57,598 bases of DNA from Candidatus Thorarchaeota archaeon (GTDB lineage Archaea > Asgardarchaeota > Thorarchaeia > Thorarchaeales > Thorarchaeaceae), in contig SDOA01000010.1 in NCBI GenBank assembly GCA_004524595.1, positions 1 through 57,598 of the forward strand, read 5' to 3'. Every line of letters begins with the position of its first letter. The stretch's first letter is position 1. This document shows positions 1-57,598 of the stretch, piece after piece. Both the position numbers and the translations under genes were made by a program. The notes under the pieces are model-generated. The model had not been told where the DNA came from, ran no database searches, and was given only the letters and a program-made list of their open reading frames with translations.

Positions 1-297
1 GCCCGTTCGGGTCATAACCTAAGTGGGCAATTACCCCACTTACAAGTATGATCCGGTACCGCCCCGTCCTGTGGCGGACAGTCCAACATACCTAGGACAG
101 CCTTTTCAAAGCAACATCATTTCCAGAACGATGCTTATATGATGGATTACCGCCAGTTTCCCGGCGTTGTCCACCTCCACAGGGTAGGTTAGCGATACTA
201 CTGAGCCGTTCGCGACGGACTCGGATGTGAGCCCGTTCCACTTGCATGTCTTAACCCCAAGCCGATAGCAGTGTCCTCTAGCAGGATCAACTAGAGT
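1..297 (-). rRNA. 16S rRNA, 5' end (partial)
   Basis: Read on the minus strand, the region near 280-297 gives CTCTAG-TTGATCCTG-CTAGAG, the universal 16S start with helix 1. It is followed by ACTGCTATCGGCTTGGGGTT and AAGACATGCAAGT, which match the archaeal 16S 5' domain. The gene runs out of the window at position 1, so only about 300 nt of the roughly 1,450 nt expected are present. The exact 5' end is placed by analogy with other archaeal 16S genes and may be off by a few bases. Helix 1 uses CTAG/CTAG pairs instead of the usual CCGG/CCGG. Confidence 0.93.
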
Positions 298-623
298 TGG
301 TCCATATCGAACATGTTTAGCAAGGTATGACTGGAGTAGTATTCAGTCACCATGTCCAACTATTACACACTTTGAACTATAATTGCTTGATGAAGTACAG
401 GCATAACGGGGTTAGCAGAGATGGCTTACCCTATATATTCGCCTGCACATTGTTGAGCCTTTCTTAGACCTGAGGGCATTCTGGCACTGGAGTGTCAGTC
501 TATCTCACGTCCGCATCTTGTTATCACACCTGGAAATCGCGGGCAATCATCGCTAGGCACTAGCCAACAGCATCCTGCCTGACACCGTATGATGTGAAAG
601 CAAACACCCCCGCGAAGAGTTCT
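298..623 (-). other. 16S rRNA leader (transcribed spacer)
   Basis: This stretch lies between the 16S 5' end and the predicted rRNA promoter and has no credible reading frame. It is the expected place for the 5' strand of the 16S processing stem. The matching 3' strand would lie beyond the window edge, so the bulge-helix-bulge cannot be checked here. No tRNA or other RNA was recognised inside it. Confidence 0.5.
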
Positions 624-640
624 CATAAAAAGCTTTCCAA
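624..640 (-). promoter_or_regulatory. Predicted rRNA operon promoter (BRE/TATA)
   Basis: On the minus strand a purine-rich BRE-like GGAAAG is followed directly by the TATA-like CTTTTTATG. A GC-rich stretch begins about 20 nt downstream. This fits a strong archaeal promoter firing near position 600 toward the 16S gene. It was read by eye only. From here to 845 no further element is clear. Confidence 0.4.
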
Positions 641-845
641 GGGGCTCCAATATATCCAATTATACATTTGAACTAATTAAAATGAGATGAGGGGTATACA
701 ATGTCATTGTCTGTTTCAATGGCCCAACATATACATCTCTTTCTAGATCACTTGACGAAATCGTAAATCATGCTCTAGCACGAAGCTTCATATCAATGCA
801 AAAACTCGAGGAAATTGACCTTGAACATAACTGGAGTAACTCATA

Positions 846-3455
846 TTGACAGATTTTCATGATTATCTGGAATTATTAATTAGGAATGGTATTGACGAGG
901 CGGAACATCGTCTCACACAAGATAGAGCGGATTTTACATTTCCGACAGCTAAGGCACAGTGGGCTCCACCACGTTACTATAACGTGCTTCACTTGAGAAT
1001 GGATATGATAATGGACATTACGAATGAACATGTTAAAGTAGTATCTAAGTTGAAGATAGAGAGCATTATTTCTGGACTCGAGCGAGTCTTCCTTCATGCA
1101 ATGGACCTTGATATCAAAAGCATCACGGATGTAGAGGGAAATGCCCTCTCCTTTGATTTGATGCCAGATGACCAAGCAATGTTCGTAGACCTAAAGAGAA
1201 CTTTGAACGGAGGAGATATCGATGAACTTACGTTTACATATTGTATTGACCACCCACGAACAGGTCTATTTTTCACTAATCCATGTCCTGAGTTTCCAGA
1301 GATAGAGAGTAGTGTCTGGTCACAGATGCAGGATGATTACGCGCGATATGTTGTTCCAATCTATGATAATCCAAGCCACAAATTTCCCACTGAAACAATT
1401 CTAACAGTTCCCAAAGGATACTATGCAATGAGCAATGGATATCTCAAGGAACAAAGAGAGAATACAGACGGCACTGAAACGTTCCATTGGGTCCAAGAAA
1501 AGCCAATACCAGCCTATCTCATGACTATGGCGGCTTCCGAATATGTTGAGTATAAAGACGACTTGGATGGGTTAGAGGTAAGCTACTATGTTCACAAAAG
1601 GTGGGATAGAGAAACTGTCTATCGTTCTTTTGGAAAAACTCCTGAGATGATCAAGTTCTTTGAATCGAAGCTTGGTGTGAAATATCCATGGGCAAAATAT
1701 GCTCAAGTCACAGCAGCTAATTTTATGATTGGTGGGATGGAGAATGTCAGTGCAACAACTCAGACAGATGGAACTCTCCATGATGAAAAAGCACACAGGG
1801 ATATTGATTCGGACGGACTTGTTGCACATGAACTGGCGCATATGTGGGGTGGAGATTTGGTCACGTGTCGTACCTGGTCTCACGGATGGCTCAATGAGGG
1901 CTGGGGTACACAGATGCAGAATGAATGGAAACGACATGACAAAGGTGACGAAGAGTATCTCTATGACCAGTATGGTAAACAGATGTCTTACTTTAATGAA
2001 GACAAGAATAGATACCGCAGACCAATTGTAAAGAACGAATGGGAACGCGGGTCTGATGTTTTTGACGCTCATCTCTATCCAGGAGCTGCATGGAGATACT
2101 ATATGCTCAAACATCTAGTTGGAGAGGATCGCTGGTGGAAAATTCTTGGTGAATGGCTGACTCGTTTCGCATATAGATCTGCGTACACACATGATCTTGA
2201 GAGTCTCTTCACAGAAATGACCGGCGAAGATTATGGGTGGTTCTTCAACCAGTGGTTGTACAAAGCAGGATATCCGGAGTGCAATATCAAAATCACACAT
2301 GATGATGAACGTGAACATGTCCATATCAGGATTGAACAGACTCAGAAATTTGACGATGAGATGACGCCTAAAGCATTCAGATTTCCACTCACTGTAGAAT
2401 TCGTTGATGAAAACGATGAGAGAACACGATACACAATGCAGGTCGATGAGAGAATTCATGGATTCTATTACCCCATCCAGAAAAGACCCAAACAGATCAT
2501 CATTGACCCAGATTATGCGACACTAATGGAGTGGAACATAGAGAAGCCTGAGCCCATGTGGATTGAACAATTACAGAATGGTGCAAGTACTATACAGAAG
2601 ATTAAGGCGATTCAAGCTCTAGGAAAGAAAGCTACACTAAAAGCCGTAGAAGCACTTGGTAGAACTCTCTTAGAAGATGAATTTTGGGGAACGCAAGTTG
2701 AGATTGCCAAAGTTCTTGGGTCTTTAAAATCAGCCCCAGCACTAGAATGGCTTGTAAAGGCAACATCGATTAGCAATACCAAAGTAAGAACTGCCGTTGC
2801 AAGCGCACTTGGTGAATTCTATCAAAATGATATTGCCCTCAGATTTCTCAAAACACTCCTTGAAGACCAAGAGAGCTATTTTGTTGTTTCAGCCGCTGCA
2901 ACCTCTATAGGTAAGACCCAGCATGAAGATGCATTTGAAACTTTATCGAATTTCCTAAAGAAAAGCCCACCTAGTTGGCATGATGTTATAAAGATAGGAT
3001 GTCTGGAGGGGCTTGCAGCAACAGAGAAAGAAGATGTAATTGATGTTGCTAAGAAATATCTCGAGTTAGGAACTAGTGATTGGATAAGAAGACATGTACC
3101 AGGTATTCTAGCAAAATTAGGAAAACGATTCAAGAAAGAGAAACCAGAGATTAAATCAATACTTGAAGCTTCTATACTTGATAATTCATATCGTGTCAAG
3201 TATTTGGGAATTATGGCTTCAGCAACCTATGAAGATCCATCGTTGATACCGGTTCTGAAAAACCAGGCTGAAAGTGCAGCAGAGAGTGGGATTGTAAGAC
3301 AAAGTAGAGTGTCTATTCGAGAACTAAGTAAGAAGAAGCAGCCTAAAGAAATTGAATCTCTAAGAAAAAGTGTGGAAGACCTTGAGAAAGAGAATAGAGA
3401 TCTGAAAGATAGATTGGACAAGATTGAAGCACATCTCTGGAAGAAAGAAGAGTAG
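846..3455 (+). CDS. M1 family metallo-aminopeptidase with HEAT-repeat tail
   Basis: Zinc aminopeptidase that removes N-terminal residues from peptides, probably in the cytosol because no signal peptide is seen. The exopeptidase motif GGMEN is at residues 296-300. The zinc site HELAH is at 328-332, with the third ligand glutamate exactly 18 residues later (LNEGWG, E351). The catalytic domain ends near residue 560. It is followed by about 250 residues of alpha-helical repeats with phrases such as VEALGRTLLEDEFWGTQVEI, typical of HEAT/PBS-like repeats, and a charged coiled coil over the last 35 residues. The start is TTG with GGAG about 9 nt upstream. At 869 residues it is normal for M1 enzymes of this type. 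The family assignment is firm; the natural substrate is unknown. Confidence 0.95.
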   Translation: MTDFHDYLELLIRNGIDEAEHRLTQDRADFTFPTAKAQWAPPRYYNVLHLRMDMIMDITNEHVKVVSKLKIESIISGLERVFLHAMDLDIKSITDVEGNALSFDLMPDDQAMFVDLKRTLNGGDIDELTFTYCIDHPRTGLFFTNPCPEFPEIESSVWSQMQDDYARYVVPIYDNPSHKFPTETILTVPKGYYAMSNGYLKEQRENTDGTETFHWVQEKPIPAYLMTMAASEYVEYKDDLDGLEVSYYVHKRWDRETVYRSFGKTPEMIKFFESKLGVKYPWAKYAQVTAANFMIGGMENVSATTQTDGTLHDEKAHRDIDSDGLVAHELAHMWGGDLVTCRTWSHGWLNEGWGTQMQNEWKRHDKGDEEYLYDQYGKQMSYFNEDKNRYRRPIVKNEWERGSDVFDAHLYPGAAWRYYMLKHLVGEDRWWKILGEWLTRFAYRSAYTHDLESLFTEMTGEDYGWFFNQWLYKAGYPECNIKITHDDEREHVHIRIEQTQKFDDEMTPKAFRFPLTVEFVDENDERTRYTMQVDERIHGFYYPIQKRPKQIIIDPDYATLMEWNIEKPEPMWIEQLQNGASTIQKIKAIQALGKKATLKAVEALGRTLLEDEFWGTQVEIAKVLGSLKSAPALEWLVKATSISNTKVRTAVASALGEFYQNDIALRFLKTLLEDQESYFVVSAAATSIGKTQHEDAFETLSNFLKKSPPSWHDVIKIGCLEGLAATEKEDVIDVAKKYLELGTSDWIRRHVPGILAKLGKRFKKEKPEIKSILEASILDNSYRVKYLGIMASATYEDPSLIPVLKNQAESAAESGIVRQSRVSIRELSKKKQPKEIESLRKSVEDLEKENRDLKDRLDKIEAHLWKKEE

Positions 3456-3473
3456 AATTCAGGGCGATGGAAG

Positions 3474-3491
3474 GGCGGGGATAACCCCGCC
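3474..3491. terminator. Convergent-gene hairpin
   Basis: GGCGGGG-ATAA-CCCCGCC forms a perfect 7-bp GC stem with a 4-nt loop. It sits 18 nt after the aminopeptidase stop and before the 3' end of the oppositely oriented secreted-protein gene. A bidirectional transcript-end structure is likely; there is no long T tract. Confidence 0.5.
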
Positions 3492-3547
3492 ATTCAGGCA
3501 AACAGGTCAATCCTGATTGCTCATCTTGCAGTTGTCGGTAACTTCCA

Positions 3548-4108
3548 TCATATTTGTGTTCTATGAATTCGACCAATCTGTCCAAACACAAAGACTTGAG
3601 TGTCAAGAGTCATTTGTCCCTTCATGAGAAGGAGAGGACCATAATCTTGAGTACGCCTTACTCGACCAACAAATTCCAATTGAGCTATTTCTTCAGCTGT
3701 ATTCGTCACATTGATTCTGAAACCAAAAATGATGGGTCCATTGAATTCACCTTGTGTAGGACGCCCAACAATACCTAGACCATTATCAAAAGAATATCTA
3801 GTATCATTTATTGAGAAATGACCTTCAAGAACCTCAATCACAACTCCATATTCACCTCGGAGGGATAGTAGAAAGCAGAGTTCCATTTGCGTCTTGAAAT
3901 TAGCTTGAAAACTCTCAACACTTTCAGATTTGATGCCGCCACGACCTCTTGCAAGTATCTCAAATGTGTCACCAATACTTGCAGCAGCGGCGGCTTCTCT
4001 TTCGAGGACTGAAGCTGCATCAACAGTTGTTGTCAGCATGGGTAATGTAATGATAAAGAGTAGTACTGCTAATGAAAGAAATGTGATGGCTTTCATGGCG
4101 ATTTTCAT
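3548..4108 (-). CDS. Secreted protein of unknown function
   Basis: No family is recognised. The first 31 residues form a clear secretory signal: a lysine-containing start (MKIAMK), a hydrophobic core (FLSLAVLLFIITLP) and an alanine-ending site near TTVDA. The remaining 155 residues are soluble and beta-rich, with a small-residue stretch (EAAAAASIGDTFEILARGRG) just after the signal. No second membrane segment is seen, so it is likely exported or held at the surface. It is divergent from the membrane-protein/regulator operon at 4309. The 200-bp region between them carries two copies of a palindrome, so both transcription units may share control. A promoter TATA-like element (CTTTATATTC on the minus strand) lies near 4139-4148. 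Confidence 0.75.
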   Translation of the reverse strand: MKIAMKAITFLSLAVLLFIITLPMLTTTVDAASVLEREAAAAASIGDTFEILARGRGGIKSESVESFQANFKTQMELCFLLSLRGEYGVVIEVLEGHFSINDTRYSFDNGLGIVGRPTQGEFNGPIIFGFRINVTNTAEEIAQLEFVGRVRRTQDYGPLLLMKGQMTLDTQVFVFGQIGRIHRTQI

Positions 4109-4165
4109 AGTTTTGCACTAAATACTCTATGAATACTGAATATAAAGGCTAAATGAACGATTGCA

Positions 4166-4182
4166 CTAGATGATTCATCTAG
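4166..4182. promoter_or_regulatory. Palindromic operator candidate, copy 1
   Basis: CTAGATGA-T-TCATCTAG is a perfect 17-nt palindrome in the divergent intergenic region. Its inner 13 nt (TAGATGATTCATC) recur exactly 80 bp away. It lies about 20 nt upstream of the minus-strand TATA-like element at 4139-4148. This is a plausible binding site for a dimeric regulator, perhaps the winged-helix protein at 4929. Confidence 0.5.
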
Positions 4183-4246
4183 TAGAAGCGTTCGCTATAA
4201 TGGATGATAATCTAGCAGGTAATATCATAGAATCAGTCAAAAGTTA

Positions 4247-4259
4247 TAGATGATTCATC
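4247..4259. promoter_or_regulatory. Palindromic operator candidate, copy 2, overlapping a promoter
   Basis: TAGATGATTCATC repeats the core of the 4166 palindrome (GATGA-T-TCATC). It partly overlaps the TATA-like AAAAGTTATAG near 4239-4249, which would serve the plus-strand operon beginning at 4309. Binding here would block TBP, which suggests repression. The role is inferred from position and symmetry. Confidence 0.45.
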
Positions 4260-4308
4260 CATTGATAATAAGACCAAAAAAATGACAAGTGTAGGATAGG
4301 CGTCACAA

Positions 4309-4932
4309 ATGCAAGCCGAATTTGGAATCATCAGGCTGGATCTGCTCTTTGAGTTGATTAGCGGAGTCATCGCTCTATTGGTGACGTATTATGCCAGTAA
4401 GGCTTATCGACTGACGGGTCAGAAACGACTTTCTGACCTCTCGACAGGTTTTCTAGTTCTATCTGCAGGTATGTTTGGAAGAGTGGTTGGAACTTGGTAT
4501 TTCCTAATTCGAGAACCAAGCAACTTTGTCTTTGCAATTATAACGATTGCTTACGGATTCTCAAGGATAATGGCATACATACTGTTTGCAATCTCTACAA
4601 GACAATCATTTTCTCATGGAGAGGACCAGTCAGTCAATTCTTCTAGAATCAGTTTGTTACTACTTGCAACATTCCTTGTTGATCCAAGTCTTGAGGTCAT
4701 CGCAATATTGGTGCTAGTTGTAGTTGTTCTACAATCTTTCCTAAACTATACATCAACTAGAAGTAAGTTTGCACGGTATGTCCTTATTGGTTTCTTCCTA
4801 CTCTTACTAAGCCACATCTTCATGGCACAGGTCGAGCAGAATGCTGGGCTCTATCTGTTAAGTCAGGCGGCGCAGTTACTGGGTTTCTTGTCACTTTTGG
4901 TCATGTTAATCCAGGCAGGCCGAGAGGAATGA
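4309..4932 (+). CDS. Multi-pass membrane protein
   Basis: A 207-residue integral membrane protein with about six or seven hydrophobic segments, including residues 13-29, 46-62, 74-95, 112-124, 126-143, 154-170 and 183-201. Loops are short, and no catalytic or metal motif is visible. The stop overlaps the start of the winged-helix gene at 4929 (ATGA), so the two are translationally coupled. Pairing of a small polytopic membrane protein with a cytosolic winged-helix protein is common in archaea and suggests a sensor/regulator pair, but the stimulus is unknown. The ATG start has AGGATAGG upstream. Confidence 0.8.
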   Translation: MQAEFGIIRLDLLFELISGVIALLVTYYASKAYRLTGQKRLSDLSTGFLVLSAGMFGRVVGTWYFLIREPSNFVFAIITIAYGFSRIMAYILFAISTRQSFSHGEDQSVNSSRISLLLLATFLVDPSLEVIAILVLVVVVLQSFLNYTSTRSKFARYVLIGFFLLLLSHIFMAQVEQNAGLYLLSQAAQLLGFLSLLVMLIQAGREE

Positions 4933-5222
4933 GTAGAAAACGACCCTATCGCTCGAAGATGCGCATCTTAGCTGACATGATGCGTGCCATTCAGAGTGAG
5001 GGAGAGGAAGGAGCTGGTCCCACAAAAATCCTCTATGTCGCCAATCTCTCACATGATAGACTTACTCAGTATCTTGACGAACTTCTTGAAAAGGAACTCA
5101 TTAGGGAAATAGAACCTGATAGTAATAACAGGGTATATCTCCTCACCGAGAAAGGGAGAGAGTTTCTTAAGGAGTACACCAGAATTGAACGATTTTCCGA
5201 AGCGTTTGGAATTGAGATATAA
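4929..5222 (+). CDS. Winged-helix transcriptional regulator (HTH_45-like)
   Basis: A 97-residue single-domain DNA-binding protein. It shows the archaeal pattern in which helix 1 (MRILADMMRAIQ) leads to the helix-turn-helix ending in LSHDRLTQYLDELLEKELI. A wing follows, with NNRVYLLTEKGREFLKEY. This matches the small archaeal winged-helix regulators often filed as HTH_45. It overlaps the preceding membrane-protein gene by 4 nt. Palindromes GATGATTCATC in the operon promoter region are candidate operators, suggesting autoregulation. Ligand and targets are not evident. Confidence 0.85.
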   Translation: MSRKRPYRSKMRILADMMRAIQSEGEEGAGPTKILYVANLSHDRLTQYLDELLEKELIREIEPDSNNRVYLLTEKGREFLKEYTRIERFSEAFGIEI

Positions 5223-5241
5223 CAGAGTCAATTAGTCAAAG

Positions 5242-5248
5242 TTTTAAG
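5242..5248 (+). promoter_or_regulatory. tRNA-Ala promoter (TATA)
   Basis: TTTTAAG preceded by AAAG lies 27-33 nt upstream of the tRNA-Ala 5' end. This is the usual distance for an archaeal TATA box when transcription starts close to the mature 5' end. Confidence 0.5.
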
Positions 5249-5274
5249 AATCCGCCTTGGAGCATTATAATCAT

Positions 5275-5378
5275 GGGCCGGTAGATCAGACCGGTAGATC
5301 GTCTGATTCGCAAGCCTGTGGGCTTGTTCTGCAGACCGATAGTTCAGAAGGTCGGGGGTTCAAATCCCCCCCGGTCCA
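5275..5378 (+). tRNA. tRNA-Ala(CGC) with anticodon-loop intron
   Basis: Acceptor GGGCCGG (5275-5281) pairs with CCGGTCC (5371-5377). The third pair is G-U, the alanine identity element, and the discriminator is A (5378), with CCA encoded to 5381. The D stem is GATC/GATC (5284-5287, 5297-5300). The anticodon stem is TCTGA/TCAGA (5302-5306, 5344-5348). The T arm is GGGGG-TTCAAAT-CCCCC. The anticodon loop begins TTCGCA, giving CGC. A roughly 30-nt intron (about 5313-5342) sits at canonical position 37/38. The exon total is 74 nt. CAAGCC/GGCTTG inside the intron can pair as part of a bulge-helix-bulge. Confidence 0.88.
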
Positions 5379-5393
5379 CCATTTTACATTAAA

Positions 5394-6611
5394 TTACTTG
5401 CTCGTTACTTTTTTGGATCGTATAAAAAGAAGTAATACCAGTGCGACGAATGTGATGATGATTGAATATAGGAAGGCAGCCTGAGGATTGATTGTATCCC
5501 ACAGGTAACCAAGTATAAGTCCTGCAGGAAATGCTGCCACCCCGACAGCCATCTGAAATGCACCAATGATACTTGCTCGGCGTTCCTCTTCGACTAAATC
5601 AGCAACAAAGCTAGTCTGCACAGGATCTAAAGCGCCATTCATTAGACCAAAGAGGATGAAGAGGGGGATTATAGTTAGCATGTCAATTGTAAATGAGTAA
5701 GCCCAGAATGATGTTAAAATTAGAAAGAAGAACGCAATAATCAATATCGGTCTTCTTCCTATCCTATCAGAAATTCGACCAAAGGGATATGCAGTCGCAG
5801 CATAGACTGTCGTAAATAAGAGATAGAGAAGAGTCTGTTGAGGTACTGCGTAGCCAAAATTGGCGGAATATAGAATCAATAGAGAATAACTAAATGTTGC
5901 AAGTGCAAATAAGATGGAGGCAAGGAGAAATACCTTCAGATTTATGTCAAGGCCCCGAAAACTGACTCCTTTAAAGACATCTTTTCCTCGTTTCTCTTTG
6001 ATTAAAACTGAAACTATAATGATGGATCCGATGCTCGGAATTACAGCTATAGAGATGATTCCTATGTATCCTAGATACCTGAACAGGAAGAATGTGAGTA
6101 TAGTGCCTACTACTGCTCCTGCAGTATCTAAGGCTCTAAGAACTCCAAATGCTTGTCCACGTTTCTTTTCAGATACATGACCAGCTACAATTGCATCTCG
6201 TGGGGGACCTCGCATTTTCCCTAGACGGTCCATGGATTTCCATAGGATAATCTGTACGTATTGATACGCAACAGTTGCCAGAATAAAACCAATTCTGGCA
6301 AAAGCAGATAATGCGTAACCAATTGTAATGAATGCCTTTCTTTTCCCAGTTCTATCAGAGACATAGCCTGCGCCTAATTTTGAGAGTGATGTAATCATTA
6401 AAGCAAGACCATCGATCATCTGAACTTGACCAGGACTTATTCCAAGTTGTGTGGTGAGAAAAGTAGGCCAAATTGGAGCTATCATATCTGAGCCTGTATC
6501 ATTCATAAAGGATGCAGCACCAAAGACTAGAGCTGGATCTCGCTCACTACAAGTTTCATTTGAAATGATTTTTTCATCACCCAAAAAGGAACACCACTGG
6601 CAAGAATACAA
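5394..6611 (-). CDS. MFS transporter
   Basis: A 405-residue major facilitator with about 12 hydrophobic segments. The loop between helices 2 and 3 has the MFS signature-like GAGYVSDRTGKRKAF, and the second half repeats it as PFGRISDRIGRRPILI. The first helix region reads SFMNDTGSDMIAPIWPTFL, resembling MFS proteins of the drug-efflux or unknown-substrate type. The first 25 residues are polar and poorly matched to the family, so the true start may be downstream. It ends 16 nt after the tRNA-Ala gene, in the opposite direction. The substrate cannot be told from the sequence. Confidence 0.88.
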   Translation of the reverse strand: MYSCQWCSFLGDEKIISNETCSERDPALVFGAASFMNDTGSDMIAPIWPTFLTTQLGISPGQVQMIDGLALMITSLSKLGAGYVSDRTGKRKAFITIGYALSAFARIGFILATVAYQYVQIILWKSMDRLGKMRGPPRDAIVAGHVSEKKRGQAFGVLRALDTAGAVVGTILTFFLFRYLGYIGIISIAVIPSIGSIIIVSVLIKEKRGKDVFKGVSFRGLDINLKVFLLASILFALATFSYSLLILYSANFGYAVPQQTLLYLLFTTVYAATAYPFGRISDRIGRRPILIIAFFFLILTSFWAYSFTIDMLTIIPLFILFGLMNGALDPVQTSFVADLVEEERRASIIGAFQMAVGVAAFPAGLILGYLWDTINPQAAFLYSIIITFVALVLLLFIRSKKVTSK

Positions 6612-6674
6612 ACCGTCTTCTTATCTTGTTCGATTAGAAATATTGAAACCTATACAGAAAACAATTTAACTATA

Positions 6675-7094
6675 GTGAAAAATGAACGGTACATGGTCGA
6701 TATATTAAGAAAAGAAGTTCCATACTCATTTGATGAGGCTGTGAAGCGAGTGGAGAATGCCTGTGTAAACGAAGGATTTGGACTTTTGCTTACAAAAGGG
6801 ATAGATTCTGTTTTCAAAGAGAAACTTGGGGTAGATCATTCACGGTATACATTCATACTTGCCTGTGCTCCGGAATTGGCAAAGATGGCTCTTGATGTTT
6901 CGAAGGATGTTGGTACTCTCTTCCCTTGTAGTTTTGTTGTTTATGAAGAAGGAGACAACGTGATAGTAGCACATATTTCTATCATGAAGATAGCCTTGGA
7001 GATTGGACTTGCCACTAAAGAAGCAATAACACCAGTAATCGAAGAGACTGGTAAGCGAGTTCGAATGGTTTGGGATAGAATCGGATCTAAGTAA
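6675..7094 (+). CDS. DUF302 domain protein
   Basis: A 139-residue protein matching the DUF302 fold. The N-terminal phrase is VPYSFDEAVKRVENACVNEG. A central region (FILACAPELAKMALDV) is followed by PCSFVVYEEGDNVIVAHIS, and the C-terminal helix carries ITPVIEETGKRV. DUF302 proteins are small cytosolic proteins of uncertain function, often found near redox or heavy-metal genes. The GTG start at 6675 is used, and an ATG six codons later is possible. It is the first of a run of four plus-strand genes (DUF302, methyltransferase, two OsmC proteins), hinting at a stress-related set, although spacing is 35-60 nt. Confidence 0.85.
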   Translation: MKNERYMVDILRKEVPYSFDEAVKRVENACVNEGFGLLLTKGIDSVFKEKLGVDHSRYTFILACAPELAKMALDVSKDVGTLFPCSFVVYEEGDNVIVAHISIMKIALEIGLATKEAITPVIEETGKRVRMVWDRIGSK

Positions 7095-7135
7095 AAAAGA
7101 GAAACTTCAGAAGGATGAGTCAGGAGAGATAGAAT

Positions 7136-7924
7136 ATGGTTAATAGGTATAGAGATCAGTGGGAAGATAATGCTGACGCATTTACTGATTTAATTGCTGG
7201 AAGAGGTACACCTCACCATAGAAATATACTCAATCCTTGCGTAGAAGAGTTAATTGGTGATGTAGAAGGAAAGACGCTATTAGATGCTGGTTGTGGAGAG
7301 GGGTACCTCTCAAGGTACTACGCAAAGAGAGGGGCTGTTGTAACAGCTATTGATTTCTCAAGACGTTTAATTGAAATAGCAATGAAGTTCATGACAGAAG
7401 ATGGGCAGATTATAGAATACATGGTAGCGGATATCTGTCATATGAAATCTATAGAGAATGAAAAGTTTGATGTCGTCTTATCCAATCTTGTGCTACTCAA
7501 TATTCCCTGTCTTAAAGAAGCATTCAATGAATTTCATAGAGTGCTTAAGGTGGAAGGCTATCTTGTATTCTCAATAGTCCATCCAGCCTTTAATTTCTAC
7601 GGTCCTAGTTCTTGGGAAATGGGAGAGAAAGATTCTGAAACAGGACGACGCGATGGATTGTTTTTCAAAGTTGACCACTATTTTGAAGAGAGAGAATATG
7701 AGCGGTACTGGAAGACCCGCAAAGGTGAAGACTTTCCAGCTACAATAAGCTTCTTCCATAGAACTCTTGAAACTTATCTGAATACAATGGTCAAATCAGG
7801 ATTTGAATTAGTAGATTTTAAAGAACCAAGACCAACAAATGATAATCCATTCTTTAATAGAGAACGCAGGATACCATTCTTTGCTGTTTTCAAGGCTAGA
7901 AAGATATTAAGTGATTGTGCCTAA
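7136..7924 (+). CDS. Class I SAM-dependent methyltransferase
   Basis: A 262-residue Rossmann-fold methyltransferase. SAM-binding motif I is LLDAGCGEGYLSRYYAKRG near residues 48-66. Motif II ends with the acidic residue in VVTAIDFS. Motif IV is DVVLSNLVLLNIPCL, followed by the post-motif helix AFNEFHRVLKVEGYLVFSI. The C-terminal third carries FFHRTLETYLNTMVKSGFEL, as in UbiE/Methyltransf_11-type small-molecule methylases. The substrate cannot be assigned. The gene starts with ATG and lies 41 nt after the DUF302 gene in the same direction. Confidence 0.9.
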   Translation: MVNRYRDQWEDNADAFTDLIAGRGTPHHRNILNPCVEELIGDVEGKTLLDAGCGEGYLSRYYAKRGAVVTAIDFSRRLIEIAMKFMTEDGQIIEYMVADICHMKSIENEKFDVVLSNLVLLNIPCLKEAFNEFHRVLKVEGYLVFSIVHPAFNFYGPSSWEMGEKDSETGRRDGLFFKVDHYFEEREYERYWKTRKGEDFPATISFFHRTLETYLNTMVKSGFELVDFKEPRPTNDNPFFNRERRIPFFAVFKARKILSDCA

Positions 7925-7968
7925 ACACTTTTCCAAGAAACAGTAGAAACACATGACAGGTGAAGAAA

Positions 7969-8403
7969 GTGAGTGAAGAACCAGAATATTTCCCAGTAAA
8001 TCTTGTTTGGACTGGAGGAAAAAGTGGAGAGATATCTGTTCTAGGGAAAACAAAGATTAGAACTGGTACTCTAAAAGGCAATGATGTTGAAGCGGCATAT
8101 CATTCTCCTGAGGACTTGTTTGTTGCTTCGGCAACTGTCTGTTATATGAACGGCTTTGTGAACTTTAGTGAGAAGATGCATATTGATTTCAAAGCTTTTT
8201 CTTGTGATGCTATCGGAGTATTAGAGAAAGTAGATCGGAGTTTTGAAATCACCAGAATCGAAATGAAGGCAAGAGTGGAAATCAAATCAGAAGATATTCG
8301 AAACAAAATTCAGCGTGCATTGGAGCTAGCAGCCAAGTACTGTTTTGTTGGAAATAGTATGAAGTGTCCAATTAGTCATGAGACTGAAGTAGTTGTTACG
8401 TAA
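7969..8403 (+). CDS. OsmC/Ohr family protein, copy 1
   Basis: A roughly 144-residue OsmC-family protein; members reduce organic hydroperoxides with two cysteines. The family pattern is visible in YHSPEDLFVASATVCYMNGF (first cysteine of the pair) and ELAAKYCFVGNSMKCPISHE (second cysteine region). GTG at 7969 is preferred because AGGTGA lies 5 nt upstream and it aligns with the ATG of the next gene's product (both begin xSEE). A longer in-frame GTG exists at 7960. It lies directly upstream of a paralogue at 8463, a tandem duplication. Confidence 0.88.
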   Translation: MSEEPEYFPVNLVWTGGKSGEISVLGKTKIRTGTLKGNDVEAAYHSPEDLFVASATVCYMNGFVNFSEKMHIDFKAFSCDAIGVLEKVDRSFEITRIEMKARVEIKSEDIRNKIQRALELAAKYCFVGNSMKCPISHETEVVVT

Positions 8404-8462
8404 ATTTGGCTTAAACAAAATCCTTTTTCGCTACTTAGAATTCGCTATGAAATGTGAATAAA

Positions 8463-8897
8463 ATGAGCGAGGAATCACATGAGTATTTTGTGAAAATTGA
8501 TTGGACTCAAGGACGAGTTGGAGATCTAACAATTGAAGGAAAACCAAAGGTTCAGATTTCATCGCCACCGGAGTTTGATGGACCCAAAGGAATTATCTCG
8601 CCTGAAGATCTCTTTGTTGCAGCCGCAGCCTCTTGCTTTATGACTACTTTCATTACCTTCTCAATGAAGATGCGTTTTGATTTCAAGGCGTTCTCATGCG
8701 AAGGGCAGGGTATATTGGAGAGGGTCGAAAAAGGATTCCAGTTTACGAGGATCATCCTGAGATGTAAGGTCATTGTAGACTCAGAAGACCTTGTATCAAA
8801 GGCCGAAAGAGCTATGGAACTCGCAGGTAAATATTGCCTTGTTTCAAATAGCATGAAATGTCCAACGGAGCACATAAACAAAGTAATCGTTGGATAA
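8463..8897 (+). CDS. OsmC/Ohr family protein, copy 2
   Basis: Paralogue of the preceding gene with the same length and motifs: ISPEDLFVAAAASCFMTTF and ELAGKYCLVSNSMKCPTEH hold the conserved cysteines. Both copies share MRFDFKAFSCEG-like and KMHIDFKAFSCDA-like central segments, so they arose by duplication, but many positions differ and both frames are intact. The ATG at 8463 is chosen over a GTG nine nt earlier by alignment with copy 1. A GC hairpin follows the stop. The two proteins may form a heteromer or act on different peroxides; this is inference. Confidence 0.88.
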   Translation: MSEESHEYFVKIDWTQGRVGDLTIEGKPKVQISSPPEFDGPKGIISPEDLFVAAAASCFMTTFITFSMKMRFDFKAFSCEGQGILERVEKGFQFTRIILRCKVIVDSEDLVSKAERAMELAGKYCLVSNSMKCPTEHINKVIVG

Positions 8898-8905
8898 AAT
8901 GAAAC

Positions 8906-8925
8906 GGGCCAAGAGATTTTGGCCC
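8906..8925. terminator. Convergent-gene hairpin
   Basis: GGGCCAA-GAGATT-TTGGCCC is a perfect 7-bp stem placed between the stop codons of the second OsmC gene and the oppositely oriented valyl-tRNA synthetase gene, 9 nt from each. Confidence 0.55.
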
Positions 8926-8933
8926 CATCATCC

Positions 8934-11447
8934 TTATTCTGTTTCCAGCGGGAGAATATAAATCGCTCCTTCAGATTCAGGAAGCTTTACCTCGACAAAT
9001 CTATCATCCTTCGGTTTTCCAAAGTTGAGTTGTTCGATGCCATGCATTGCCATCAGGTCCTTCTTCCATGGTTGCAAACTTTCTGAGATAAACGCTTCAG
9101 GAATTCCTTGTCTCAGGGAGAGGCCGGTTTCACGTTTGAATTTCCAAAAAGCTGAATTAGTCTGGAGTAAAATCTCAGTATACTTGGTTAGTTCTGATAT
9201 CCACTCTTTTTGTACCGAGGGATAGGATTGTCGATGAATTCCCTTTTCATCATACAATTCTCTGTAGATTCTATCAGTGATGTATGGAGTTATGGGTGCC
9301 AAAGCTCCGGTGATTGTTTTCAATACCTGATGTAGCATAAACCATGCGGATTGTTGTTCATCTTTTGAGAAAGCATCATCAGTATTGAAAGCACGTCCTT
9401 TGACCATCTCCATTACATGGTCTGCAAACAAGTTCCAGGTGAATCCACGTATCTCAATTGCAGGTTTATGAAAATCAAGAAGGTTGCACTCAGGGATTAT
9501 TTGTTCAATGATCTTGTTAAGTTCTGCCAAGACCCATTGATCGATTGGATTCAATTTGTCGAACTTGATATCCTTTGGAACCGGAAACATCGATATGAAT
9601 CGCGCAATGTTCCAAAGCTTTGTCATGAACTTTGAAACACCAGACAAGCGATCCTCTGAAAAACGGACGTCACTACCAAGACCAGCTTCAAGGGCTCCAA
9701 ACATACGCATTGCATCTGCACCGTATTTTTCCACAAAAGGCATTGGCGGTGGAGAGTTTCCTTTTGATTTGCTCATCGCCTCCCCATTTTCATCTACTAC
9801 ATGACCAGAAACCCATACCTCTTTGAAAGCAGGTTTACCTGTCAACTGTAATGTTCTGAGCAGAGAATAGTAAAGCCATGTCCTCACAATATCCTTACCC
9901 TGTGGGCGCAAGACATTTCCGAAGGCCTTCTTGAACAACTTGTTATTTCTCATATATCCTACAGCTTGCAGACCACTTATTGACGAGTCCATCCATGTAT
10001 CGAATGTGCGTTCTTCACCTTTGAATCCCTTCTCTGCTCCGCACTTTTGACATTTGGAAAAAGGAGGATCTTCTCGCCAAGGTTGATAGTATCTGGGTTC
10101 TTCATCTAGCTCTGGGACAAGAGCTTCTCCACAAGCATTACAATACCAAATGGGAAGTTCGGTCCCATAATACCGACGTCTACTCACTGGCCAATCTACT
10201 GAAACCCTATTGAGCCAATCAATGAGTATTTGTCTGTGAAAATCCGGAAAGAACGTGGTCTCTTTTGCTATCTTGTGCAGTGCTTCTACGAATTCAACTT
10301 GTTTGACATAATATTCATCCATAGCGATAAACTCGATTGGAGTACGACTGCGCCAACACATAGGAACTCTCTGAACAGATTCCTCTTGTTTGAACAGAAT
10401 CTTCTGATTTCTGAGCTCTTCAACTATTGCCGTTCTAGCATCAGCAATCTTCATACCTGCATATTGGTCTGCGGCCTCAGACATCTTCCCAGTTGGCAAT
10501 ACTGCAGCAATTGGTCTGAGTGCATAGTCACGAAATGCCATTACATCTCCTTGATCACCATAACTACAGACCATTAGAGCACCTGTGCCGAATTCCATTT
10601 GAGCTGTGGGACTTGCAATAATCGGCACTTCCAGATTGAAGAGTGGAACTTTTGCAGTTTTTCCTTGATATGCAATGTATCTCTCATCATCAGGATGTAC
10701 AAATACTGCACCGCATGCGCAGAGTAATTCTGGACGTGTGGTTGCGATTTCAATTGGTGCGAGGCCATCTACTTCAAAGTGAAGATAGTTCAATGTAGTC
10801 GGGCGTTCCGAATATTCTACTTCAGCATCCGCAATCGTTGTGCCACAATCAAAGCACCAGTTATTCGGACGTACATCAGAATATACTAATCCTTTATTCC
10901 AGATTTCTATAAATGAAGCCTGCGTGACCGCACGATATTTTGGACTGTCTGTGCGATAACTACCATCATCCTCATATGTGTTAAATGCAATTCCAAGTCT
11001 TTTGAATGAACGAAGAGCAATTTGTTCATCCTCATCCAATCGCTTCTTGCACAATTTGATGAACTCATCTCGGGGTGTTTCGTGCATATTGATTCCAAGA
11101 TCCTTCTCAACACGGACCTCAACTGGGAGACCGTTCCGGTCGATTCCTAGTGGAAAATTCACCTCTAAACCCTGCATTCGTCTATAGCGTGCAATGGTGT
11201 CAATTTGGGTATAATGAGTGACCTGGCCTACATGCATAGGACCAGAGAGATAAGGAGGAGGAGTATCTACCGTGTAAATCTCTCTTCCAGAATCCATATT
11301 GAATTCGTATGTTTTCTCTTTTTTCCACTTCTCGAGTAATTCAGCCTCTGATTCGGGCATCCAGCGTTTAGACTTGATTTTAGGTTCTAACTTCGACAAA
11401 AGGATCAGTCTCCTTGATGTCAGCAAGGGTCGGCATTGGCCGTTCAC
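8934..11447 (-). CDS. valS: Valyl-tRNA synthetase
   Basis: Class Ia synthetase that charges tRNA-Val in the cytosol. The HIGH-type motif appears as TPPPYLSGPMHVGQ (H72-Q75), with the unusual ending Q. The family segment GIDRNGLPVEVRVEKDLG follows. The KMSKS motif reads AMSKSKGN near residue 557, followed by KYGADAMRMFGALEAGLGSD. SDVRFSEDR and the anticodon-binding region (KLWNIARFIS onward) favour ValRS over IleRS. Zinc-type cysteine pairs are present (CFDCG; CNACG; CQKCG). Length (837) fits archaeal ValRS. The annotated GTG start is uncertain: the first 20 residues do not look conserved, and a start near LEPKIKSKRW is equally likely. Confidence 0.87.
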   Translation of the reverse strand: MNGQCRPLLTSRRLILLSKLEPKIKSKRWMPESEAELLEKWKKEKTYEFNMDSGREIYTVDTPPPYLSGPMHVGQVTHYTQIDTIARYRRMQGLEVNFPLGIDRNGLPVEVRVEKDLGINMHETPRDEFIKLCKKRLDEDEQIALRSFKRLGIAFNTYEDDGSYRTDSPKYRAVTQASFIEIWNKGLVYSDVRPNNWCFDCGTTIADAEVEYSERPTTLNYLHFEVDGLAPIEIATTRPELLCACGAVFVHPDDERYIAYQGKTAKVPLFNLEVPIIASPTAQMEFGTGALMVCSYGDQGDVMAFRDYALRPIAAVLPTGKMSEAADQYAGMKIADARTAIVEELRNQKILFKQEESVQRVPMCWRSRTPIEFIAMDEYYVKQVEFVEALHKIAKETTFFPDFHRQILIDWLNRVSVDWPVSRRRYYGTELPIWYCNACGEALVPELDEEPRYYQPWREDPPFSKCQKCGAEKGFKGEERTFDTWMDSSISGLQAVGYMRNNKLFKKAFGNVLRPQGKDIVRTWLYYSLLRTLQLTGKPAFKEVWVSGHVVDENGEAMSKSKGNSPPPMPFVEKYGADAMRMFGALEAGLGSDVRFSEDRLSGVSKFMTKLWNIARFISMFPVPKDIKFDKLNPIDQWVLAELNKIIEQIIPECNLLDFHKPAIEIRGFTWNLFADHVMEMVKGRAFNTDDAFSKDEQQSAWFMLHQVLKTITGALAPITPYITDRIYRELYDEKGIHRQSYPSVQKEWISELTKYTEILLQTNSAFWKFKRETGLSLRQGIPEAFISESLQPWKKDLMAMHGIEQLNFGKPKDDRFVEVKLPESEGAIYILPLETE

Positions 11448-11635
11448 GAGCGATGATTATTTTCAACCTAAAAGGCCTTTGGTCAGTTTCAATTATCCAT
11501 TATTTGATTGCATAGTCCGTTTTTTCTTACTGTCTAGAGTATTATACGGTTCGAATTTTCGGCGAACTGGTCCATTCAAGAAAGCTTCTTTAGTAACATG
11601 AAGGACATGTACCCAAGCTTGCAAGGGGACTCTAG

Positions 11636-12331
11636 ATGAGAGCAGTACTCAAAATTGGAGGATCACTCCTCTATGACACAGAAGGAAAAGTCTTGACTGG
11701 AAAAGTGAGAGACTATGCTACTGTGATCAAGGCCCTTGTGAAGGAAGGACACTCACTTGTTGTGGTTGTCGGTGGAGGAAAACCTGCAAGAGCATTCATT
11801 ACAGCAGCTAGAGAACTCGGAGCAAGTGAATCTCAATGTGACTGGCTCGGAATTAAATTAGCTCGAAACAATGCAGAATTGCTATGTGCAGCTCTTGGTT
11901 CTATTGCATATCCTAAAATTGTGGAAACACTTGATGAGCTAGAAGCAGCAATTCTCCTGGGAAAAGTAGTCCTGATGGGAGGTTTAATCCCAGGACAATC
12001 AACAAACGCTGTAGCTGCAGTTGCTGCAGAAACTGTCCATGCAGAGATGTTATTCAATGCTACAAATGTAGATGGGGTATATGATCGAGATCCCAAACTT
12101 GATGGCGCCAAACGGTTAGAGAGAATTACAATCGATGAACTCGCTGATATTCTCTCGGGCAGCGGGATAAAAGCAGGAGAATACAAGCTGTTCGATTCTG
12201 TTGCAATTAGGGTTGTAGCCCGGTCAAAGATTCCTACCGTTATATTCAATGGCAGTGATCCAAATAATCTTACACTTGTCTTTCGTGGAGAGAAAGTAGG
12301 TACACACATAGTTCATGATGATAAGAGGTGA
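11636..12331 (+). CDS. pyrH: Archaeal-type UMP kinase
   Basis: Amino-acid-kinase-fold enzyme that phosphorylates UMP to UDP in pyrimidine nucleotide synthesis. The N-terminal phosphate loop is VLKIGGSLL, followed by VVVVGGGKPARAFITAAREL. The uridylate/ATP region is LFNATNVDGVYDRDPK, typical of the archaeal branch. The kinase-fold C-terminus contains VIFNGSDPNNLTLVF. At 231 residues it is the normal family length. Transcribed away from valS; its 3' end is followed closely by a winged-helix regulator gene (possible operon). Other pyrimidine genes in the window are pyrB (52812) and a dCMP deaminase (52251). Confidence 0.92.
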   Translation: MRAVLKIGGSLLYDTEGKVLTGKVRDYATVIKALVKEGHSLVVVVGGGKPARAFITAARELGASESQCDWLGIKLARNNAELLCAALGSIAYPKIVETLDELEAAILLGKVVLMGGLIPGQSTNAVAAVAAETVHAEMLFNATNVDGVYDRDPKLDGAKRLERITIDELADILSGSGIKAGEYKLFDSVAIRVVARSKIPTVIFNGSDPNNLTLVFRGEKVGTHIVHDDKR

Positions 12332-12338
12332 AGATGAG

Positions 12339-12623
12339 ATGAAAAAGCTACTCGAGAAGATATTTGCTTCACGTGCGCAGACACGTGTGATCCAACACTT
12401 TTTAGATAGACCAAAGGATTTCTTCAATCTAAGTAGAGTTGCAAAAGAAACAGGGCTTGCGCACTCGACCATTCATCGTGTAATGCAACCTCTTGTGGAT
12501 ATGGGAATTGTAAAAGAGATTAAAGTAGGTCAACAGATACGCCTGTTCATACTAGAAACAGAGGATCCCAAATCAAAAGTCATTGCTGAATTTTATGAGA
12601 GTGTTAGACCTCATCTGGAATAA
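12339..12623 (+). CDS. Winged-helix (ArsR/MarR-like) regulator
   Basis: A 94-residue DNA-binding protein with one winged helix: FASRAQTRVIQHFLDRP, then the HTH (NLSRVAKETGLAHSTIHRVM), helix PLVDMGIVKEIKV and the wing GQQIRLFIL. ATG at 12339 is preferred because AGGTGAAG lies about 8 nt upstream. A longer frame from 12315 would overlap the UMP kinase gene by 17 nt. Being directly downstream of pyrH suggests co-transcription, but the regulated genes are unknown. Confidence 0.82.
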   Translation: MKKLLEKIFASRAQTRVIQHFLDRPKDFFNLSRVAKETGLAHSTIHRVMQPLVDMGIVKEIKVGQQIRLFILETEDPKSKVIAEFYESVRPHLE

Positions 12624-12652
12624 CAACATCAAAAGCTGTGTCCGTAATGACT

Positions 12653-12659
12653 ATATACT
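12653..12659 (+). promoter_or_regulatory. tRNA-Leu promoter (TATA)
   Basis: ATATACT within GACTATATACTAATT lies 23-29 nt upstream of the tRNA-Leu 5' end, as expected for an archaeal TATA box. Confidence 0.5.
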
Positions 12660-12681
12660 AATTGGAGTTCTGGGATTTCAA

Positions 12682-12799
12682 GCCGAGGTAGCCAAGCTGG
12701 TCAACGGCGGTGGACTCAAGATCACGAAAGCCACTGGCTTGACTCCGAGGAGGCATCCACTCTCGCAGGAGTTCGCGAGTTCGAATCTCGTCCTCGGCA
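12682..12799 (+). tRNA. tRNA-Leu(CAA) with anticodon-loop intron
   Basis: Acceptor GCCGAGG (12682-12688) pairs with CCTCGGC (12792-12798). The discriminator is A, and CCA is encoded to 12802. The anticodon stem is GTGGA/TCCAC (12710-12714, 12756-12760), and the loop CTCAAG gives anticodon CAA. A 34-nt intron (about 12721-12754) sits at 37/38. Its CTTGA pairs with the anticodon TCAAG, the usual bulge-helix-bulge arrangement. The variable arm is long (class II), and the T arm is GCGAG-TTCGAAT-CTCGT. Both class II form and anticodon agree on leucine. Confidence 0.9.
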
Positions 12800-12816
12800 C
12801 CATTCTTTCTTGTATA

Positions 12817-14535
12817 TCATTTCTTAATTGATCTAAGCATTTTCTTTAGAGGAAGGGTATTGATGACTTCATTCTTGGTTAACCAACCTCTCCGAGCCTG
12901 AAATACTCCAAATTTCATATGGTCAAGCTCCGTGGTCCAATGAGCGTCAGTGTTGATAGCAATCTTCAGTCCCATTTTGGTGGCAGCTCGAAGATTTCCT
13001 GGATTCAGATCAAGTCGTTGAGGATGGGCATTCAATTCCATTATGATATTGTATTTTTTAGCAGTGTCAAAGACGGTTTCAAGGTCAATTTCAAATTCTG
13101 GTCGTTTTAGGAGAAGTCGGCCTGTTGGATGACCAAGGATATGTACATGTTTGTTTTCCAATGCATGGCATACCCGTTCAGTCATTGTCCTTTTGTCATC
13201 TTTCATTCTACTGTGAATTGATACAGTAACGATATCAAGTTGTGAGAGTACATCATCAGTGATATCTAATTCGCCTTCTGATAGGATATCAACCTCTGCA
13301 CCTTTGAGTATCTTAAAGTTCCATTTCCCAGAAGAGTTTAGGTCATCAATTTCTTCAATCCGTTTCAAAAGCCGCTCCTCATCCATACCATTTGCAATAT
13401 TAAGGCTCTGAGTATGATCAGACACACAGTAGTATTCGTATCCTTTTGCTTGGGCGGCATTAAGCATCTCATCAATAGTATTCTTTCCATCGGACTGGTC
13501 TGTGTGGCTATGTAGATCACCACGAATGTCACTCAATTCTATCAGCGCGGGTAGTTCACTCTTCTGTGCAGCCTCTATCTCTCCTTTATCTTCTCGTAGT
13601 TCTGGTGGAATAAGATCCAGTCCTAGTATTTTGTAAATTTCATGTTCGTCTTTCCCAGCGACCTGTTTCTCGCCTTTGAAAAGACCATACTCATTGAGCC
13701 GTAGCCCCTTCTTTTGAGCAATAGCACGTAGTTTGACATTATGGTCGACATTACCAGTAAAATATTGAAGCCCCGCCCCAAAGCTCTCTTCAGGTAGAAT
13801 ACGCAAATCGACCTGAATGCCACTGGTCAGTCGCACTGAAGATTTTGTCAGTCCTTGAGCTGAAATACTAGATACATCACTGAGTGAGATAAAAGCATCC
13901 ATCACAGTTTTTGGATTTGTTGCATCAATAAGTATGTCAAGATCACCAATCGTTTCTCTTCTTCTGCGGACTGAACCTGCGAATATAAGCTGACGAATTT
14001 CAGGTAGTTTTCGCAAATCTTTTTCAATGTCTTCAGCAACTGAGAGAGCATCAGCTAGAAGTGTTCTACCAATTCCACTCCGTGCAACACGAATACCTTC
14101 CAATATCTGTGCTTCCGTCTTTTTCCCAAGCCCCGGAAGACTCGCAAGCTTGCCTTCATTTGCAGCTTTCTCCAATGAGTCAAGATCTGTAATTCCTAAT
14201 TTCTCATAGATGGTCTTGATTGTCTTGATACCAACACCAGGAATAGTATCGAGCTCCATAACTTTTACTGGAACACGTGTTCTAAGTTCTGATAATACAG
14301 TCACTTCACCCGTTTCAAGATAACTTTTGATGACTTCAGCCAATCCTTTACCGATACCAGGAATGTTCGTTAGTTCGCCTCGCTGGGACAGTGAAGCAAT
14401 ATCTTCTCCAAGAGCTCCAATTGATCTCACTGCACGTTGGTATGCCCTAATTTTGAAGGGTTCTTTTCCTTCAAATTCCATGAGAAGACTGATTTCTTTC
14501 AAAATACGAGCAACTTCAGCATTCTTTGTCATCAT
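12817..14535 (-). CDS. polX: DNA polymerase X family with C-terminal PHP domain
   Basis: Repair-type DNA polymerase. The N-terminal 8-kDa-like domain has the helix-hairpin-helix phrase IPGIGKGLAEVI. It is followed by IPGVGIKTIKTIYEKLG and LPGLGKKTEAQILEG. The polymerase palm holds the nucleotidyltransferase motif AGSVRRRRETIGDLDILI, with the catalytic aspartates in GDLDILI. A PHP phosphoesterase domain starts near residue 340 with DLHSHTDQSDGKNTIDEML and continues with VSDHTQSL, SIHSRMKDD, GHPTGRLL and NTDAHWTTE, the metal-binding histidines and aspartates. At 572 residues it matches bacterial/archaeal PolX, which acts in base-excision gap filling and 3' end trimming. It ends 15 nt after the tRNA-Leu CCA, on the other strand. 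Confidence 0.93.
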   Translation of the reverse strand: MMTKNAEVARILKEISLLMEFEGKEPFKIRAYQRAVRSIGALGEDIASLSQRGELTNIPGIGKGLAEVIKSYLETGEVTVLSELRTRVPVKVMELDTIPGVGIKTIKTIYEKLGITDLDSLEKAANEGKLASLPGLGKKTEAQILEGIRVARSGIGRTLLADALSVAEDIEKDLRKLPEIRQLIFAGSVRRRRETIGDLDILIDATNPKTVMDAFISLSDVSSISAQGLTKSSVRLTSGIQVDLRILPEESFGAGLQYFTGNVDHNVKLRAIAQKKGLRLNEYGLFKGEKQVAGKDEHEIYKILGLDLIPPELREDKGEIEAAQKSELPALIELSDIRGDLHSHTDQSDGKNTIDEMLNAAQAKGYEYYCVSDHTQSLNIANGMDEERLLKRIEEIDDLNSSGKWNFKILKGAEVDILSEGELDITDDVLSQLDIVTVSIHSRMKDDKRTMTERVCHALENKHVHILGHPTGRLLLKRPEFEIDLETVFDTAKKYNIIMELNAHPQRLDLNPGNLRAATKMGLKIAINTDAHWTTELDHMKFGVFQARRGWLTKNEVINTLPLKKMLRSIKK

Positions 14536-14543
14536 ACCAGCTC

Positions 14544-15557
14544 CTATTTTTCTTCAAAGGGATCAATGGAACGTACTGCATCTCGAACTGCAACTAGATT
14601 TTCTAGTGGGGTATCTACATTAATCACACAACCGGGACCAACAATCAGACGCTTGAGACCAGCTTCATCCACCGCTTGTAAGATCTGCTCTTTTGATTCG
14701 TCAGGGGTTCCTGATCTGATGATCCCATTATGATCAATTCCACCAACCACTGCGACTCTCGCTCTCTTTTTTCCCTCACTTAATGAGAGAGAAGAACTTT
14801 GGTCTTCCCAATTGATGCCAGTTATGCCAGGAGTCCTAGCAATCTTATCAAAACGTATTTCTTCATCGTCTTCGCCAGCATGAAGATGCATTATAATGAA
14901 CTTGGCTTTTCCTCGTAATTTAGAGATTAGCTTCAGGTCATTAGGATAGATGAATTGATTGTAGTATTCGTCTGAAATCGATGATTTAGTGGAATGTTGA
15001 GATGCTAAAAATAGTCCATCTGCACCTGCATCCAGTGTTGCCTTCGCAAACTCAATCATAACATTGTTAATTAGATCAAGAGCGCTCTCCAAAATCTCAG
15101 GATGCTCATCAGCATACTTTATCAATTCTTTTCCACATAATCTATCAGCTACCATGGGTGCATCAAAAATAGTCGCCATTGTAGGTACGTTTCCATGGGC
15201 ATACTTTTGAATGAGCTCCACTGCATATACCTGGTTGCCAAATTCACCAGTATTGATATCAACAGGTTCTATGGTCTCCCAGTCAGAATATGTTTTCACA
15301 GGATATGAGGTCAGTGTTGTCGATCCTGTAATTTTGCCATCATACTCAGCAGTACAGCCAAAATCTATACATGGATAGTGACCAAAGAATGAAATTTTCA
15401 GTAGATCATGATTAAACTGTTTGTGAAACTCAATTTCTGCATCTGCAAGACCCGTTGGAGTTCTATCCTTGTTAGGATGATGTTTCCAGAGAGAGAGAGG
15501 AATCTGCTCTCCAAGATTTCCTATGAAGGTTTCCCGTAACAAATCAAATTTAGACAT
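14544..15557 (-). CDS. Uroporphyrinogen decarboxylase family protein
   Basis: TIM-barrel protein of the URO-D superfamily, which includes HemE and corrinoid-dependent methyltransferases. The family pattern is seen in LGEQIPLSLWKHHPNKDR (substrate loop), TIFDAPMVADRL, DAGADGLFLAS, HLHAGEDDEEIRF and LIVGPGCVINVDTPLENLVA at the end. The C-terminal GPGCV and the lack of strong HemE arginine motifs fit the broader methyltransferase-like branch more than true HemE, so the reaction is left open. ATG at 15557 is chosen; a frame extending to 15620 adds 21 poorly conserved residues. It lies just upstream of polX on the same strand. Confidence 0.83.
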   Translation of the reverse strand: MSKFDLLRETFIGNLGEQIPLSLWKHHPNKDRTPTGLADAEIEFHKQFNHDLLKISFFGHYPCIDFGCTAEYDGKITGSTTLTSYPVKTYSDWETIEPVDINTGEFGNQVYAVELIQKYAHGNVPTMATIFDAPMVADRLCGKELIKYADEHPEILESALDLINNVMIEFAKATLDAGADGLFLASQHSTKSSISDEYYNQFIYPNDLKLISKLRGKAKFIIMHLHAGEDDEEIRFDKIARTPGITGINWEDQSSSLSLSEGKKRARVAVVGGIDHNGIIRSGTPDESKEQILQAVDEAGLKRLIVGPGCVINVDTPLENLVAVRDAVRSIDPFEEK

Positions 15558-15672
15558 AGTAAATAACCAATCTTCAATGATGATAATGAGGCTTTCGAAG
15601 AGTGACACTCCATCAGACATAAGTAGACATCTTGTTGCAAATCATGTATATTAGACAAGAGGCAGATATCAA

Positions 15673-16857
15673 ATGGCTGAACTCACCGCTCTCTATAGTC
15701 TTGAAAAGTTGCTTGCATTAGAGGGTATTGATGATTTAGAGAGGATGAGAGCAGAGGTCAACCCATTTTGGAATAGAGCTCGTCTTGATGTTGCTTGGAA
15801 TCTTCCAGTCATGTCAAAAATGACTGAAAACAAGAGAATTTCGGTACAACCGATGAGGGAGGCAACGAGAGAGGAGCTACTTTCGTTTCATGACCCATCT
15901 TTTGTGGAAACATTGGAATTATTTGGAAATACCGGTTCAGCTTTTTCTGCGAGATTCGGGTTGGATACGCCTGAATGTCCTATATTTCAGGATGTTCACA
16001 AGTACGCCAGCCTACCAGTAGGAGGAGTAGTAGATGCAACAATGGGTGTTGCAAAAGGTAAATTCAAGAACGCTATTTCTTACATAGGGGGATTCCATCA
16101 TGCAATGGAGAGCAATGCATCAGGATTTTGCTATCTCAATGATACTGTTATTGCAATTAAGAAGTACAAGGAACGGTATCCAGGAAAGAAAGTCTTGTAT
16201 TTGGATACAGATGTGCATCATGGCGATGGCACTCAAATGGCATTCTATGACGATCCAGATGTTCTTACTATCTCTATGCATGAATTGAGTATGGGGTTCT
16301 ATCCAGGAACCGGGAGACCCGAAGAGATTGGGATTGGAGAGGGAAAGGGGTACTCGGTCAATATTCCACTACCTCCACTCACAGATGATGTGGAGTTCTG
16401 GAAAGCCTTCGAAGATGTCGTAGTTCCAATCTGGTTGATATACAAACCAGATTTTGTTCTGTGGGATATCGGAGCTGATGCACACATAGGCGATCCATTA
16501 GCTGATCTTATGCTCACATACGACACCTACCATCGTCTATCCATGACTATTCGTCAACTTGTCCACCTAGGAAGTAGAAAGCTTGTGGCTGTAGGCGGAG
16601 GTGGCTACGACCCTGTGACTGCTGCAAAAGTCTGGACAATAGTGCTTGCTGACCTTGCAGATATTGCGCTTCCACCCATTTTACCTACTGAATGGATAGA
16701 ACTATCTCAAAAATATGGACTTCAAATGAGGCGAGGCGGCTGGACAGACAGACCCAGACGTATGGAGGACGAACATTATCCAAATGTCAGTAGAGCAGTA
16801 GACGAGTCCATTAAAAAGGTCAAAGAACTTATTTTCCCAATTCTTGGTCTGGAGTGA
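15673..16857 (+). CDS. Histone-deacetylase-family zinc deacetylase (AcuC-like)
   Basis: A 394-residue arginase/deacetylase-fold hydrolase that removes acetyl groups from lysine or small amines. The active site is visible: the histidine pair in GGFHHAMESNASGFCYLND, and the zinc-binding DTDVHHGDGTQ (D and H ligands). The third ligand and tail are in IGADAHIGDPL, and the glycine loop is VGGGGYDP. The N-terminal region VQPMREATREELLSFHDPSF matches AcuC-type proteins. Its substrate could be acetyl-CoA synthetase or chromatin-like proteins; acs at 30855 is far away, so no link is shown. Tail residues 345-394 are extra and charged. Confidence 0.92.
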   Translation: MAELTALYSLEKLLALEGIDDLERMRAEVNPFWNRARLDVAWNLPVMSKMTENKRISVQPMREATREELLSFHDPSFVETLELFGNTGSAFSARFGLDTPECPIFQDVHKYASLPVGGVVDATMGVAKGKFKNAISYIGGFHHAMESNASGFCYLNDTVIAIKKYKERYPGKKVLYLDTDVHHGDGTQMAFYDDPDVLTISMHELSMGFYPGTGRPEEIGIGEGKGYSVNIPLPPLTDDVEFWKAFEDVVVPIWLIYKPDFVLWDIGADAHIGDPLADLMLTYDTYHRLSMTIRQLVHLGSRKLVAVGGGGYDPVTAAKVWTIVLADLADIALPPILPTEWIELSQKYGLQMRRGGWTDRPRRMEDEHYPNVSRAVDESIKKVKELIFPILGLE

Positions 16858-16865
16858 TGTTCAGG

Positions 16866-17495
16866 CTACTTTTTCCTTCCGAGATAACATCTATGGTCAG
16901 AATCATCTAGATATAAATCAATTTTCTGGAAATTCTGAAGAGCTTTCAGTAATTCATCTTCGGTAAAATAGTGATGTGGTATACCACTCTCAGGACCACA
17001 TTGAGGGATGTACGTACCTTCCTCAATTTCCATGAGACCCCAATCATCATCGGGATTGTCTGGTTTTGGACCTAATACAGGAACTGTGACAAAGATGTAA
17101 CCTGAGGAGGATAAGACTCGCTCTACTTCTCTGATTGTGAACAAGATGTTTCTAATCAGATTGTGATGTATCACCTGAATAGAAACCACAGCATCAAAGA
17201 AATTGTCGGAATAGGGAAAGATTTCTTCCATGCGATGCTCTTGTAGATTTGCAGAGAGTCCTTCTTCTTGAAGCCATTTTTCTGCAAGATTTATTGCATT
17301 TTTAGAAGAATCAAAGCCATACATATCGAATCCATTTCGTGCAAAGTATATTAGGTGTCTTCCAGTGCCACAACCCAAATCAAGAATCCGTCTAACTTTA
17401 TTTTCCTGAAATAATCTGATAAGTTTGGATATATCCTCATGAGGATCAATGAAGAAATAGCCATGGTCTTTGAAGATCTTATCCCAGTCTGGCAT
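16866..17495 (-). CDS. Class I SAM-dependent methyltransferase
   Basis: A roughly 209-residue methyltransferase. Motif I is ILDLGCGTGRHLIYFARNG, followed by DMYGFDSSKNAI (acidic residue contacting the ribose). FDAVVSIQVIHHN is motif IV, and VERVLSSSGYIFVTVPV is the following strand. The C-terminal segment IPHHYFTEDELLKALQNF is common in Methyltransf_25-type enzymes. The substrate is unknown. ATG at 17495 is chosen over the TTG one codon earlier. It is convergent with the deacetylase gene, with 8 nt between the stops. Confidence 0.88.
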   Translation of the reverse strand: MPDWDKIFKDHGYFFIDPHEDISKLIRLFQENKVRRILDLGCGTGRHLIYFARNGFDMYGFDSSKNAINLAEKWLQEEGLSANLQEHRMEEIFPYSDNFFDAVVSIQVIHHNLIRNILFTIREVERVLSSSGYIFVTVPVLGPKPDNPDDDWGLMEIEEGTYIPQCGPESGIPHHYFTEDELLKALQNFQKIDLYLDDSDHRCYLGRKK

Positions 17496-17611
17496 CAATC
17501 TCTAAAGTTCTAGGTTAATGATATGGATTTTGCTAATTTTCTTAATATAGTGGAAAATAAAAGACTGGAAGAAATAGACTATGTTTTACTCAAACGAGGT
17601 GAAATCTTTCA

Positions 17612-19339
17612 ATGGCAATAAGACGAAGATATTTGGTATTGATTATCGGTCTCATAATAATGTTTTCCGGAGTTACTCTTGCTGCAGGAACTCAAATCAA
17701 TTTTGGTTCAGTTGTAGTTACAGAGGTTGATTTTCAGGCCAGCGATGGCTCATCCATTCACAGTACATTGCAGCGGCCAATCTATGCAACTGAAACGAAT
17801 CCGCTGCCTGGTGTTGTTGTTATTCATGGGTCATTGCAGAACAAAGAATGGCTGATGGCCTTTGGTATTGAACTTGCTAGACGGGGTTTTGTTGTGCTTA
17901 CAATTGATGCAAATGGACATGGTAACTCAGAACCGGGTTCAGGGAGTGGCACTGCAGCCCTAGAGTATCTCGCAGCATTGGACTATGTCGATGGAACACA
18001 GATAGGTCTGATAGGTCACAGCATGGGAGGAGGAATTGCTTGGAATGCTTTGAATGAGTCAAGTGTTTATGTTCGAGCATTGGTACTTGTTGGATCAGGA
18101 TTCAGGTCTAATGTAGCCTATGTTCCCAATACGTTATTAGCTACGGGAAACTTTGATTCTCTTTCGAGTTACCCCCATAATTATGCATTACTAGAACCGT
18201 ATTTCAACGTGACAGGAGTGGTTCCAGACACCACCTATGGTGATTTCGAGAATAATACTGCCAGAAGAGCTATCTTTCCAAGAACGAATCATCTCTTCGA
18301 AACAATCGACCCAACCATTGTGAGTGAAAGTATTGATTGGATGAGAAATAGTCTGAAAGGTGGAGCTGAGGATGAACATTGGATAGCAAGTCCTAACCTA
18401 ATCTATCCTTTCTGGCTGGTTGGCGGTTTTATGGGATTGATGGGAGCACTGCTCACTGTTATTCCAATGATAGTGATATTACTTGGTACACCTCTTTTCT
18501 CAGATTTGAAAAACAGCTCTCTCGATGAAAATACGGTTGGCACAAGATCTTGGCTTACATATGGATCAATTTACGCATTTATTGGTGCTGGTACGTTCTT
18601 TCCATTCTTGTTAGTCGGAACATTGGTTTCATATGTCATACCATTTCCACAATATAATGGAATACCTGTAATGATGTGGATGGTGGGCAGTGGATTAATC
18701 GCACTTTTGATTCTATTCGTTATCTTATATGTCAGGGGTCGCAATCAACAAGGAATTGATTCGGTTACCATGAACAGACTATTCAGGTTTGGATCTGAAA
18801 ATAATATCCTGTCTCTCATCAAGACACTCATTCTATCGTTAATCATATTCGTATGGCTATATGCTCTCACTCTGCTAGTAGACCTAGGGTTTGTTTTAGA
18901 CTTAAGATGTTTCCTTCCGGGACTTCATGATATGACTCTTGCACAGGCTACTATCATGCCTCTATATTTTGTCGTATTCCTATTTTATTTCATTGTAGAA
19001 GGAGCTTGGCTGACCGGCATAATGTTACCAGAAGGTACCGGGTCATGGTTTAGAGTACAGATGAACTGGACTGTGAAGGCAGTCTTCATCAAGACCATTC
19101 CATTTCTCATTTTGATTGCATTTGAGTTCTTAGGTGGGTATTTTGCAGGATTTCCTGTCGTTCCAGGCATGATTGGCTATTCATGGCTGTTCTTCTATGC
19201 ATTCACACCATGGTTCGCAATATGTACAGTATTCACAATGTTTGCATATCGCGTGACTGGAAATAGATGGCTTGGCGCTATGGTTAATGCATTACTATGC
19301 GCTTGGCTTCTAGCATCAATTCTATCATTTAGAGGATAA
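17612..19339 (+). CDS. Membrane-anchored alpha/beta hydrolase
   Basis: N-terminal signal or anchor (YLVLIIGLIIMFSGVTLAAG) is followed by an extracytoplasmic alpha/beta-hydrolase domain. It has the oxyanion strand VVVIHGSLQNKEWLM, then GFVVLTIDANGHGNSEPG. The nucleophile elbow is GLIGHSMGGG and the late histidine is in RTNHLFETIDPT. After residue 250 it changes to about eight hydrophobic segments, so the C-terminal half is a polytopic membrane domain. This gives an esterase/peptidase-like domain outside the cell tied to a large membrane part. The GAGGTGA ribosome site lies 10 nt before the ATG. The exact substrate is unknown, and the membrane half matches nothing I recognise. Confidence 0.88.
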   Translation: MAIRRRYLVLIIGLIIMFSGVTLAAGTQINFGSVVVTEVDFQASDGSSIHSTLQRPIYATETNPLPGVVVIHGSLQNKEWLMAFGIELARRGFVVLTIDANGHGNSEPGSGSGTAALEYLAALDYVDGTQIGLIGHSMGGGIAWNALNESSVYVRALVLVGSGFRSNVAYVPNTLLATGNFDSLSSYPHNYALLEPYFNVTGVVPDTTYGDFENNTARRAIFPRTNHLFETIDPTIVSESIDWMRNSLKGGAEDEHWIASPNLIYPFWLVGGFMGLMGALLTVIPMIVILLGTPLFSDLKNSSLDENTVGTRSWLTYGSIYAFIGAGTFFPFLLVGTLVSYVIPFPQYNGIPVMMWMVGSGLIALLILFVILYVRGRNQQGIDSVTMNRLFRFGSENNILSLIKTLILSLIIFVWLYALTLLVDLGFVLDLRCFLPGLHDMTLAQATIMPLYFVVFLFYFIVEGAWLTGIMLPEGTGSWFRVQMNWTVKAVFIKTIPFLILIAFEFLGGYFAGFPVVPGMIGYSWLFFYAFTPWFAICTVFTMFAYRVTGNRWLGAMVNALLCAWLLASILSFRG

Positions 19340-19348
19340 TCAAACTAA

Positions 19349-19377
19349 GGGGAATGGGTGTTCAAAGACCCATCCCT
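19349..19377. terminator. Convergent-gene hairpin
   Basis: ATGGGT-GTTCAAAG-ACCCAT forms a stem extended by GGGG/CCCT after one bulged A. It lies between the hydrolase stop and the 3' end of the gene on the other strand, overlapping that gene's stop codon. Confidence 0.5.
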
Positions 19378-20284
19378 ATTTCCTTTTTTCAAGGTGCGTG
19401 AACAACCATTCAACTAGCCCTGTACCGGACGCGCCTAGTTCTTTGCAAGTGTGAACAACCATACCTTCGAAGAGTTCAGTAGTACCTCCATGGAACTCTC
19501 GTGCAAATCTAACGTAACTATTCGGATTGATGAGGTGGGACCTGATGTTGTAGACTGAACCATCAGTTCCTACGATTCTTGTCTTTGCTCCGATAGGTAT
19601 TCCATGATCAGAGTGTGTTTCTGTAGCAAAATCAATGGTTTCAATTGGAATATGCCCATCTGCAGAACTAATTCCGCCTGAGCAATGGGCTTCGCCTTTG
19701 ACTTCATCACGACGAAGGCCTATGGATAATTCATCAAACTGAGCATGAAGGGCAAACCAGCTTTCAATATGCCAGTCTCGAGATCCCCAGCTCTTATCGC
19801 GTTCCCCAAGTCCTCTAAAATTGATAATTTTACCATCAGAAAATTCGATGCGACCATACGGAGACCCCGATTGTTCGAAGTGTCCAGCCCAAGAGGTGCC
19901 ACTTCCAGTACCAAAATCATAGACAGGAAATCTACATGGCCATTTGATGTCTGCCTTTAGTTTATCATCATTGAAGAAGATATGCCATTCCTTCAAGGGT
20001 TCAATCAATTTGTAGGTCAGGATTCCATCAGTCAATGATTCCAAGAGATCATCAGAGAAATGACCATCGGGCTCTTGAAAATAGACTTCGCGTTCAGACC
20101 TGTAGAATAGGGCAAACACAAATTCGCGTTTCCCTATGTTAGGAAGAAGTCCAATAGTAGAAAATCCAGATATTCCTGCTTCTAAATCCACCCAATTGAA
20201 ATAATAGCTCTCACGCCAATCAGGTTTCTCATTAGCCGTATGGGCATACTCAGAAGATACCGTAAGCTTCTCGTGTTTCTTCAT
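19376..20284 (-). CDS. AttH/CrtC-like (lipocalin-fold) protein
   Basis: A 302-residue protein with no signal peptide. Phrases such as LEAGISGFSTIGLLPNIGKR and GLGERDKSWGSRDW resemble the two-barrel AttH/hydroxyneurosporene-synthase (CrtC)-like fold, where a GERDxSWGxRDW motif is diagnostic. These proteins bind or hydrate lipids such as carotenoids or prenyl chains. The specific substrate cannot be inferred. It lies 12 nt downstream of the 386-residue gene at 20297 on the same strand, so both are probably co-transcribed. The family call is by memory of the motif, not by search. Confidence 0.6.
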   Translation of the reverse strand: MKKHEKLTVSSEYAHTANEKPDWRESYYFNWVDLEAGISGFSTIGLLPNIGKREFVFALFYRSEREVYFQEPDGHFSDDLLESLTDGILTYKLIEPLKEWHIFFNDDKLKADIKWPCRFPVYDFGTGSGTSWAGHFEQSGSPYGRIEFSDGKIINFRGLGERDKSWGSRDWHIESWFALHAQFDELSIGLRRDEVKGEAHCSGGISSADGHIPIETIDFATETHSDHGIPIGAKTRIVGTDGSVYNIRSHLINPNSYVRFAREFHGGTTELFEGMVVHTCKELGASGTGLVEWLFTHLEKRK

Positions 20285-20296
20285 TTTGAATCGCCT

Positions 20297-21454
20297 TTAT
20301 TCGGGGAGCAAATAGAGGGTAGGATCTTCTTCCATCTCATCATCAAAACGACCAAATCTGATGAAGGCGGGATCAGCATCATTCTCCATAAAGAAGGGCA
20401 CATATTCATCTATTACTGATTGGGATAACTTCCAGTCAACTTTGTCTGTGATTCCTACCTGGTTTGTGTATCGAGCGTAGCATCTCCAGTATGCTTCAGC
20501 ACCTGCAATCATAAGCTTCTTCTTATCCCATTCTGCAAATTTAAGATACAACTCCGTCTGCGCAGCATCAGCAGCTTCAGCATAAGCAGGAAGTTCGTCA
20601 AGTCCTAATGGAACAATTTTAGCTCCACGTTTTATATACGCACAAGCACTTGTGACAAGACGAGAATAGTCACCTGGTTCAACAGTGATTGTTCCAATAT
20701 CATTGAAGACGGCCGTTGCATTCATGAGGGTCATTGCAATACCAAGAGATGCAGAGGGTAATTTCGATTCAGTATCTGACCACGGCAACCATAGGTCTTC
20801 TTTTCCATCATGCAGATGTGTATATTCAGAGATGATCAATATCTCATTATTCTCCATGGGATAGGGACCGTGGTCGATAATCTTTGCACGAGCCTCACAC
20901 TCATCAAGGAAGGCATAGAGGTCCACTGAGCCAATATTCCTTCTAATCTTCTTCACTTGGTCTTCACTTACAGGTTCAAGATTGTCCTTGATCCAATTTA
21001 TACTATCATCTTCTAGAGCGAGGTTCACTGCTCCTGATGAGGCTACGGTGGGTTCACTTGAATTGAAGTAGTTTGTGCCCATTTTATACCATTGTTCAAG
21101 CATCCATTTCCATTGCTCTTGACGCTCAACTGGTTCTTTTGAGGAATCACTCTCGTATTTATTGAAGATGACACCCATTCTTGCCAGACTATAGTATAGC
21201 CATAGATAAGTAATGGACAGAGCTTGAATTTCGGATAGTAAGGTCTTACTCTTTTTAGCAAGTTCCTCAGGTGTGATTCTATCCCATACTTGTTTCATAA
21301 CAGGGTAGAGATGTTCGTATGTCTGATAGAAACTTACGCTAATGTACTCGTTTACAGGGAAGAGCTTTGACTCTAGTAGACCTCGTTCTGCAAGAATATC
21401 AGAGAAGACCTGTGACAGGTGTTTTAATTGTTGATTTATAATAGTGATTTCCAT
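20297..21454 (-). CDS. Unknown protein, paired with the AttH-like gene
   Basis: I do not recognise a family. The protein of about 386 residues has no signal peptide or membrane segment. It is rich in helices (QALSITYLWLYYSLARMG, WMLEQWYKMGTNYF, AEAADAAQTELYLKFAEW) and acidic at the C-terminus (FDDEMEEDPTLYLLPE). No catalytic motif stands out. ATG at 21454 is favoured by a GGAG nine nt upstream; upstream ATG and TTG codons are in frame. It is upstream of, and in operon with, the AttH-like gene, and divergent from the split PEP-synthase-like genes. A role together with the AttH-like protein is likely but unspecified. Confidence 0.7.
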   Translation of the reverse strand: MEITIINQQLKHLSQVFSDILAERGLLESKLFPVNEYISVSFYQTYEHLYPVMKQVWDRITPEELAKKSKTLLSEIQALSITYLWLYYSLARMGVIFNKYESDSSKEPVERQEQWKWMLEQWYKMGTNYFNSSEPTVASSGAVNLALEDDSINWIKDNLEPVSEDQVKKIRRNIGSVDLYAFLDECEARAKIIDHGPYPMENNEILIISEYTHLHDGKEDLWLPWSDTESKLPSASLGIAMTLMNATAVFNDIGTITVEPGDYSRLVTSACAYIKRGAKIVPLGLDELPAYAEAADAAQTELYLKFAEWDKKKLMIAGAEAYWRCYARYTNQVGITDKVDWKLSQSVIDEYVPFFMENDADPAFIRFGRFDDEMEEDPTLYLLPE

Positions 21455-21542
21455 CACTCTCATCTCCAAGGATTAATCTCGTTGAAATAGTGTTGCATAC
21501 TATGCTAGTATTAAGTCGTTCGAGAGCATCAGCACTCTTATA

Positions 21543-21941
21543 ATGAGCTTTGATATTTCAAGCGAGAACTTTCAGGTTGGCAGAGTCAAAATGATGAGAG
21601 TTGCACAAGGACTTATTTCATTGAACCTTGAAGCAGAAGGCGAATTGAGATACATTACTTCGGTACAAGAAGTTGTCCAACTTTTGAAAGAAGGTGCAAG
21701 TGGAAAGATAGTGCTTGTCGATGATGCAGGAACTACATTCCTTGCTCCGGTGTTATCCAAATTAGCTGGTGTTGTCTGCATTTCAGGAGCTCTCGGATCT
21801 CATCTTGCTATTGTTACACGAGAGTTTGAAATACCAGCATTAATGGGAACAGGAATTGAAAACCCAAAAGACTTTGATAGAAAATATGCATCGATTAAAC
21901 CAGAAGGGGGAACGTCAGGAGCTCTCTTTATTTCAGAGTGA
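21543..21941 (+). CDS. Stand-alone phosphohistidine (PEP-utilizing mobile) domain
   Basis: A 132-residue protein consisting of the swivelling domain of PEP synthase/PPDK. The core reads KIVLVDDAGTTFLAPVLSKL, then VVCISGALGSHLAIVTRE, with the phospho-accepting histidine in GSHLAIV, and FEIPALMGTGI. In full-length enzymes this domain carries phosphate between the ATP-grasp and the acceptor domains. Here it is a separate gene followed after 16 nt by the ATP-grasp gene, so the two products probably work as a complex. No PEP/pyruvate TIM barrel is encoded beside them, so the acceptor is unknown. Confidence 0.85.
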   Translation: MSFDISSENFQVGRVKMMRVAQGLISLNLEAEGELRYITSVQEVVQLLKEGASGKIVLVDDAGTTFLAPVLSKLAGVVCISGALGSHLAIVTREFEIPALMGTGIENPKDFDRKYASIKPEGGTSGALFISE

Positions 21942-21957
21942 GATTGAGGTGGCTTAG

Positions 21958-22953
21958 TTGGATGCAGATAGGAACCTCTTGGTTGAATCATTAGAAAAGA
22001 TTGCACCAGAGGACATTGAAGTACACGGTGGGAAGGCAACCAATCTTGCAAAACTTAGCTTGAAAGGATTTCAGATTCCACAGGGATTCTCGATTTCCTG
22101 TATTAATTTCTCAAATATGATATCAGATCTACCAGAGATTAGCATTGCTTTGAAACAGGTAGAAAAAACTGATGATTTTGAAGAGATGATCAGTCTATCA
22201 GAGAGAATTCAAAAACAGATTAGGTCTTACAGGATACCAACTAATCTTCGTGTAGAAATAGAGAAAAATTATCATCAATTGCAGAATAATGGAGTGGATT
22301 TTGAGGTAGGATATGCAGTACGGTCTTCTGCAACTATAGAAGACCGAAATGATATTTCATTTGCGGGACAGGCTGAGAGTTGTCTTTGTGTGAGAGGAGT
22401 GTCACACATTCTTAAAGCCATGAAACGGGTCTGGCAATCTACCTTTTCACCAAGTGCTATGATATATCTAAAGACCAAAGGAATATCGTTGAACCAAGTC
22501 AGGATGGCAGTAGTAGTTCAAGAGATGATACCAGCTAGAATCTCGGGTGTAATATTCACTGCAAATGTGGTGAACAATAATGCCGAAGAGATGTTGGTAA
22601 ATGCAACATGGGGATGGGGCGAAGCATTGGTGTCAGGCAAAGTAAATCCGGATACATTTGTCCTGAAAAAGAACCCATTAAGTGTTATTCAGAAACATTT
22701 AGGGCAAAAACAGCTGACATGTGTTTCAAGTCGTATTGATGATAATATGCACACAGTCCTAGAAGAAACACCTCAAAGTAAGCGAGGTGTTTTCACTCTT
22801 GAAGACCACGAATTGTTTGAGCTCGCTGAGCTTTGTCTCAATATAGAGAGCGATATGGGAAAGCCACAGGATATCGAATGGTGTATCACATCTGATGGCA
22901 AGCCTGTGATACTCCAGACTCGTCCAATTACGACTCTTAATGTCCTCTTATGA
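21958..22953 (+). CDS. PEP synthase-like ATP-grasp (PPDK_N) protein
   Basis: A 331-residue protein equal to the ATP-binding half of PEP synthase/PPDK or rifampicin phosphotransferase. The family segments appear in order: GGKATNLAKLSLKGFQIPQG, YAVRSSATIEDRNDISFAGQ, VAVVVQEMIPARISGVIFT-like, NATWGWGEALVSGKVNPD, and the closing DIEWCITSDGKPVILQTRPI. TTG is the start, with GAGGT 7 nt upstream; an ATG 4 nt later is out of frame. Together with the preceding phosphohistidine protein it forms a split dikinase-like pair without the usual third domain. Its 3' end overlaps the opposing ferredoxin gene by 17 bp. Confidence 0.87.
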   Translation: MDADRNLLVESLEKIAPEDIEVHGGKATNLAKLSLKGFQIPQGFSISCINFSNMISDLPEISIALKQVEKTDDFEEMISLSERIQKQIRSYRIPTNLRVEIEKNYHQLQNNGVDFEVGYAVRSSATIEDRNDISFAGQAESCLCVRGVSHILKAMKRVWQSTFSPSAMIYLKTKGISLNQVRMAVVVQEMIPARISGVIFTANVVNNNAEEMLVNATWGWGEALVSGKVNPDTFVLKKNPLSVIQKHLGQKQLTCVSSRIDDNMHTVLEETPQSKRGVFTLEDHELFELAELCLNIESDMGKPQDIEWCITSDGKPVILQTRPITTLNVLL

Positions 22954-23221
22954 CTGTCAGAGAGTCCCCAGGTTTGACAGTGATTGCGTTCTCAGGGCAG
23001 GCAGTAACGCATTTCATGCATCCAGTGCATTTTGACAACCAGATAGCATCAATCCTCCAGATTTCAGGATTATGTGGATCAGGATGTTCGTCTAATGTTG
23101 GGTGCATTAGGAAGACTGCAGGGTCACATACAAAGAGGCATTTTCTACATTCTCTAGGATCTGTGCTTGCACCTGTATGACACTTAGAATAGTCAATCTT
23201 GATACTAGTCTTCTTAACCAT
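22937..23221 (-). CDS. Ferredoxin-like 4Fe-4S protein
   Basis: A 94-residue iron-sulfur protein. One complete cluster motif is present, CTGCMKCVTACPENAI, near the C-terminus. The N-terminal part has cysteines spaced as CRKCLFVC after CHTGASTDPREC, possibly a second, atypical site. It lies 11 nt downstream of the 290-residue Fe-S gene on the same strand and was probably co-transcribed with it, so it may be a small electron-carrier subunit. Its 3' end overlaps the ATP-grasp gene. Confidence 0.85.
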   Translation of the reverse strand: MVKKTSIKIDYSKCHTGASTDPRECRKCLFVCDPAVFLMHPTLDEHPDPHNPEIWRIDAIWLSKCTGCMKCVTACPENAITVKPGDSLTVIRGH

Positions 23222-23232
23222 TTTTTTCTCCC

Positions 23233-24102
23233 TCAGTATTTTCCAGCCTGTCCAGGAACTGATTCTCTTGGAACTAGCTTGAGCGCATCATGCTTACATG
23301 CATGCCTACAGACACCACAACCAAAACATTTGTCAAGATCAACAATGACTCGTTTCACGGAGGGTAGATACCGTAGAGCATTGAATTGGCACATCTTGAC
23401 ACAGGATTTGCAGCCCTGACAGTTGTCTATGTCAATATCGATGACATATTCTCCTTTGTAAACGGTTCTAAGATCAAAGTCATTCCGTAATCGAAGACCA
23501 CCACACTCGGGACTTTCACATGAACAGATAGCATTGATATAAGGCACCGGTTGGAACCAGACTGATGCTACGTATCCTTTCTCGTTCTGCTCTTGAAGTG
23601 CTTGGATTGCTTCCTCACGGTCAAGTCGATATTTAACACCCTCAGGAATGTATCTTGTATGTTTCTCAATAACTTCAGATAACTGACCAAAGTTGATACA
23701 GACTGCATCTTTGACTCCTCTCTGCATCCATCTACATACACAGTAATTCTTGATGATTGGTTCAGCTGCAAGATTCCCAATGATGTGTTGCGCATCTTCC
23801 AGTGGAAGAACCTGACCGAAATGGCCATCGGCGCGAACAGGATTTCTATTCTTCTTCTCACTGTGAATCTGACCCTCTACAACTTTTCGAATGACTCGAC
23901 CAATAATAGGCATTTGCATCTTATACCCAAGACCAATAGAGTTGAATCCCATAATCTTACGGATAAAGAGGGTTTCCATGTTCTTCCATTGCTCATCGAG
24001 ATATTCCCGGGCATTGTATTCATCTGCTAACTCGTTCCGATATAGGCGAGCGTTATTATACCACTTGCCGCCATCACCGTGTTTGAAACACCATTCGCAC
24101 AT
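23233..24102 (-). CDS. Cysteine-rich protein with C-terminal two-[4Fe-4S] ferredoxin domain
   Basis: A 289-residue protein. The last 80 residues form a bacterial-type ferredoxin fold: CQGCKSCVKMCQFNAL and CFGCGVCRHACKHDAL each hold four cysteines. The N-terminus starts MCEWCFKHGDGGKWYNN. The middle has further cysteine groups, NYCVCRWMQRG and ICSCESPECGG, which may bind metal or an additional cluster. ATG at 24102 is chosen, with AGGTGATA upstream; the GTG three codons earlier is in frame. A redox role is clear; partner and substrate are not. It is transcribed toward the small ferredoxin gene. Confidence 0.83.
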   Translation of the reverse strand: MCEWCFKHGDGGKWYNNARLYRNELADEYNAREYLDEQWKNMETLFIRKIMGFNSIGLGYKMQMPIIGRVIRKVVEGQIHSEKKNRNPVRADGHFGQVLPLEDAQHIIGNLAAEPIIKNYCVCRWMQRGVKDAVCINFGQLSEVIEKHTRYIPEGVKYRLDREEAIQALQEQNEKGYVASVWFQPVPYINAICSCESPECGGLRLRNDFDLRTVYKGEYVIDIDIDNCQGCKSCVKMCQFNALRYLPSVKRVIVDLDKCFGCGVCRHACKHDALKLVPRESVPGQAGKY

Positions 24103-24242
24103 TGTTATCACCTGTGGGTTCTGGAGGATATTTTCTTAATCTAGTTGCAATATTTAAGACTCCCGCTATCTTTTAGGATTATAACAATCAGCCGAAAACA
24201 TTAATTCTCATTGAGAGCAGAACACAGATTGGAGGGTCTAAA

Positions 24243-26189
24243 TTGGTGTCTAGATGGACAACTCAAGGAATTCCATTCTCGTTAGGATCTTTTAGCATTC
24301 TCTGGGTTTTATCAGTCATTTGGTTGGTAAGCGTCACTCCGCTTGTATGTACACCATCAATAATCATAGATTCTGATGAGAACTTTAATGTTGCAGAAAC
24401 CCAAAATATGGATAATCCAAAGATGGCAATTGCTCCTTTACCCAAGAAAGACCTTCTACTGCGCGGTATCAATATGCCATGGTATAGTAACACAAAACAA
24501 GTGAGAATTATTCTTAACAATGGAACAGAAGTCTATGAAGATATCACTCCGTATTGGTTCAAGCTTGGACTTGATTTAGATATTCTACGCGCTGACTTAG
24601 ATGCACTTTCGCTAATGGGTGTCCGCCATATCAGAATAACAGCTCTGATTTTCCAATTTATCAACTGGCATCCTGAATTTGGTAGTATGGGTATTAATGC
24701 ATCAGTTATTGCTTCATTCAATACTTTTCTTGAGGAAGTAGAAAGTCGAGGAATTATACTGACGGTTTCATTTCTCGCACCACTTTGGTCATTCTCAGAC
24801 CATCCTTCGCTAATGGAATATTTTCGAATATTCAATACGACATCAGGATTGAATCCATCAGCACTCTACAATCTAGGTTCAAATATGGTATTCATTGCAG
24901 AACATTATCAACATAGTGATGTAATACATACTTGGGAACTTGTCAGTGGATTTTCCATTTTTACAGAGTATCTCTCGACTAGTTTTGGCCTAGATGTTGA
25001 TGCTACAGCTCTCTTTGATTTTATTGCAGACACAGCTGAAGGGATTAGAGCTGTAGCAGAAGATCACTATGTCACAATAAGTGATGGATGGCCACCCCAA
25101 TATGATGAAAATTGGTGGAACACAGGTCTAGTTCCAGTCAATTATGATCAGAGATTACGAGATGCTACTGATTATCTTGCATTATATCTCATTTCAGATA
25201 ATACATCACTCCCCAGAGCTGGTTCTTTATTTAAGCAAGAAGTTATTGTCCAAGTAGCCTCTTCACAACTCTATAATTATTCAAGAAAAGTGAACAGTGA
25301 AGTCTTGCTGAATCTGTATATTGAAGCTCTCAATTGTGGTTATTCAGGATTTTGTCCTTGGGAGTTCTCTCAAAATATTGTCTTACATGAGAGAAATGAC
25401 TCAATTTCTAATCATATGAGGCATGATTGGAGTTGGGATGCATTACTACTGTTCTCGCTCTACAGAGATGAATCTATAAAATTCATTAACACTACAAATT
25501 GGTATGTGCTATCAACAGAACCAGAGATCGATAGATTTGGGAGAATAAGTTTTTCGTTCTTTCATCGTTCAGAGGGAGCATATCCTGCACCTTATGGTTT
25601 TGATGATGGGAGAATCTTTAATCCCTTGGATGGTGGAACTGTGGTGACAGTATATTCAGGAAATCTGCTAATGGGGGATATGCTAGTTATCAATCGAGAA
25701 TATGTTTCAGATACTCTGCTCTTTGGGTCCGAAAAATTAGGCACATGTGATTTTGTTACAACAACATCTACGATATATGATATTGGTCATGTTGAAGAAA
25801 CGGGGATACAGATACAAAGTAATCATACATGGAAGGCGATTGTAGATAAATGTGATACTAGACAGATATTACTGCAAGTCAATTCAACAGGCCCAATAAG
25901 GGTTAATGTGAAGAATGGAGGGTTCACTCTAATCACGGGAACAGACTATACAATTACATATACTGATTTGATTTCAGGAAGAAGCTGGCAGGAGATTATT
26001 GAGGCAGATGACAACCAAACGATTAGCTTCAACATAAATGCAAGTTCACTTAGTATCAAAATATATCAGAGTCCTGACATTGTAGGAATGCTATCACTTG
26101 GATTAAGTATATCAGTAATAGTCATATCAGTCATAATATTCTATTCTGCTGATAGGTTGTTTTCGAAGAAGAATGAAGAGAGTAGTTGA
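24243..26189 (+). CDS. Secreted glycosidase-like (GH5-type barrel) protein, membrane-anchored
   Basis: A 648-residue surface protein. The N-terminal signal is hydrophobic (FSILWVLSVIWLVSVTPLV) and a C-terminal anchor (VGMLSLGLSISVIVISVIIF) is followed by KKNEESS. The middle resembles a TIM-barrel glycosidase: LLLRGINMPWYSNTKQ at strand 1, LMGVRHIRITALIFQF at strand 2, WELVSGFSIFTEYLSTSFGL near a possible acid-base glutamate, and SGFCPWEFSQNI late. It then continues into beta-rich domains. This matches GH5-like proteins only loosely, so substrate and activity are not fixed. TTG start with GGAGG upstream. Confidence 0.65.
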   Translation: MVSRWTTQGIPFSLGSFSILWVLSVIWLVSVTPLVCTPSIIIDSDENFNVAETQNMDNPKMAIAPLPKKDLLLRGINMPWYSNTKQVRIILNNGTEVYEDITPYWFKLGLDLDILRADLDALSLMGVRHIRITALIFQFINWHPEFGSMGINASVIASFNTFLEEVESRGIILTVSFLAPLWSFSDHPSLMEYFRIFNTTSGLNPSALYNLGSNMVFIAEHYQHSDVIHTWELVSGFSIFTEYLSTSFGLDVDATALFDFIADTAEGIRAVAEDHYVTISDGWPPQYDENWWNTGLVPVNYDQRLRDATDYLALYLISDNTSLPRAGSLFKQEVIVQVASSQLYNYSRKVNSEVLLNLYIEALNCGYSGFCPWEFSQNIVLHERNDSISNHMRHDWSWDALLLFSLYRDESIKFINTTNWYVLSTEPEIDRFGRISFSFFHRSEGAYPAPYGFDDGRIFNPLDGGTVVTVYSGNLLMGDMLVINREYVSDTLLFGSEKLGTCDFVTTTSTIYDIGHVEETGIQIQSNHTWKAIVDKCDTRQILLQVNSTGPIRVNVKNGGFTLITGTDYTITYTDLISGRSWQEIIEADDNQTISFNINASSLSIKIYQSPDIVGMLSLGLSISVIVISVIIFYSADRLFSKKNEESS

Positions 26190-26249
26190 AGTATCAATAA
26201 CGCTTTTCTCACACTAAGGATATAATGACTAACAAGGAGAGATTCTCAG

Positions 26250-28346
26250 ATGATTAGATTAATTGGCGTTCTTACAGAGGGCGGAGTACCAGTGAAGATA
26301 AAGAGCCCAATGGATGCAGATGGGGAAATGATTCTAGGTCCTCTAATAGAAGCAGCAAAAGCTCTGAGCAAGGTGATGGGTAGTGGAGAAGTAAGAAAGC
26401 TTGGATTCAGAGAGAACACTTTGATTGTTACCGAATCGAATAAAGGATATACAATTGTTGCTTTAGTAAATAAGGCAGAGGAGTATATGGATAGTCTCCT
26501 AAGAGTGATAGCTGATAGAATTGATGACTCAAATATACCTCTAGCTAATGGTACAGTAGATGATCTTCATTCGATTATTATTGATGAGATAGTGGATACA
26601 TATGTCAGAGACCATATTGAAATCGGATTTCTAGAAACCCTATCAACTATTTGGGATCCAATTGTTACAATGATGAAACAGAGTTCCAATATGTCTAGAA
26701 TCATCGGTGATGTAGAATCACTCCTTGGAAGAGTAGAAACATCAGAGTACTGGAACAATTACAAATCCGAAGTCACAGGCACATTAGAAGATGCTCTTGG
26801 ATATGCACTTCGAGGTGAATTTGACCGTGCCTGCGCCATTGCGATGGACGTTGAGGGGCCACTTGCAGGTGTCTTTAGTATCAAAATGGGAGAATTGATT
26901 CACAATATGACCAAAGCGGTCCCACCAACACAGACCGAACTGAAACAGATTGCTGCAAACCTTCCTAGAGATTATCCTTTCACTGATTTGGCTAGAACTA
27001 TAGTAGGTTTATTGACAGGAGATAGAAGTCCAGCAGATTATGCTCGTGCTTTTAGAGAAGGCATTAAGAGATTCCAATTCATTAATGATACAGAACATCT
27101 CGCATTAGGTTTTCTCTTTCTTGATGCAAAAGTTGTAGATTATCCGGATTTTTCAGCTCGAATAGTAGACCTGTATAAAGAGGAATCAGAAGTTGTTTGT
27201 TCATTTATCAATGCAATTGATGAAAGAAGTAAATTGTTTGAAAAGTTATACTCAATCACAAGCTACGATGGATTCCGTAATGAACTTGGAATCTACAAAT
27301 CACAGATATCAGGCATATTGGGAAATATCAATTGGGTCTTAGACCCTGAGTTATTATGGGAACTCAGGAAAGAAGGAAAAGGGATAGAGATTAGCGTCAC
27401 AGCCTCATTAAAATTACAAAATTATATTGCAGTTCTCACCGCATTGACAGAGTCTCCAGTTCTTACAATTAGTGAACGTAAAGAGGTTCTTGAGGAAGTA
27501 TTGATGTTATATCAAGACTACTTCAGAGGGCTGTTGATGACAGACATAGCTCTCTTTTCCTACACTCTTGATAGTATTTTTCAGAGTCTAAGTGTAGCTC
27601 ATGCAGAGTATTATTTCTTAACAACTGGCGAAAATAGGCAACTGCATTTGAATAGAGTAATCGAATTTGTGGCAGATATCTATAAGATAATTGAATCAGA
27701 ATGGCCAAAATCACGTGTACGCTTCTCACTCTTTGTTGTAGGAAACGCATTATGTCCAGTATTTATCAGGTCAGATAAGATGCCAGAAGAGATGATACGA
27801 TTAGTCTATATTGCCACTCGATTGCAGGACGTCAATACTATTGATGCCTCTCAGATAACGCGACCTGAGATTTACGCAACAAATCTTGGCAATACCACTA
27901 CAACTCTGACAGCAATGGTAGCTACAATATTAGAAAAGCAAGAGAGAATTGAGATACTTAAGAAGTGCGTCGAGATCAGCCTAGATGTTCAGGAGTGGTT
28001 TATTTCACACGGAATTATTTGCAGAGATGACATTTTATCAACAACATTTCATTCTACATTAATCTTAGATGATCTTGATACTCAAGATGTAGAAAAGTTG
28101 GGAAACAAAATAATCGCTCTCAATCGTATTGCAATACAGAATCCGACAAGGTATGACTACGAAGTTGCAATGATGGGTAGTCCACTTGTTGAGATTCAGA
28201 TATCTTTGTGGAAGAAACTACAGGATGATAAGTATCTGAAACTGGCTAAGGAAACATTTGATTCTGCATATAATGCTTGGATGAAATATGGATTCAAAGA
28301 GAAGGCAGAAAATTTCAAGAAGAAATATGGAGAGCTATGGCACTAA
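26250..28346 (+). CDS. Predicted longin-like domain fused to a large helical region
   Basis: A 698-residue cytosolic protein with no signal. The first 90 or so residues (MIRLIGVLTEGGVPVKI, then GPLIEAAKALSKVMGSGEVR, then LGFRENTLIVTESNKGYTIV) have the look of a longin/roadblock-type small alpha-beta domain. That means a short strand with a glycine turn, a helix, then strand-turn-strand and a last helix. The other 600 residues are helix-rich without repeats I can name. Longin and roadblock domains are abundant in Asgard archaea, where they are linked to small GTPases. The identification rests on pattern only. It is followed after about 60 nt by the ECF-S-like gene. Confidence 0.6.
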   Translation: MIRLIGVLTEGGVPVKIKSPMDADGEMILGPLIEAAKALSKVMGSGEVRKLGFRENTLIVTESNKGYTIVALVNKAEEYMDSLLRVIADRIDDSNIPLANGTVDDLHSIIIDEIVDTYVRDHIEIGFLETLSTIWDPIVTMMKQSSNMSRIIGDVESLLGRVETSEYWNNYKSEVTGTLEDALGYALRGEFDRACAIAMDVEGPLAGVFSIKMGELIHNMTKAVPPTQTELKQIAANLPRDYPFTDLARTIVGLLTGDRSPADYARAFREGIKRFQFINDTEHLALGFLFLDAKVVDYPDFSARIVDLYKEESEVVCSFINAIDERSKLFEKLYSITSYDGFRNELGIYKSQISGILGNINWVLDPELLWELRKEGKGIEISVTASLKLQNYIAVLTALTESPVLTISERKEVLEEVLMLYQDYFRGLLMTDIALFSYTLDSIFQSLSVAHAEYYFLTTGENRQLHLNRVIEFVADIYKIIESEWPKSRVRFSLFVVGNALCPVFIRSDKMPEEMIRLVYIATRLQDVNTIDASQITRPEIYATNLGNTTTTLTAMVATILEKQERIEILKKCVEISLDVQEWFISHGIICRDDILSTTFHSTLILDDLDTQDVEKLGNKIIALNRIAIQNPTRYDYEVAMMGSPLVEIQISLWKKLQDDKYLKLAKETFDSAYNAWMKYGFKEKAENFKKKYGELWH

Positions 28347-28404
28347 CAATCAATAGATAATCCTTCTTCTGATTTAGACCGTACATAGACAATAGTGATG
28401 AAAG

Positions 28405-29133
28405 ATGGCAGCCCCAATTGACAACCAAAGCAGAGTTGTCGCATTCGTATCAATTTTCACTGCCATTGCAGTTGTTCTTGACTCGATACCAATCATCCCA
28501 GGATTTTATAGTGGTGTGTGGGACTCATGGTTATTCCTGATAAGCCCATTATACGGCATAATTCTTGGACCAGTTGTTGGCGCTACTTCAATAGCAATGG
28601 GTAGTTTCATTGGACATTTGGTATATTTCAGAGACCCATTCGAACTCCTGTTTATGTTTGGGACTCCTCTTGGTGCTGGGATTTCAGGACTTGTATTTCA
28701 AAAGAGATGGTCACCAGTTTTAGCTATATACTCATTCTTACTAGCAGGTTATTTTATCACTCCAGTTTCATGGCAACTCCCCATGTGGGGAGTATGGGAT
28801 ATACTTGTTGGCTTTGGGATATTGTTGATTTTCTCATTCATCAGTAGTATGAAAATTTGGAAGAGGACTTGGAAACAGGAACATGTTCTTGGGTTGCTCT
28901 TTGCTATTGTGATAGGATTAGAAACAGATGTACTCTTCCGAGTGTTCGTACTTGTACCGGGTCAGACATACAGGTTCTTCTATGGGCTTACTATTGAAGC
29001 ACTTCAAGCAATCTGGTGGGGTGCAGGATTTATTACACCTCTGAAGGTAATCATGTCAGTAACAGTGGGATTGATGGTAGGAAACTCATTATTGAGATTA
29101 CTACCATCCGAAATGATTTCTGAAGATTATTAG
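28405..29133 (+). CDS. Membrane protein resembling ECF transporter S component
   Basis: A 242-residue protein with five or six hydrophobic segments. The N-terminal pattern (VAFVSIFTAIAVVLDSIPII) and the inner loop (PLYGIILGPVVGATSIAMGS) resemble the substrate-binding component of energy-coupling-factor vitamin transporters. No EcfA/EcfT gene is adjacent in the window. The substrate is unknown. It is convergent with the hydrolase gene at 29137, stops 3 nt apart. Confidence 0.55.
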   Translation: MAAPIDNQSRVVAFVSIFTAIAVVLDSIPIIPGFYSGVWDSWLFLISPLYGIILGPVVGATSIAMGSFIGHLVYFRDPFELLFMFGTPLGAGISGLVFQKRWSPVLAIYSFLLAGYFITPVSWQLPMWGVWDILVGFGILLIFSFISSMKIWKRTWKQEHVLGLLFAIVIGLETDVLFRVFVLVPGQTYRFFYGLTIEALQAIWWGAGFITPLKVIMSVTVGLMVGNSLLRLLPSEMISEDY

Positions 29134-29136
29134 ATA

Positions 29137-30558
29137 CTATAGATTCTTACTGAAGAATAAAACTTCGGGATAGTCAGTAGATGGTCCATCAAGAAGGGAT
29201 GAGTCAATACCTCTTAGATGTTTATCAAAAAATGCTAGGACATAGTCACTGAGAACTTGTAGCATTCGGTTTCCGTCAATTGAGCCTAGGAGACCGAAAC
29301 TTCGAAGAAGTGGAGACCATAGATTAACATCAGCAAAGTTGTGGTGTCTAGTACCATTGACATAGAGACCATAACAAGTAGAATTGGAGTTCAAATAAAC
29401 AGAGTCATTCATCTCAGGATTCCCAAAATCTGGTCCAAAAAAGAGCATAAACGGTTTGGTCATATTCAATGAACTTGCCTTTTCGCCATGCGGGCTGTCG
29501 AAACTAATACCAACATCAATTCGTGAATCAGTGAGAACAACCTCCTCAGCTGTGGTACCTCCAAATGAATGACCAAAAGCTCCGATACGCGTTAAATCCA
29601 TCTTGCTATAGAGCAGACTTGGGATGTTTGGATTATTCGAAAGTTCTAGATGGTCAACTAGGAATACCGTATCATTCGCCCAGATTTGGAGACTATTAGC
29701 AAGATCTGAGTACATCTTATCCGTTGCTTCATAGATTACTGACCCATCTGGAAAACTTGTTACTGCAGCCTCGTACGAATGACTGATACTGAATACAATG
29801 TATCCATTGCTAGCCAATTCTTCCATCAAAATAGTATTCTGCATAATAATACCCCCATATCCATGGGAAAATATCAAGACGGGATAATCATCTTTGGTCT
29901 GCGATATTGGAGCATCTAGGTAAGAATGAGTCTTTACAAGTGAAAAGTGACTGACTATAATTGATGGAAATCCCCAAGATTTTTGGATGCCAGTTCCAAA
30001 TTGATGTGGTGCATCAACATATGGAGCAGTAGTAAAGCCATTAACATCATCAGTGGGATACCATGCCTTGACCAATATTCTGCGATGATCAGTTGGAATC
30101 TCTGTGAATGTTTCATCCCGACTGTCATCTGTGAGCTCGAAAGTAGTTGTTCCTATCGCATATTCACCGTTAGGTAAAGGAAGTTGGAAAACTGGTAGTA
30201 GTAAGTTCAAGTAGAGAGTCGTAGACAACAGAACTATGGATAATAGAAATATGACAAAACCTGGTTTCTTTCTAAGAAATACTTTCTCAGGTTCAGAAAT
30301 GGCCCCAGTTTGACTTCTGTACTTCTGTACAAGTTTGAAGACGCTCCAGACAAATAGTAGCGATGCAGGTATGTAAACTGGAATTAATTGCCACCTTAAT
30401 CCTTCAACGAATATGTGGACAAGAAATATGATGATGCCTGCAATGCTCAGAACGCCTATCAATGTTCTTTTATTCTGCCTCTTAATAGTTAAAGGCAGAA
30501 GGAATTGTACTGATAATAAAATCAAAAAAATTATGATGAAAATCTCAAGAACCCGCAT
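29137..30558 (-). CDS. Membrane-anchored alpha/beta hydrolase, PAF-acetylhydrolase-like
   Basis: A roughly 473-residue protein. It begins with about four hydrophobic segments in residues 5-120 and continues as an extracytoplasmic hydrolase domain. Pattern segments: PVLIFSHGYGGIIMQNTILM (oxyanion region), GYIVFSISHSYEA, the nucleophile elbow GAFGHSFGGTTAEE, DVGISFDSPHG, and a late histidine in GTRHHNFADVN. These match the platelet-activating-factor acetylhydrolase/dienelactone-hydrolase-like group. ATG at 30558 is used; an in-frame TTG is four codons earlier. The natural ester is unknown. Confidence 0.82.
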   Translation of the reverse strand: MRVLEIFIIIFLILLSVQFLLPLTIKRQNKRTLIGVLSIAGIIIFLVHIFVEGLRWQLIPVYIPASLLFVWSVFKLVQKYRSQTGAISEPEKVFLRKKPGFVIFLLSIVLLSTTLYLNLLLPVFQLPLPNGEYAIGTTTFELTDDSRDETFTEIPTDHRRILVKAWYPTDDVNGFTTAPYVDAPHQFGTGIQKSWGFPSIIVSHFSLVKTHSYLDAPISQTKDDYPVLIFSHGYGGIIMQNTILMEELASNGYIVFSISHSYEAAVTSFPDGSVIYEATDKMYSDLANSLQIWANDTVFLVDHLELSNNPNIPSLLYSKMDLTRIGAFGHSFGGTTAEEVVLTDSRIDVGISFDSPHGEKASSLNMTKPFMLFFGPDFGNPEMNDSVYLNSNSTCYGLYVNGTRHHNFADVNLWSPLLRSFGLLGSIDGNRMLQVLSDYVLAFFDKHLRGIDSSLLDGPSTDYPEVLFFSKNL

Positions 30559-30570
30559 AGAGAACACCAA

Positions 30571-30854
30571 ACCTGTAATCGTCCATATAGTTCATTATGT
30601 AAGAAAAAGATTCTGTTTAGTAAATTAGATGCAGAGATTATGGAGGAGGAATTTGATAGTTATAATTCACTCTCAATCCAATGTATATTTAGTAATAAAA
30701 CAAGTAAATCATACATATTACAAATGCATAGGGAACTTTCCTTTTTTGCGCGAAATTAATTTGCAAATACAAAAAGTGGTATAATTGGACAACAATGTCA
30801 TGCAAAATAAAGAGGTTAGAGAGACCCTTGCAGATCTCTCTGAATCTACTTACT
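30571..30854. other. Intergenic region without recognised gene
   Basis: An AT-rich 284-bp gap between the acetyl-CoA synthetase 3' end and the hydrolase gene start. It contains a weak hairpin (AGAGAG...CTCTCT, near 30824-30842) that may end the acetyl-CoA synthetase transcript. No coding frame or RNA was recognised. Confidence 0.4.
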
Positions 30855-32843
30855 CTAGAGTCGCTCGCTTACGAGTGTTTCAACGATAGTTGGATCAGCA
30901 AGAGTTGTGACATCACCAAGGTCATCAATTTGTCCAGCGGCTATTCGTTTGAGAATTCTTCTCATGATTTTACCCGAACGAGTCTTAGGAAGAGCATCAG
31001 CCCATTGAATCTTTTCAGGAGTTGCAATAGGACCTACATCAGCTCGAACGTGATCTCTGAGTTCCTTCTTTAGCTCATCTGTCTTCTCTACACCCATTTT
31101 TAGGGTTACAAAGACGTAAATTGATTCTCCTTTGATTTCGTGGGGATATCCAACAACAGCACACTCCGCAACTGTAGGATGCTTGACCAATGATGATTCA
31201 ATCTCTGCAGTCCCGAGTCTATGACCTGACACTTTGAGAACATCATCAAGACGGCCCATTACGAAATAGTACCCATCTTGATTGAATCGAGAACCATCAC
31301 CAGTATAGTACATTGGTTTACCAGTTTCGGGATTCTTGAATTGGACCCAGTAGGTATCGACCCAACGTTTGTGGTCACCATAAACCGTTCTCATAAGACC
31401 TGGCCAAGGCTTTTTAAAGCATAGATAACCACCCTCGTTAGGTCCGACAGGAACACCATCTTCTGCAACAATGATAGGTTCGAGACCAAAGTAGGGGAAG
31501 GTAGCAGAACCTGGAATTGTGGGAGTTGCACCAGGAAGTGGTGTAAGAATAACACCACCGGTTTCAGTCTGCCAATAAGTGTCAACAATGGGACATTTCT
31601 CCTTACCAACCACTCTGTGGTACCACATCCAAGCCTCAGGATTGATCGGCTCACCGACAGTGCCAAGTAAGTTCAAACTTGAGAGATCATGCCTGAGGAC
31701 TGGCTCGTCACCGAATCTCATGAGTGCACGAATGGCTGTCGGTGCAGTATAGAACTGTGTCACTTTCCAGCGCTCAACCTCTAACCAGAAACGGTCATTG
31801 TCTGGGTAGGAGGGAACAGACTCATACATGAGTGTGGTAGCACCAGCTGAGAGAGGACCATAAACAATGTATGAATGACCAGTAATCCAGCCGATATCTG
31901 CAGTACACCAGTAGATATCACCCGGGTGCCAGTCAAAGATGTTCAAGAAGGAATGGGTCGTGTAGACCATGTACCCTCCAATAGTGTGAAGCACACCCTT
32001 TGGTTTACCTGTGGAACCAGAGGTATAGAGGATAAATAGTGAGTCTTCTGCATTCATCCATTCTGTTTCGCACTTATCGTCAACCTTTGCATATTCTTCA
32101 TGATACCAGAAGTCCCTTCCTTCAGTCCATGGGACATCAAGTCCAACACGCTTGACCACGAGAACTTTCTCAACCACTGGAGTTGATTCAAGCGCAACGT
32201 CAGCACCAGCCTTCTGTGGAATAGTCTTACCTGCACGGTAGTAACCATCAGCTGTAACTAGTACTTTACCCTGGCAGTCTTGAATTCTATCAACTAACGA
32301 GTCAGCACTGAAACCACCAAAGACAATGCTGTGTACTGCGCCAATCTTGACGCATGCAAGCATGATGATTGCAAGCTCAGGAATCATTGGAAGGTACATT
32401 GTAATTCTATCACCCTTCTTGACACCGAGGTTCTTCAGAACGTTTGCGGCCTTGTTGACCTCACTGAGCAACTCACTGTATGTGTAAGTTTTTGATTCAT
32501 CAAGAGGTTCACCTTGCCAGATCAATGCAATCTGGTCACCCTTGCCAGCTTCAACATGTTTGTCAAGACAGTTGTAAGCCATATTGGTCACACCATCTTC
32601 AAACCATGTGAATTCAGCATTTGTTGGGTTCTTCCAGTTGAGACCTTTGGTAGGCTCTTTCTTCCAATAACATAGTTCTTTTGCTTCTTTTAACCAGAAG
32701 GCATCAGTGTTTTCTATAGACTCCTTCCAAATCTTCATCCTCTCTTCTTGGCTTTTTACATAAGCTTTATCGGAGAAGCTCTTAGAAGGTGGAAAACGCC
32801 TTTCTTCTTGGCTATATACTTTAATCTTCTTATCTTCTGACAA
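30855..32843 (-). CDS. acs: Acetyl-CoA synthetase (AMP-forming)
   Basis: A 662-residue enzyme joining acetate, ATP and CoA into acetyl-CoA. The family motifs are all present: the P-loop-like YTSGSTGKPKG, the adenylate-binding TYWQTETGG, the hinge region DDVLKVSGHRLGTAEIES, and the C-terminal catalytic-lysine motif TRSGKIMRRILKR. The N-terminal FWLKEAKELCYWKKEPTKGL and domain order match true Acs (about 650 residues) rather than other acyl-CoA ligases. TTG is the start, with GGTGA nearby. The lysine in TRSGK is the usual site of reversible acetylation, which a deacetylase like that at 15673 could reverse; this is inference only. Confidence 0.96.
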   Translation of the reverse strand: MSEDKKIKVYSQEERRFPPSKSFSDKAYVKSQEERMKIWKESIENTDAFWLKEAKELCYWKKEPTKGLNWKNPTNAEFTWFEDGVTNMAYNCLDKHVEAGKGDQIALIWQGEPLDESKTYTYSELLSEVNKAANVLKNLGVKKGDRITMYLPMIPELAIIMLACVKIGAVHSIVFGGFSADSLVDRIQDCQGKVLVTADGYYRAGKTIPQKAGADVALESTPVVEKVLVVKRVGLDVPWTEGRDFWYHEEYAKVDDKCETEWMNAEDSLFILYTSGSTGKPKGVLHTIGGYMVYTTHSFLNIFDWHPGDIYWCTADIGWITGHSYIVYGPLSAGATTLMYESVPSYPDNDRFWLEVERWKVTQFYTAPTAIRALMRFGDEPVLRHDLSSLNLLGTVGEPINPEAWMWYHRVVGKEKCPIVDTYWQTETGGVILTPLPGATPTIPGSATFPYFGLEPIIVAEDGVPVGPNEGGYLCFKKPWPGLMRTVYGDHKRWVDTYWVQFKNPETGKPMYYTGDGSRFNQDGYYFVMGRLDDVLKVSGHRLGTAEIESSLVKHPTVAECAVVGYPHEIKGESIYVFVTLKMGVEKTDELKKELRDHVRADVGPIATPEKIQWADALPKTRSGKIMRRILKRIAAGQIDDLGDVTTLADPTIVETLVSERL

Positions 32844-32990
32844 AATCGGTCACCAAATTCAGTCAATGATTTGGCGACTCTGCAAAAACACCCTATATGA
32901 AGATTGTCCAATCGATATAAAAAAAATCTAGCAATAAAAAAGAGGATATGAGGCCAAAGATTCTATTTCTATGGCCTCTATTTAATTGAG

Positions 32991-34265
32991 TTATTCCTTG
33001 CGCTTAGTTCTTAATACAAGTGTAAGAAGCACTGAAATTATTGCTAGTACACCTGTAATCAAAAAGGCTAAGGAATAGCCAAAGATTTGGCCAAATGTTC
33101 CTGCTACTAGTGCTCCTAGAATGCCAGCAATACCATATGCAGTAAATACAACTCCATAGTTTTTACCAACATTATTAGAACCAAAATAGTCTGCAGTAGC
33201 TGAGGGGAATAATGCAAAGTTTCCACCAAAACAGAAACCAACGATTGAAGCTATAACAGTAACAATAATCCAAGAGGTTCCAGTCGGAACGAATGCAAAG
33301 CTAAACATAGCAATTGCTAGAACTGTGAACATAAGGATGAAAGTTGAGATCCTACCAATCGAATCGGAAACTCTTCCCCAGACAATTCTTCCTGCAGCAT
33401 TAAAGATGGACATTATACCTGCAATTAGAGCACCCAGTTCAAGAGTTTGAACGACTGTATCAATACCCTTTGCAGCAGATACGACATTTCCAAGTGTCAT
33501 TAGCCCTGCAGTTGCAGCGAAGACAAACATTAACCAGAGAACCCAGAAACTGCTTGTTCGAATCATTTCACCAGGCATAACTCCGGTTCCTGAGCCATCA
33601 GCAGTTGTTGCGGGAGGAGTAAACCCTACAGGGAGCCAACCAACTGGAGGATTAACAAGCAATTGAGACCCAATTACAACAAAAATGAGATAGATTACTC
33701 CAAGCACTATCAATGGAAAACCAATATATCCACTGTTTATTCCAATCAAGTATTGTTCAACGTAGTTGAATATTAGAGCTCCACCACCGAAACCTGCCAC
33801 AGCCACACCAGTCATTAGTCCTTTCTTATCAGGGAACCATTTCACAAGAGCGGCAATAGGACAGACATATGCAAATCCAATTCCAGCTCCACCAATGATA
33901 CCATAGGTAATAATCAAGTAAAATGTACCCTGAATCATATCTGCACTAAGACCAAGAATATCTACCAGACCAGATAGAGCCACGCCAAGACCCAGTAGAA
34001 TACCGCCGAAGGTCGCAACCTTACGAGGGCCAACACGGTCTTGCCAGCGACCTGCAAAGATCATAAATAATGCAAATGACGCAAGACCAGCTGCAAATGG
34101 TAGATTTGATGTAAGTTTATCCCAAACATAAACTCCACCATCAGCGATTGTATCGCTCAGAGCTGTTTGGAATATACTCCATGCATAAATGGATCCAAGA
34201 CATAACTGAACGATGATTGCACCGATGACAACTAAAATTCTATTTCCAATTTTCTCTTCAGACAT
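32991..34265 (-). CDS. MFS transporter, oxalate/formate antiporter (OFA) type
   Basis: A 424-residue 12-helix transporter. The first helix, LCLGSIYAWSIFQTAL, and GRWQDRVGPRKVATFGGIL, are characteristic of OFA-type carriers. So are YGIIGGAGIGFAYVCPIAAL and the loop KWFPDKKGLMTGVAVAGFGG. These move monocarboxylates such as oxalate, formate, lactate or acetate. Its place between acs and the acyl-CoA transferase gene suggests transport of a small organic acid feeding acetyl-CoA metabolism. ATG start. The exact substrate is unproven. Confidence 0.9.
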   Translation of the reverse strand: MSEEKIGNRILVVIGAIIVQLCLGSIYAWSIFQTALSDTIADGGVYVWDKLTSNLPFAAGLASFALFMIFAGRWQDRVGPRKVATFGGILLGLGVALSGLVDILGLSADMIQGTFYLIITYGIIGGAGIGFAYVCPIAALVKWFPDKKGLMTGVAVAGFGGGALIFNYVEQYLIGINSGYIGFPLIVLGVIYLIFVVIGSQLLVNPPVGWLPVGFTPPATTADGSGTGVMPGEMIRTSSFWVLWLMFVFAATAGLMTLGNVVSAAKGIDTVVQTLELGALIAGIMSIFNAAGRIVWGRVSDSIGRISTFILMFTVLAIAMFSFAFVPTGTSWIIVTVIASIVGFCFGGNFALFPSATADYFGSNNVGKNYGVVFTAYGIAGILGALVAGTFGQIFGYSLAFLITGVLAIISVLLTLVLRTKRKE

Positions 34266-34435
34266 GATAGAAGACTCCTATCAGATTGTCAGATGTTATA
34301 CTGCTGGCGAAAATACTGCACTAAAAGCCTTCCTACGAAATAAGCAGGCTAAACTATGTGTGAAAGGTAAGACCACTTGGAAACGTCTAAATACTTGGCA
34401 CAGGAAAGGTAGCGTAACCTCCAGAGGTTATGATA

Positions 34436-36325
34436 ATGACATCAACATCTGACTGGACTGCAAAGTACAAAAAAAAGATACTGACAGCTGAAAGTGCGAT
34501 AAAGAAAATTCGACGGGGCGCACGTATCTTTTTAGGAACTGGATGTGGTGTGCCGTACCATCTTGTCCAAGAGTTAGCCGCCCACGCCAATCAGATGGCA
34601 GACAATGAGATTGTACATCTTCTAACTCTGGGAGATACTCCCTCTGCGGATTCAAAGTTCCAAAACCAGTTCAGGCACAATACCTTCTTCGTTAGTGCAA
34701 ATATCCGAGATGCTGTTTCTGAGGGGCGTGCAGATTATACACCAATGATGCTGTCGGAAATCCCAGATTTATTCAGACAGAAAAGAATGCCATTAGATGT
34801 AGCAATGATTCAGGTCAGTCCACCAGATAGGTATGGATATTGTTCCTTGGGGATATCCGTTGACATTACTAAATCAGCCTTTGAGAGCGCAGATATGGTG
34901 ATTGCTCAGATTAATGAGAAGATGCCAATAACTCATGGAGACTCGTTTGTTGATATTGATGATATTGATTATCTTGTACCATTCAATGAACCTTTGAGAG
35001 AATTTGAGAGTGCCGAGGTAACTGAAATAATTGACAAAATCGGAGCATATGTAGCAAGACTTGTTGAGAACGAGTCCACACTGGAGCTTGGTATTGGTGC
35101 ACTTCCGCAGTCAGTCTGCAACAACCTTCTCGATACAGGGGTTAGAGACCTTGGCATTCATACTGAGATGTTTAGTGATAGTCTAATGCCACTTATTGAT
35201 CAAGGCGTGGTGACGAATAAAAAGAAAACAATACATCCTGGAAAAGTCGTTGCAAGCTTTGCAATGGGATCAGAGAAACTCTATTCTTACATTGATGATA
35301 ATCCGATGTTTCAATTTCATGACACTGCATATGTAAATGATCCATATATCATAGGTCAGAACAAGAAGATGATTGCAATCAATTCGGCTCTTGAAGTCGA
35401 CCTGACTGGTCAAGTGTGTGCTGATTCTATTGGACATAGATTCTATAGTGGTATAGGAGGTCAGGTTGATTTCATTCGTGGAGCTAAAAGGTCTCTGGGC
35501 GGCAAAGCAATAATATGTTTACCCTCAACCGCGATGGACGATTCGGTTTCAAGAATAGTACCTACGCTAAGTGAGGGATCTGGCGTAGTCACTACCCGAG
35601 GAGATGTCGATGTTGTAATCACAGAATATGGACTCGCAAATCTCGCAGGGAGAACAATTAGAGAGCGTGTATTATCTCTCATAGCCATTGCACATCCGGA
35701 TTTCAGAAATGACCTCTTGGAAACAGCAAAGAACATGCATTATGTATTCGAAGACCAAGTACCATTCTTAGTTCAGGGTACTTATTTTGCTTCAGAGTAT
35801 GAGATGACAGAAAGGTTCAAGGGACCTGATGGACCAGTTGATGTTCACTTCAGATTAATACGCCCAGACGATACAGACCGTATCAAAGAACTGTTCTACG
35901 GTTTAAGCGAAGAAAGTATCTATTTCCGCTTTTTGACTCCACTTAAAAGCTTACGAAGACAGACACTCCAAGATTTCTACAATGTTGACCAATCCAGTGA
36001 TATCAGTGTTGTAGCTGTTATCAAGTCTGGAGATGATAGTGAAATCGAAACCATTATCGGCGCAGGAAGGTACTTGCTCAACAGAAGTACAAATGAAGCA
36101 GAATTTGCACTTCTTGTGCAGGATGAATATCAGAATAAGGGAATTGGAACGTATCTCCTGAATCATCTTATGAGAATAGCAAAGAGCAAGGGAGTAGACG
36201 CTTTTATTGCATATGTGCATCCACAAAATCAACCAATGATTCGGTTCATTCATAAGACTGGAAAAGTTGTTGAGAGTAAGATCTCTCTGCAGGATGAAGA
36301 GTATCTCTTTAGACTTAAATTATAA
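34436..36325 (+). CDS. Acetyl-CoA hydrolase/CoA-transferase fused to GNAT acetyltransferase
   Basis: A roughly 629-residue two-domain protein. The first 445 residues match the acetyl-CoA hydrolase/4-hydroxybutyrate CoA-transferase family. They include ARIFLGTGCGVPYHLVQELA, VQISPPDRYGYC-like VQVSPPDRYGYCSLGISVD, FYSGIGGQVDFIRGAKRSL, and VVITEYGLANLAG with the glutamate. From about residue 460 a GNAT acetyltransferase domain begins (FRLIRPDDTDRIKELFYGLS), with acetyl-CoA-binding QDEYQNKGIGTYLLNHLM. ATG at 34436 has GAGGT 7 nt upstream; an earlier ATG at 34430 is too close. The gene is divergent from the OFA transporter, supporting an acetate/acyl-CoA block. Confidence 0.93.
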   Translation: MTSTSDWTAKYKKKILTAESAIKKIRRGARIFLGTGCGVPYHLVQELAAHANQMADNEIVHLLTLGDTPSADSKFQNQFRHNTFFVSANIRDAVSEGRADYTPMMLSEIPDLFRQKRMPLDVAMIQVSPPDRYGYCSLGISVDITKSAFESADMVIAQINEKMPITHGDSFVDIDDIDYLVPFNEPLREFESAEVTEIIDKIGAYVARLVENESTLELGIGALPQSVCNNLLDTGVRDLGIHTEMFSDSLMPLIDQGVVTNKKKTIHPGKVVASFAMGSEKLYSYIDDNPMFQFHDTAYVNDPYIIGQNKKMIAINSALEVDLTGQVCADSIGHRFYSGIGGQVDFIRGAKRSLGGKAIICLPSTAMDDSVSRIVPTLSEGSGVVTTRGDVDVVITEYGLANLAGRTIRERVLSLIAIAHPDFRNDLLETAKNMHYVFEDQVPFLVQGTYFASEYEMTERFKGPDGPVDVHFRLIRPDDTDRIKELFYGLSEESIYFRFLTPLKSLRRQTLQDFYNVDQSSDISVVAVIKSGDDSEIETIIGAGRYLLNRSTNEAEFALLVQDEYQNKGIGTYLLNHLMRIAKSKGVDAFIAYVHPQNQPMIRFIHKTGKVVESKISLQDEEYLFRLKL

Positions 36326-36397
36326 GAATGCAAATATTTGTCCATCCTGCAGCACTAAGAAGTGAATGAAAAATATCAATAAGATGGAGCAATAACA

Positions 36398-37606
36398 GTG
36401 CATGACATTTTACTCAAGACCGGAATACTGATTGTTGGCAACGGTGAAACTCTTGAAAAAGTATCAATACTCATTCAAGAGGGAATAATCACTGAAGTAG
36501 GCAGAGATATTACACCGCCCAACGATGTTGAGATACTAGATTTTTCAAGCTCAGTAATCATGCCGGGTATAATAGATCCACACGTCCATGTATGTTTTGA
36601 TGGATCTCCGAATTTGGAAGAAGTACGCAGATTTTCAGATGAACTCCTTGCAATACGTGGAAGTAAATTAACTGAAATATTGCTTGAGTATGGAATTACG
36701 ACAGTGGGGGATGCCGCAGGAAGAAAAAATGTTCCATTTGCAGTCAAGGAGGCTATTGATAGAGGATTTGTGACCGGTCCACGCTTCCTTCCCTGTGGCA
36801 GAATGATTACAATCAGTGGAGGAAGAGATTCTCTTGCGGGAGCAAATGAAGCTGATGGTGTTGATGGTGTTCGTAGAGCAGTAAGAGAGGAGCTTGGGCG
36901 TGGCATATTCTATATTAAACTGGCTGCTACTGGAGCAATATCATCAGAGCATACAGAAAGCTTCAGTACTCAATTCAGTCTTGATGAGCTGAAAGTTGGA
37001 GCAGACGAAGCTCGCAAGGCTGGAAAAAGATCTCATGCGCATGCATATGGTGAAGAAGGTATTAGAAATACTATATTGGCAGGTGTGGATGTCTTAGTCC
37101 ACGGTCATCCACTGAGCAGTGAGAATCTCGACCTGATGAAGAAGCATGGAACAATGTATATGCCCACCTTTGTGACCTATTATGAGTCTCAACTCCATCA
37201 TGATGATGGAGACCTTCCTGAGTATATGGTAAGGAAAGAGAAGGAGATATTTCCACTCATAGAAGAAGGAGTCAGGAATGCAATAAAGGCAGGCATCGAA
37301 ATCGTTGTTGGGACAGATTCTGGGATGCCATACACATATTATGGCAAATCTACTGCTGAAGAGATGGAGCTGCTTGTAAGACTGGGAGGGGCCTCAGAGA
37401 TGGATGCAATAATAGCAGGAACAATGAATGCAGCAAAATCGATGAGCATGGAATCCAAGATTGGTACGATTAAACCTGGAAAGTCAGCAGACCTCCTAGT
37501 GCTTTCACCAGGAAAAAATCCCCTTGAAGATATCACAGTTCTTCAATATAAGGAGAATATCAAGAGGGTTATTTTGAGAGGCAAGACTGTAATCGACCGC
37601 AACTAG
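36398..37606 (+). CDS. Amidohydrolase family protein
   Basis: A 402-residue metal-dependent hydrolase of the imidazolonepropionase/Xaa-Pro dipeptidase-like group. The metal site is visible: the HxH at H62/H64 in IIDPHVHVCFDG, the carbamylated-lysine candidate in FYIKLAATGAISSEH, histidines in RSHAHAYGEEG and LVHGHPLS, and the catalytic aspartate in VVGTDSGMPYTYY. The end has the typical GTIKPGKSADLLVLSPGKNP strand. GTG is the start, with GATGGAG 8 nt upstream. The substrate (cyclic amide or peptide) is not defined. It ends just before a strong hairpin element. Confidence 0.9.
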   Translation: MHDILLKTGILIVGNGETLEKVSILIQEGIITEVGRDITPPNDVEILDFSSSVIMPGIIDPHVHVCFDGSPNLEEVRRFSDELLAIRGSKLTEILLEYGITTVGDAAGRKNVPFAVKEAIDRGFVTGPRFLPCGRMITISGGRDSLAGANEADGVDGVRRAVREELGRGIFYIKLAATGAISSEHTESFSTQFSLDELKVGADEARKAGKRSHAHAYGEEGIRNTILAGVDVLVHGHPLSSENLDLMKKHGTMYMPTFVTYYESQLHHDDGDLPEYMVRKEKEIFPLIEEGVRNAIKAGIEIVVGTDSGMPYTYYGKSTAEEMELLVRLGGASEMDAIIAGTMNAAKSMSMESKIGTIKPGKSADLLVLSPGKNPLEDITVLQYKENIKRVILRGKTVIDRN

Positions 37607-37611
37607 AATAG

Positions 37612-37678
37612 AAGGCGCCACCCGCCGGGAAGCGGACACGACAGACAGCAGAATTAGGTTAGGGACTCGTGGCGCCTT
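37612..37678. other. Strong imperfect-repeat hairpin, possible structured RNA or terminator
   Basis: AAGGCGCCAC (37612-37621) pairs perfectly with GTGGCGCCTT (37669-37678), closing a 47-nt loop. That loop contains a further small stem, CCGC/GCGG (37622-37625, 37632-37635). It follows the amidohydrolase stop by five bases and ends 80 nt before the next gene. Its large, structured loop is unlike the simple hairpins elsewhere in the window. It matches no known RNA family that I can recall. Confidence 0.5.
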
Positions 37679-37757
37679 TCACTATGTTGTCTATCTCTTG
37701 ACTAATAAACACGTCAATAAATTACGAGAATATATTCTGCATTAAACACATGATTTT

Positions 37758-37946
37758 ATGACACACACGCCTCTAACATCCAGAATTAATCACTTTACTC
37801 GAGAACAACTTGAGGCAATCAATGAGATTCTTCGATTATTAGATCCTGAAGAGTTTAGAGATTATCATGATCAATTTGGCGTCTGTAATGCCCCAGATGC
37901 AATTGAGAGATTACGAGCTGAAGTTCAAAGAGCCCTCAATATGTGA
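37758..37946 (+). CDS. Small protein of unknown function
   Basis: A 62-residue charged helical protein (NHFTREQLEAINEILRLLDP, then ERLRAEVQRALNM). It has no signal or membrane segment and no motif I recognise. It sits alone between the hairpin element and the small membrane-protein gene on the other strand. ATG start; the frame is short, so moderate caution. Confidence 0.5.
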   Translation: MTHTPLTSRINHFTREQLEAINEILRLLDPEEFRDYHDQFGVCNAPDAIERLRAEVQRALNM

Positions 37947-37986
37947 ATGATTTACAGATGGAATTATTCGATGAAAAAGTGAGAGA

Positions 37987-38244
37987 TTACGATATTACAA
38001 AAGCTGGGGGAAATAAGACAAAATATTCGATGATTATTGACAATAGAATTCCACCAAAGACAAGACCACGACCACGGGAGATACTTGATTCTGTGAACCA
38101 TAATATCGCCCCGATAAGTACTATGATGACACCTGAAATCTGACCGACAAAAATCAGAAAGTTCCAAATCTCTGCGAAATATCCACCAATCAGTTGCACA
38201 AAATTTTGAAGAGGCGACTGCATTAGTAATTGTAACGGATTCAT
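37987..38244 (-). CDS. Small membrane protein, two helices
   Basis: An 85-residue protein with two hydrophobic segments: FLIFVGQISGVIIVLIGAIL and GLVFGGILLSIIIEYFVLFP, separated by the polar loop WFTESSISRGR. No conserved motif. The plus-strand frame opposite it (37943-38143) reads as antisense of this gene. ATG start. Confidence 0.55.
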   Translation of the reverse strand: MNPLQLLMQSPLQNFVQLIGGYFAEIWNFLIFVGQISGVIIVLIGAILWFTESSISRGRGLVFGGILLSIIIEYFVLFPPAFVIS

Positions 38245-38372
38245 TTCATAGACCCATGTTTCAATTAGTGTGCTGGAATTTAAAGTCCTAGAGTCATGAA
38301 TTATTACAGAAATATATAAATGAATAGAGCCATAAGTTTCCGAACTTTATCAATATGTTGAGGGAGTGATTC

Positions 38373-38723
38373 GTGTCATTTAGAGAATACTTGGGAATTG
38401 GTGGAGAAGACCGGCCGCAGCAAACATGTGATTGGTGTGGTAGGGAAATAGTGAGTTTCTGGTGGAGTGGGAGTGAGGGCAGGTATTGCTCATTCAAATG
38501 TTCTGCGGCTGGCAGCTATCATAGATATATATTACTTACAGCTAGTGTCATTACAATTACAGTCGTTTTCTTCAGTATTATAATCATGTTTTCTCTAAAA
38601 TCCCCAATCATTTCTCCTTTCTTTGTTATATTGATGATGATGGCTTTTACGCCAATTGCGGTATTTGACATTTCGTTATTGTATACACTGTATGTTGGCA
38701 GATATTTAAGAAAAGATAAATAA
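38373..38723 (+). CDS. Small zinc-binding membrane protein
   Basis: A 116-residue protein. Residues 18-50 hold four cysteines in a treble-clef-like pattern (TCDWCGREIV and YCSFKCSAAGSYH), probably a structural zinc site. Two hydrophobic segments follow, ILLTASVITITVVFFSIIIM and FFVILMMMAFTPIAVFDISL. GTG is the start. Function unknown; the zinc knuckle plus membrane helices suggest a membrane-linked adaptor. Confidence 0.72.
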   Translation: MSFREYLGIGGEDRPQQTCDWCGREIVSFWWSGSEGRYCSFKCSAAGSYHRYILLTASVITITVVFFSIIIMFSLKSPIISPFFVILMMMAFTPIAVFDISLLYTLYVGRYLRKDK

Positions 38724-38793
38724 AACCAAAATACAGTAGATTGAGGTGAAAAAATAGATTCTTGGTCATTAAATCTATGAGGTTAATGACGAG

Positions 38794-39219
38794 GTGTCTG
38801 ATCTGCTTGTTCCAGTCATGATTGTTCTTTTCATTTGGGGATTGATTGGTATAGTATTCTCCAGTGATACTGTGAATAAAGCTGAGAAAATTAGATGGAA
38901 ACTAGCATTATTCTTGATTGTTTCGCTATACTCGCTATCTTTAGCACTTGTATATTTTTTAGGTGTAGGCGTTGCTATATTAGTTAGCATTTATGATCCT
39001 ATTTCTGGATTTATTCAAATGGATATTATCTTCATGGAGATGCTAGTTTCTGGATTTGGTACTACTATCAGTTTGATATTCATGATGACATATTGCTGCA
39101 CATCAATATCAGGACAAAAGAGTATAAATTTCAAACACTTGATTGCAAGTACATTATTATTTGGATTTAGTGTTGCTCTTGTCATGGAAGTATTGATTAC
39201 ACTCTTCTTGAGTCCGTGA
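38794..39219 (+). CDS. Membrane protein of unknown function
   Basis: A 141-residue protein with four hydrophobic segments: PVMIVLFIWGLIGIVFS, LALFLIVSLYSLSLALVYFL, MLVSGFGTTISLIFMMTYC and HLIASTLLFGFSVALVMEVL. No motif is recognised. GTG is the start (GAGGTG...), 70 nt after the zinc-membrane gene, so both may form a short operon. Confidence 0.7.
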   Translation: MSDLLVPVMIVLFIWGLIGIVFSSDTVNKAEKIRWKLALFLIVSLYSLSLALVYFLGVGVAILVSIYDPISGFIQMDIIFMEMLVSGFGTTISLIFMMTYCCTSISGQKSINFKHLIASTLLFGFSVALVMEVLITLFLSP

Positions 39220-39262
39220 GTATAAAGCAGAATTACCAAAACGCAAAATCCAGAAAAAGTGG

Positions 39263-39394
39263 TGGGCCCGACGCGATTAGTCCCAGTTGGGGCAATCCCA
39301 GCTTGTTTGAACGCGCGATATCCGCCTTATCAGAGCGGCGCTATAAGAAACCAAGATCAGCAATACTGACCTTTCCAGTCTAAGCCACGGGCCC
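39263..39394 (-). tRNA. tRNA-Ile(GAT) with two non-canonical introns
   Basis: On the minus strand, acceptor GGGCCCG (39394-39388) pairs with CGGGCCC (39270-39264). The discriminator is A at 39263, and CCA is encoded (39262-39260). The anticodon loop CTGATAA gives GAT. The D stem is only completed as GCTT/AAGC if 29 nt (about 39343-39371) are removed. The T stem GCGCG/CGCGT encloses a loop that becomes TTCAAAT only if 29 nt (about 39277-39305) are removed. Exons then total 74 nt. The D-arm intron itself folds as GGTCAG/CTGATC. Confidence 0.9.
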
Positions 39395-39427
39395 ATTGCG
39401 TTCGAGATTGGTTTTGTTTATGTTCGC

Positions 39428-39437
39428 GATAAAAAGG
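39428..39437 (-). promoter_or_regulatory. tRNA-Ile promoter (TATA)
   Basis: On the minus strand CCTTTTTATC lies 34-43 nt upstream of the tRNA-Ile 5' end and resembles the rRNA promoter element (CTTTTTATG). The distance suggests a short leader before the mature 5' end. Confidence 0.4.
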
Positions 39438-39472
39438 TTATGACTGTGTGCTAGTTTGATTCTGAGTTTAAT

Positions 39473-40387
39473 TCATTTACAATCTTGCTGTGATAGTACT
39501 TTTGGGACTATTGTTTTGATGTGATTCAATGACTCTCTTGCTTCTGCCTTTGTAAGCTCAAAGATGATTGGACCACTAAAATTGTCTTTGACTAACGCTA
39601 AGAGAAATGCACCAAGTACTTCATCCCCCATTATTCCACGACCTAGAGGAAGATGATCATCACGTGCTATTGCACCATCATATTCACGATATGTGCCATC
39701 CTGGAGATGTATCTCTGTGATTCTATCACTATGATTTTTGTAGAACTCTATGACAGATTCTTTTCCGGACATGCGTGTGAGAAGATGGGCAGTATCAAAA
39801 CAAATACTTGTATCCAAATCATCAATCATTTCGCGTGTAATATCAAAAGGAAAAATACAGTTTTCAATTGCAAGTTTTCTGGATTCAATCTCAGTCTTCG
39901 TGATGATTTCCTCGACACTCCCCATTGAAAACTCAGATAATAATATGCAAATCAATCGAACCATATCCTCTGAGTATGGCAGAGCTGAAAAATCCGCAGC
40001 TAGATTCCCTGTGGCATGTAAAACATAAGTTTCTGGTTCTAACCTCTTAACCAAGTTGATACACTCAACTATACTCTTGATGCTGCCTTTACGAACAGGT
40101 TCATTGAATGTTGCCAATTCAATGGACCAGAAAGGAAGATGGATTGTATAGGATAATTTGAGTTCATCCTTTAGGTCTTCAAGTTGACTAATTGATTCAG
40201 GTGTAAATACAGAATCAAGAATATACTTCGCATCCATTGAGAATTCCATAACAGAATACCCTTCAGCAGCAACATCTCGAATAGTATCTACGACATTAAG
40301 ACGTGAGAAGTCCGGGATCCCATTCACAATCACTTGTTGTGCTGTGGATTGGAAATCGAGAGCTGTTAACCCAAATCTAAGAGGCAT
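39473..40387 (-). CDS. TIM-barrel sugar-phosphate isomerase/epimerase-like protein
   Basis: A roughly 304-residue protein of the xylose-isomerase-like TIM-barrel (AP endonuclease 2) superfamily. Pattern segments: FGLTALDF at strand 1, GYSVMEFSMDAKYIL, YTIHLPFWSIELATF (a metal-binding histidine), LAIENCIFPFDITREM, ICFDTAHLLTRM (aspartate and histidine), and ITEIHLQDGTYREYDGAIAR. These match inosose isomerase/AP-endonuclease-like metal enzymes. ATG at 40387 is preferred, giving MPLRFGL; AGGAG lies 12 nt upstream. The substrate is unknown. Confidence 0.83.
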   Translation of the reverse strand: MPLRFGLTALDFQSTAQQVIVNGIPDFSRLNVVDTIRDVAAEGYSVMEFSMDAKYILDSVFTPESISQLEDLKDELKLSYTIHLPFWSIELATFNEPVRKGSIKSIVECINLVKRLEPETYVLHATGNLAADFSALPYSEDMVRLICILLSEFSMGSVEEIITKTEIESRKLAIENCIFPFDITREMIDDLDTSICFDTAHLLTRMSGKESVIEFYKNHSDRITEIHLQDGTYREYDGAIARDDHLPLGRGIMGDEVLGAFLLALVKDNFSGPIIFELTKAEARESLNHIKTIVPKVLSQQDCK

Positions 40388-40493
40388 GATAAGAAGACTC
40401 CTTTTTGGATTAGAACCACACCTCCCGATAAACTGTACCATCGAGTGAAAGACATATACGAAGTGATGGTATTATAATGGAGAGGTGATTTGA

Positions 40494-41165
40494 GTGGGAA
40501 TTACGATAAAATGGATGGCACATGCGACATTCAAGATTAAAACAGACGAGCAGATTATCTATATAGACCCAACCACGAAGGGGACAGGTCTAAAAAAGGA
40601 GGATTTTGAGCCTGCAGATTTGATTCTGGTGACTCATGGTCATCAAGATCACTTCGACAAGGATTTACTCAAGAAAATCCGTAAACTCGGAAAACCTGTG
40701 ATTGCTCCTGAAAATCTCAAAAAAGAGATGAAAGGTATTGTGATGTGGGATTTAAGTCCAGGACAATTCATGAAGATGGCAGATGGCAGCGCTACCATCT
40801 GGGCTGTTGATGCATATAATGTAAAACGATTTCGATCCCCCGGTAATCCGTTTCATCCAAAAGGCTTTGGTGTTGGATATATTATCAAGATTGGTGATAA
40901 AAAGATCTATCATGCAGGCGATACCGATCTGATTCCAGAGATGGAAAAAATCATGGATATAGATGTTGCATTATTACCCAGTGGAGATACCTACACTATG
41001 GATAACAAGGAAGCAGCTGAGGCAGCATTACTCATCAAGCCTAAAGTAGCGATTCCAATGCATATGTGGGACACTGACCCAGAGGTGTTCAAGAACGAGG
41101 TAGAAGCCAAATCCTCTATCAAAGTAGTTATTCTGAAGAAAGGCGAAGAGTATAAACTTGAATAG
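40494..41165 (+). CDS. MBL-fold metal-dependent hydrolase (UPF0173/UlaG-like)
   Basis: A 223-residue metallo-beta-lactamase-fold protein. The metal motif reads LILVTHGHQDHFDKDL (HxHxDH). Other ligands are in KIYHAGDTDLIPEM and VAIPMHMWDTDPEVF. The N-terminal MAHATFKIKTDEQIIYIDPT matches the UPF0173/UlaG-like branch of small cytosolic hydrolases. The physiological substrate is unknown. GTG is the start. It is followed by a perfect hairpin at 41172. Confidence 0.9.
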   Translation: MGITIKWMAHATFKIKTDEQIIYIDPTTKGTGLKKEDFEPADLILVTHGHQDHFDKDLLKKIRKLGKPVIAPENLKKEMKGIVMWDLSPGQFMKMADGSATIWAVDAYNVKRFRSPGNPFHPKGFGVGYIIKIGDKKIYHAGDTDLIPEMEKIMDIDVALLPSGDTYTMDNKEAAEAALLIKPKVAIPMHMWDTDPEVFKNEVEAKSSIKVVILKKGEEYKLE

Positions 41166-41171
41166 ATGAAG

Positions 41172-41190
41172 CAGGAGGCAATGCCTCCTG
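41172..41190. terminator. Bidirectional hairpin terminator
   Basis: CAGGAGGCA-A-TGCCTCCTG is a perfect 9-bp inverted repeat that begins 6 nt after the MBL gene stop. It originally separated this gene from the cyclophilin gene on the other strand; it now precedes the cyclophilin 3' fragment. Confidence 0.55.
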
Positions 41191-41208
41191 TGCATCATAT
41201 TTTATGGA

Positions 41209-41432
41209 TTATCTCCAAGATTTTAATTTCTGAAGTTCGTGTTTTTCAATTGCAGGATCTACTTCAAGAACTTCGACTTTGAGCATCTTGTCGCCCTGCT
41301 GGATTTTTTGAATGACATCGAGGCCTTCGTTAGTCTGACCAAAAACGGTATGTCTGCCGTCTAGATGTTTTGTATTATCCTCATTCAGGACAATGAAAAA
41401 CTGGCTGCCTCCAGTATCTCTGCCTGCATGGG
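41209..41432 (-). pseudogene. Displaced 3' half of the cyclophilin gene
   Basis: The minus strand encodes the last 73 residues of a cyclophilin (HAGRDTGGSQFFIVLNEDN at the start, ending KLKSWR and stop) with no frame disruption. By hand alignment it matches the 3' end of the intact gene at 47988-48476 with 23 differences in about 230 nt (about 90% identity). Most differences are at third codon positions. Homology begins at codon 90 and stops abruptly at 41432/41433, right beside the stop codon of the HNH gene. It has no start of its own. It is best read as the original gene end displaced by the inserted region. Confidence 0.85.
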
Positions 41433-41433
41433 A

Positions 41434-42654
41434 CTAGTTGGATTGTTCGTGATTTATGCGCCTTAAGATTTCTTCAATTTGATTCCAATGAATATTGTAG
41501 GACCTCATAAGTGCATGAGTGATTTCATGGCAGTTTCTACAAAGCGCCACCCACTCATCTCTTTTTAAAGATTTTAATCCTGAAATTGTCCACAACAAGC
41601 TACCTGAATGATGTTGACCATCTTTTTTATGAATGATTTCTCTTTCAGAGTTACAGATAACACACTCTTTTCCGAATAACTCATCACGGAATTGCTTAAC
41701 ATCCAATCGCTCTTTAGGTCTTACGCTCCAACCTTGTTCTCTAATAGTTCTCTTGATGGGACCCGTGGAGTTGCATCCATAGTAATCAGCTATTTTTTGA
41801 AAGGAGAGTTCTTCTTCAAAATATAGATTGTATAATTCATCTGGATCAATCTCTATTCTCGGAACATTTGGCGAAGGTTTTGGTTCCAAACCTTGTAGTT
41901 TGAGAATCCGTTCAATTGGACTTCTGGATTTATATCCAAAATGCTCTGCAACCTCTAATAGAGTAAGATCCTTCTCATAATACAATCTACGGACTTCATT
42001 GGAATCTATTTCCTTCCTCGGAGTAGTGTATGGTCTGCCAACCCAACCCATCTTTCTCATAATATCAAATATCGGTTTACTCGTTTTATAACCAAAATAC
42101 TTGTCTATTTCTAATTGAGTCATTTTTTCGTCATAATATAATCTATGAACTTCGTTTGGATCTATTTCCATTTTGGGAATGGAGCTAGGTCTTGCTTGCC
42201 ACCCTTGTTCTCTCAATATCCTTCGAATTGGAGAACGTGACTTGAAACCCATTATTTCTGCTACTTCATCAAGGGTGCGCTTATCCTCGTAATATAGTTT
42301 GTAGACCTCTTTAGGATTCATCTCTATCTTTTGGAAACCAACTGGGTTTATCTTAATCCCAGCAGCCTCAAGAATGTGCTTGATGGGTTTCCCACTCTTA
42401 AAACCATACAGTTCTCCTATCTTTATTAAGCTAAATCCATCTTCAAGGTAGAGTCTTTGTATTTCTTCATATTCAGATATATCAGAAGTTCTCAGTTTTT
42501 CAGAATGCTCAGTATTGTACTGACGAATGATCTCATCCCTTTTTTCAACATTCAGATGGTGAGTCTTGTAATCTTTGACCTTGGTCTCTTCAAGTTGTGT
42601 TCTCTCAGGTGATGTCTTCTCAGTTTCTTCACTGAAGTCTATGTCCTCATTCAC
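41434..42654 (-). CDS. HNH nuclease with five tandem DNA-binding repeats
   Basis: A 406-residue protein. After a polar N-terminus, five repeats of about 52 residues run from about residue 60 to 318. Each carries a phrase like IDPNEVHRLYYDEKMTQLEI, a turn with GYKSRSPI or a relative, and RxxGWxxRP. They look like small resolvase-type helix-turn-helix modules. The C-terminal 70 residues hold an HNH-like nuclease: CVICNSEREIIHKKDGQHH, then WVALCRNCHEITH, with two cysteine pairs for zinc. This design resembles mobile site-specific homing endonucleases. Its stop codon directly abuts the cyclophilin fragment. I infer a mobility or DNA-recognition role; target sequence unknown. Confidence 0.85.
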   Translation of the reverse strand: MNEDIDFSEETEKTSPERTQLEETKVKDYKTHHLNVEKRDEIIRQYNTEHSEKLRTSDISEYEEIQRLYLEDGFSLIKIGELYGFKSGKPIKHILEAAGIKINPVGFQKIEMNPKEVYKLYYEDKRTLDEVAEIMGFKSRSPIRRILREQGWQARPSSIPKMEIDPNEVHRLYYDEKMTQLEIDKYFGYKTSKPIFDIMRKMGWVGRPYTTPRKEIDSNEVRRLYYEKDLTLLEVAEHFGYKSRSPIERILKLQGLEPKPSPNVPRIEIDPDELYNLYFEEELSFQKIADYYGCNSTGPIKRTIREQGWSVRPKERLDVKQFRDELFGKECVICNSEREIIHKKDGQHHSGSLLWTISGLKSLKRDEWVALCRNCHEITHALMRSYNIHWNQIEEILRRINHEQSN

Positions 42655-42771
42655 TATTCTTCACCTCGGTAAGATAATCATAGATATTCGACCATTTGAA
42701 TTGGAGATCGGTTGCTCCTCCAGTCCCTCCCTTCCGTTGAACTGTTATTGGTCCAATGCAGAAACAACTGA

Positions 42772-42993
42772 TGCGAGTCTTTCGAACTTCGCCGACGAGA
42801 CCCTGCAGAATGGAAACGAGTCCATGAGTATGGAAAGCGGAGCCTTGTGGAGACCGTGTTCGGGATACTGAAGGTGCGATTCGGAGGAGGAATGAGTTCC
42901 AGAGGGTTCAAAGAACGACGACGAGAACTCCTGATCAAGGTCATCCTTCACAACATCCAACGGTTGAACTTCATGGAGTGTGACGGGAGGTGA
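42772..42993 (+). pseudogene. Transposase remnant (DDE, IS5-like C-terminus)
   Basis: Reading forward from a stop at 42769 gives 73 codons that translate to the end of a DDE transposase. They contain RDPAEWKRVHEYGKRSLVE (final catalytic glutamate), TVFGILKVRFGGGMSSRGFK and ILHNIQRLNFMECDGR, then stop. The N-terminal two thirds are absent. It marks a decayed insertion sequence inside the accessory region. Confidence 0.7.
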
Positions 42994-43150
42994 CTTTTCA
43001 CATAGAGCCCATTCTCAGACATGGTATATTAGAAACAGAATTGTATCCTACAACTTAGGACATTGCAGAGTTAATTTAGAACCACTAGAAATACAAAATC
43101 CGCCTCTGGATTCTTGTATTATCGAAAAAGCCATGTTTTTTAAAAAGCTA

Positions 43151-43681
43151 TCAGGGAATTATACTTGTATATCTATCCCACCTACGAACACCTGTAGGGC
43201 CATCTGCAAGGACACCTACATATATATGTGACAAATTATGAAGATCAAAAGAGGTTTGAAATGTCAAGCTGATTTCTTCATTAGCACTTAGAGAGAAATC
43301 ACCTTCGATCACAGTTATTTCACTAGTGGTTTTTATTTCGCCAAGAGTAGAATTGAATTCTAACAGGTCGTTCTCAACACATATGAATGCTTTTTCAATC
43401 AGATAGAGTTCACCTTCCGGAATTGGATAATTCTTGTAGCTTTCAACTATACAAATAACAGTAAATGATACAGTTCCATTATTATAAACCACTTCCTGAG
43501 TGATTGATAGGCGTAAATGAATATAGGGAGGGATACCATACTCATCTGGAATGATTAGATGAAGAGTGAACCCCCCACTAACTATACATGAAATAATTAT
43601 GCAACCAACAAAAACTTTTCTTGGTCTTGATAATTGTTTCCATGCGTTCTGCAATTTTCGAACTAAATGGGGTGAACTCAC
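43151..43681 (-). CDS. Membrane-anchored secreted protein, unknown
   Basis: A 176-residue protein with a single hydrophobic segment at residues 23-45 (VFVGCIIISCIVSGGFTLHL) and a beta-rich outer part (LRLSITQEVVYNNGTVSFTV). No family is recognised. It lies 14 nt downstream of the subtilase gene on the same strand, so they may be co-transcribed. Confidence 0.68.
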   Translation of the reverse strand: MSSPHLVRKLQNAWKQLSRPRKVFVGCIIISCIVSGGFTLHLIIPDEYGIPPYIHLRLSITQEVVYNNGTVSFTVICIVESYKNYPIPEGELYLIEKAFICVENDLLEFNSTLGEIKTTSEITVIEGDFSLSANEEISLTFQTSFDLHNLSHIYVGVLADGPTGVRRWDRYTSIIP

Positions 43682-43695
43682 TCTTGTAGCCTTCT

Positions 43696-45708
43696 TTAAC
43701 CTAGCAATCCACCTGAGGGGACTTGAGACACCCGAATTTCATCCCAAAGGGCATAACCGTAGTTTCCTGATGCCCATCCACCTCTGAAAGCACAGATTAC
43801 GGGCCCCTGCATGTAAAGTGTGTTATAAGCTATTGGTCCCGCTAAGGTAATGACGGCTGAAGTATAAGTCTGTCCATCAGCTCGCCGTGCAATCCTTAGT
43901 TTTAAATAATATCCCGACGGGGAATACACATAATAGATATGAATTTCAACTTGTTGCCACTCATAACACCACCATCCCGTGTGGCTGTAGACATCCTCTT
44001 CATATAGCTTTGTTGAAGAACCTTGGTACATCCTGTAGACTTGGAGATATTTGCCATAGAATCTTACCTTCACATAGTTGTCACTATCCTGATAAACTGG
44101 GTAGAAATCATGGTAAGCCAATGCATAGCCATTTGAGCGTTTAGTGTAATATGAAAAGTACTTATCATAATCTGGATTTACTCTTAGTTGTTGATCTCCT
44201 ATCCTAGCCCATTGATATGCTACTACTTTATCTCCTGAAGAATCTGTCATATACATTTTACCTTGATAAAGATAGGGATCGAAACGGGGCCCATAGGCAG
44301 TTGTTATGGGATGGCATGACCAACTGTTTGTATCATAATCTTGAAAGTCATCTAGACATGCAAAATTCAACGTTTCCCAAGAATCTATGATCCCATGGCC
44401 ATAATAGTCATTTTGACGTTCTGTAGTCTTACTATAATCATCTGGATCAGTATCTTGACCACCTGGATCACAATGATACTTAAGAAAGTCCTTTACTACC
44501 GAACTTGAAGGATTAGAACCTCTAACATTTGATAATAGCTGATATGTCACTGCTGCTTCTCCTGCTACAAGCGGTGCTGAAAAGCTTGTTCCTTCCCAAT
44601 CACCGAAATCGTCTAAATGTCCATTGTCATCCTCGTCGTTTTGAATTGGTGCATAAACATATGTACCTGGAGCTACCACTTCAATTTCAGGACCATAATT
44701 AGAATAAGAGGTCATTTCTCCTTCATCTGGTTCATCCCGAGTATATACTGCACCAATTGCCATTACATTGGCATATTTAGCAGGGTAGAATACGGAGGTG
44801 TGAGAATTTCCAGATGAAGCGATCATGACTGTTTCTCCATCCGATACAAGATTATCCACTGCATTTTGAAGTCCAGTCCACGTATATGACCCTCCCCATG
44901 AACAACTGACAATTTCAGGATCATGCCAGGCATATAAAAGCTCTAAAGCCCATTGCCAATGAAAATCTCTTTTTGTTGTATCATAAACATCTACCACAAT
45001 TAGGTCTACATAAGGAGCCATCCGTAGAAATGTTCCTACAACTCCAGTACCATGGCCTGGGCCATCATACACTCCAACTTTTTGGGAAGAATCATGCTCA
45101 TAATCACTGTAAGATGTCCATTCATCTTCAGTGTCAATATAGTTGTTAGATGCCCAATATACATAGTGACCAAAAGGCCACCAACCCTCGTAATGATAAT
45201 TGATATCAATATACCACATTGTACGTAATGTACCATCAGGTCTATACATCAGATCTTCATGGGGATGAACACCTGTATCAACAATAGCGGCCGTGACTCC
45301 TTGTCCAGGTTTGGGCATATTTATTTTGTCAATCCAATTATGGCCATTGTCAACGTTTAGCATTTCATAAGCAGTATCATCAGAGTATCCTGGTATTGCA
45401 GCTAGTAATTCAACTGAATTATTACTTTCGGCAGAATCAACTTCTATAACTATTTCTGCAAAACTCCTATTGATAAAGGATGAGATAACTTTATGAGAAT
45501 CCCCAGTTATCACAGAATTAGTTTCTTCTGTAGGTTCTTGTCCTAGATTTGAGAATGCTGCCATTAAGAAATCATTCCCGCTATTTCCTCTATCCATTCC
45601 TTGACCCATAGTTATTGGAAATGTATCTATTGCTGTCATCAGGACTATTAAAGAAATAAATAGAACTGAGATCAGCTTAACTCTTTTCTGATATTTCACG
45701 AAATCCAC
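43696..45708 (-). CDS. Secreted subtilisin-family (S8) serine protease
   Basis: A 670-residue exported protease. The signal segment KLISVLFISLIVLMTAIDTF is followed by a propeptide-like region. The catalytic triad is clear: aspartate in AAIVDTGVHPHED (about D144), histidine in GPGHGTGVVGTF (about H219), serine in GTSFSAPLVAGEAAV (about S375). A C-terminal domain of about 200 aromatic-rich residues has beta-sandwich-like phrases (HTGWWCYEWQQVEIHIYYV). It probably acts on outside proteins. It is placed in the inserted region between the cyclophilin copies. Upstream it overlaps a doubtful small frame by 32 bp. Confidence 0.93.
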   Translation of the reverse strand: MDFVKYQKRVKLISVLFISLIVLMTAIDTFPITMGQGMDRGNSGNDFLMAAFSNLGQEPTEETNSVITGDSHKVISSFINRSFAEIVIEVDSAESNNSVELLAAIPGYSDDTAYEMLNVDNGHNWIDKINMPKPGQGVTAAIVDTGVHPHEDLMYRPDGTLRTMWYIDINYHYEGWWPFGHYVYWASNNYIDTEDEWTSYSDYEHDSSQKVGVYDGPGHGTGVVGTFLRMAPYVDLIVVDVYDTTKRDFHWQWALELLYAWHDPEIVSCSWGGSYTWTGLQNAVDNLVSDGETVMIASSGNSHTSVFYPAKYANVMAIGAVYTRDEPDEGEMTSYSNYGPEIEVVAPGTYVYAPIQNDEDDNGHLDDFGDWEGTSFSAPLVAGEAAVTYQLLSNVRGSNPSSSVVKDFLKYHCDPGGQDTDPDDYSKTTERQNDYYGHGIIDSWETLNFACLDDFQDYDTNSWSCHPITTAYGPRFDPYLYQGKMYMTDSSGDKVVAYQWARIGDQQLRVNPDYDKYFSYYTKRSNGYALAYHDFYPVYQDSDNYVKVRFYGKYLQVYRMYQGSSTKLYEEDVYSHTGWWCYEWQQVEIHIYYVYSPSGYYLKLRIARRADGQTYTSAVITLAGPIAYNTLYMQGPVICAFRGGWASGNYGYALWDEIRVSQVPSGGLLG

Positions 45709-45910
45709 CTTTCCCTATTGCTAATTCCATTGGAATCTCCCCGTCGCGCAGTAATGCACTGAGCTCTGATTTAACACTTTGTTTATTGTGCAATGCTTCA
45801 GAAACTAATCTGGAGAAGTTGTCCCAATCTGCAAAAGCATCGACTGTCTTCACTTCTCGCAAAAGATGAAGTTTCTTAAGAAACCGTTTTGTTGTGACAG
45901 ATTCTATCAC
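45677..45910 (-). pseudogene. Possible NYN-domain remnant
   Basis: A 77-codon frame that overlaps the subtilase start. Extending it upstream to the preceding stop reads IFWDFENVHVIESVTTKRFL, then VKTVDAFADWDNFSRLVSEA. That resembles the first half of a NYN (PIN-like) RNase domain, where FWDxEN is the metal-binding start. The frame ends after about 90 codons, short of a full domain, so a truncated remnant is likely. It could also be a small real gene. Confidence 0.4.
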
Positions 45911-45981
45911 ATGTACATTCTCAAAATCCCAGAATATGTGCTAGATGATGATTGAAATCTATATTCTCGATTTGTAATCCT

Positions 45982-46209
45982 TCAAGTATGCAGATGGATA
46001 CAGACTATGAATTCATCCTCATCGATATTCTCTTGCTCAGTGAAGTGTTTTTCCCATGCAACTGCTTTTTCGACGTCACCCCGCTCTGCTTCAACAAACT
46101 TCATATCACGTAGATTTGCACGATTCGGTAACAAATCTGCACGATATATGGCTCCAAACTTCCGAGAACGTTGAATAACAATTAGATCTGTATCTGGATA
46201 GAATCCCAT
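45982..46209 (-). pseudogene. Frame-disrupted remnant, unknown
   Basis: A 75-codon frame (FYPDTDLIVIQRSRKFGAIY, then AWEKHFTEQENIDEDEFIVC). It overlaps by a one-frame step an upstream frame with SDLEERIGNLEELLKDSAW, suggesting one protein broken by a frameshift near 46205. No family is recognised. It may be decayed DNA in the inserted region. Confidence 0.35.
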
Positions 46210-46434
46210 GCTGAATCCTTCAATAACTCCTCTAGATTACCGATCCGTTCTTCAAGATCAGACACTGCTTGCATTTTCATCTGATTACAGTTAGGAACAT
46301 TCTTCATCTGTATTCTTCCCACCTTTACTCGAATTGATACATTGGTTTACCAAAGGAAATCAGCTCCTCCCAACTGGTACCTTCTGGCGGCATCGTCAAC
46401 CTACTATGTTGTGGTGTATGCAAATCTAGGTTCT
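46210..46434. other. Accessory region, no intact gene
   Basis: This stretch of the inserted region holds short minus-strand frames: MPPEGTSWEELISFGKPM-like near 46325-46400, and the coiled-coil-like upstream part of the remnant at 45982. None is long or conserved enough to call. No RNA was recognised. Confidence 0.35.
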
Positions 46435-47342
46435 CTATTTTAAAAATATCCAGATAGCGTAAAGTAACATGATTACACCGATAACCAAGATTCCGAGTAA
46501 TATGATGTTTAGAGGATTGTCGAACCAACCATTGACCAACTCAACCTCAACTCTACCAAGTTGTCCACTCATCTTTCCCAGAGTGTCATACGCTTTCAGA
46601 TAGACTGTGTAATTACCATTATCCCAATCGTATGTCTTCCAAGTGAAACTGCCCTCGAACGTATACCTGACATCCAACTCAGAGTTCATTATTGTGTCCA
46701 CAAGAACATCATCAATTAGGGTTCAACCCTCTCTACTGGATAGCAATCATCAAGTACTTCGAACTCAATGGATACTTCCCCAGTTAAAGGACCTTGAAGT
46801 GTAGTCATTGAAACCAATGATGGAGCTTCTGTATCAGTCTTGATAATAATATCAAGCTCATCCTGTATACCAGCGTATGCTGTAGATACCGCATTAGAGA
46901 AGTAAACATACCACGTGTCTGAGTCAGGAGCTTCAAAATTCCAATAATACCATCCTTCCTCAATTCGAGGATAGTTATGAATTTCATGGGCATTATTCGG
47001 ATTAGTAGCTCCTGAATTCTGTATTTCATCATGAGCAAACTGATCAACGATGAAAAAGTGAATCCCATCACCGTTGTTTATTCTCAACCATCCAGCCATT
47101 GCCTCACCTTCATTAAGGGCAACAGATAGGTATCTTGCAGAATATGCATCTACAACAAAATCATTCTCATTGTGAATCTCTATAGCAGTAACTTCTGGTG
47201 TATTTATTGTCCCATAGGTTAGGAGGACAAGAACTATAGTCACAAAGAATAATCGATTATTTGTTTCTCGTTTTATTTTCAAATCAATGTCTTTTTTTGC
47301 TTTATCAATGACCGCATTATAGTATTTTCTTATTGTTGTCAT
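46435..47342 (-). pseudogene. Secreted Ig-like protein gene with a frameshift
   Basis: Two minus-strand frames form one protein of about 300 residues. The first (47342-46716) has a membrane segment at residues 32-47, then a beta-rich pre-peptidase-like region (DGIHFFIVDQFAHDEIQ; APDSDTWYVYFSNAVS) and the start of an Ig-like domain (LTGEVSIEFEVLDDCYPVE). The second (open from 46722) continues that domain (LIDDVLVDTIMNSE, then YDWDNGNYTVYLKAYDTLG) and ends in a C-terminal helix (NIILLGILVIGVIMLLYAIW). The two frames overlap by seven bases around 46716-46722, so one base lost or gained explains the break. The gene is probably inactive, unless this is a sequencing error. Confidence 0.7.
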
Positions 47343-47472
47343 ATTTATCCCTCAATTAATGGAACCATTGGTATAGAGGATTATATTGAACTGGTTCAAT
47401 TTAAATTGAAATAAAACTTACACTCAAGATTGATGAGATTATGACACTTCATTTTGGAAGTTCTCATATCCA

Positions 47473-47742
47473 TCAAATAAGTGCTGCAATCAGCAGCGAA
47501 ACGAAAAGAACATGAAGAGCGCTGTAAACTACCATCAATGTGACTGACATAATCCCTACGTGATAGAGCCAAATAAGGCTATCATGCTTGCGAAATAGAA
47601 AGGGGGGAATAGTCATTCCAATGACTATTCTTACGATAGCCATGATTATGATGTCATTCATCCAAAGGTCGTTATACTGCAAAGGGGGACTCTGATTTGT
47701 TAGTGATAAATAACCAAAAACCAATCTCCAACTTACAAGCAT
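47473..47742 (-). CDS. Small membrane protein
   Basis: An 89-residue protein with two or three hydrophobic segments (IIIMAIVRIVIGMTIPPFLF and VGIMSVTLMVVYSALHVLFV). No recognised motif; it may be a remnant. It lies near the right end of the inserted region. Confidence 0.5.
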   Translation of the reverse strand: MLVSWRLVFGYLSLTNQSPPLQYNDLWMNDIIIMAIVRIVIGMTIPPFLFRKHDSLIWLYHVGIMSVTLMVVYSALHVLFVSLLIAALI

Positions 47743-47987
47743 ACATACTATACAATAGATAGATTTAGTTTACTGAACTCCACATCCGCTCACCTGAATA
47801 AGGAATGTATTCATGCAGATTAATACCTTCCTTTGATTCCAGAAGGTGGCTTTTCCTCAGATGGAAGTAGGGAAAACTTGTCGATAGAGTGGAAATCGTT
47901 AGTCTAACAGGAACCAGTGTTCTGTATAGTCCTCTTCGACATTGTCGATTAGTGACATTGACCAGCTATCACTTTTTCAAGTATGAA

Positions 47988-48476
47988 TTATCTCCAAGAT
48001 TTTAATTTCTGAAGTTCATGTTTTTCAATTGCAGGATCTACTTCAAGAACTTCAACTTTGAGCATCTTGTCACCCTGCTGGATTTTTTGAATTACATCGA
48101 ATCCTTCAATTGTGTGACCAAAGACGGTATGTCTACCATTTAGATGCTTTGTGTTATCCTCATTCAATACAATAAAAAACTGACTACCTCCAGTATCTCT
48201 TCCTGCATGGGCCATCGAGAAAGCACCGATTTTGTGTTTCTGTCTGTGTCCTCGTGTTTCGCAAGGAATTGCATAACCAGGACCTCCAGAACCTGTACCA
48301 GTAGGGTCTCCACCTTGAATGACAAATTCATCTACGACTCTATGAAAGGTCAATCCATCATAATAGCCACTCTGAGCAAGTGTGACGAAGTTTTTGACCG
48401 TGTTAATTGCATCATCATTCCAGAATTCAGCAAGAAGATCCCCACGGTTCGTTTGAATCTTAATCGTTGTTGGCAT
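47988..48476 (-). CDS. Cyclophilin-type peptidyl-prolyl isomerase
   Basis: A 162-residue cytosolic isomerase that helps protein folding by turning proline bonds. The family motifs are complete: FHRVVDEFVIQGGDPTGTG, GPGYAIPCE, and SQFFIVLNEDNTKHLNGRHT, with the active-site FHR arginine. ATG start. Codons 90-162 are duplicated at 41209-41432, beyond 6.5 kb of accessory DNA. The intact gene is composed of a host-derived 5' part and a 3' part that probably came with the element. Confidence 0.94.
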   Translation of the reverse strand: MPTTIKIQTNRGDLLAEFWNDDAINTVKNFVTLAQSGYYDGLTFHRVVDEFVIQGGDPTGTGSGGPGYAIPCETRGHRQKHKIGAFSMAHAGRDTGGSQFFIVLNEDNTKHLNGRHTVFGHTIEGFDVIQKIQQGDKMLKVEVLEVDPAIEKHELQKLKSWR

Positions 48477-48613
48477 TTCTACACCTTACATATTGTTTTG
48501 CGAGAATCGCATTTCTGGTAGGAAATCAGTTTTGTACTTAGGCGTTTGGGAAGAGTCCTATTTGATAGTCCTGCCTATTGGCTTATTAGCAGATTCAAGA
48601 AGGAAAACAATGA

Positions 48614-49819
48614 ATGATTGTCGAGAGAGAATATACCGAAGGCAGGACAACAATCCTCAGTGCAGATGTAGAGCATTATAGTGGAGGTAAGAAACAAATC
48701 ACTGCAAGTCTACCTGTATTCTATAATCCACGAATGCGTCTGAATCGTGATGTTTCTGTGCTCTTTCTCTCAGCATATTTGCAGGATACAAAAATAGATA
48801 CTATGTGCGAGCCATTAACAGGGTCGGGTATCAGAACACTTCGATATCTGAATGAATGCCCGGGTGATTTTACTGCAAAGATATTTGACGCCAATCCGAA
48901 TGCAATAGAAACAGCATCAAGGAATATTGATAGGCTTGGTCTAAAACAGAGGGCACAAGTACTGAAGGGTGATGCCAAGTTTCTACTTATGGTTGAATCT
49001 CGTGAGAATAGGTTTGATTTTGTTGATTTGGACCCTTTTGGCACTCCAGCTCCATACCTTAATGCATCAATCCAGTCGCTGAACCCAGAAGAAGGATTAC
49101 TCGCATTAACTGCGACTGACATGCCAGTACTCTGTGGGGCATATCCCAATGTTGCTATGCGTAGATATGGGGGATTTTCGATTCGAACTCCATTCACACA
49201 TGAACTAGCTGTGAGATTACTTCAAGGCTTTGTATTTCGGGTTGCTGGATTGAATGACTGTTCGATTAGACCGTATGCAATATTGAGCACGGATCATTAT
49301 GTGAGAACGTGGGTTAAGGTAAGTGCTGATAGAAAAGCATCAAACAGACAAGTTGAGTCGCTTGGAATCATTAGATACTGTCTTGGTTGTATGTGTTCTG
49401 AAACCATTCCACTGAGTATAAAATATAATGATAAGCCTTTCAAACACGTAAGAAAAGATTGCAGAGGACCTGTAAAGGAGGCAGGCCCTCTATGGACTGG
49501 AGACCTCTTCCAACAAAAAACAATAGAACAGGCACGAGTTCTGTTGAACAAGGAGGATGTAAGTATCTATCATAAAAGAGTGCCACGAATTCTTGAGGAG
49601 ATGCATGAGGAACAACCTCTGATGCAATTTCCCTTTATTGATCTTCATGCACTCTGTGATTTGCACAATCTAACTCCTCCAAAAAATAGTCAGGTCATAG
49701 AATACCTCAAAGACATGGGTCATAAGGTATCCAGAACACACTTCAGACCAACAGCAATTAGAACTGATGCTCCAATCCAGGAAATCGTATTAGCGATATC
49801 GAACCTGATGAAAAGGTGA
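48614..49819 (+). CDS. trm1: tRNA (guanine26-N2)-dimethyltransferase Trm1
   Basis: A 401-residue enzyme that methylates G26 of tRNA using SAM. Segments include ITASLPVFYNPRMRLNRDVS, the SAM-binding MCEPLTGSGIRTLRYLNE, the catalytic DFVDLDPFGTPAPYLNASI, and TATDMPVLCGAYPNVAMRRY. A C-terminal zinc-like part has IRYCLGCMCSETIPL. Length matches archaeal Trm1. It overlaps no gene and is followed 6 nt later by ftsJ, consistent with an RNA-modification operon. Confidence 0.95.
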   Translation: MIVEREYTEGRTTILSADVEHYSGGKKQITASLPVFYNPRMRLNRDVSVLFLSAYLQDTKIDTMCEPLTGSGIRTLRYLNECPGDFTAKIFDANPNAIETASRNIDRLGLKQRAQVLKGDAKFLLMVESRENRFDFVDLDPFGTPAPYLNASIQSLNPEEGLLALTATDMPVLCGAYPNVAMRRYGGFSIRTPFTHELAVRLLQGFVFRVAGLNDCSIRPYAILSTDHYVRTWVKVSADRKASNRQVESLGIIRYCLGCMCSETIPLSIKYNDKPFKHVRKDCRGPVKEAGPLWTGDLFQQKTIEQARVLLNKEDVSIYHKRVPRILEEMHEEQPLMQFPFIDLHALCDLHNLTPPKNSQVIEYLKDMGHKVSRTHFRPTAIRTDAPIQEIVLAISNLMKR

Positions 49820-49825
49820 ACACGA

Positions 49826-50461
49826 ATGGCAAGAGGATCAGAAGGAGAACGGCGCAAGAAAGAACACTATTACAAAGCAGCTAAAAGAGCAGGGTATCGA
49901 AGTAGGTCTGCCTTCAAGATTAAACAGATGGTAAAAGACCAAGGACTTCTAAAGGGTGTAGATATCGTATTGGAGCTATGCAGCGCACCTGGAGGTTGGA
50001 CCCAAGTTTTGCGTGAACTGAATAAAAACCTCAGAATTGTTGCAATTGACCTAGATGAAATGCAACCAATTCAAGGAATACATTTCATTCAAGGAAGTAT
50101 CCTTGATGAAACAATAATCAAGAAAGCTAGTGAATTGATAGGCTGTTCCTTCGACTTGGTACTATCGGATTGCTCACCCAAAGTATCAGGACACTGGGAA
50201 CTGGATGTTGTTAGGCAGCTTGAACTCGCTGAACGAACATTTGAGATAGGAGTACAGGTTCTTGGACCTAATGGAAAAGCACTAGCAAAAGTATTCCAAG
50301 GGACGGGATTCCAAGAATTCCTTCAATCAATACGAAGGCAATATAATAGTACAAAACTTATCAAACCGCCAGCATCGAGAAAATCCAGTGCAGAGATATA
50401 TCTACTAGCTGCGGGGCCACGTAGAAGAGTAGAAGATTCTGAAGAGATTGATGAAGATTAG
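49826..50461 (+). CDS. rlmE: FtsJ/RlmE-type rRNA 2'-O-methyltransferase
   Basis: A 211-residue methyltransferase that adds a 2'-O-methyl group to uridine in the 23S rRNA A-loop. The catalytic K-D-K-E set is visible: lysine in RSAFKIKQM, aspartate in LVLSDCSPKVSGHW, lysine in ALAKVFQGTGF, glutamate in SSAEIYLLAAG. The SAM-binding motif is LELCSAPGGWTQVLRE. The C-terminal tail is short and acidic. Six nt separate it from trm1, and its last 4 bp overlap the opposing rpc34-like gene. Confidence 0.93.
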   Translation: MARGSEGERRKKEHYYKAAKRAGYRSRSAFKIKQMVKDQGLLKGVDIVLELCSAPGGWTQVLRELNKNLRIVAIDLDEMQPIQGIHFIQGSILDETIIKKASELIGCSFDLVLSDCSPKVSGHWELDVVRQLELAERTFEIGVQVLGPNGKALAKVFQGTGFQEFLQSIRRQYNSTKLIKPPASRKSSAEIYLLAAGPRRRVEDSEEIDED

Positions 50462-50805
50462 CGAATGTCTGCTCCCATCCATTCTTCAAGTTCTTTACAA
50501 TACACCGGTGAATCAGGTTGTCGAACACCGCATTTACTAATTCTCAAACAATGGAAGCAAGGACAACCATTCATGTCTGATAGACCACTTGGCTCGCTAT
50601 CATCAGTGATTGCTGCTTTCAATACATATTGTTCATTTTTGATTTCTTGTTTCTGCATTATCCGTCCCTCGGACAACAGAGTCGTTAGAGCTAACATGAT
50701 CTGTTCTTTTTCAATGCCAAGTTTTTCAGCCAGTTCATCAATAAGAAGACCATCTTTACCTGCGGTTTTTAGTTCACTCAGTACCAGGGTATCGATATCG
50801 CTCAT
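50458..50805 (-). CDS. Rpc34-like winged-helix protein with C-terminal Fe-S motif
   Basis: A roughly 115-residue protein. The N-terminal winged helix reads LVLSELKTAGKDGLLIDELA, then GIEKEQIMLALTTLLSEGRI. The C-terminal motif CPCFHCLRISKCGVRQP, then SPVYCKELEEWMG, mirrors the cubane-cluster end of eukaryotic RNA polymerase III subunit RPC34 (Cys-x2-Cys, Cys, Gly, Ser-Pro, Cys, Trp). Archaeal orthologues of RPC34 are known. It sits where tfb often follows gar1 and srp19 in archaea. ATG at 50805 is chosen, with an AGGT upstream. RNA polymerase or initiation-factor association is inferred. Confidence 0.7.
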   Translation of the reverse strand: MSDIDTLVLSELKTAGKDGLLIDELAEKLGIEKEQIMLALTTLLSEGRIMQKQEIKNEQYVLKAAITDDSEPSGLSDMNGCPCFHCLRISKCGVRQPDSPVYCKELEEWMGADIR

Positions 50806-50933
50806 TGAAATGACCTTTGAATAGAAACATGGCAACATCAAACGAACTACACATGATGATATTTAATTATCGGAAGCTGCTAACCATTATCGGCAATTGT
50901 CGTATAAGAAAAAGCTTGAATGTACATAAGTGT

Positions 50934-51173
50934 TCATCGCTTTTTATATAGATATACCATCTGGCCAACTATTTTTTGAGGGTCAAAATCGCGCCGAGGG
51001 CGAATTGATACATATGGGTTGGCTACAGGTCCAAAGACATCAACGATAGTACCTATTTCCTGTGCCTGTTTATCCATAACTATGGACTCGCTCCCAGTAG
51101 GGGGCGTCTTATCAGTGCGAATTATTATTGAACCACGATTTGTTATGTGAAGGACTTTCCCTAATCGTCTCAC
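50934..51173 (-). CDS. gar1: H/ACA RNP protein Gar1
   Basis: A 79-residue single-domain beta-barrel protein of the H/ACA pseudouridylation complex. The family pattern is GKVLHITNRGSIIIRTD, then IGTIVDVFGPVANPYVSIRP, ending in VGQMVYLYKK. It binds the Cbf5 thumb loop and helps release product. It is encoded 18 nt downstream of srp19 on the same strand, a gene pairing common in archaea. Confidence 0.94.
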   Translation of the reverse strand: MRRLGKVLHITNRGSIIIRTDKTPPTGSESIVMDKQAQEIGTIVDVFGPVANPYVSIRPRRDFDPQKIVGQMVYLYKKR

Positions 51174-51191
51174 CTAATCCACTCCCGATAG

Positions 51192-51548
51192 TTACCGTTT
51201 CTTCTTCTTCTTCTTGCTCTTTTTTGACTCCTGAGCAAGACGAGCGGATTCTCTTTGAGCAATAGCTCTTCTGACTCCTTTTGCGAGCATGAGCATGACT
51301 CTCTTCTTCTTATGACCTTCATCGTTTGCTACTGCAATATAGCCCCGTTTTTCACTCCAATAACGGGGATACTGTTTATCAGTCTCGGTTTCATATTCAA
51401 AGCCGGCAGATTCAGCAGCGTCTTCAAGGATACCAATTGTTACATCTGAAGCTGCAAGATTGCTTGGAATCTTACGACCCTGAGAGCGTGAGATATTTTT
51501 CTCAAAATATGCAGGCCAGAATATAAGCGTCCCATCTCGTTTTCTCAT
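51192..51548 (-). CDS. srp19: Signal recognition particle protein SRP19
   Basis: A roughly 118-residue RNA-binding protein of the signal recognition particle. The family signature is LIFWPAYFEKNISRSQGRKI at the N-terminus, with DAAESAGFEYETETDKQYPR and WSEKRGYIAV. A basic tail (KKSKKKKKKR) binds 7S RNA. ATG at 51548 is chosen, with GGAAG upstream. It starts the srp19-gar1-rpc34-like run on the minus strand. Confidence 0.95.
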   Translation of the reverse strand: MRKRDGTLIFWPAYFEKNISRSQGRKIPSNLAASDVTIGILEDAAESAGFEYETETDKQYPRYWSEKRGYIAVANDEGHKKKRVMLMLAKGVRRAIAQRESARLAQESKKSKKKKKKR

Positions 51549-51716
51549 GTGATTTGCTTCCAAGTTATGCTGTTCAGACTCTGATTGTTACACTTTTTAC
51601 CTTTCTCATGGGTCATGTTCCGTATACCATCAAATCTCTGTTCTTAATATAACAGAATTCCAACAAGATTCATATAGACAATTATTTCCCTCTCGAAAAA
51701 CAATTAGTTGATACTA

Positions 51717-52139
51717 ATGACACAATGTCAGTTGTGTATTGGGGTTGTTTCATCCAACACAATATGGAAGAATCAGCAAGATATTTTCTGTTCAAACTGT
51801 GCTACTGTTAAGCTTCTATCCTTAGAATGTCGAAGTATCTCTCGTGAAGCAGAAGAGGAATTAGTGAATATATCAAGGGAGATAGAGAAGCTTGTAGATA
51901 AAGGTCAGGGAGAAGAAACACTACATCTCATACGAAAAGAACTAACACTCCTTGACAAAATGGTAGTTCCTGAAATGGCATTTGGGGGTGTTAGTACTGG
52001 GATTTATTACTTCAATGAGGCTATGAAGAAGGCAAACCGTCTTGATAGTATCCAATTCTTTAAAGATCGTGTCTTTCTTAATGGGGGAATTACTTTTGTC
52101 AGTGTAGTACTATATCAGAAGAAGAATCTTGACCTTTAG
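51717..52139 (+). CDS. Zinc-ribbon-like protein, unknown
   Basis: A roughly 140-residue protein. The N-terminus has two cysteine pairs (CQLC and CSNC) for a zinc site. A helical middle follows (EEELVNISREIEKLVDKGQG). The last 40 residues are mixed strands (GGITFVSVVLYQKKNL). No family is recognised. ATG at 51717 is used; TTG at 51708 is in frame. Confidence 0.68.
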   Translation: MTQCQLCIGVVSSNTIWKNQQDIFCSNCATVKLLSLECRSISREAEEELVNISREIEKLVDKGQGEETLHLIRKELTLLDKMVVPEMAFGGVSTGIYYFNEAMKKANRLDSIQFFKDRVFLNGGITFVSVVLYQKKNLDL

Positions 52140-52250
52140 AAATGGAAATATTTCATTGGGCATGTTCCAAGAAACATATGAGATAGTTACATAGAATCTT
52201 GAGAGAACGTCTTAAGAAGGGGATAGAAACCTTCAGTTGACTGAATATAG

Positions 52251-52748
52251 GTGAAGAACAAGTTGAAGCGAAAGAGTAAGGATGTGTACTTTGCAGAGAT
52301 AGCAGATTTAGTATCGTCCAGAAGCACCTGCCTCAGGAATCAGGTTGGTGCAGTGATAGTGAAGGAATCTCAGATTCTTAGTACTGGGTATAATGGAGCC
52401 CCAAAGAAACTTCCTCACTGTTCAGAGGTTGGATGTCTTAGAGAGGCATTAGGAGTAAAGCCAGGAGAACGCCATGAACTCTGTCGAGGTCTACATGCAG
52501 AACAGAACGCTATTATCCAAGCAGCATATCATGGTATAAGTGTACGAGATGCAAAGATATACTGTACCACTAGACCGTGCAGTATTTGTACGAAGATGAT
52601 AATCAATGCAGGAATTAAGGAGATTATCTATATCGAGGAGTATGATGATGATTTAGCTGCTCAATTATTAAAAGAATCAGACCTTATTATCAGACAGGTA
52701 GTGATTCCCCGTGTTTATGGGAGAAATGGTACCAACTCAAGGAAATAA
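52251..52748 (+). CDS. Deoxycytidylate (dCMP)-type deaminase
   Basis: A 165-residue zinc deaminase giving dUMP for thymidylate synthesis. The zinc site is complete: [11 protein letters not shown] (HAE) and [16 protein letters not shown] (PCxxC). The N-terminal [19 protein letters not shown] fits dCMP deaminases, and other zinc-linked cysteines are in [16 protein letters not shown] start. It lies upstream of pyrB, so both may form a pyrimidine set. Confidence 0.9.
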
Positions 52749-52811
52749 TTCATAGCTGGAAAGCTTAAAGAGTGACTTACTTCCAGATTCAGTCCCAGGT
52801 GTGAAAACCAC

Positions 52812-53726
52812 ATGGGTGAACTCTACAATCTAATCAGTATTCAGGACCTTGATAGACGTCAAATCGACCATATTCTAGATGTTGCAGTAAAAATGGAATC
52901 TGTGGCTGTCAAACGGAGCAAAGACCTCGATTCGAAAATTATGGCAACATTGTTCTTTGAACCTTCAACCCGTACACGATTATCTTTTGAGAGTGCCATG
53001 TTGCGTCTTGGAGGGAGTGTCTTAGGTTTTGCAGAAGAAGGTGTATCAAGTGCAGGTGCAAAAGGAGAAACTCTTGCTGATACGATTAGAACTGTGGAAC
53101 GATATGCAGATATTATTGTCATGAGACACCCACTTGATGGATCAGCAAGAGTTGCTGCCGAGTTCTCAAGTATTCCAGTTATTAATGCAGGTAGTGGATC
53201 AGAAGAACACCCAACTCAAGCGTTACTTGATCTATATTCAATAAAGAAGATGAAAGGAAAGATAGATGGTCTAACAATCTCCCTCTGTGGGGACCTGAAG
53301 TACGGCAGGACTGTTCATTCTCTTGGAATGGGGTTATCCCATTATAGTGTGAAGATTAAGCTTGCAGCGCCACCTACATTAAGAATGAAACCTACAGTTG
53401 TTGAGGAGATGAAAAGAGCAGGAGTAGAAGTGATTCAAGTAGATGATATTAAAGAAGCAATACAGGAAGTTGATGTTGTATACATGACACGGATACAGAA
53501 AGAAAGATTTCCTGATATTCGTGAGTACGATAAGGTAAAGGGACAATTTAGAATTGGTATAGAAGAGGCAAATCTCTTGAGGGATGATGCAATCGTTCTA
53601 CACCCACTTCCCAGAGTAGATGAGTTGAGTTCTGATGTTGACAACATGCCACAAGCAAGGTATTTTGATCAAGTCTATAATGGAGTCGTCTTGCGAATGG
53701 CCATCTTGAAGATGATACTTGGCTAA
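52812..53726 (+). CDS. pyrB: Aspartate carbamoyltransferase catalytic subunit
   Basis: A 304-residue enzyme of de novo pyrimidine synthesis: carbamoyl phosphate plus aspartate gives carbamoyl-aspartate. Motifs are complete: the carbamoyl-phosphate site FFEPSTRTRLSFESAM, GSGSEEHPTQALLDL and HPLPRVDELSSDVD. At 304 residues it is the normal family length. No regulatory subunit (pyrI) gene follows in this window. Its last 4 bp overlap the opposing regulator gene. Confidence 0.95.
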   Translation: MGELYNLISIQDLDRRQIDHILDVAVKMESVAVKRSKDLDSKIMATLFFEPSTRTRLSFESAMLRLGGSVLGFAEEGVSSAGAKGETLADTIRTVERYADIIVMRHPLDGSARVAAEFSSIPVINAGSGSEEHPTQALLDLYSIKKMKGKIDGLTISLCGDLKYGRTVHSLGMGLSHYSVKIKLAAPPTLRMKPTVVEEMKRAGVEVIQVDDIKEAIQEVDVVYMTRIQKERFPDIREYDKVKGQFRIGIEEANLLRDDAIVLHPLPRVDELSSDVDNMPQARYFDQVYNGVVLRMAILKMILG

Positions 53727-54448
53727 GATGGTTCAAGGCTATGCAGTTCTTTCGTGAGTAAATCTAAGGATGCAATCTTACTTACTGCAAGCGGTATTCG
53801 CATCTGTTCAGATAACTCCACCGCAAGACGGTCAACCTCACCAACACCATGTAGAATCACCAGAGCAGGTTTAAACTCCTGTGATTTTATCGCAATCATC
53901 GGAGCTCTACCGGTATTTACTTTGGTAAACAAAAGACATCGTTCTGTGGTAGCACCAAAGAGCTTTAGGAACTCGTCACTGTTTAGTTCCTTAACTGCAC
54001 GTTCGACATCAACAAGCGTGTATCCATAGAGTTCCCTGTCAAGATACTTTTCCCCAGAAAGAATTGTACACTTTAACTGCTTACAGAATAATTTTGATGT
54101 GATAGGAGAAGTGAAATCACTCATTGCAATGACAATATTGAGATCTACGAGACTCACATCCATTAGTCGTACAAAAGCAGCACCAGTCTGCCCACCATTA
54201 CGCTCATCGAGAGCAAGTAACGCCATGACAAACCGTCGTATAGTCGATGTTCCAGGAGATTTTCTTCTACCGGATTCGTAATCACTGATCACACTGGGAC
54301 TGATATCCAGATAATCTGCAAGAACAATCTGAGGGAGCCTGAATCTCTCCCGCCACACACGCATAGAATGCCCGGGACTCTCTGATAGAGCAATCTCCCC
54401 TGCTATCCGTCTAGCTAGACGATCTCGAACTGAGGATTGATACGACAT
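53723..54448 (-). CDS. XRE-type HTH regulator with C-terminal effector-like domain
   Basis: A 241-residue archaeal regulator. The HTH near residues 32-62 reads FRLPQIVLADYLDISPSVIS, then DYESGRRKSPG. The rest resembles the large C-terminal region seen in archaeal HTH proteins grouped as COG1709 (TSPITSKLFCKQLKCTILSG, then KPALVILHGVGEVDRLAVEL). Ligand unknown. ATG start. It is convergent with pyrB, stops overlapping by 4 bp, so a link to pyrimidine genes is possible but not shown. Confidence 0.85.
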   Translation of the reverse strand: MSYQSSVRDRLARRIAGEIALSESPGHSMRVWRERFRLPQIVLADYLDISPSVISDYESGRRKSPGTSTIRRFVMALLALDERNGGQTGAAFVRLMDVSLVDLNIVIAMSDFTSPITSKLFCKQLKCTILSGEKYLDRELYGYTLVDVERAVKELNSDEFLKLFGATTERCLLFTKVNTGRAPMIAIKSQEFKPALVILHGVGEVDRLAVELSEQMRIPLAVSKIASLDLLTKELHSLEPS

Positions 54449-54557
54449 TACACGATGTTCGCATAGTATTGAACATAAGGATTTCGACTATTGACGAAGT
54501 GACCTCTAGAAATCAGTAGATTCCTTTCCTAAGATAATGATATTTAGAAAAGATTGG

Positions 54558-54695
54558 TGGGCCGGCCCGGATTCGAACCGGGGATCCCTTGGACTCTTGC
54601 GAGCTTGGGTAGCACCAAGCAGCGACCCAAACCAAGAATCATTTTTGGCAATCAGTCACGAGTGACAGACTGTAGCCAAGCTAGACCACCGACCC
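54558..54695 (-). tRNA. tRNA-Pro(TGG) with D-loop and anticodon introns
   Basis: On the minus strand, acceptor GGGTCGG (54695-54689) pairs with CCGGCCC (54565-54559). The discriminator is A (54558), with encoded CCA (54557-54555). The T arm is CCCGG-TTCGAAT-CCGGG. The anticodon stem is CTTGG/CCAAG, and the loop TTTGGG gives TGG (proline). A 32-nt intron (54594-54625) is at 37/38. The D loop AGCTTGG is interrupted by about 33 nt (about 54643-54675) that folds on CAGTC/GACTG. Without both inserts the tRNA is of normal length. Confidence 0.9.
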
Positions 54696-54723
54696 ATGTT
54701 TTGATGTAGAACTTTTTCTGCAG

Positions 54724-54730
54724 TTATAAG
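54724..54730 (-). promoter_or_regulatory. tRNA-Pro promoter (TATA)
   Basis: On the minus strand TTCTTATAAC contains a TATA-like CTTATAA at 54724-54730, 29-35 nt upstream of the tRNA-Pro 5' end, the normal archaeal spacing. Confidence 0.5.
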
Positions 54731-54846
54731 AATAACGGACAGGATGCAAGAAATATATAGTGAACTATGAATATTCTTTCATTTTTGAGCCGCTCCTCTA
54801 TGATAAGAGTCATAACATTTCTTGTGATACTTTCGAATGAACTAAG

Positions 54847-55089
54847 ATGAGCATGCTCGGACCTGATGATTTCGATCTTAATGAAAAAGGAAGAAAGAAA
54901 AAACTGGCAAAAGACCTCTCTCCATCTGTTGAAAAGGAGATTGAGAAGTGGCTTGATAAGCTTGATACACCTCTGGCTTTTGAAAAAATTGCTGAGCTAG
55001 TAGGTACAGAAGAAGCAAAACGGCTTGTTGGAGAACGAATGAGACACGGACGTAGGCTTAAATCTGGTGACCCTTGGCTTAGAGAATGA
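54847..55089 (+). CDS. Small charged helical protein, unknown
   Basis: An 80-residue charged, helical protein (EKEIEKWLDKLDTPLAFEKI, then EEAKRLVGERMRHGRRLKSG). No family is recognised. Its end overlaps the next gene's longest frame by 23 nt, so the two are probably co-transcribed. Confidence 0.65.
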   Translation: MSMLGPDDFDLNEKGRKKKLAKDLSPSVEKEIEKWLDKLDTPLAFEKIAELVGTEEAKRLVGERMRHGRRLKSGDPWLRE

Positions 55090-55444
55090 AGATAGGAAGA
55101 CTAGAAACTTGACAAACGAAACCAAAGATATGGCAACAGTTCTTGCATTTATCCGAACGATAGACGCAGAGAAAAGAACTCATCTTGCAGAACTACGGAC
55201 AGGGATAGGTATTCTCACTATTCCTATGGCATTATTGACTATTCTAATTACAACATCGGATTACTATACAATCGAAACAGCCTTCGTGTTTTTCCTCGGG
55301 CTATCGATTGGAATAGTCATACTATTCTTTATTGGCGTATATCTTGTAGGTAGGGCTCTGAAGAATATTAAGAGAGATGATAGACTTCGAAGGTCGTTAA
55401 AGGATATGTCGTGCCTTCTAGACGAATATAATAACTGTAAGTAA
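55067..55444 (+). CDS. DUF202-like membrane protein
   Basis: A 125-residue protein with two hydrophobic segments (GILTIPMALLTILITTSDYY and AFVFFLGLSIGIVILFFIGV). The N-terminal motif LAFIRTIDAEKRTHLAELRT resembles DUF202 (YidH-like) proteins. GTG at 55067 overlaps the preceding gene; a TTG at 55109 is a good alternative. Function unknown. Confidence 0.7.
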   Translation: MTLGLENEDRKTRNLTNETKDMATVLAFIRTIDAEKRTHLAELRTGIGILTIPMALLTILITTSDYYTIETAFVFFLGLSIGIVILFFIGVYLVGRALKNIKRDDRLRRSLKDMSCLLDEYNNCK

Positions 55445-55542
55445 TTGATGTGGCTTTAAACAATAATCATATATTGAATAGGTTGAGCAAGTACTAGAGG
55501 GCAAAGCTGATTATTCTTACTATTCTGATACTTTCCACTCAT

Positions 55543-55830
55543 GTGTTTCTGAGAATCATCCTTGAGTTGTATCACCGATCTGAGGATGGTGTAATTCTCC
55601 GTAAGAGTCGAATGCACAGAGTGATATTGTCTTGTATCACATTACCTCTAGGTAGCATATCTGAGCTGATTTGTCGTTATAATTGCTTTAATAATCCTGA
55701 AACCATGATTGTTTGTTTCCCATTGTTGTACTTTTTTGCATGGATAATGGTTTCAGTATTGGATATATTATATCAAATAATGAAGATTGCTGAGGATATG
55801 GTCATTTTAGAACAAAATACCCAGCAATAA
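55543..55830 (+). CDS. Small membrane protein, doubtful
   Basis: A 95-residue frame with two hydrophobic segments (VILSCITLPLGSISELICRY and FPLLYFFAWIMVSVLDILYQ). No family is recognised. A GTG start is assumed. It may be real because it follows the DUF202-like gene, but evidence is thin. Confidence 0.45.
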   Translation: MFLRIILELYHRSEDGVILRKSRMHRVILSCITLPLGSISELICRYNCFNNPETMIVCFPLLYFFAWIMVSVLDILYQIMKIAEDMVILEQNTQQ

Positions 55831-55868
55831 AGAGAGATTGGAACTGTTGCGATAATTGATTACACTGT

Positions 55869-56222
55869 CTAGCCTTTATGCCATTCATTCTTTTCTATGA
55901 CCTGTCTGAGCTGGTTTCTCGCAACTACAAAGATGGGAGCAAATAGGATTATCATTAGATAGTATCCAAATACGATAAGATTCACACAAACCGCAACACC
56001 AACAACAGTGATAATTTTCATTGCCCACGGTTTTTGAAACCATATTACTAGACTTGTACAAAACGAAACTACTCCAAAGACTATCATGGATGTTCCAACT
56101 AATAATTGAAAGTAGTCTGGGATTATTATTGAAAGATATCCAAGAATGGTGTTTAATGCTCCTGCAAGGATCATCAAGATCGTAGCGTTTCTTGTTCCTG
56201 ATTGTTTCTTAAAATAATCCAA
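55869..56222 (-). CDS. Membrane protein, four helices
   Basis: A 117-residue protein with four hydrophobic segments (ATILMILAGALNTILGYLSI, LLVGTSMIVFGVVSFCTSLV, IITVVGVAVCVNLIVFGYYL and a final short one). It resembles small uncharacterised membrane proteins. ATG start. Function unknown. Confidence 0.68.
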   Translation of the reverse strand: MDYFKKQSGTRNATILMILAGALNTILGYLSIIIPDYFQLLVGTSMIVFGVVSFCTSLVIWFQKPWAMKIITVVGVAVCVNLIVFGYYLMIILFAPIFVVARNQLRQVIEKNEWHKG

Positions 56223-56342
56223 AAGTATTCCCTCGATTCCTATTCTTCATTACTTGTAGAACATATTAGATTTTGTGATGTGCGTTAAATGAAATACAAA
56301 AGCAAGTACGGGTGCCTAAAATACTACTGGAAATAGAAGAGA

Positions 56343-56397
56343 TGGAGCCCCAGGCGAGATTTGAACTCGCGGCCTCCTCCTTACCACCTTCCCCAGT
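56343..56397 (-). tRNA. Orphan 3' half of a tRNA gene (Cys or Thr type), no 5' half nearby
   Basis: On the minus strand the T arm is GCGAG-TTCAAAT-CTCGC (56370-56354). It is followed by the acceptor 3' strand CTGGGGC, discriminator U, and encoded CCA (56345-56343). A preceding TGGTAAGGAGG could be the 3' part of an anticodon arm (GGT anticodon, threonine). U73 also fits cysteine. The matching 5' acceptor GCCCCAG and D arm are not found upstream for 100 nt, and no such tRNA 5' half was found in the window by eye. It may be a split-tRNA 3' half, a tRNA fragment, or an old attachment site. Confidence 0.55.
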
Positions 56398-56442
56398 CTA
56401 ACTTAAATGCAAGTCAATCACTGATACGTTGAGGCTCAATAT

Positions 56443-56793
56443 ATGGTATGTCAAATCTGTGGTAAGAGAAGTGGATTTTATCCAATCTGTAAAGAACACT
56501 ACGAGATGTACAAGAGAGGAGAAGTCGGGAAGTGTTCAGAATGTAATATGTGGTATATCATAGCAGAAGGATGTCCGAATTGTGTCAATAAAGGACAATT
56601 GACAATCAATAAAGGAGAAATCAGACTAACAAGAGATATTCTTGAGAAATGGGGAAAGACGCTTTATGCAATTGGCATGACTGGACTGAAACATGGTCGC
56701 GAAGAATATGACGTTCAAAGATATCAGACCACCTTAGATGTGTCAGCAGAATTGAAAGAACTCTGGAGCAATTGGAATCTGACAAATTCATAA
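56443..56793 (+). CDS. Zinc-ribbon protein, unknown
   Basis: A 116-residue protein. The N-terminal half is rich in cysteine: VCQICGKRSG, PICKEHY, KCSECNMWYI, CPNCVNKG, two likely zinc ribbons. The C-terminal half is helical (DILEKWGKTLYAIGMTGLKH). No family is recognised. ATG start just past a TATA-like stretch. A nucleic-acid-binding role is a guess from the ribbons. Confidence 0.72.
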   Translation: MVCQICGKRSGFYPICKEHYEMYKRGEVGKCSECNMWYIIAEGCPNCVNKGQLTINKGEIRLTRDILEKWGKTLYAIGMTGLKHGREEYDVQRYQTTLDVSAELKELWSNWNLTNS

Positions 56794-56865
56794 GTAATCG
56801 TAGTTGAAAAATGTAAGAAATATTGTAGGATTTTCATGTTCTTACCGAGCATAGTAGCTATCAAT

Positions 56866-57591
56866 CTACCTTGTAATGAGCTTCTCATCTCTCATCGCTC
56901 GGACACACTCTTTCACTGCCGCATCTTTATCCTCATCACTGAGATTGAACTCATTAAGTAGATCTCTGACAATACTCTCAAAATACTCCCTGTTGATACG
57001 TCCAAGTTGTCTGATATCATGGAGGTGCTGAGTGACTGGAATCTTATGAGTATCAATCTCTGAGATCAGGACCACATAGAGAATTCTTCCACCTGTAGAG
57101 TCTTGCTCAATAGTTACACCATCAAACTCTACTGATGACTTGTCCTCCTTTACTCCATACATCTCGATTGAGTCCGTTATCACTTCCTGAATCGCTGCTG
57201 CCAACCTTCGATCTGTGACTATTCCCATCTCTTTCAGAAATCTCTTCATCTCTCGTTCCAGAAGCTCCTGCACTTCAGATCTGTTCATCAGTGCAACATC
57301 TCGCTTGAAGACTCTCTTCTCTCTGGTCTGTCGAGTGTCTCCCTCTCGCACGCCAATTGTGACACGCTCTGGTTCAATGATAATATACGGACTACATCTA
57401 TCGGGGTTCTGTAGGTAGACTCCAGGAAGGTGTGGGTCGTATCTCCGACCTGTCACTTCAGCCATCATTGTGCGAAGATGCCAGGACTCCTTGATCTCTT
57501 CGATGCAGTCCTGTCTAATCAGTAGCTTGAAAGTATGAGTCACCCATCCTTGTTTCTCTTCTGACCAATAGACAAGCTCTTGTGATTCCAA
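56866..57591 (-). CDS. Hypothetical protein, N-terminus may extend past window end
   Basis: A 241-residue cytosolic protein. A helical part with VALMNRSEVQELLEREMKRF is followed by an alpha-beta part (EFDGVTIEQDSTGGRILYVV) and a helical end (DEDKDAAVKECVRAMRDEKL). No family is recognised. TTG at 57591 is the start seen here, but the frame stays open to the window edge, so it may be longer. Confidence 0.65.
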   Translation of the reverse strand: MESQELVYWSEEKQGWVTHTFKLLIRQDCIEEIKESWHLRTMMAEVTGRRYDPHLPGVYLQNPDRCSPYIIIEPERVTIGVREGDTRQTREKRVFKRDVALMNRSEVQELLEREMKRFLKEMGIVTDRRLAAAIQEVITDSIEMYGVKEDKSSVEFDGVTIEQDSTGGRILYVVLISEIDTHKIPVTQHLHDIRQLGRINREYFESIVRDLLNEFNLSDEDKDAAVKECVRAMRDEKLITR

Positions 57592-57598
57592 GAGGGTA

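Follow-up and report, generated by a model that had tools for sequence, protein, structure and literature searches.

A 6,779-bp element in a Thorarchaeota cyclophilin gene carries its own replacement 3′ end and probably spreads by homing

The e14 element of Escherichia coli is located in icd, where its integrase-driven insertion restores the 3′ end of the gene. Integrase-driven restoration of a gene 3′ end is also described for SSV1 at tRNA-Arg (PMC3293823), in an article that credits Randau and Soll with the idea that tRNA introns prevent integration. In fungal mitochondria, mORFs with a carboxy-terminal duplication are described in atp6, atp9, cox2 and nad3 of Glomus sp. and in atp6 of Allomyces macrogynus (PMC3630166). 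Among Asgard archaea, HeimM2 is an 8 kb element of Heimdallarchaeum that encodes a homing-endonuclease homologue and lies exactly between a 16S rRNA and a tRNA gene; its enzyme is proposed to have been co-opted for site-specific integration (PMC8813620). No archaeal report of a target-restoring homing element was found in the literature searched.

The window analysed here is a stretch of 57,598 nucleotides from a Candidatus Thorarchaeota archaeon. Positions 41433–48211 are a 6,779-bp element inserted in a cyclophilin gene, with its own replacement 3′ end included, as delimited by the repeat boundaries, the empty sites of relatives and the joining of the flanks. A sequence-only reading had reported the cyclophilin 3′ end twice in the same orientation, with an abrupt limit at GGG/ACT at 41432 and mostly third-position differences, and both points held. 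The repeat search returned a single direct repeat of 230 nt (41203–41432 and 47982–48211, same strand, 90% identical, spacing 6,779), the alignment of which stops sharply with GGG/ACT at 41432 facing GGG/CCA at 48211. As the next-longest direct repeat within positions 34000–54000 has 28 nt, this one is far beyond chance. The two cyclophilin ends differ at 22 of 222 coding nucleotides, with 18 of the 22 differences at third codon positions and four amino-acid changes.

The present gene (47988–48476, minus strand) is intact, with 162 codons and a Pfam Pro_isomerase match (4.3e-42). It is a hybrid of a host 5′ part (48212–48476) and the element-borne 3′ end now in use (47982–48211, minus strand), which is in frame and has a downstream flank unlike the native one. 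The other copy (41203–41432, minus strand) extends from codons 89/90 to the stop codon plus 6 nt. It retains the native flank and is therefore the displaced host end; joining the element flanks, from the 41432 side to 48212, gives an uninterrupted frame of 162 codons. Since both ends are about equally far in sequence identity from all relatives compared, native and foreign ends were told apart by their flank. The native left neighbour is a metallo-beta-lactamase-fold (MBL) gene (40494–41165, plus strand; Pfam Lactamase_B_3, 1.4e-28), separated from the displaced end by the native intergenic stretch (41166–41202) with a hairpin at 41173–41189. Hairpins of the AGGAGAC type were seen by eye at the corresponding place in relatives. 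The native right neighbour, Trm1 (tRNA dimethyltransferase; 48614–49819, plus strand; TIGR00308, 1.5e-83), also adjoins cyclophilin in relatives.

The site is empty in five relatives (G027, G019, G021, G018 and G022), where MBL is followed by a gap of 48–65 nt between the aligned ends of the two genes, a single cyclophilin gene and Trm1. With the in-frame join of the flanks, these sites bear out the earlier proposal of an integrative element that brings its own gene 3′ end. The site is occupied in G032, an independent assembly from another species. Its junction is at the same nucleotide as in the window and adjoins the stop codon of an HNH remnant, a fragment 84% identical to the window HNH protein, while the cargo of the element differs. 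The carried and displaced ends are 78.4% identical to each other. The displaced end is 83.3% identical to G021 and 81.5% to G028, against 76.6% and 78.4% for the carried end; being closer to the relatives of the host, it is native and the carried end foreign.

An assembly chimera, or a duplication that arose locally long ago in a metagenome-assembled genome, is hardly credible as the origin of this arrangement. The window probably comes from such a genome, and a related contig (G029:C67) looks chimeric by eye at cyclophilin, but the independent G032 assembly has the same junction, and the five empty-site relatives lack the element whose flanks join in frame. Contig G029:C67 had been considered as carrying an element without restoration of the gene and was discarded, as its cyclophilin homology ends near codon 86 and the contig is probably chimeric; the remainder, judged by eye, is presumably bacterial. 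Two other candidate occupied sites were set aside: G030 has a 959-nt gap with a gene that looks kinase-like by eye, the displaced end being absent, and contig G009:C204 begins within the gene. In G031, an intact cyclophilin gene and a partial 3′ end are 0.68 kb apart, without HNH. This approaches the finding of two copies without the insert, which the sequence-only reading had named as evidence against an element. It is read as the remnant of a deletion, since the fragment is shortened, to residues 116–161, and adjoins MBL.

Between the displaced and inserted ends, with its stop codon one base off the junction break, is the gene of a 406-aa HNH protein (41434–42654, minus strand). The protein consists of five HTH units and a C-terminal HNH motif (C..C ... 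H ... C..CH) that is also found in its relatives. It matches PHROG 8446 (HNH endonuclease) at 5e-20, the HTH part giving the best-matching stretch, and PHROG 3106 (HNH family) at 0.00046 over residues 307–381; it is below the cut-off of the Pfam HNH model. Its structural model (mean pLDDT 74.1, pTM 0.30) had no Foldseek match in the PDB at E 0.001 or better, the best local matches being HTH domains and, weakly, Cas5-HNH. The ‘CAP repeat’ of 8vd6, which appears in a protein-design paper, was rejected as a relative, the match being weak. Among the viral contigs searched, none encodes an HNH relative; one stretch matched a pattern.

Besides the HNH gene and the cyclophilin end, the element contains a DDE transposase C-terminus remnant (42772–42990, plus strand; Pfam DDE_Tnp_1, E 0.0011, under the curated cut-off), two cargo genes, for a 176-aa protein (43151–43681, minus strand) without Pfam or NCBIfam match at E 0.1 and for a 670-aa subtilase (S8; 43696–45708, minus strand; Pfam Peptidase_S8, 1.8e-28) with an N-terminal hydrophobic stretch seen by eye, and five short ORFs (77, 75, 88, 208 and 89 aa; 45677–47742, minus strand). 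The short ORFs, without family match above cut-off, are probably broken cargo genes. This agrees with the content first proposed (HNH nuclease, transposase remnant, subtilase and broken genes), as does the absence of an integrase gene: no tyrosine or serine recombinase was found in the eight ORFs of the element, searched with Pfam and NCBIfam, or in four further open segments.

Restored insertions in gene G (G009), in rpsB (G032, G012 and probably G020) and in tRNA genes have relatives of the HNH protein next to them. At gene G, the displaced end is native and the inserted end foreign by distance, and the present gene has synonymous changes in 6 of its first 12 codons with respect to the displaced native codons. 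At rpsB, the displaced starts of G032 and G012 are broken at the same codon. Restoration of 5′ ends and of 3′ ends is found among the elements. The similarity of the HNH proteins follows the target in part: identity is 84% for the cyclophilin-site pair and 67% for the rpsB-site pair G020/G012, and a third rpsB-site protein (G032, L105) is 41–43% identical to the latter two. Locus L143, a tandem duplication with an HNH unlike the family, was excluded. These relatives at other targets lend weight to the earlier suggestion that mobility depends on the HNH protein, which is likely to be the DNA-cutting tool of the element, cleavage being the step that we infer.

These loci also bear on a Campbell-type event, in which foreign DNA with a cyclophilin 3′ end would enter by a homologous single crossover, without specific enzyme. 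Although 230 nt at 90% identity are long enough for recombination and the product would be a hybrid gene, G032 shares the junction nucleotide despite unrelated cargo and ends only 78.4% identical, rpsB breaks at the same codon in two species, and one protein family is tied to the insertions. Such an event is therefore very improbable.

The sequence-only reading held tRNA genes to be the usual targets of such elements, rather than a protein gene. tRNA genes are indeed targets of HNH relatives; here a protein gene is targeted as well. Of the 23 two-HNH relatives, 18 are no more than 320 nt away from a tRNA gene, versus 37 of 375 control ORFs (Fisher, 4.5e-13), and a nearby bracketing repeat is present at only four of these 23 loci. 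A repeat test within 500 nt upstream, covering 28 of 31 loci and with a null that takes in tRNA-to-tRNA matches, gave p <0.02 only for L117, L126 and L130; other low values were 0.020 (L119) and 0.035 (L118 and L128). The 23-nt repeats found 5.9–7.5 kb away at L134–L136 resemble other tRNA genes and were left out of the count, and no target was identified for L108, L110 and L118. At a tRNA-Leu gene of G032, the HNH gene is the only ORF of at least 90 aa between the intact tRNA and the displaced 3′ end; the site is empty in G028 and G029. At a tRNA-Thr gene of G028, an HNH relative adjoins the restored target. Both elements have space for little besides the HNH ORF. Rfam did not recognize a tRNA in the tRNA-Leu region of L119, which fits a T-loop insert, of 28–29 nt, without proving it.

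The compactness of the tRNA-Leu and tRNA-Thr elements argues against an e14/SSV-type integrative element, in which an integrase, lost or acting in trans, would have recombined an attP with the gene 3′ end and the HNH protein would be a passenger. Such an element would leave a similar footprint of restored gene and displaced 3′ end, as archaeal viruses and plasmids are described to do at tRNA genes (PMC3293823), and loss of the integrase is possible in the partly decayed window element. However, a search of the window ORFs and segments named above and of five G032 cargo ORFs (the contig lists 40 ORFs) gave no integrase, the HNH stop codon is at the junction in the window, G032 and G009, and 5′ ends are restored as well as 3′ ends. 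This origin is unlikely. The layout is not that of an intron or intein either, as the gene end is duplicated and the HNH ORF has its own stop codon. From the comparison of these loci, homing with target rescue would describe the mechanism better than integrase-type integration, and the element at 41433–48211 is probably mobile, spreading by homing and repairing the gene in which it lands.

In this mechanism, the HNH protein would cleave an uninterrupted cyclophilin gene near codon 89/90 (MA|HAG motif), the HTH array serving for recognition, and repair of the break from an element-bearing homologue would copy the element in. The outcome is visible in the window: the carried copy spans the gene from break to stop codon and completes the host 5′ part to an intact hybrid gene, and the native 3′ end now lies 6.8 kb off. 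Sequence changes in the carried end may keep the restored gene from being recut; elsewhere, an intron-like insert or codon recoding could serve this purpose. In G032, the carried and native copies do not differ over the first 26 nt counted from CATGC, and the carried copy of the window has one difference in the first 20 nt; immunity by divergence is therefore weak or not visible at cyclophilin.

It is an even call whether all these loci belong to a family of natural home-and-rescue elements radiating in Thorarchaeia hosts, with an HTH-array nuclease retargeted among tRNA genes, where the T-loop is a frequent site, and the conserved genes cyclophilin, rpsB and one for a membrane protein. Every element would carry a copy of the target end and some would move kilobases of cargo, some copies being protected by codon recoding, as at gene G, or by an intron-like insert in the T-loop, as at tRNA-Leu. 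If true, cargo-bearing elements would have an integrase-free route into conserved genes of archaeal chromosomes, and there would be an explanation for the hybrid housekeeping genes of Asgard archaea, a possible source of error in gene trees. The elements would be a natural counterpart of engineered rescue drives. Some noncanonical tRNA introns would be tied to immunity against them, and the idea of Randau and Soll could be put to the test at a T-loop insert in a homing junction, where enzyme and site are defined.

Compared with known systems, SSV1 and e14 share a restored target and a displaced 3′ end with the window element, but are integrase-driven, whereas here no integrase was found among the ORFs and segments searched. 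HeimM2 is likewise an Asgard element with a homing-type endonuclease at a precise site; the available text on it describes the enzyme as like rRNA self-splicing homing endonucleases and, unlike for the element here, reports no target-end duplication or gene restoration (PMC8813620). HomeR, as described in PMC7968924, links a nuclease element to the rescue of an essential target gene, as here, but is a synthetic CRISPR/Cas9 system in Drosophila rather than natural and archaeal. The nearest precedent is the fungal mitochondrial mORF with a carboxy-terminal duplication, for which PMC3630166 describes an endonuclease gene with a foreign C-terminus, fused to the host gene, on one side and the displaced native C-terminus on the other, the native end matching close relatives. 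The same pattern is found here: an endonuclease gene between the ends, an in-frame hybrid gene, an uninterrupted allele in relatives and a displaced end that is native. The mORF enzymes are LAGLIDADG or GIY-YIG proteins of organelles (PMC3630166), whereas the present proteins combine an HNH motif with HTH arrays in an archaeal chromosome. Also unlike mORFs, the elements here range from 1.2 kb to about 9 kb or more, carry cargo genes, and rescue 5′ as well as 3′ ends of both protein and tRNA targets.

The 3' end of the cyclophilin gene occurs twice in the window, in the same orientation. Repeat search and alignment delimit a direct repeat of 230 nt (41203–41432 and 47982–48211, 90% identity), which corresponds to the 3' end of the gene at 47988–48476 identified from its ORF and Pfam match. 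Over 222 coding nucleotides, 22 positions differ, 18 of them at third codon positions, and four amino acids are changed. Both the duplication and the third-position bias claimed by the sequence-only reading are therefore borne out. Joining 41432 to 48212 restores an uninterrupted protein of 162 codons. No tRNA was found in the window with ARAGORN.

The genomes for comparison were chosen with the Trm1 protein encoded next to cyclophilin. The best of 23 loci belonged to a Thorarchaeota metagenome-assembled genome (55%, the next reaching 34%), and the 47 genomes of its class (numbered G) were taken. Cyclophilin was present in 41 of them, two of which (G031 and G032) have a further, partial copy on the contig, and the HNH protein encoded at the window junction had matches at E 0.001 in 17. 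Twenty regions were fetched, 19 at a cyclophilin match and one, in G009, at a partial match. The empty site predicted from the sequence was seen in five genomes (G027, G019, G021, G018 and G022), where the aligned end of the metallo-β-lactamase-fold (MBL) gene lies 48–65 nt from a single intact cyclophilin gene, followed by Trm1. As the same MBL gene and hairpin precede the truncated copy in the window, 41203–41432 is native and 47982–48211 was brought by the element. Precise loss through recombination between the repeats would be another source of empty sites, so that no number of insertions is claimed.

The site is occupied in G032, with the MBL gene, a displaced 3' end, a 70-residue HNH remnant sharing 84% identity with the window protein, about 9 kb of other genes and an intact cyclophilin gene. 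Four of five cargo ORFs searched had matches (AhpC/TSA, SBF transporter, GCV_H/DGC and ABC ATPase). The G032 and window junctions fall at the same nucleotide, adjoining the HNH stop codon. Two copies in a relative lacking the intervening element would speak against an insertion, and G031 comes nearest to this, with a displaced end about 0.68 kb from the intact gene and no HNH gene (L086:10113–10933, contig G031:C205); yet that end is truncated, and the arrangement is probably the remnant of a decayed element. In the other cyclophilin regions, no MBL gene was adjacent, the contig started or ended inside the gene, or other sequence lay between (G030). One further candidate was set aside: in G029 (L087:3784–4286, G029:C67) the 5' part of cyclophilin appears by eye to be fused to bacterial-looking sequence, and the contig is probably chimeric.

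The closest relatives of the displaced end in G032 are G021 (83.3%) and G028 (81.5%), and the host 5' part shows the same affinity (87.4 and 87.7%, respectively); the 3' end of the present gene has just 76.6 and 78.4% identity to them. The carried and displaced ends of the window are about equally distant from every relative compared, so there the flank decides which end is native.

The window HNH protein (41434–42654, minus strand), whose stop codon lies a single base away from the break, has five HTH units and, at its C-terminus, a C..C/H/C..CH motif. The predicted structure agrees with this organization at moderate confidence (mean pLDDT 74.1, pTM 0.30). PHROG HNH families match the protein (best 5e-20), and its score with the Pfam HNH model stays under the cut-off. 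A DDE transposase remnant (42772–42990) lies beside the start of the gene. At E 1e-15 the protein had matches in 13 of the 227 genomes from the phylum, every one within the 47; a two-HNH relative had matches at E 1e-10 in 16 of the 227, one of which (G126) is outside the 47. Screening about 5.8 billion proteins at E 1e-10 yielded 17, the window protein itself among them. Forty regions were fetched around HNH or HTH matches, some of which proved not to contain family members. A 1,313-aa ORF with an HNH-family-like N-terminus (L108:8468–12409, G012:C581) stands just before what appears by eye to be RNA polymerase subunit A'', itself split into two ORFs.

Two other protein genes are associated with HNH genes. 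In G009, a 30-nt repeat starting directly after the HNH stop codon corresponds to the beginning of a gene, here called G, that encodes a 172-aa protein and is present in 38 of the 47 genomes. Gene G adjoins a methyltransferase-like gene without insertion in 17 of 19 relatives fetched; about 1.2 kb separates the genes in one exception, and the other stops at the edge of its contig. Of 37 nt compared in G009, 8 differ between the displaced and present starts, affecting 6 of 12 codons and leaving the protein unchanged. Against the 19 relatives, mean mismatches are 4.1 for the displaced and 10.4 for the present start, compared with 4.8 among the relatives themselves. The second gene, rpsB, is present in 46 of the 47 genomes and directly follows rpoN in 24 of 24 relatives (by eye). 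In both G032 and G012, an rpsB start follows rpoN and is interrupted directly behind the same Met-Asp-Arg codons; rpsB stands behind an HNH gene on another contig, whole in G032 and truncated at the contig end in G012. G020 appears similar, but its contig ends first. With the halves on different contigs, the rpsB insertion itself is spanned by no contig. At rpsB, the HNH gene is preceded in two species by ORFs of roughly 900 aa that look similar by eye (L105:4301–7102, G032:C134; L106:3818–6526, G020:C259), and cargo may thus be conserved within a target clade.

tRNA genes are also targets. In G032, an intact tRNA-Leu, an HNH ORF and a displaced tRNA 3' end with its native flank follow one another, and the tRNA-Leu is uninterrupted at this site in G028 and G029 (all by eye). 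The present G032 tRNA-Leu (L119:8340–8510, G032:C51) has a 28–29-nt T-loop insert, absent from G028 and G029, approximately where the displaced end begins (by eye). It is possibly a noncanonical intron that shields the site. Passages of PMC3293823 discuss tRNA introns gained together with an integrating element and credit Randau and Soll with the idea of protection. A 23-nt repeat of the tRNA-Thr 3' end flanks an HNH ORF on both sides in G028; further cases are tRNA-Thr in G047 (17 nt) and tRNA-Cys in G022, with the 5' end (26 nt). At eight loci (L114, L117 and L132–L137) HNH and tRNA genes are convergent, with HNH stop codons placed between about 21 nt within and 11 nt beyond the tRNA 3' end; at L117, L132 and L137 the antisense T-loop supplies the stop codon (by eye).

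Proximity was tested with 30 HNH ORFs, 23 of a two-HNH and 7 of a single-HNH group, with short pieces (L118 and L137, for example) assigned by the author. Within 320 nt of a tRNA were 18 of 23 two-HNH ORFs, 0 of 7 single-HNH ORFs and 37 of 375 control ORFs (at least 200 aa, from the HNH and cyclophilin regions; Fisher 4.5e-13), a comparison slightly biased toward the HNH group by three Rfam tRNA matches added by hand at L114 and L137, Rfam having covered seven loci. The 18 include several close relatives that share a site, about 13 being independent by the author's count. Only 4 of the 23 two-HNH loci (L117, L119, L126 and L130) had a bracketing repeat nearby.

The suggestion that the HNH protein might be the mobility enzyme is supported by elements with the HNH ORF only, by the three cases in which the HNH stop codon is at the junction and by a partial match between HNH similarity and target, and on this sequence evidence the protein is the best candidate. 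By target, the cyclophilin pair shares 84% identity and two rpsB proteins 67%, with the third rpsB protein at 41–43%. It is presumed that the HNH protein would cut the target, that the break would be repaired from a homologue and that the restored copy would be immune. Immunity through an altered carried copy is plausible at gene G and tRNA-Leu and weak in the window; at the G032 cyclophilin it is not visible. A homing element carrying a rescue copy of its target is the probable explanation, held with slightly less confidence since HNH clade and target agree less well once the third rpsB protein is included. The general mechanism of homing and e14 in icd provide the background.

Among the matches listed from the open-licence PMC literature, none described a restoring homing element in archaea or bacteria. 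The nearest Asgard archaeal case found is HeimM2 (PMC8813620). The fungal mitochondrial mORFs with a carboxy-terminal duplication (PMC3630166) have an architecture like that of the window element.
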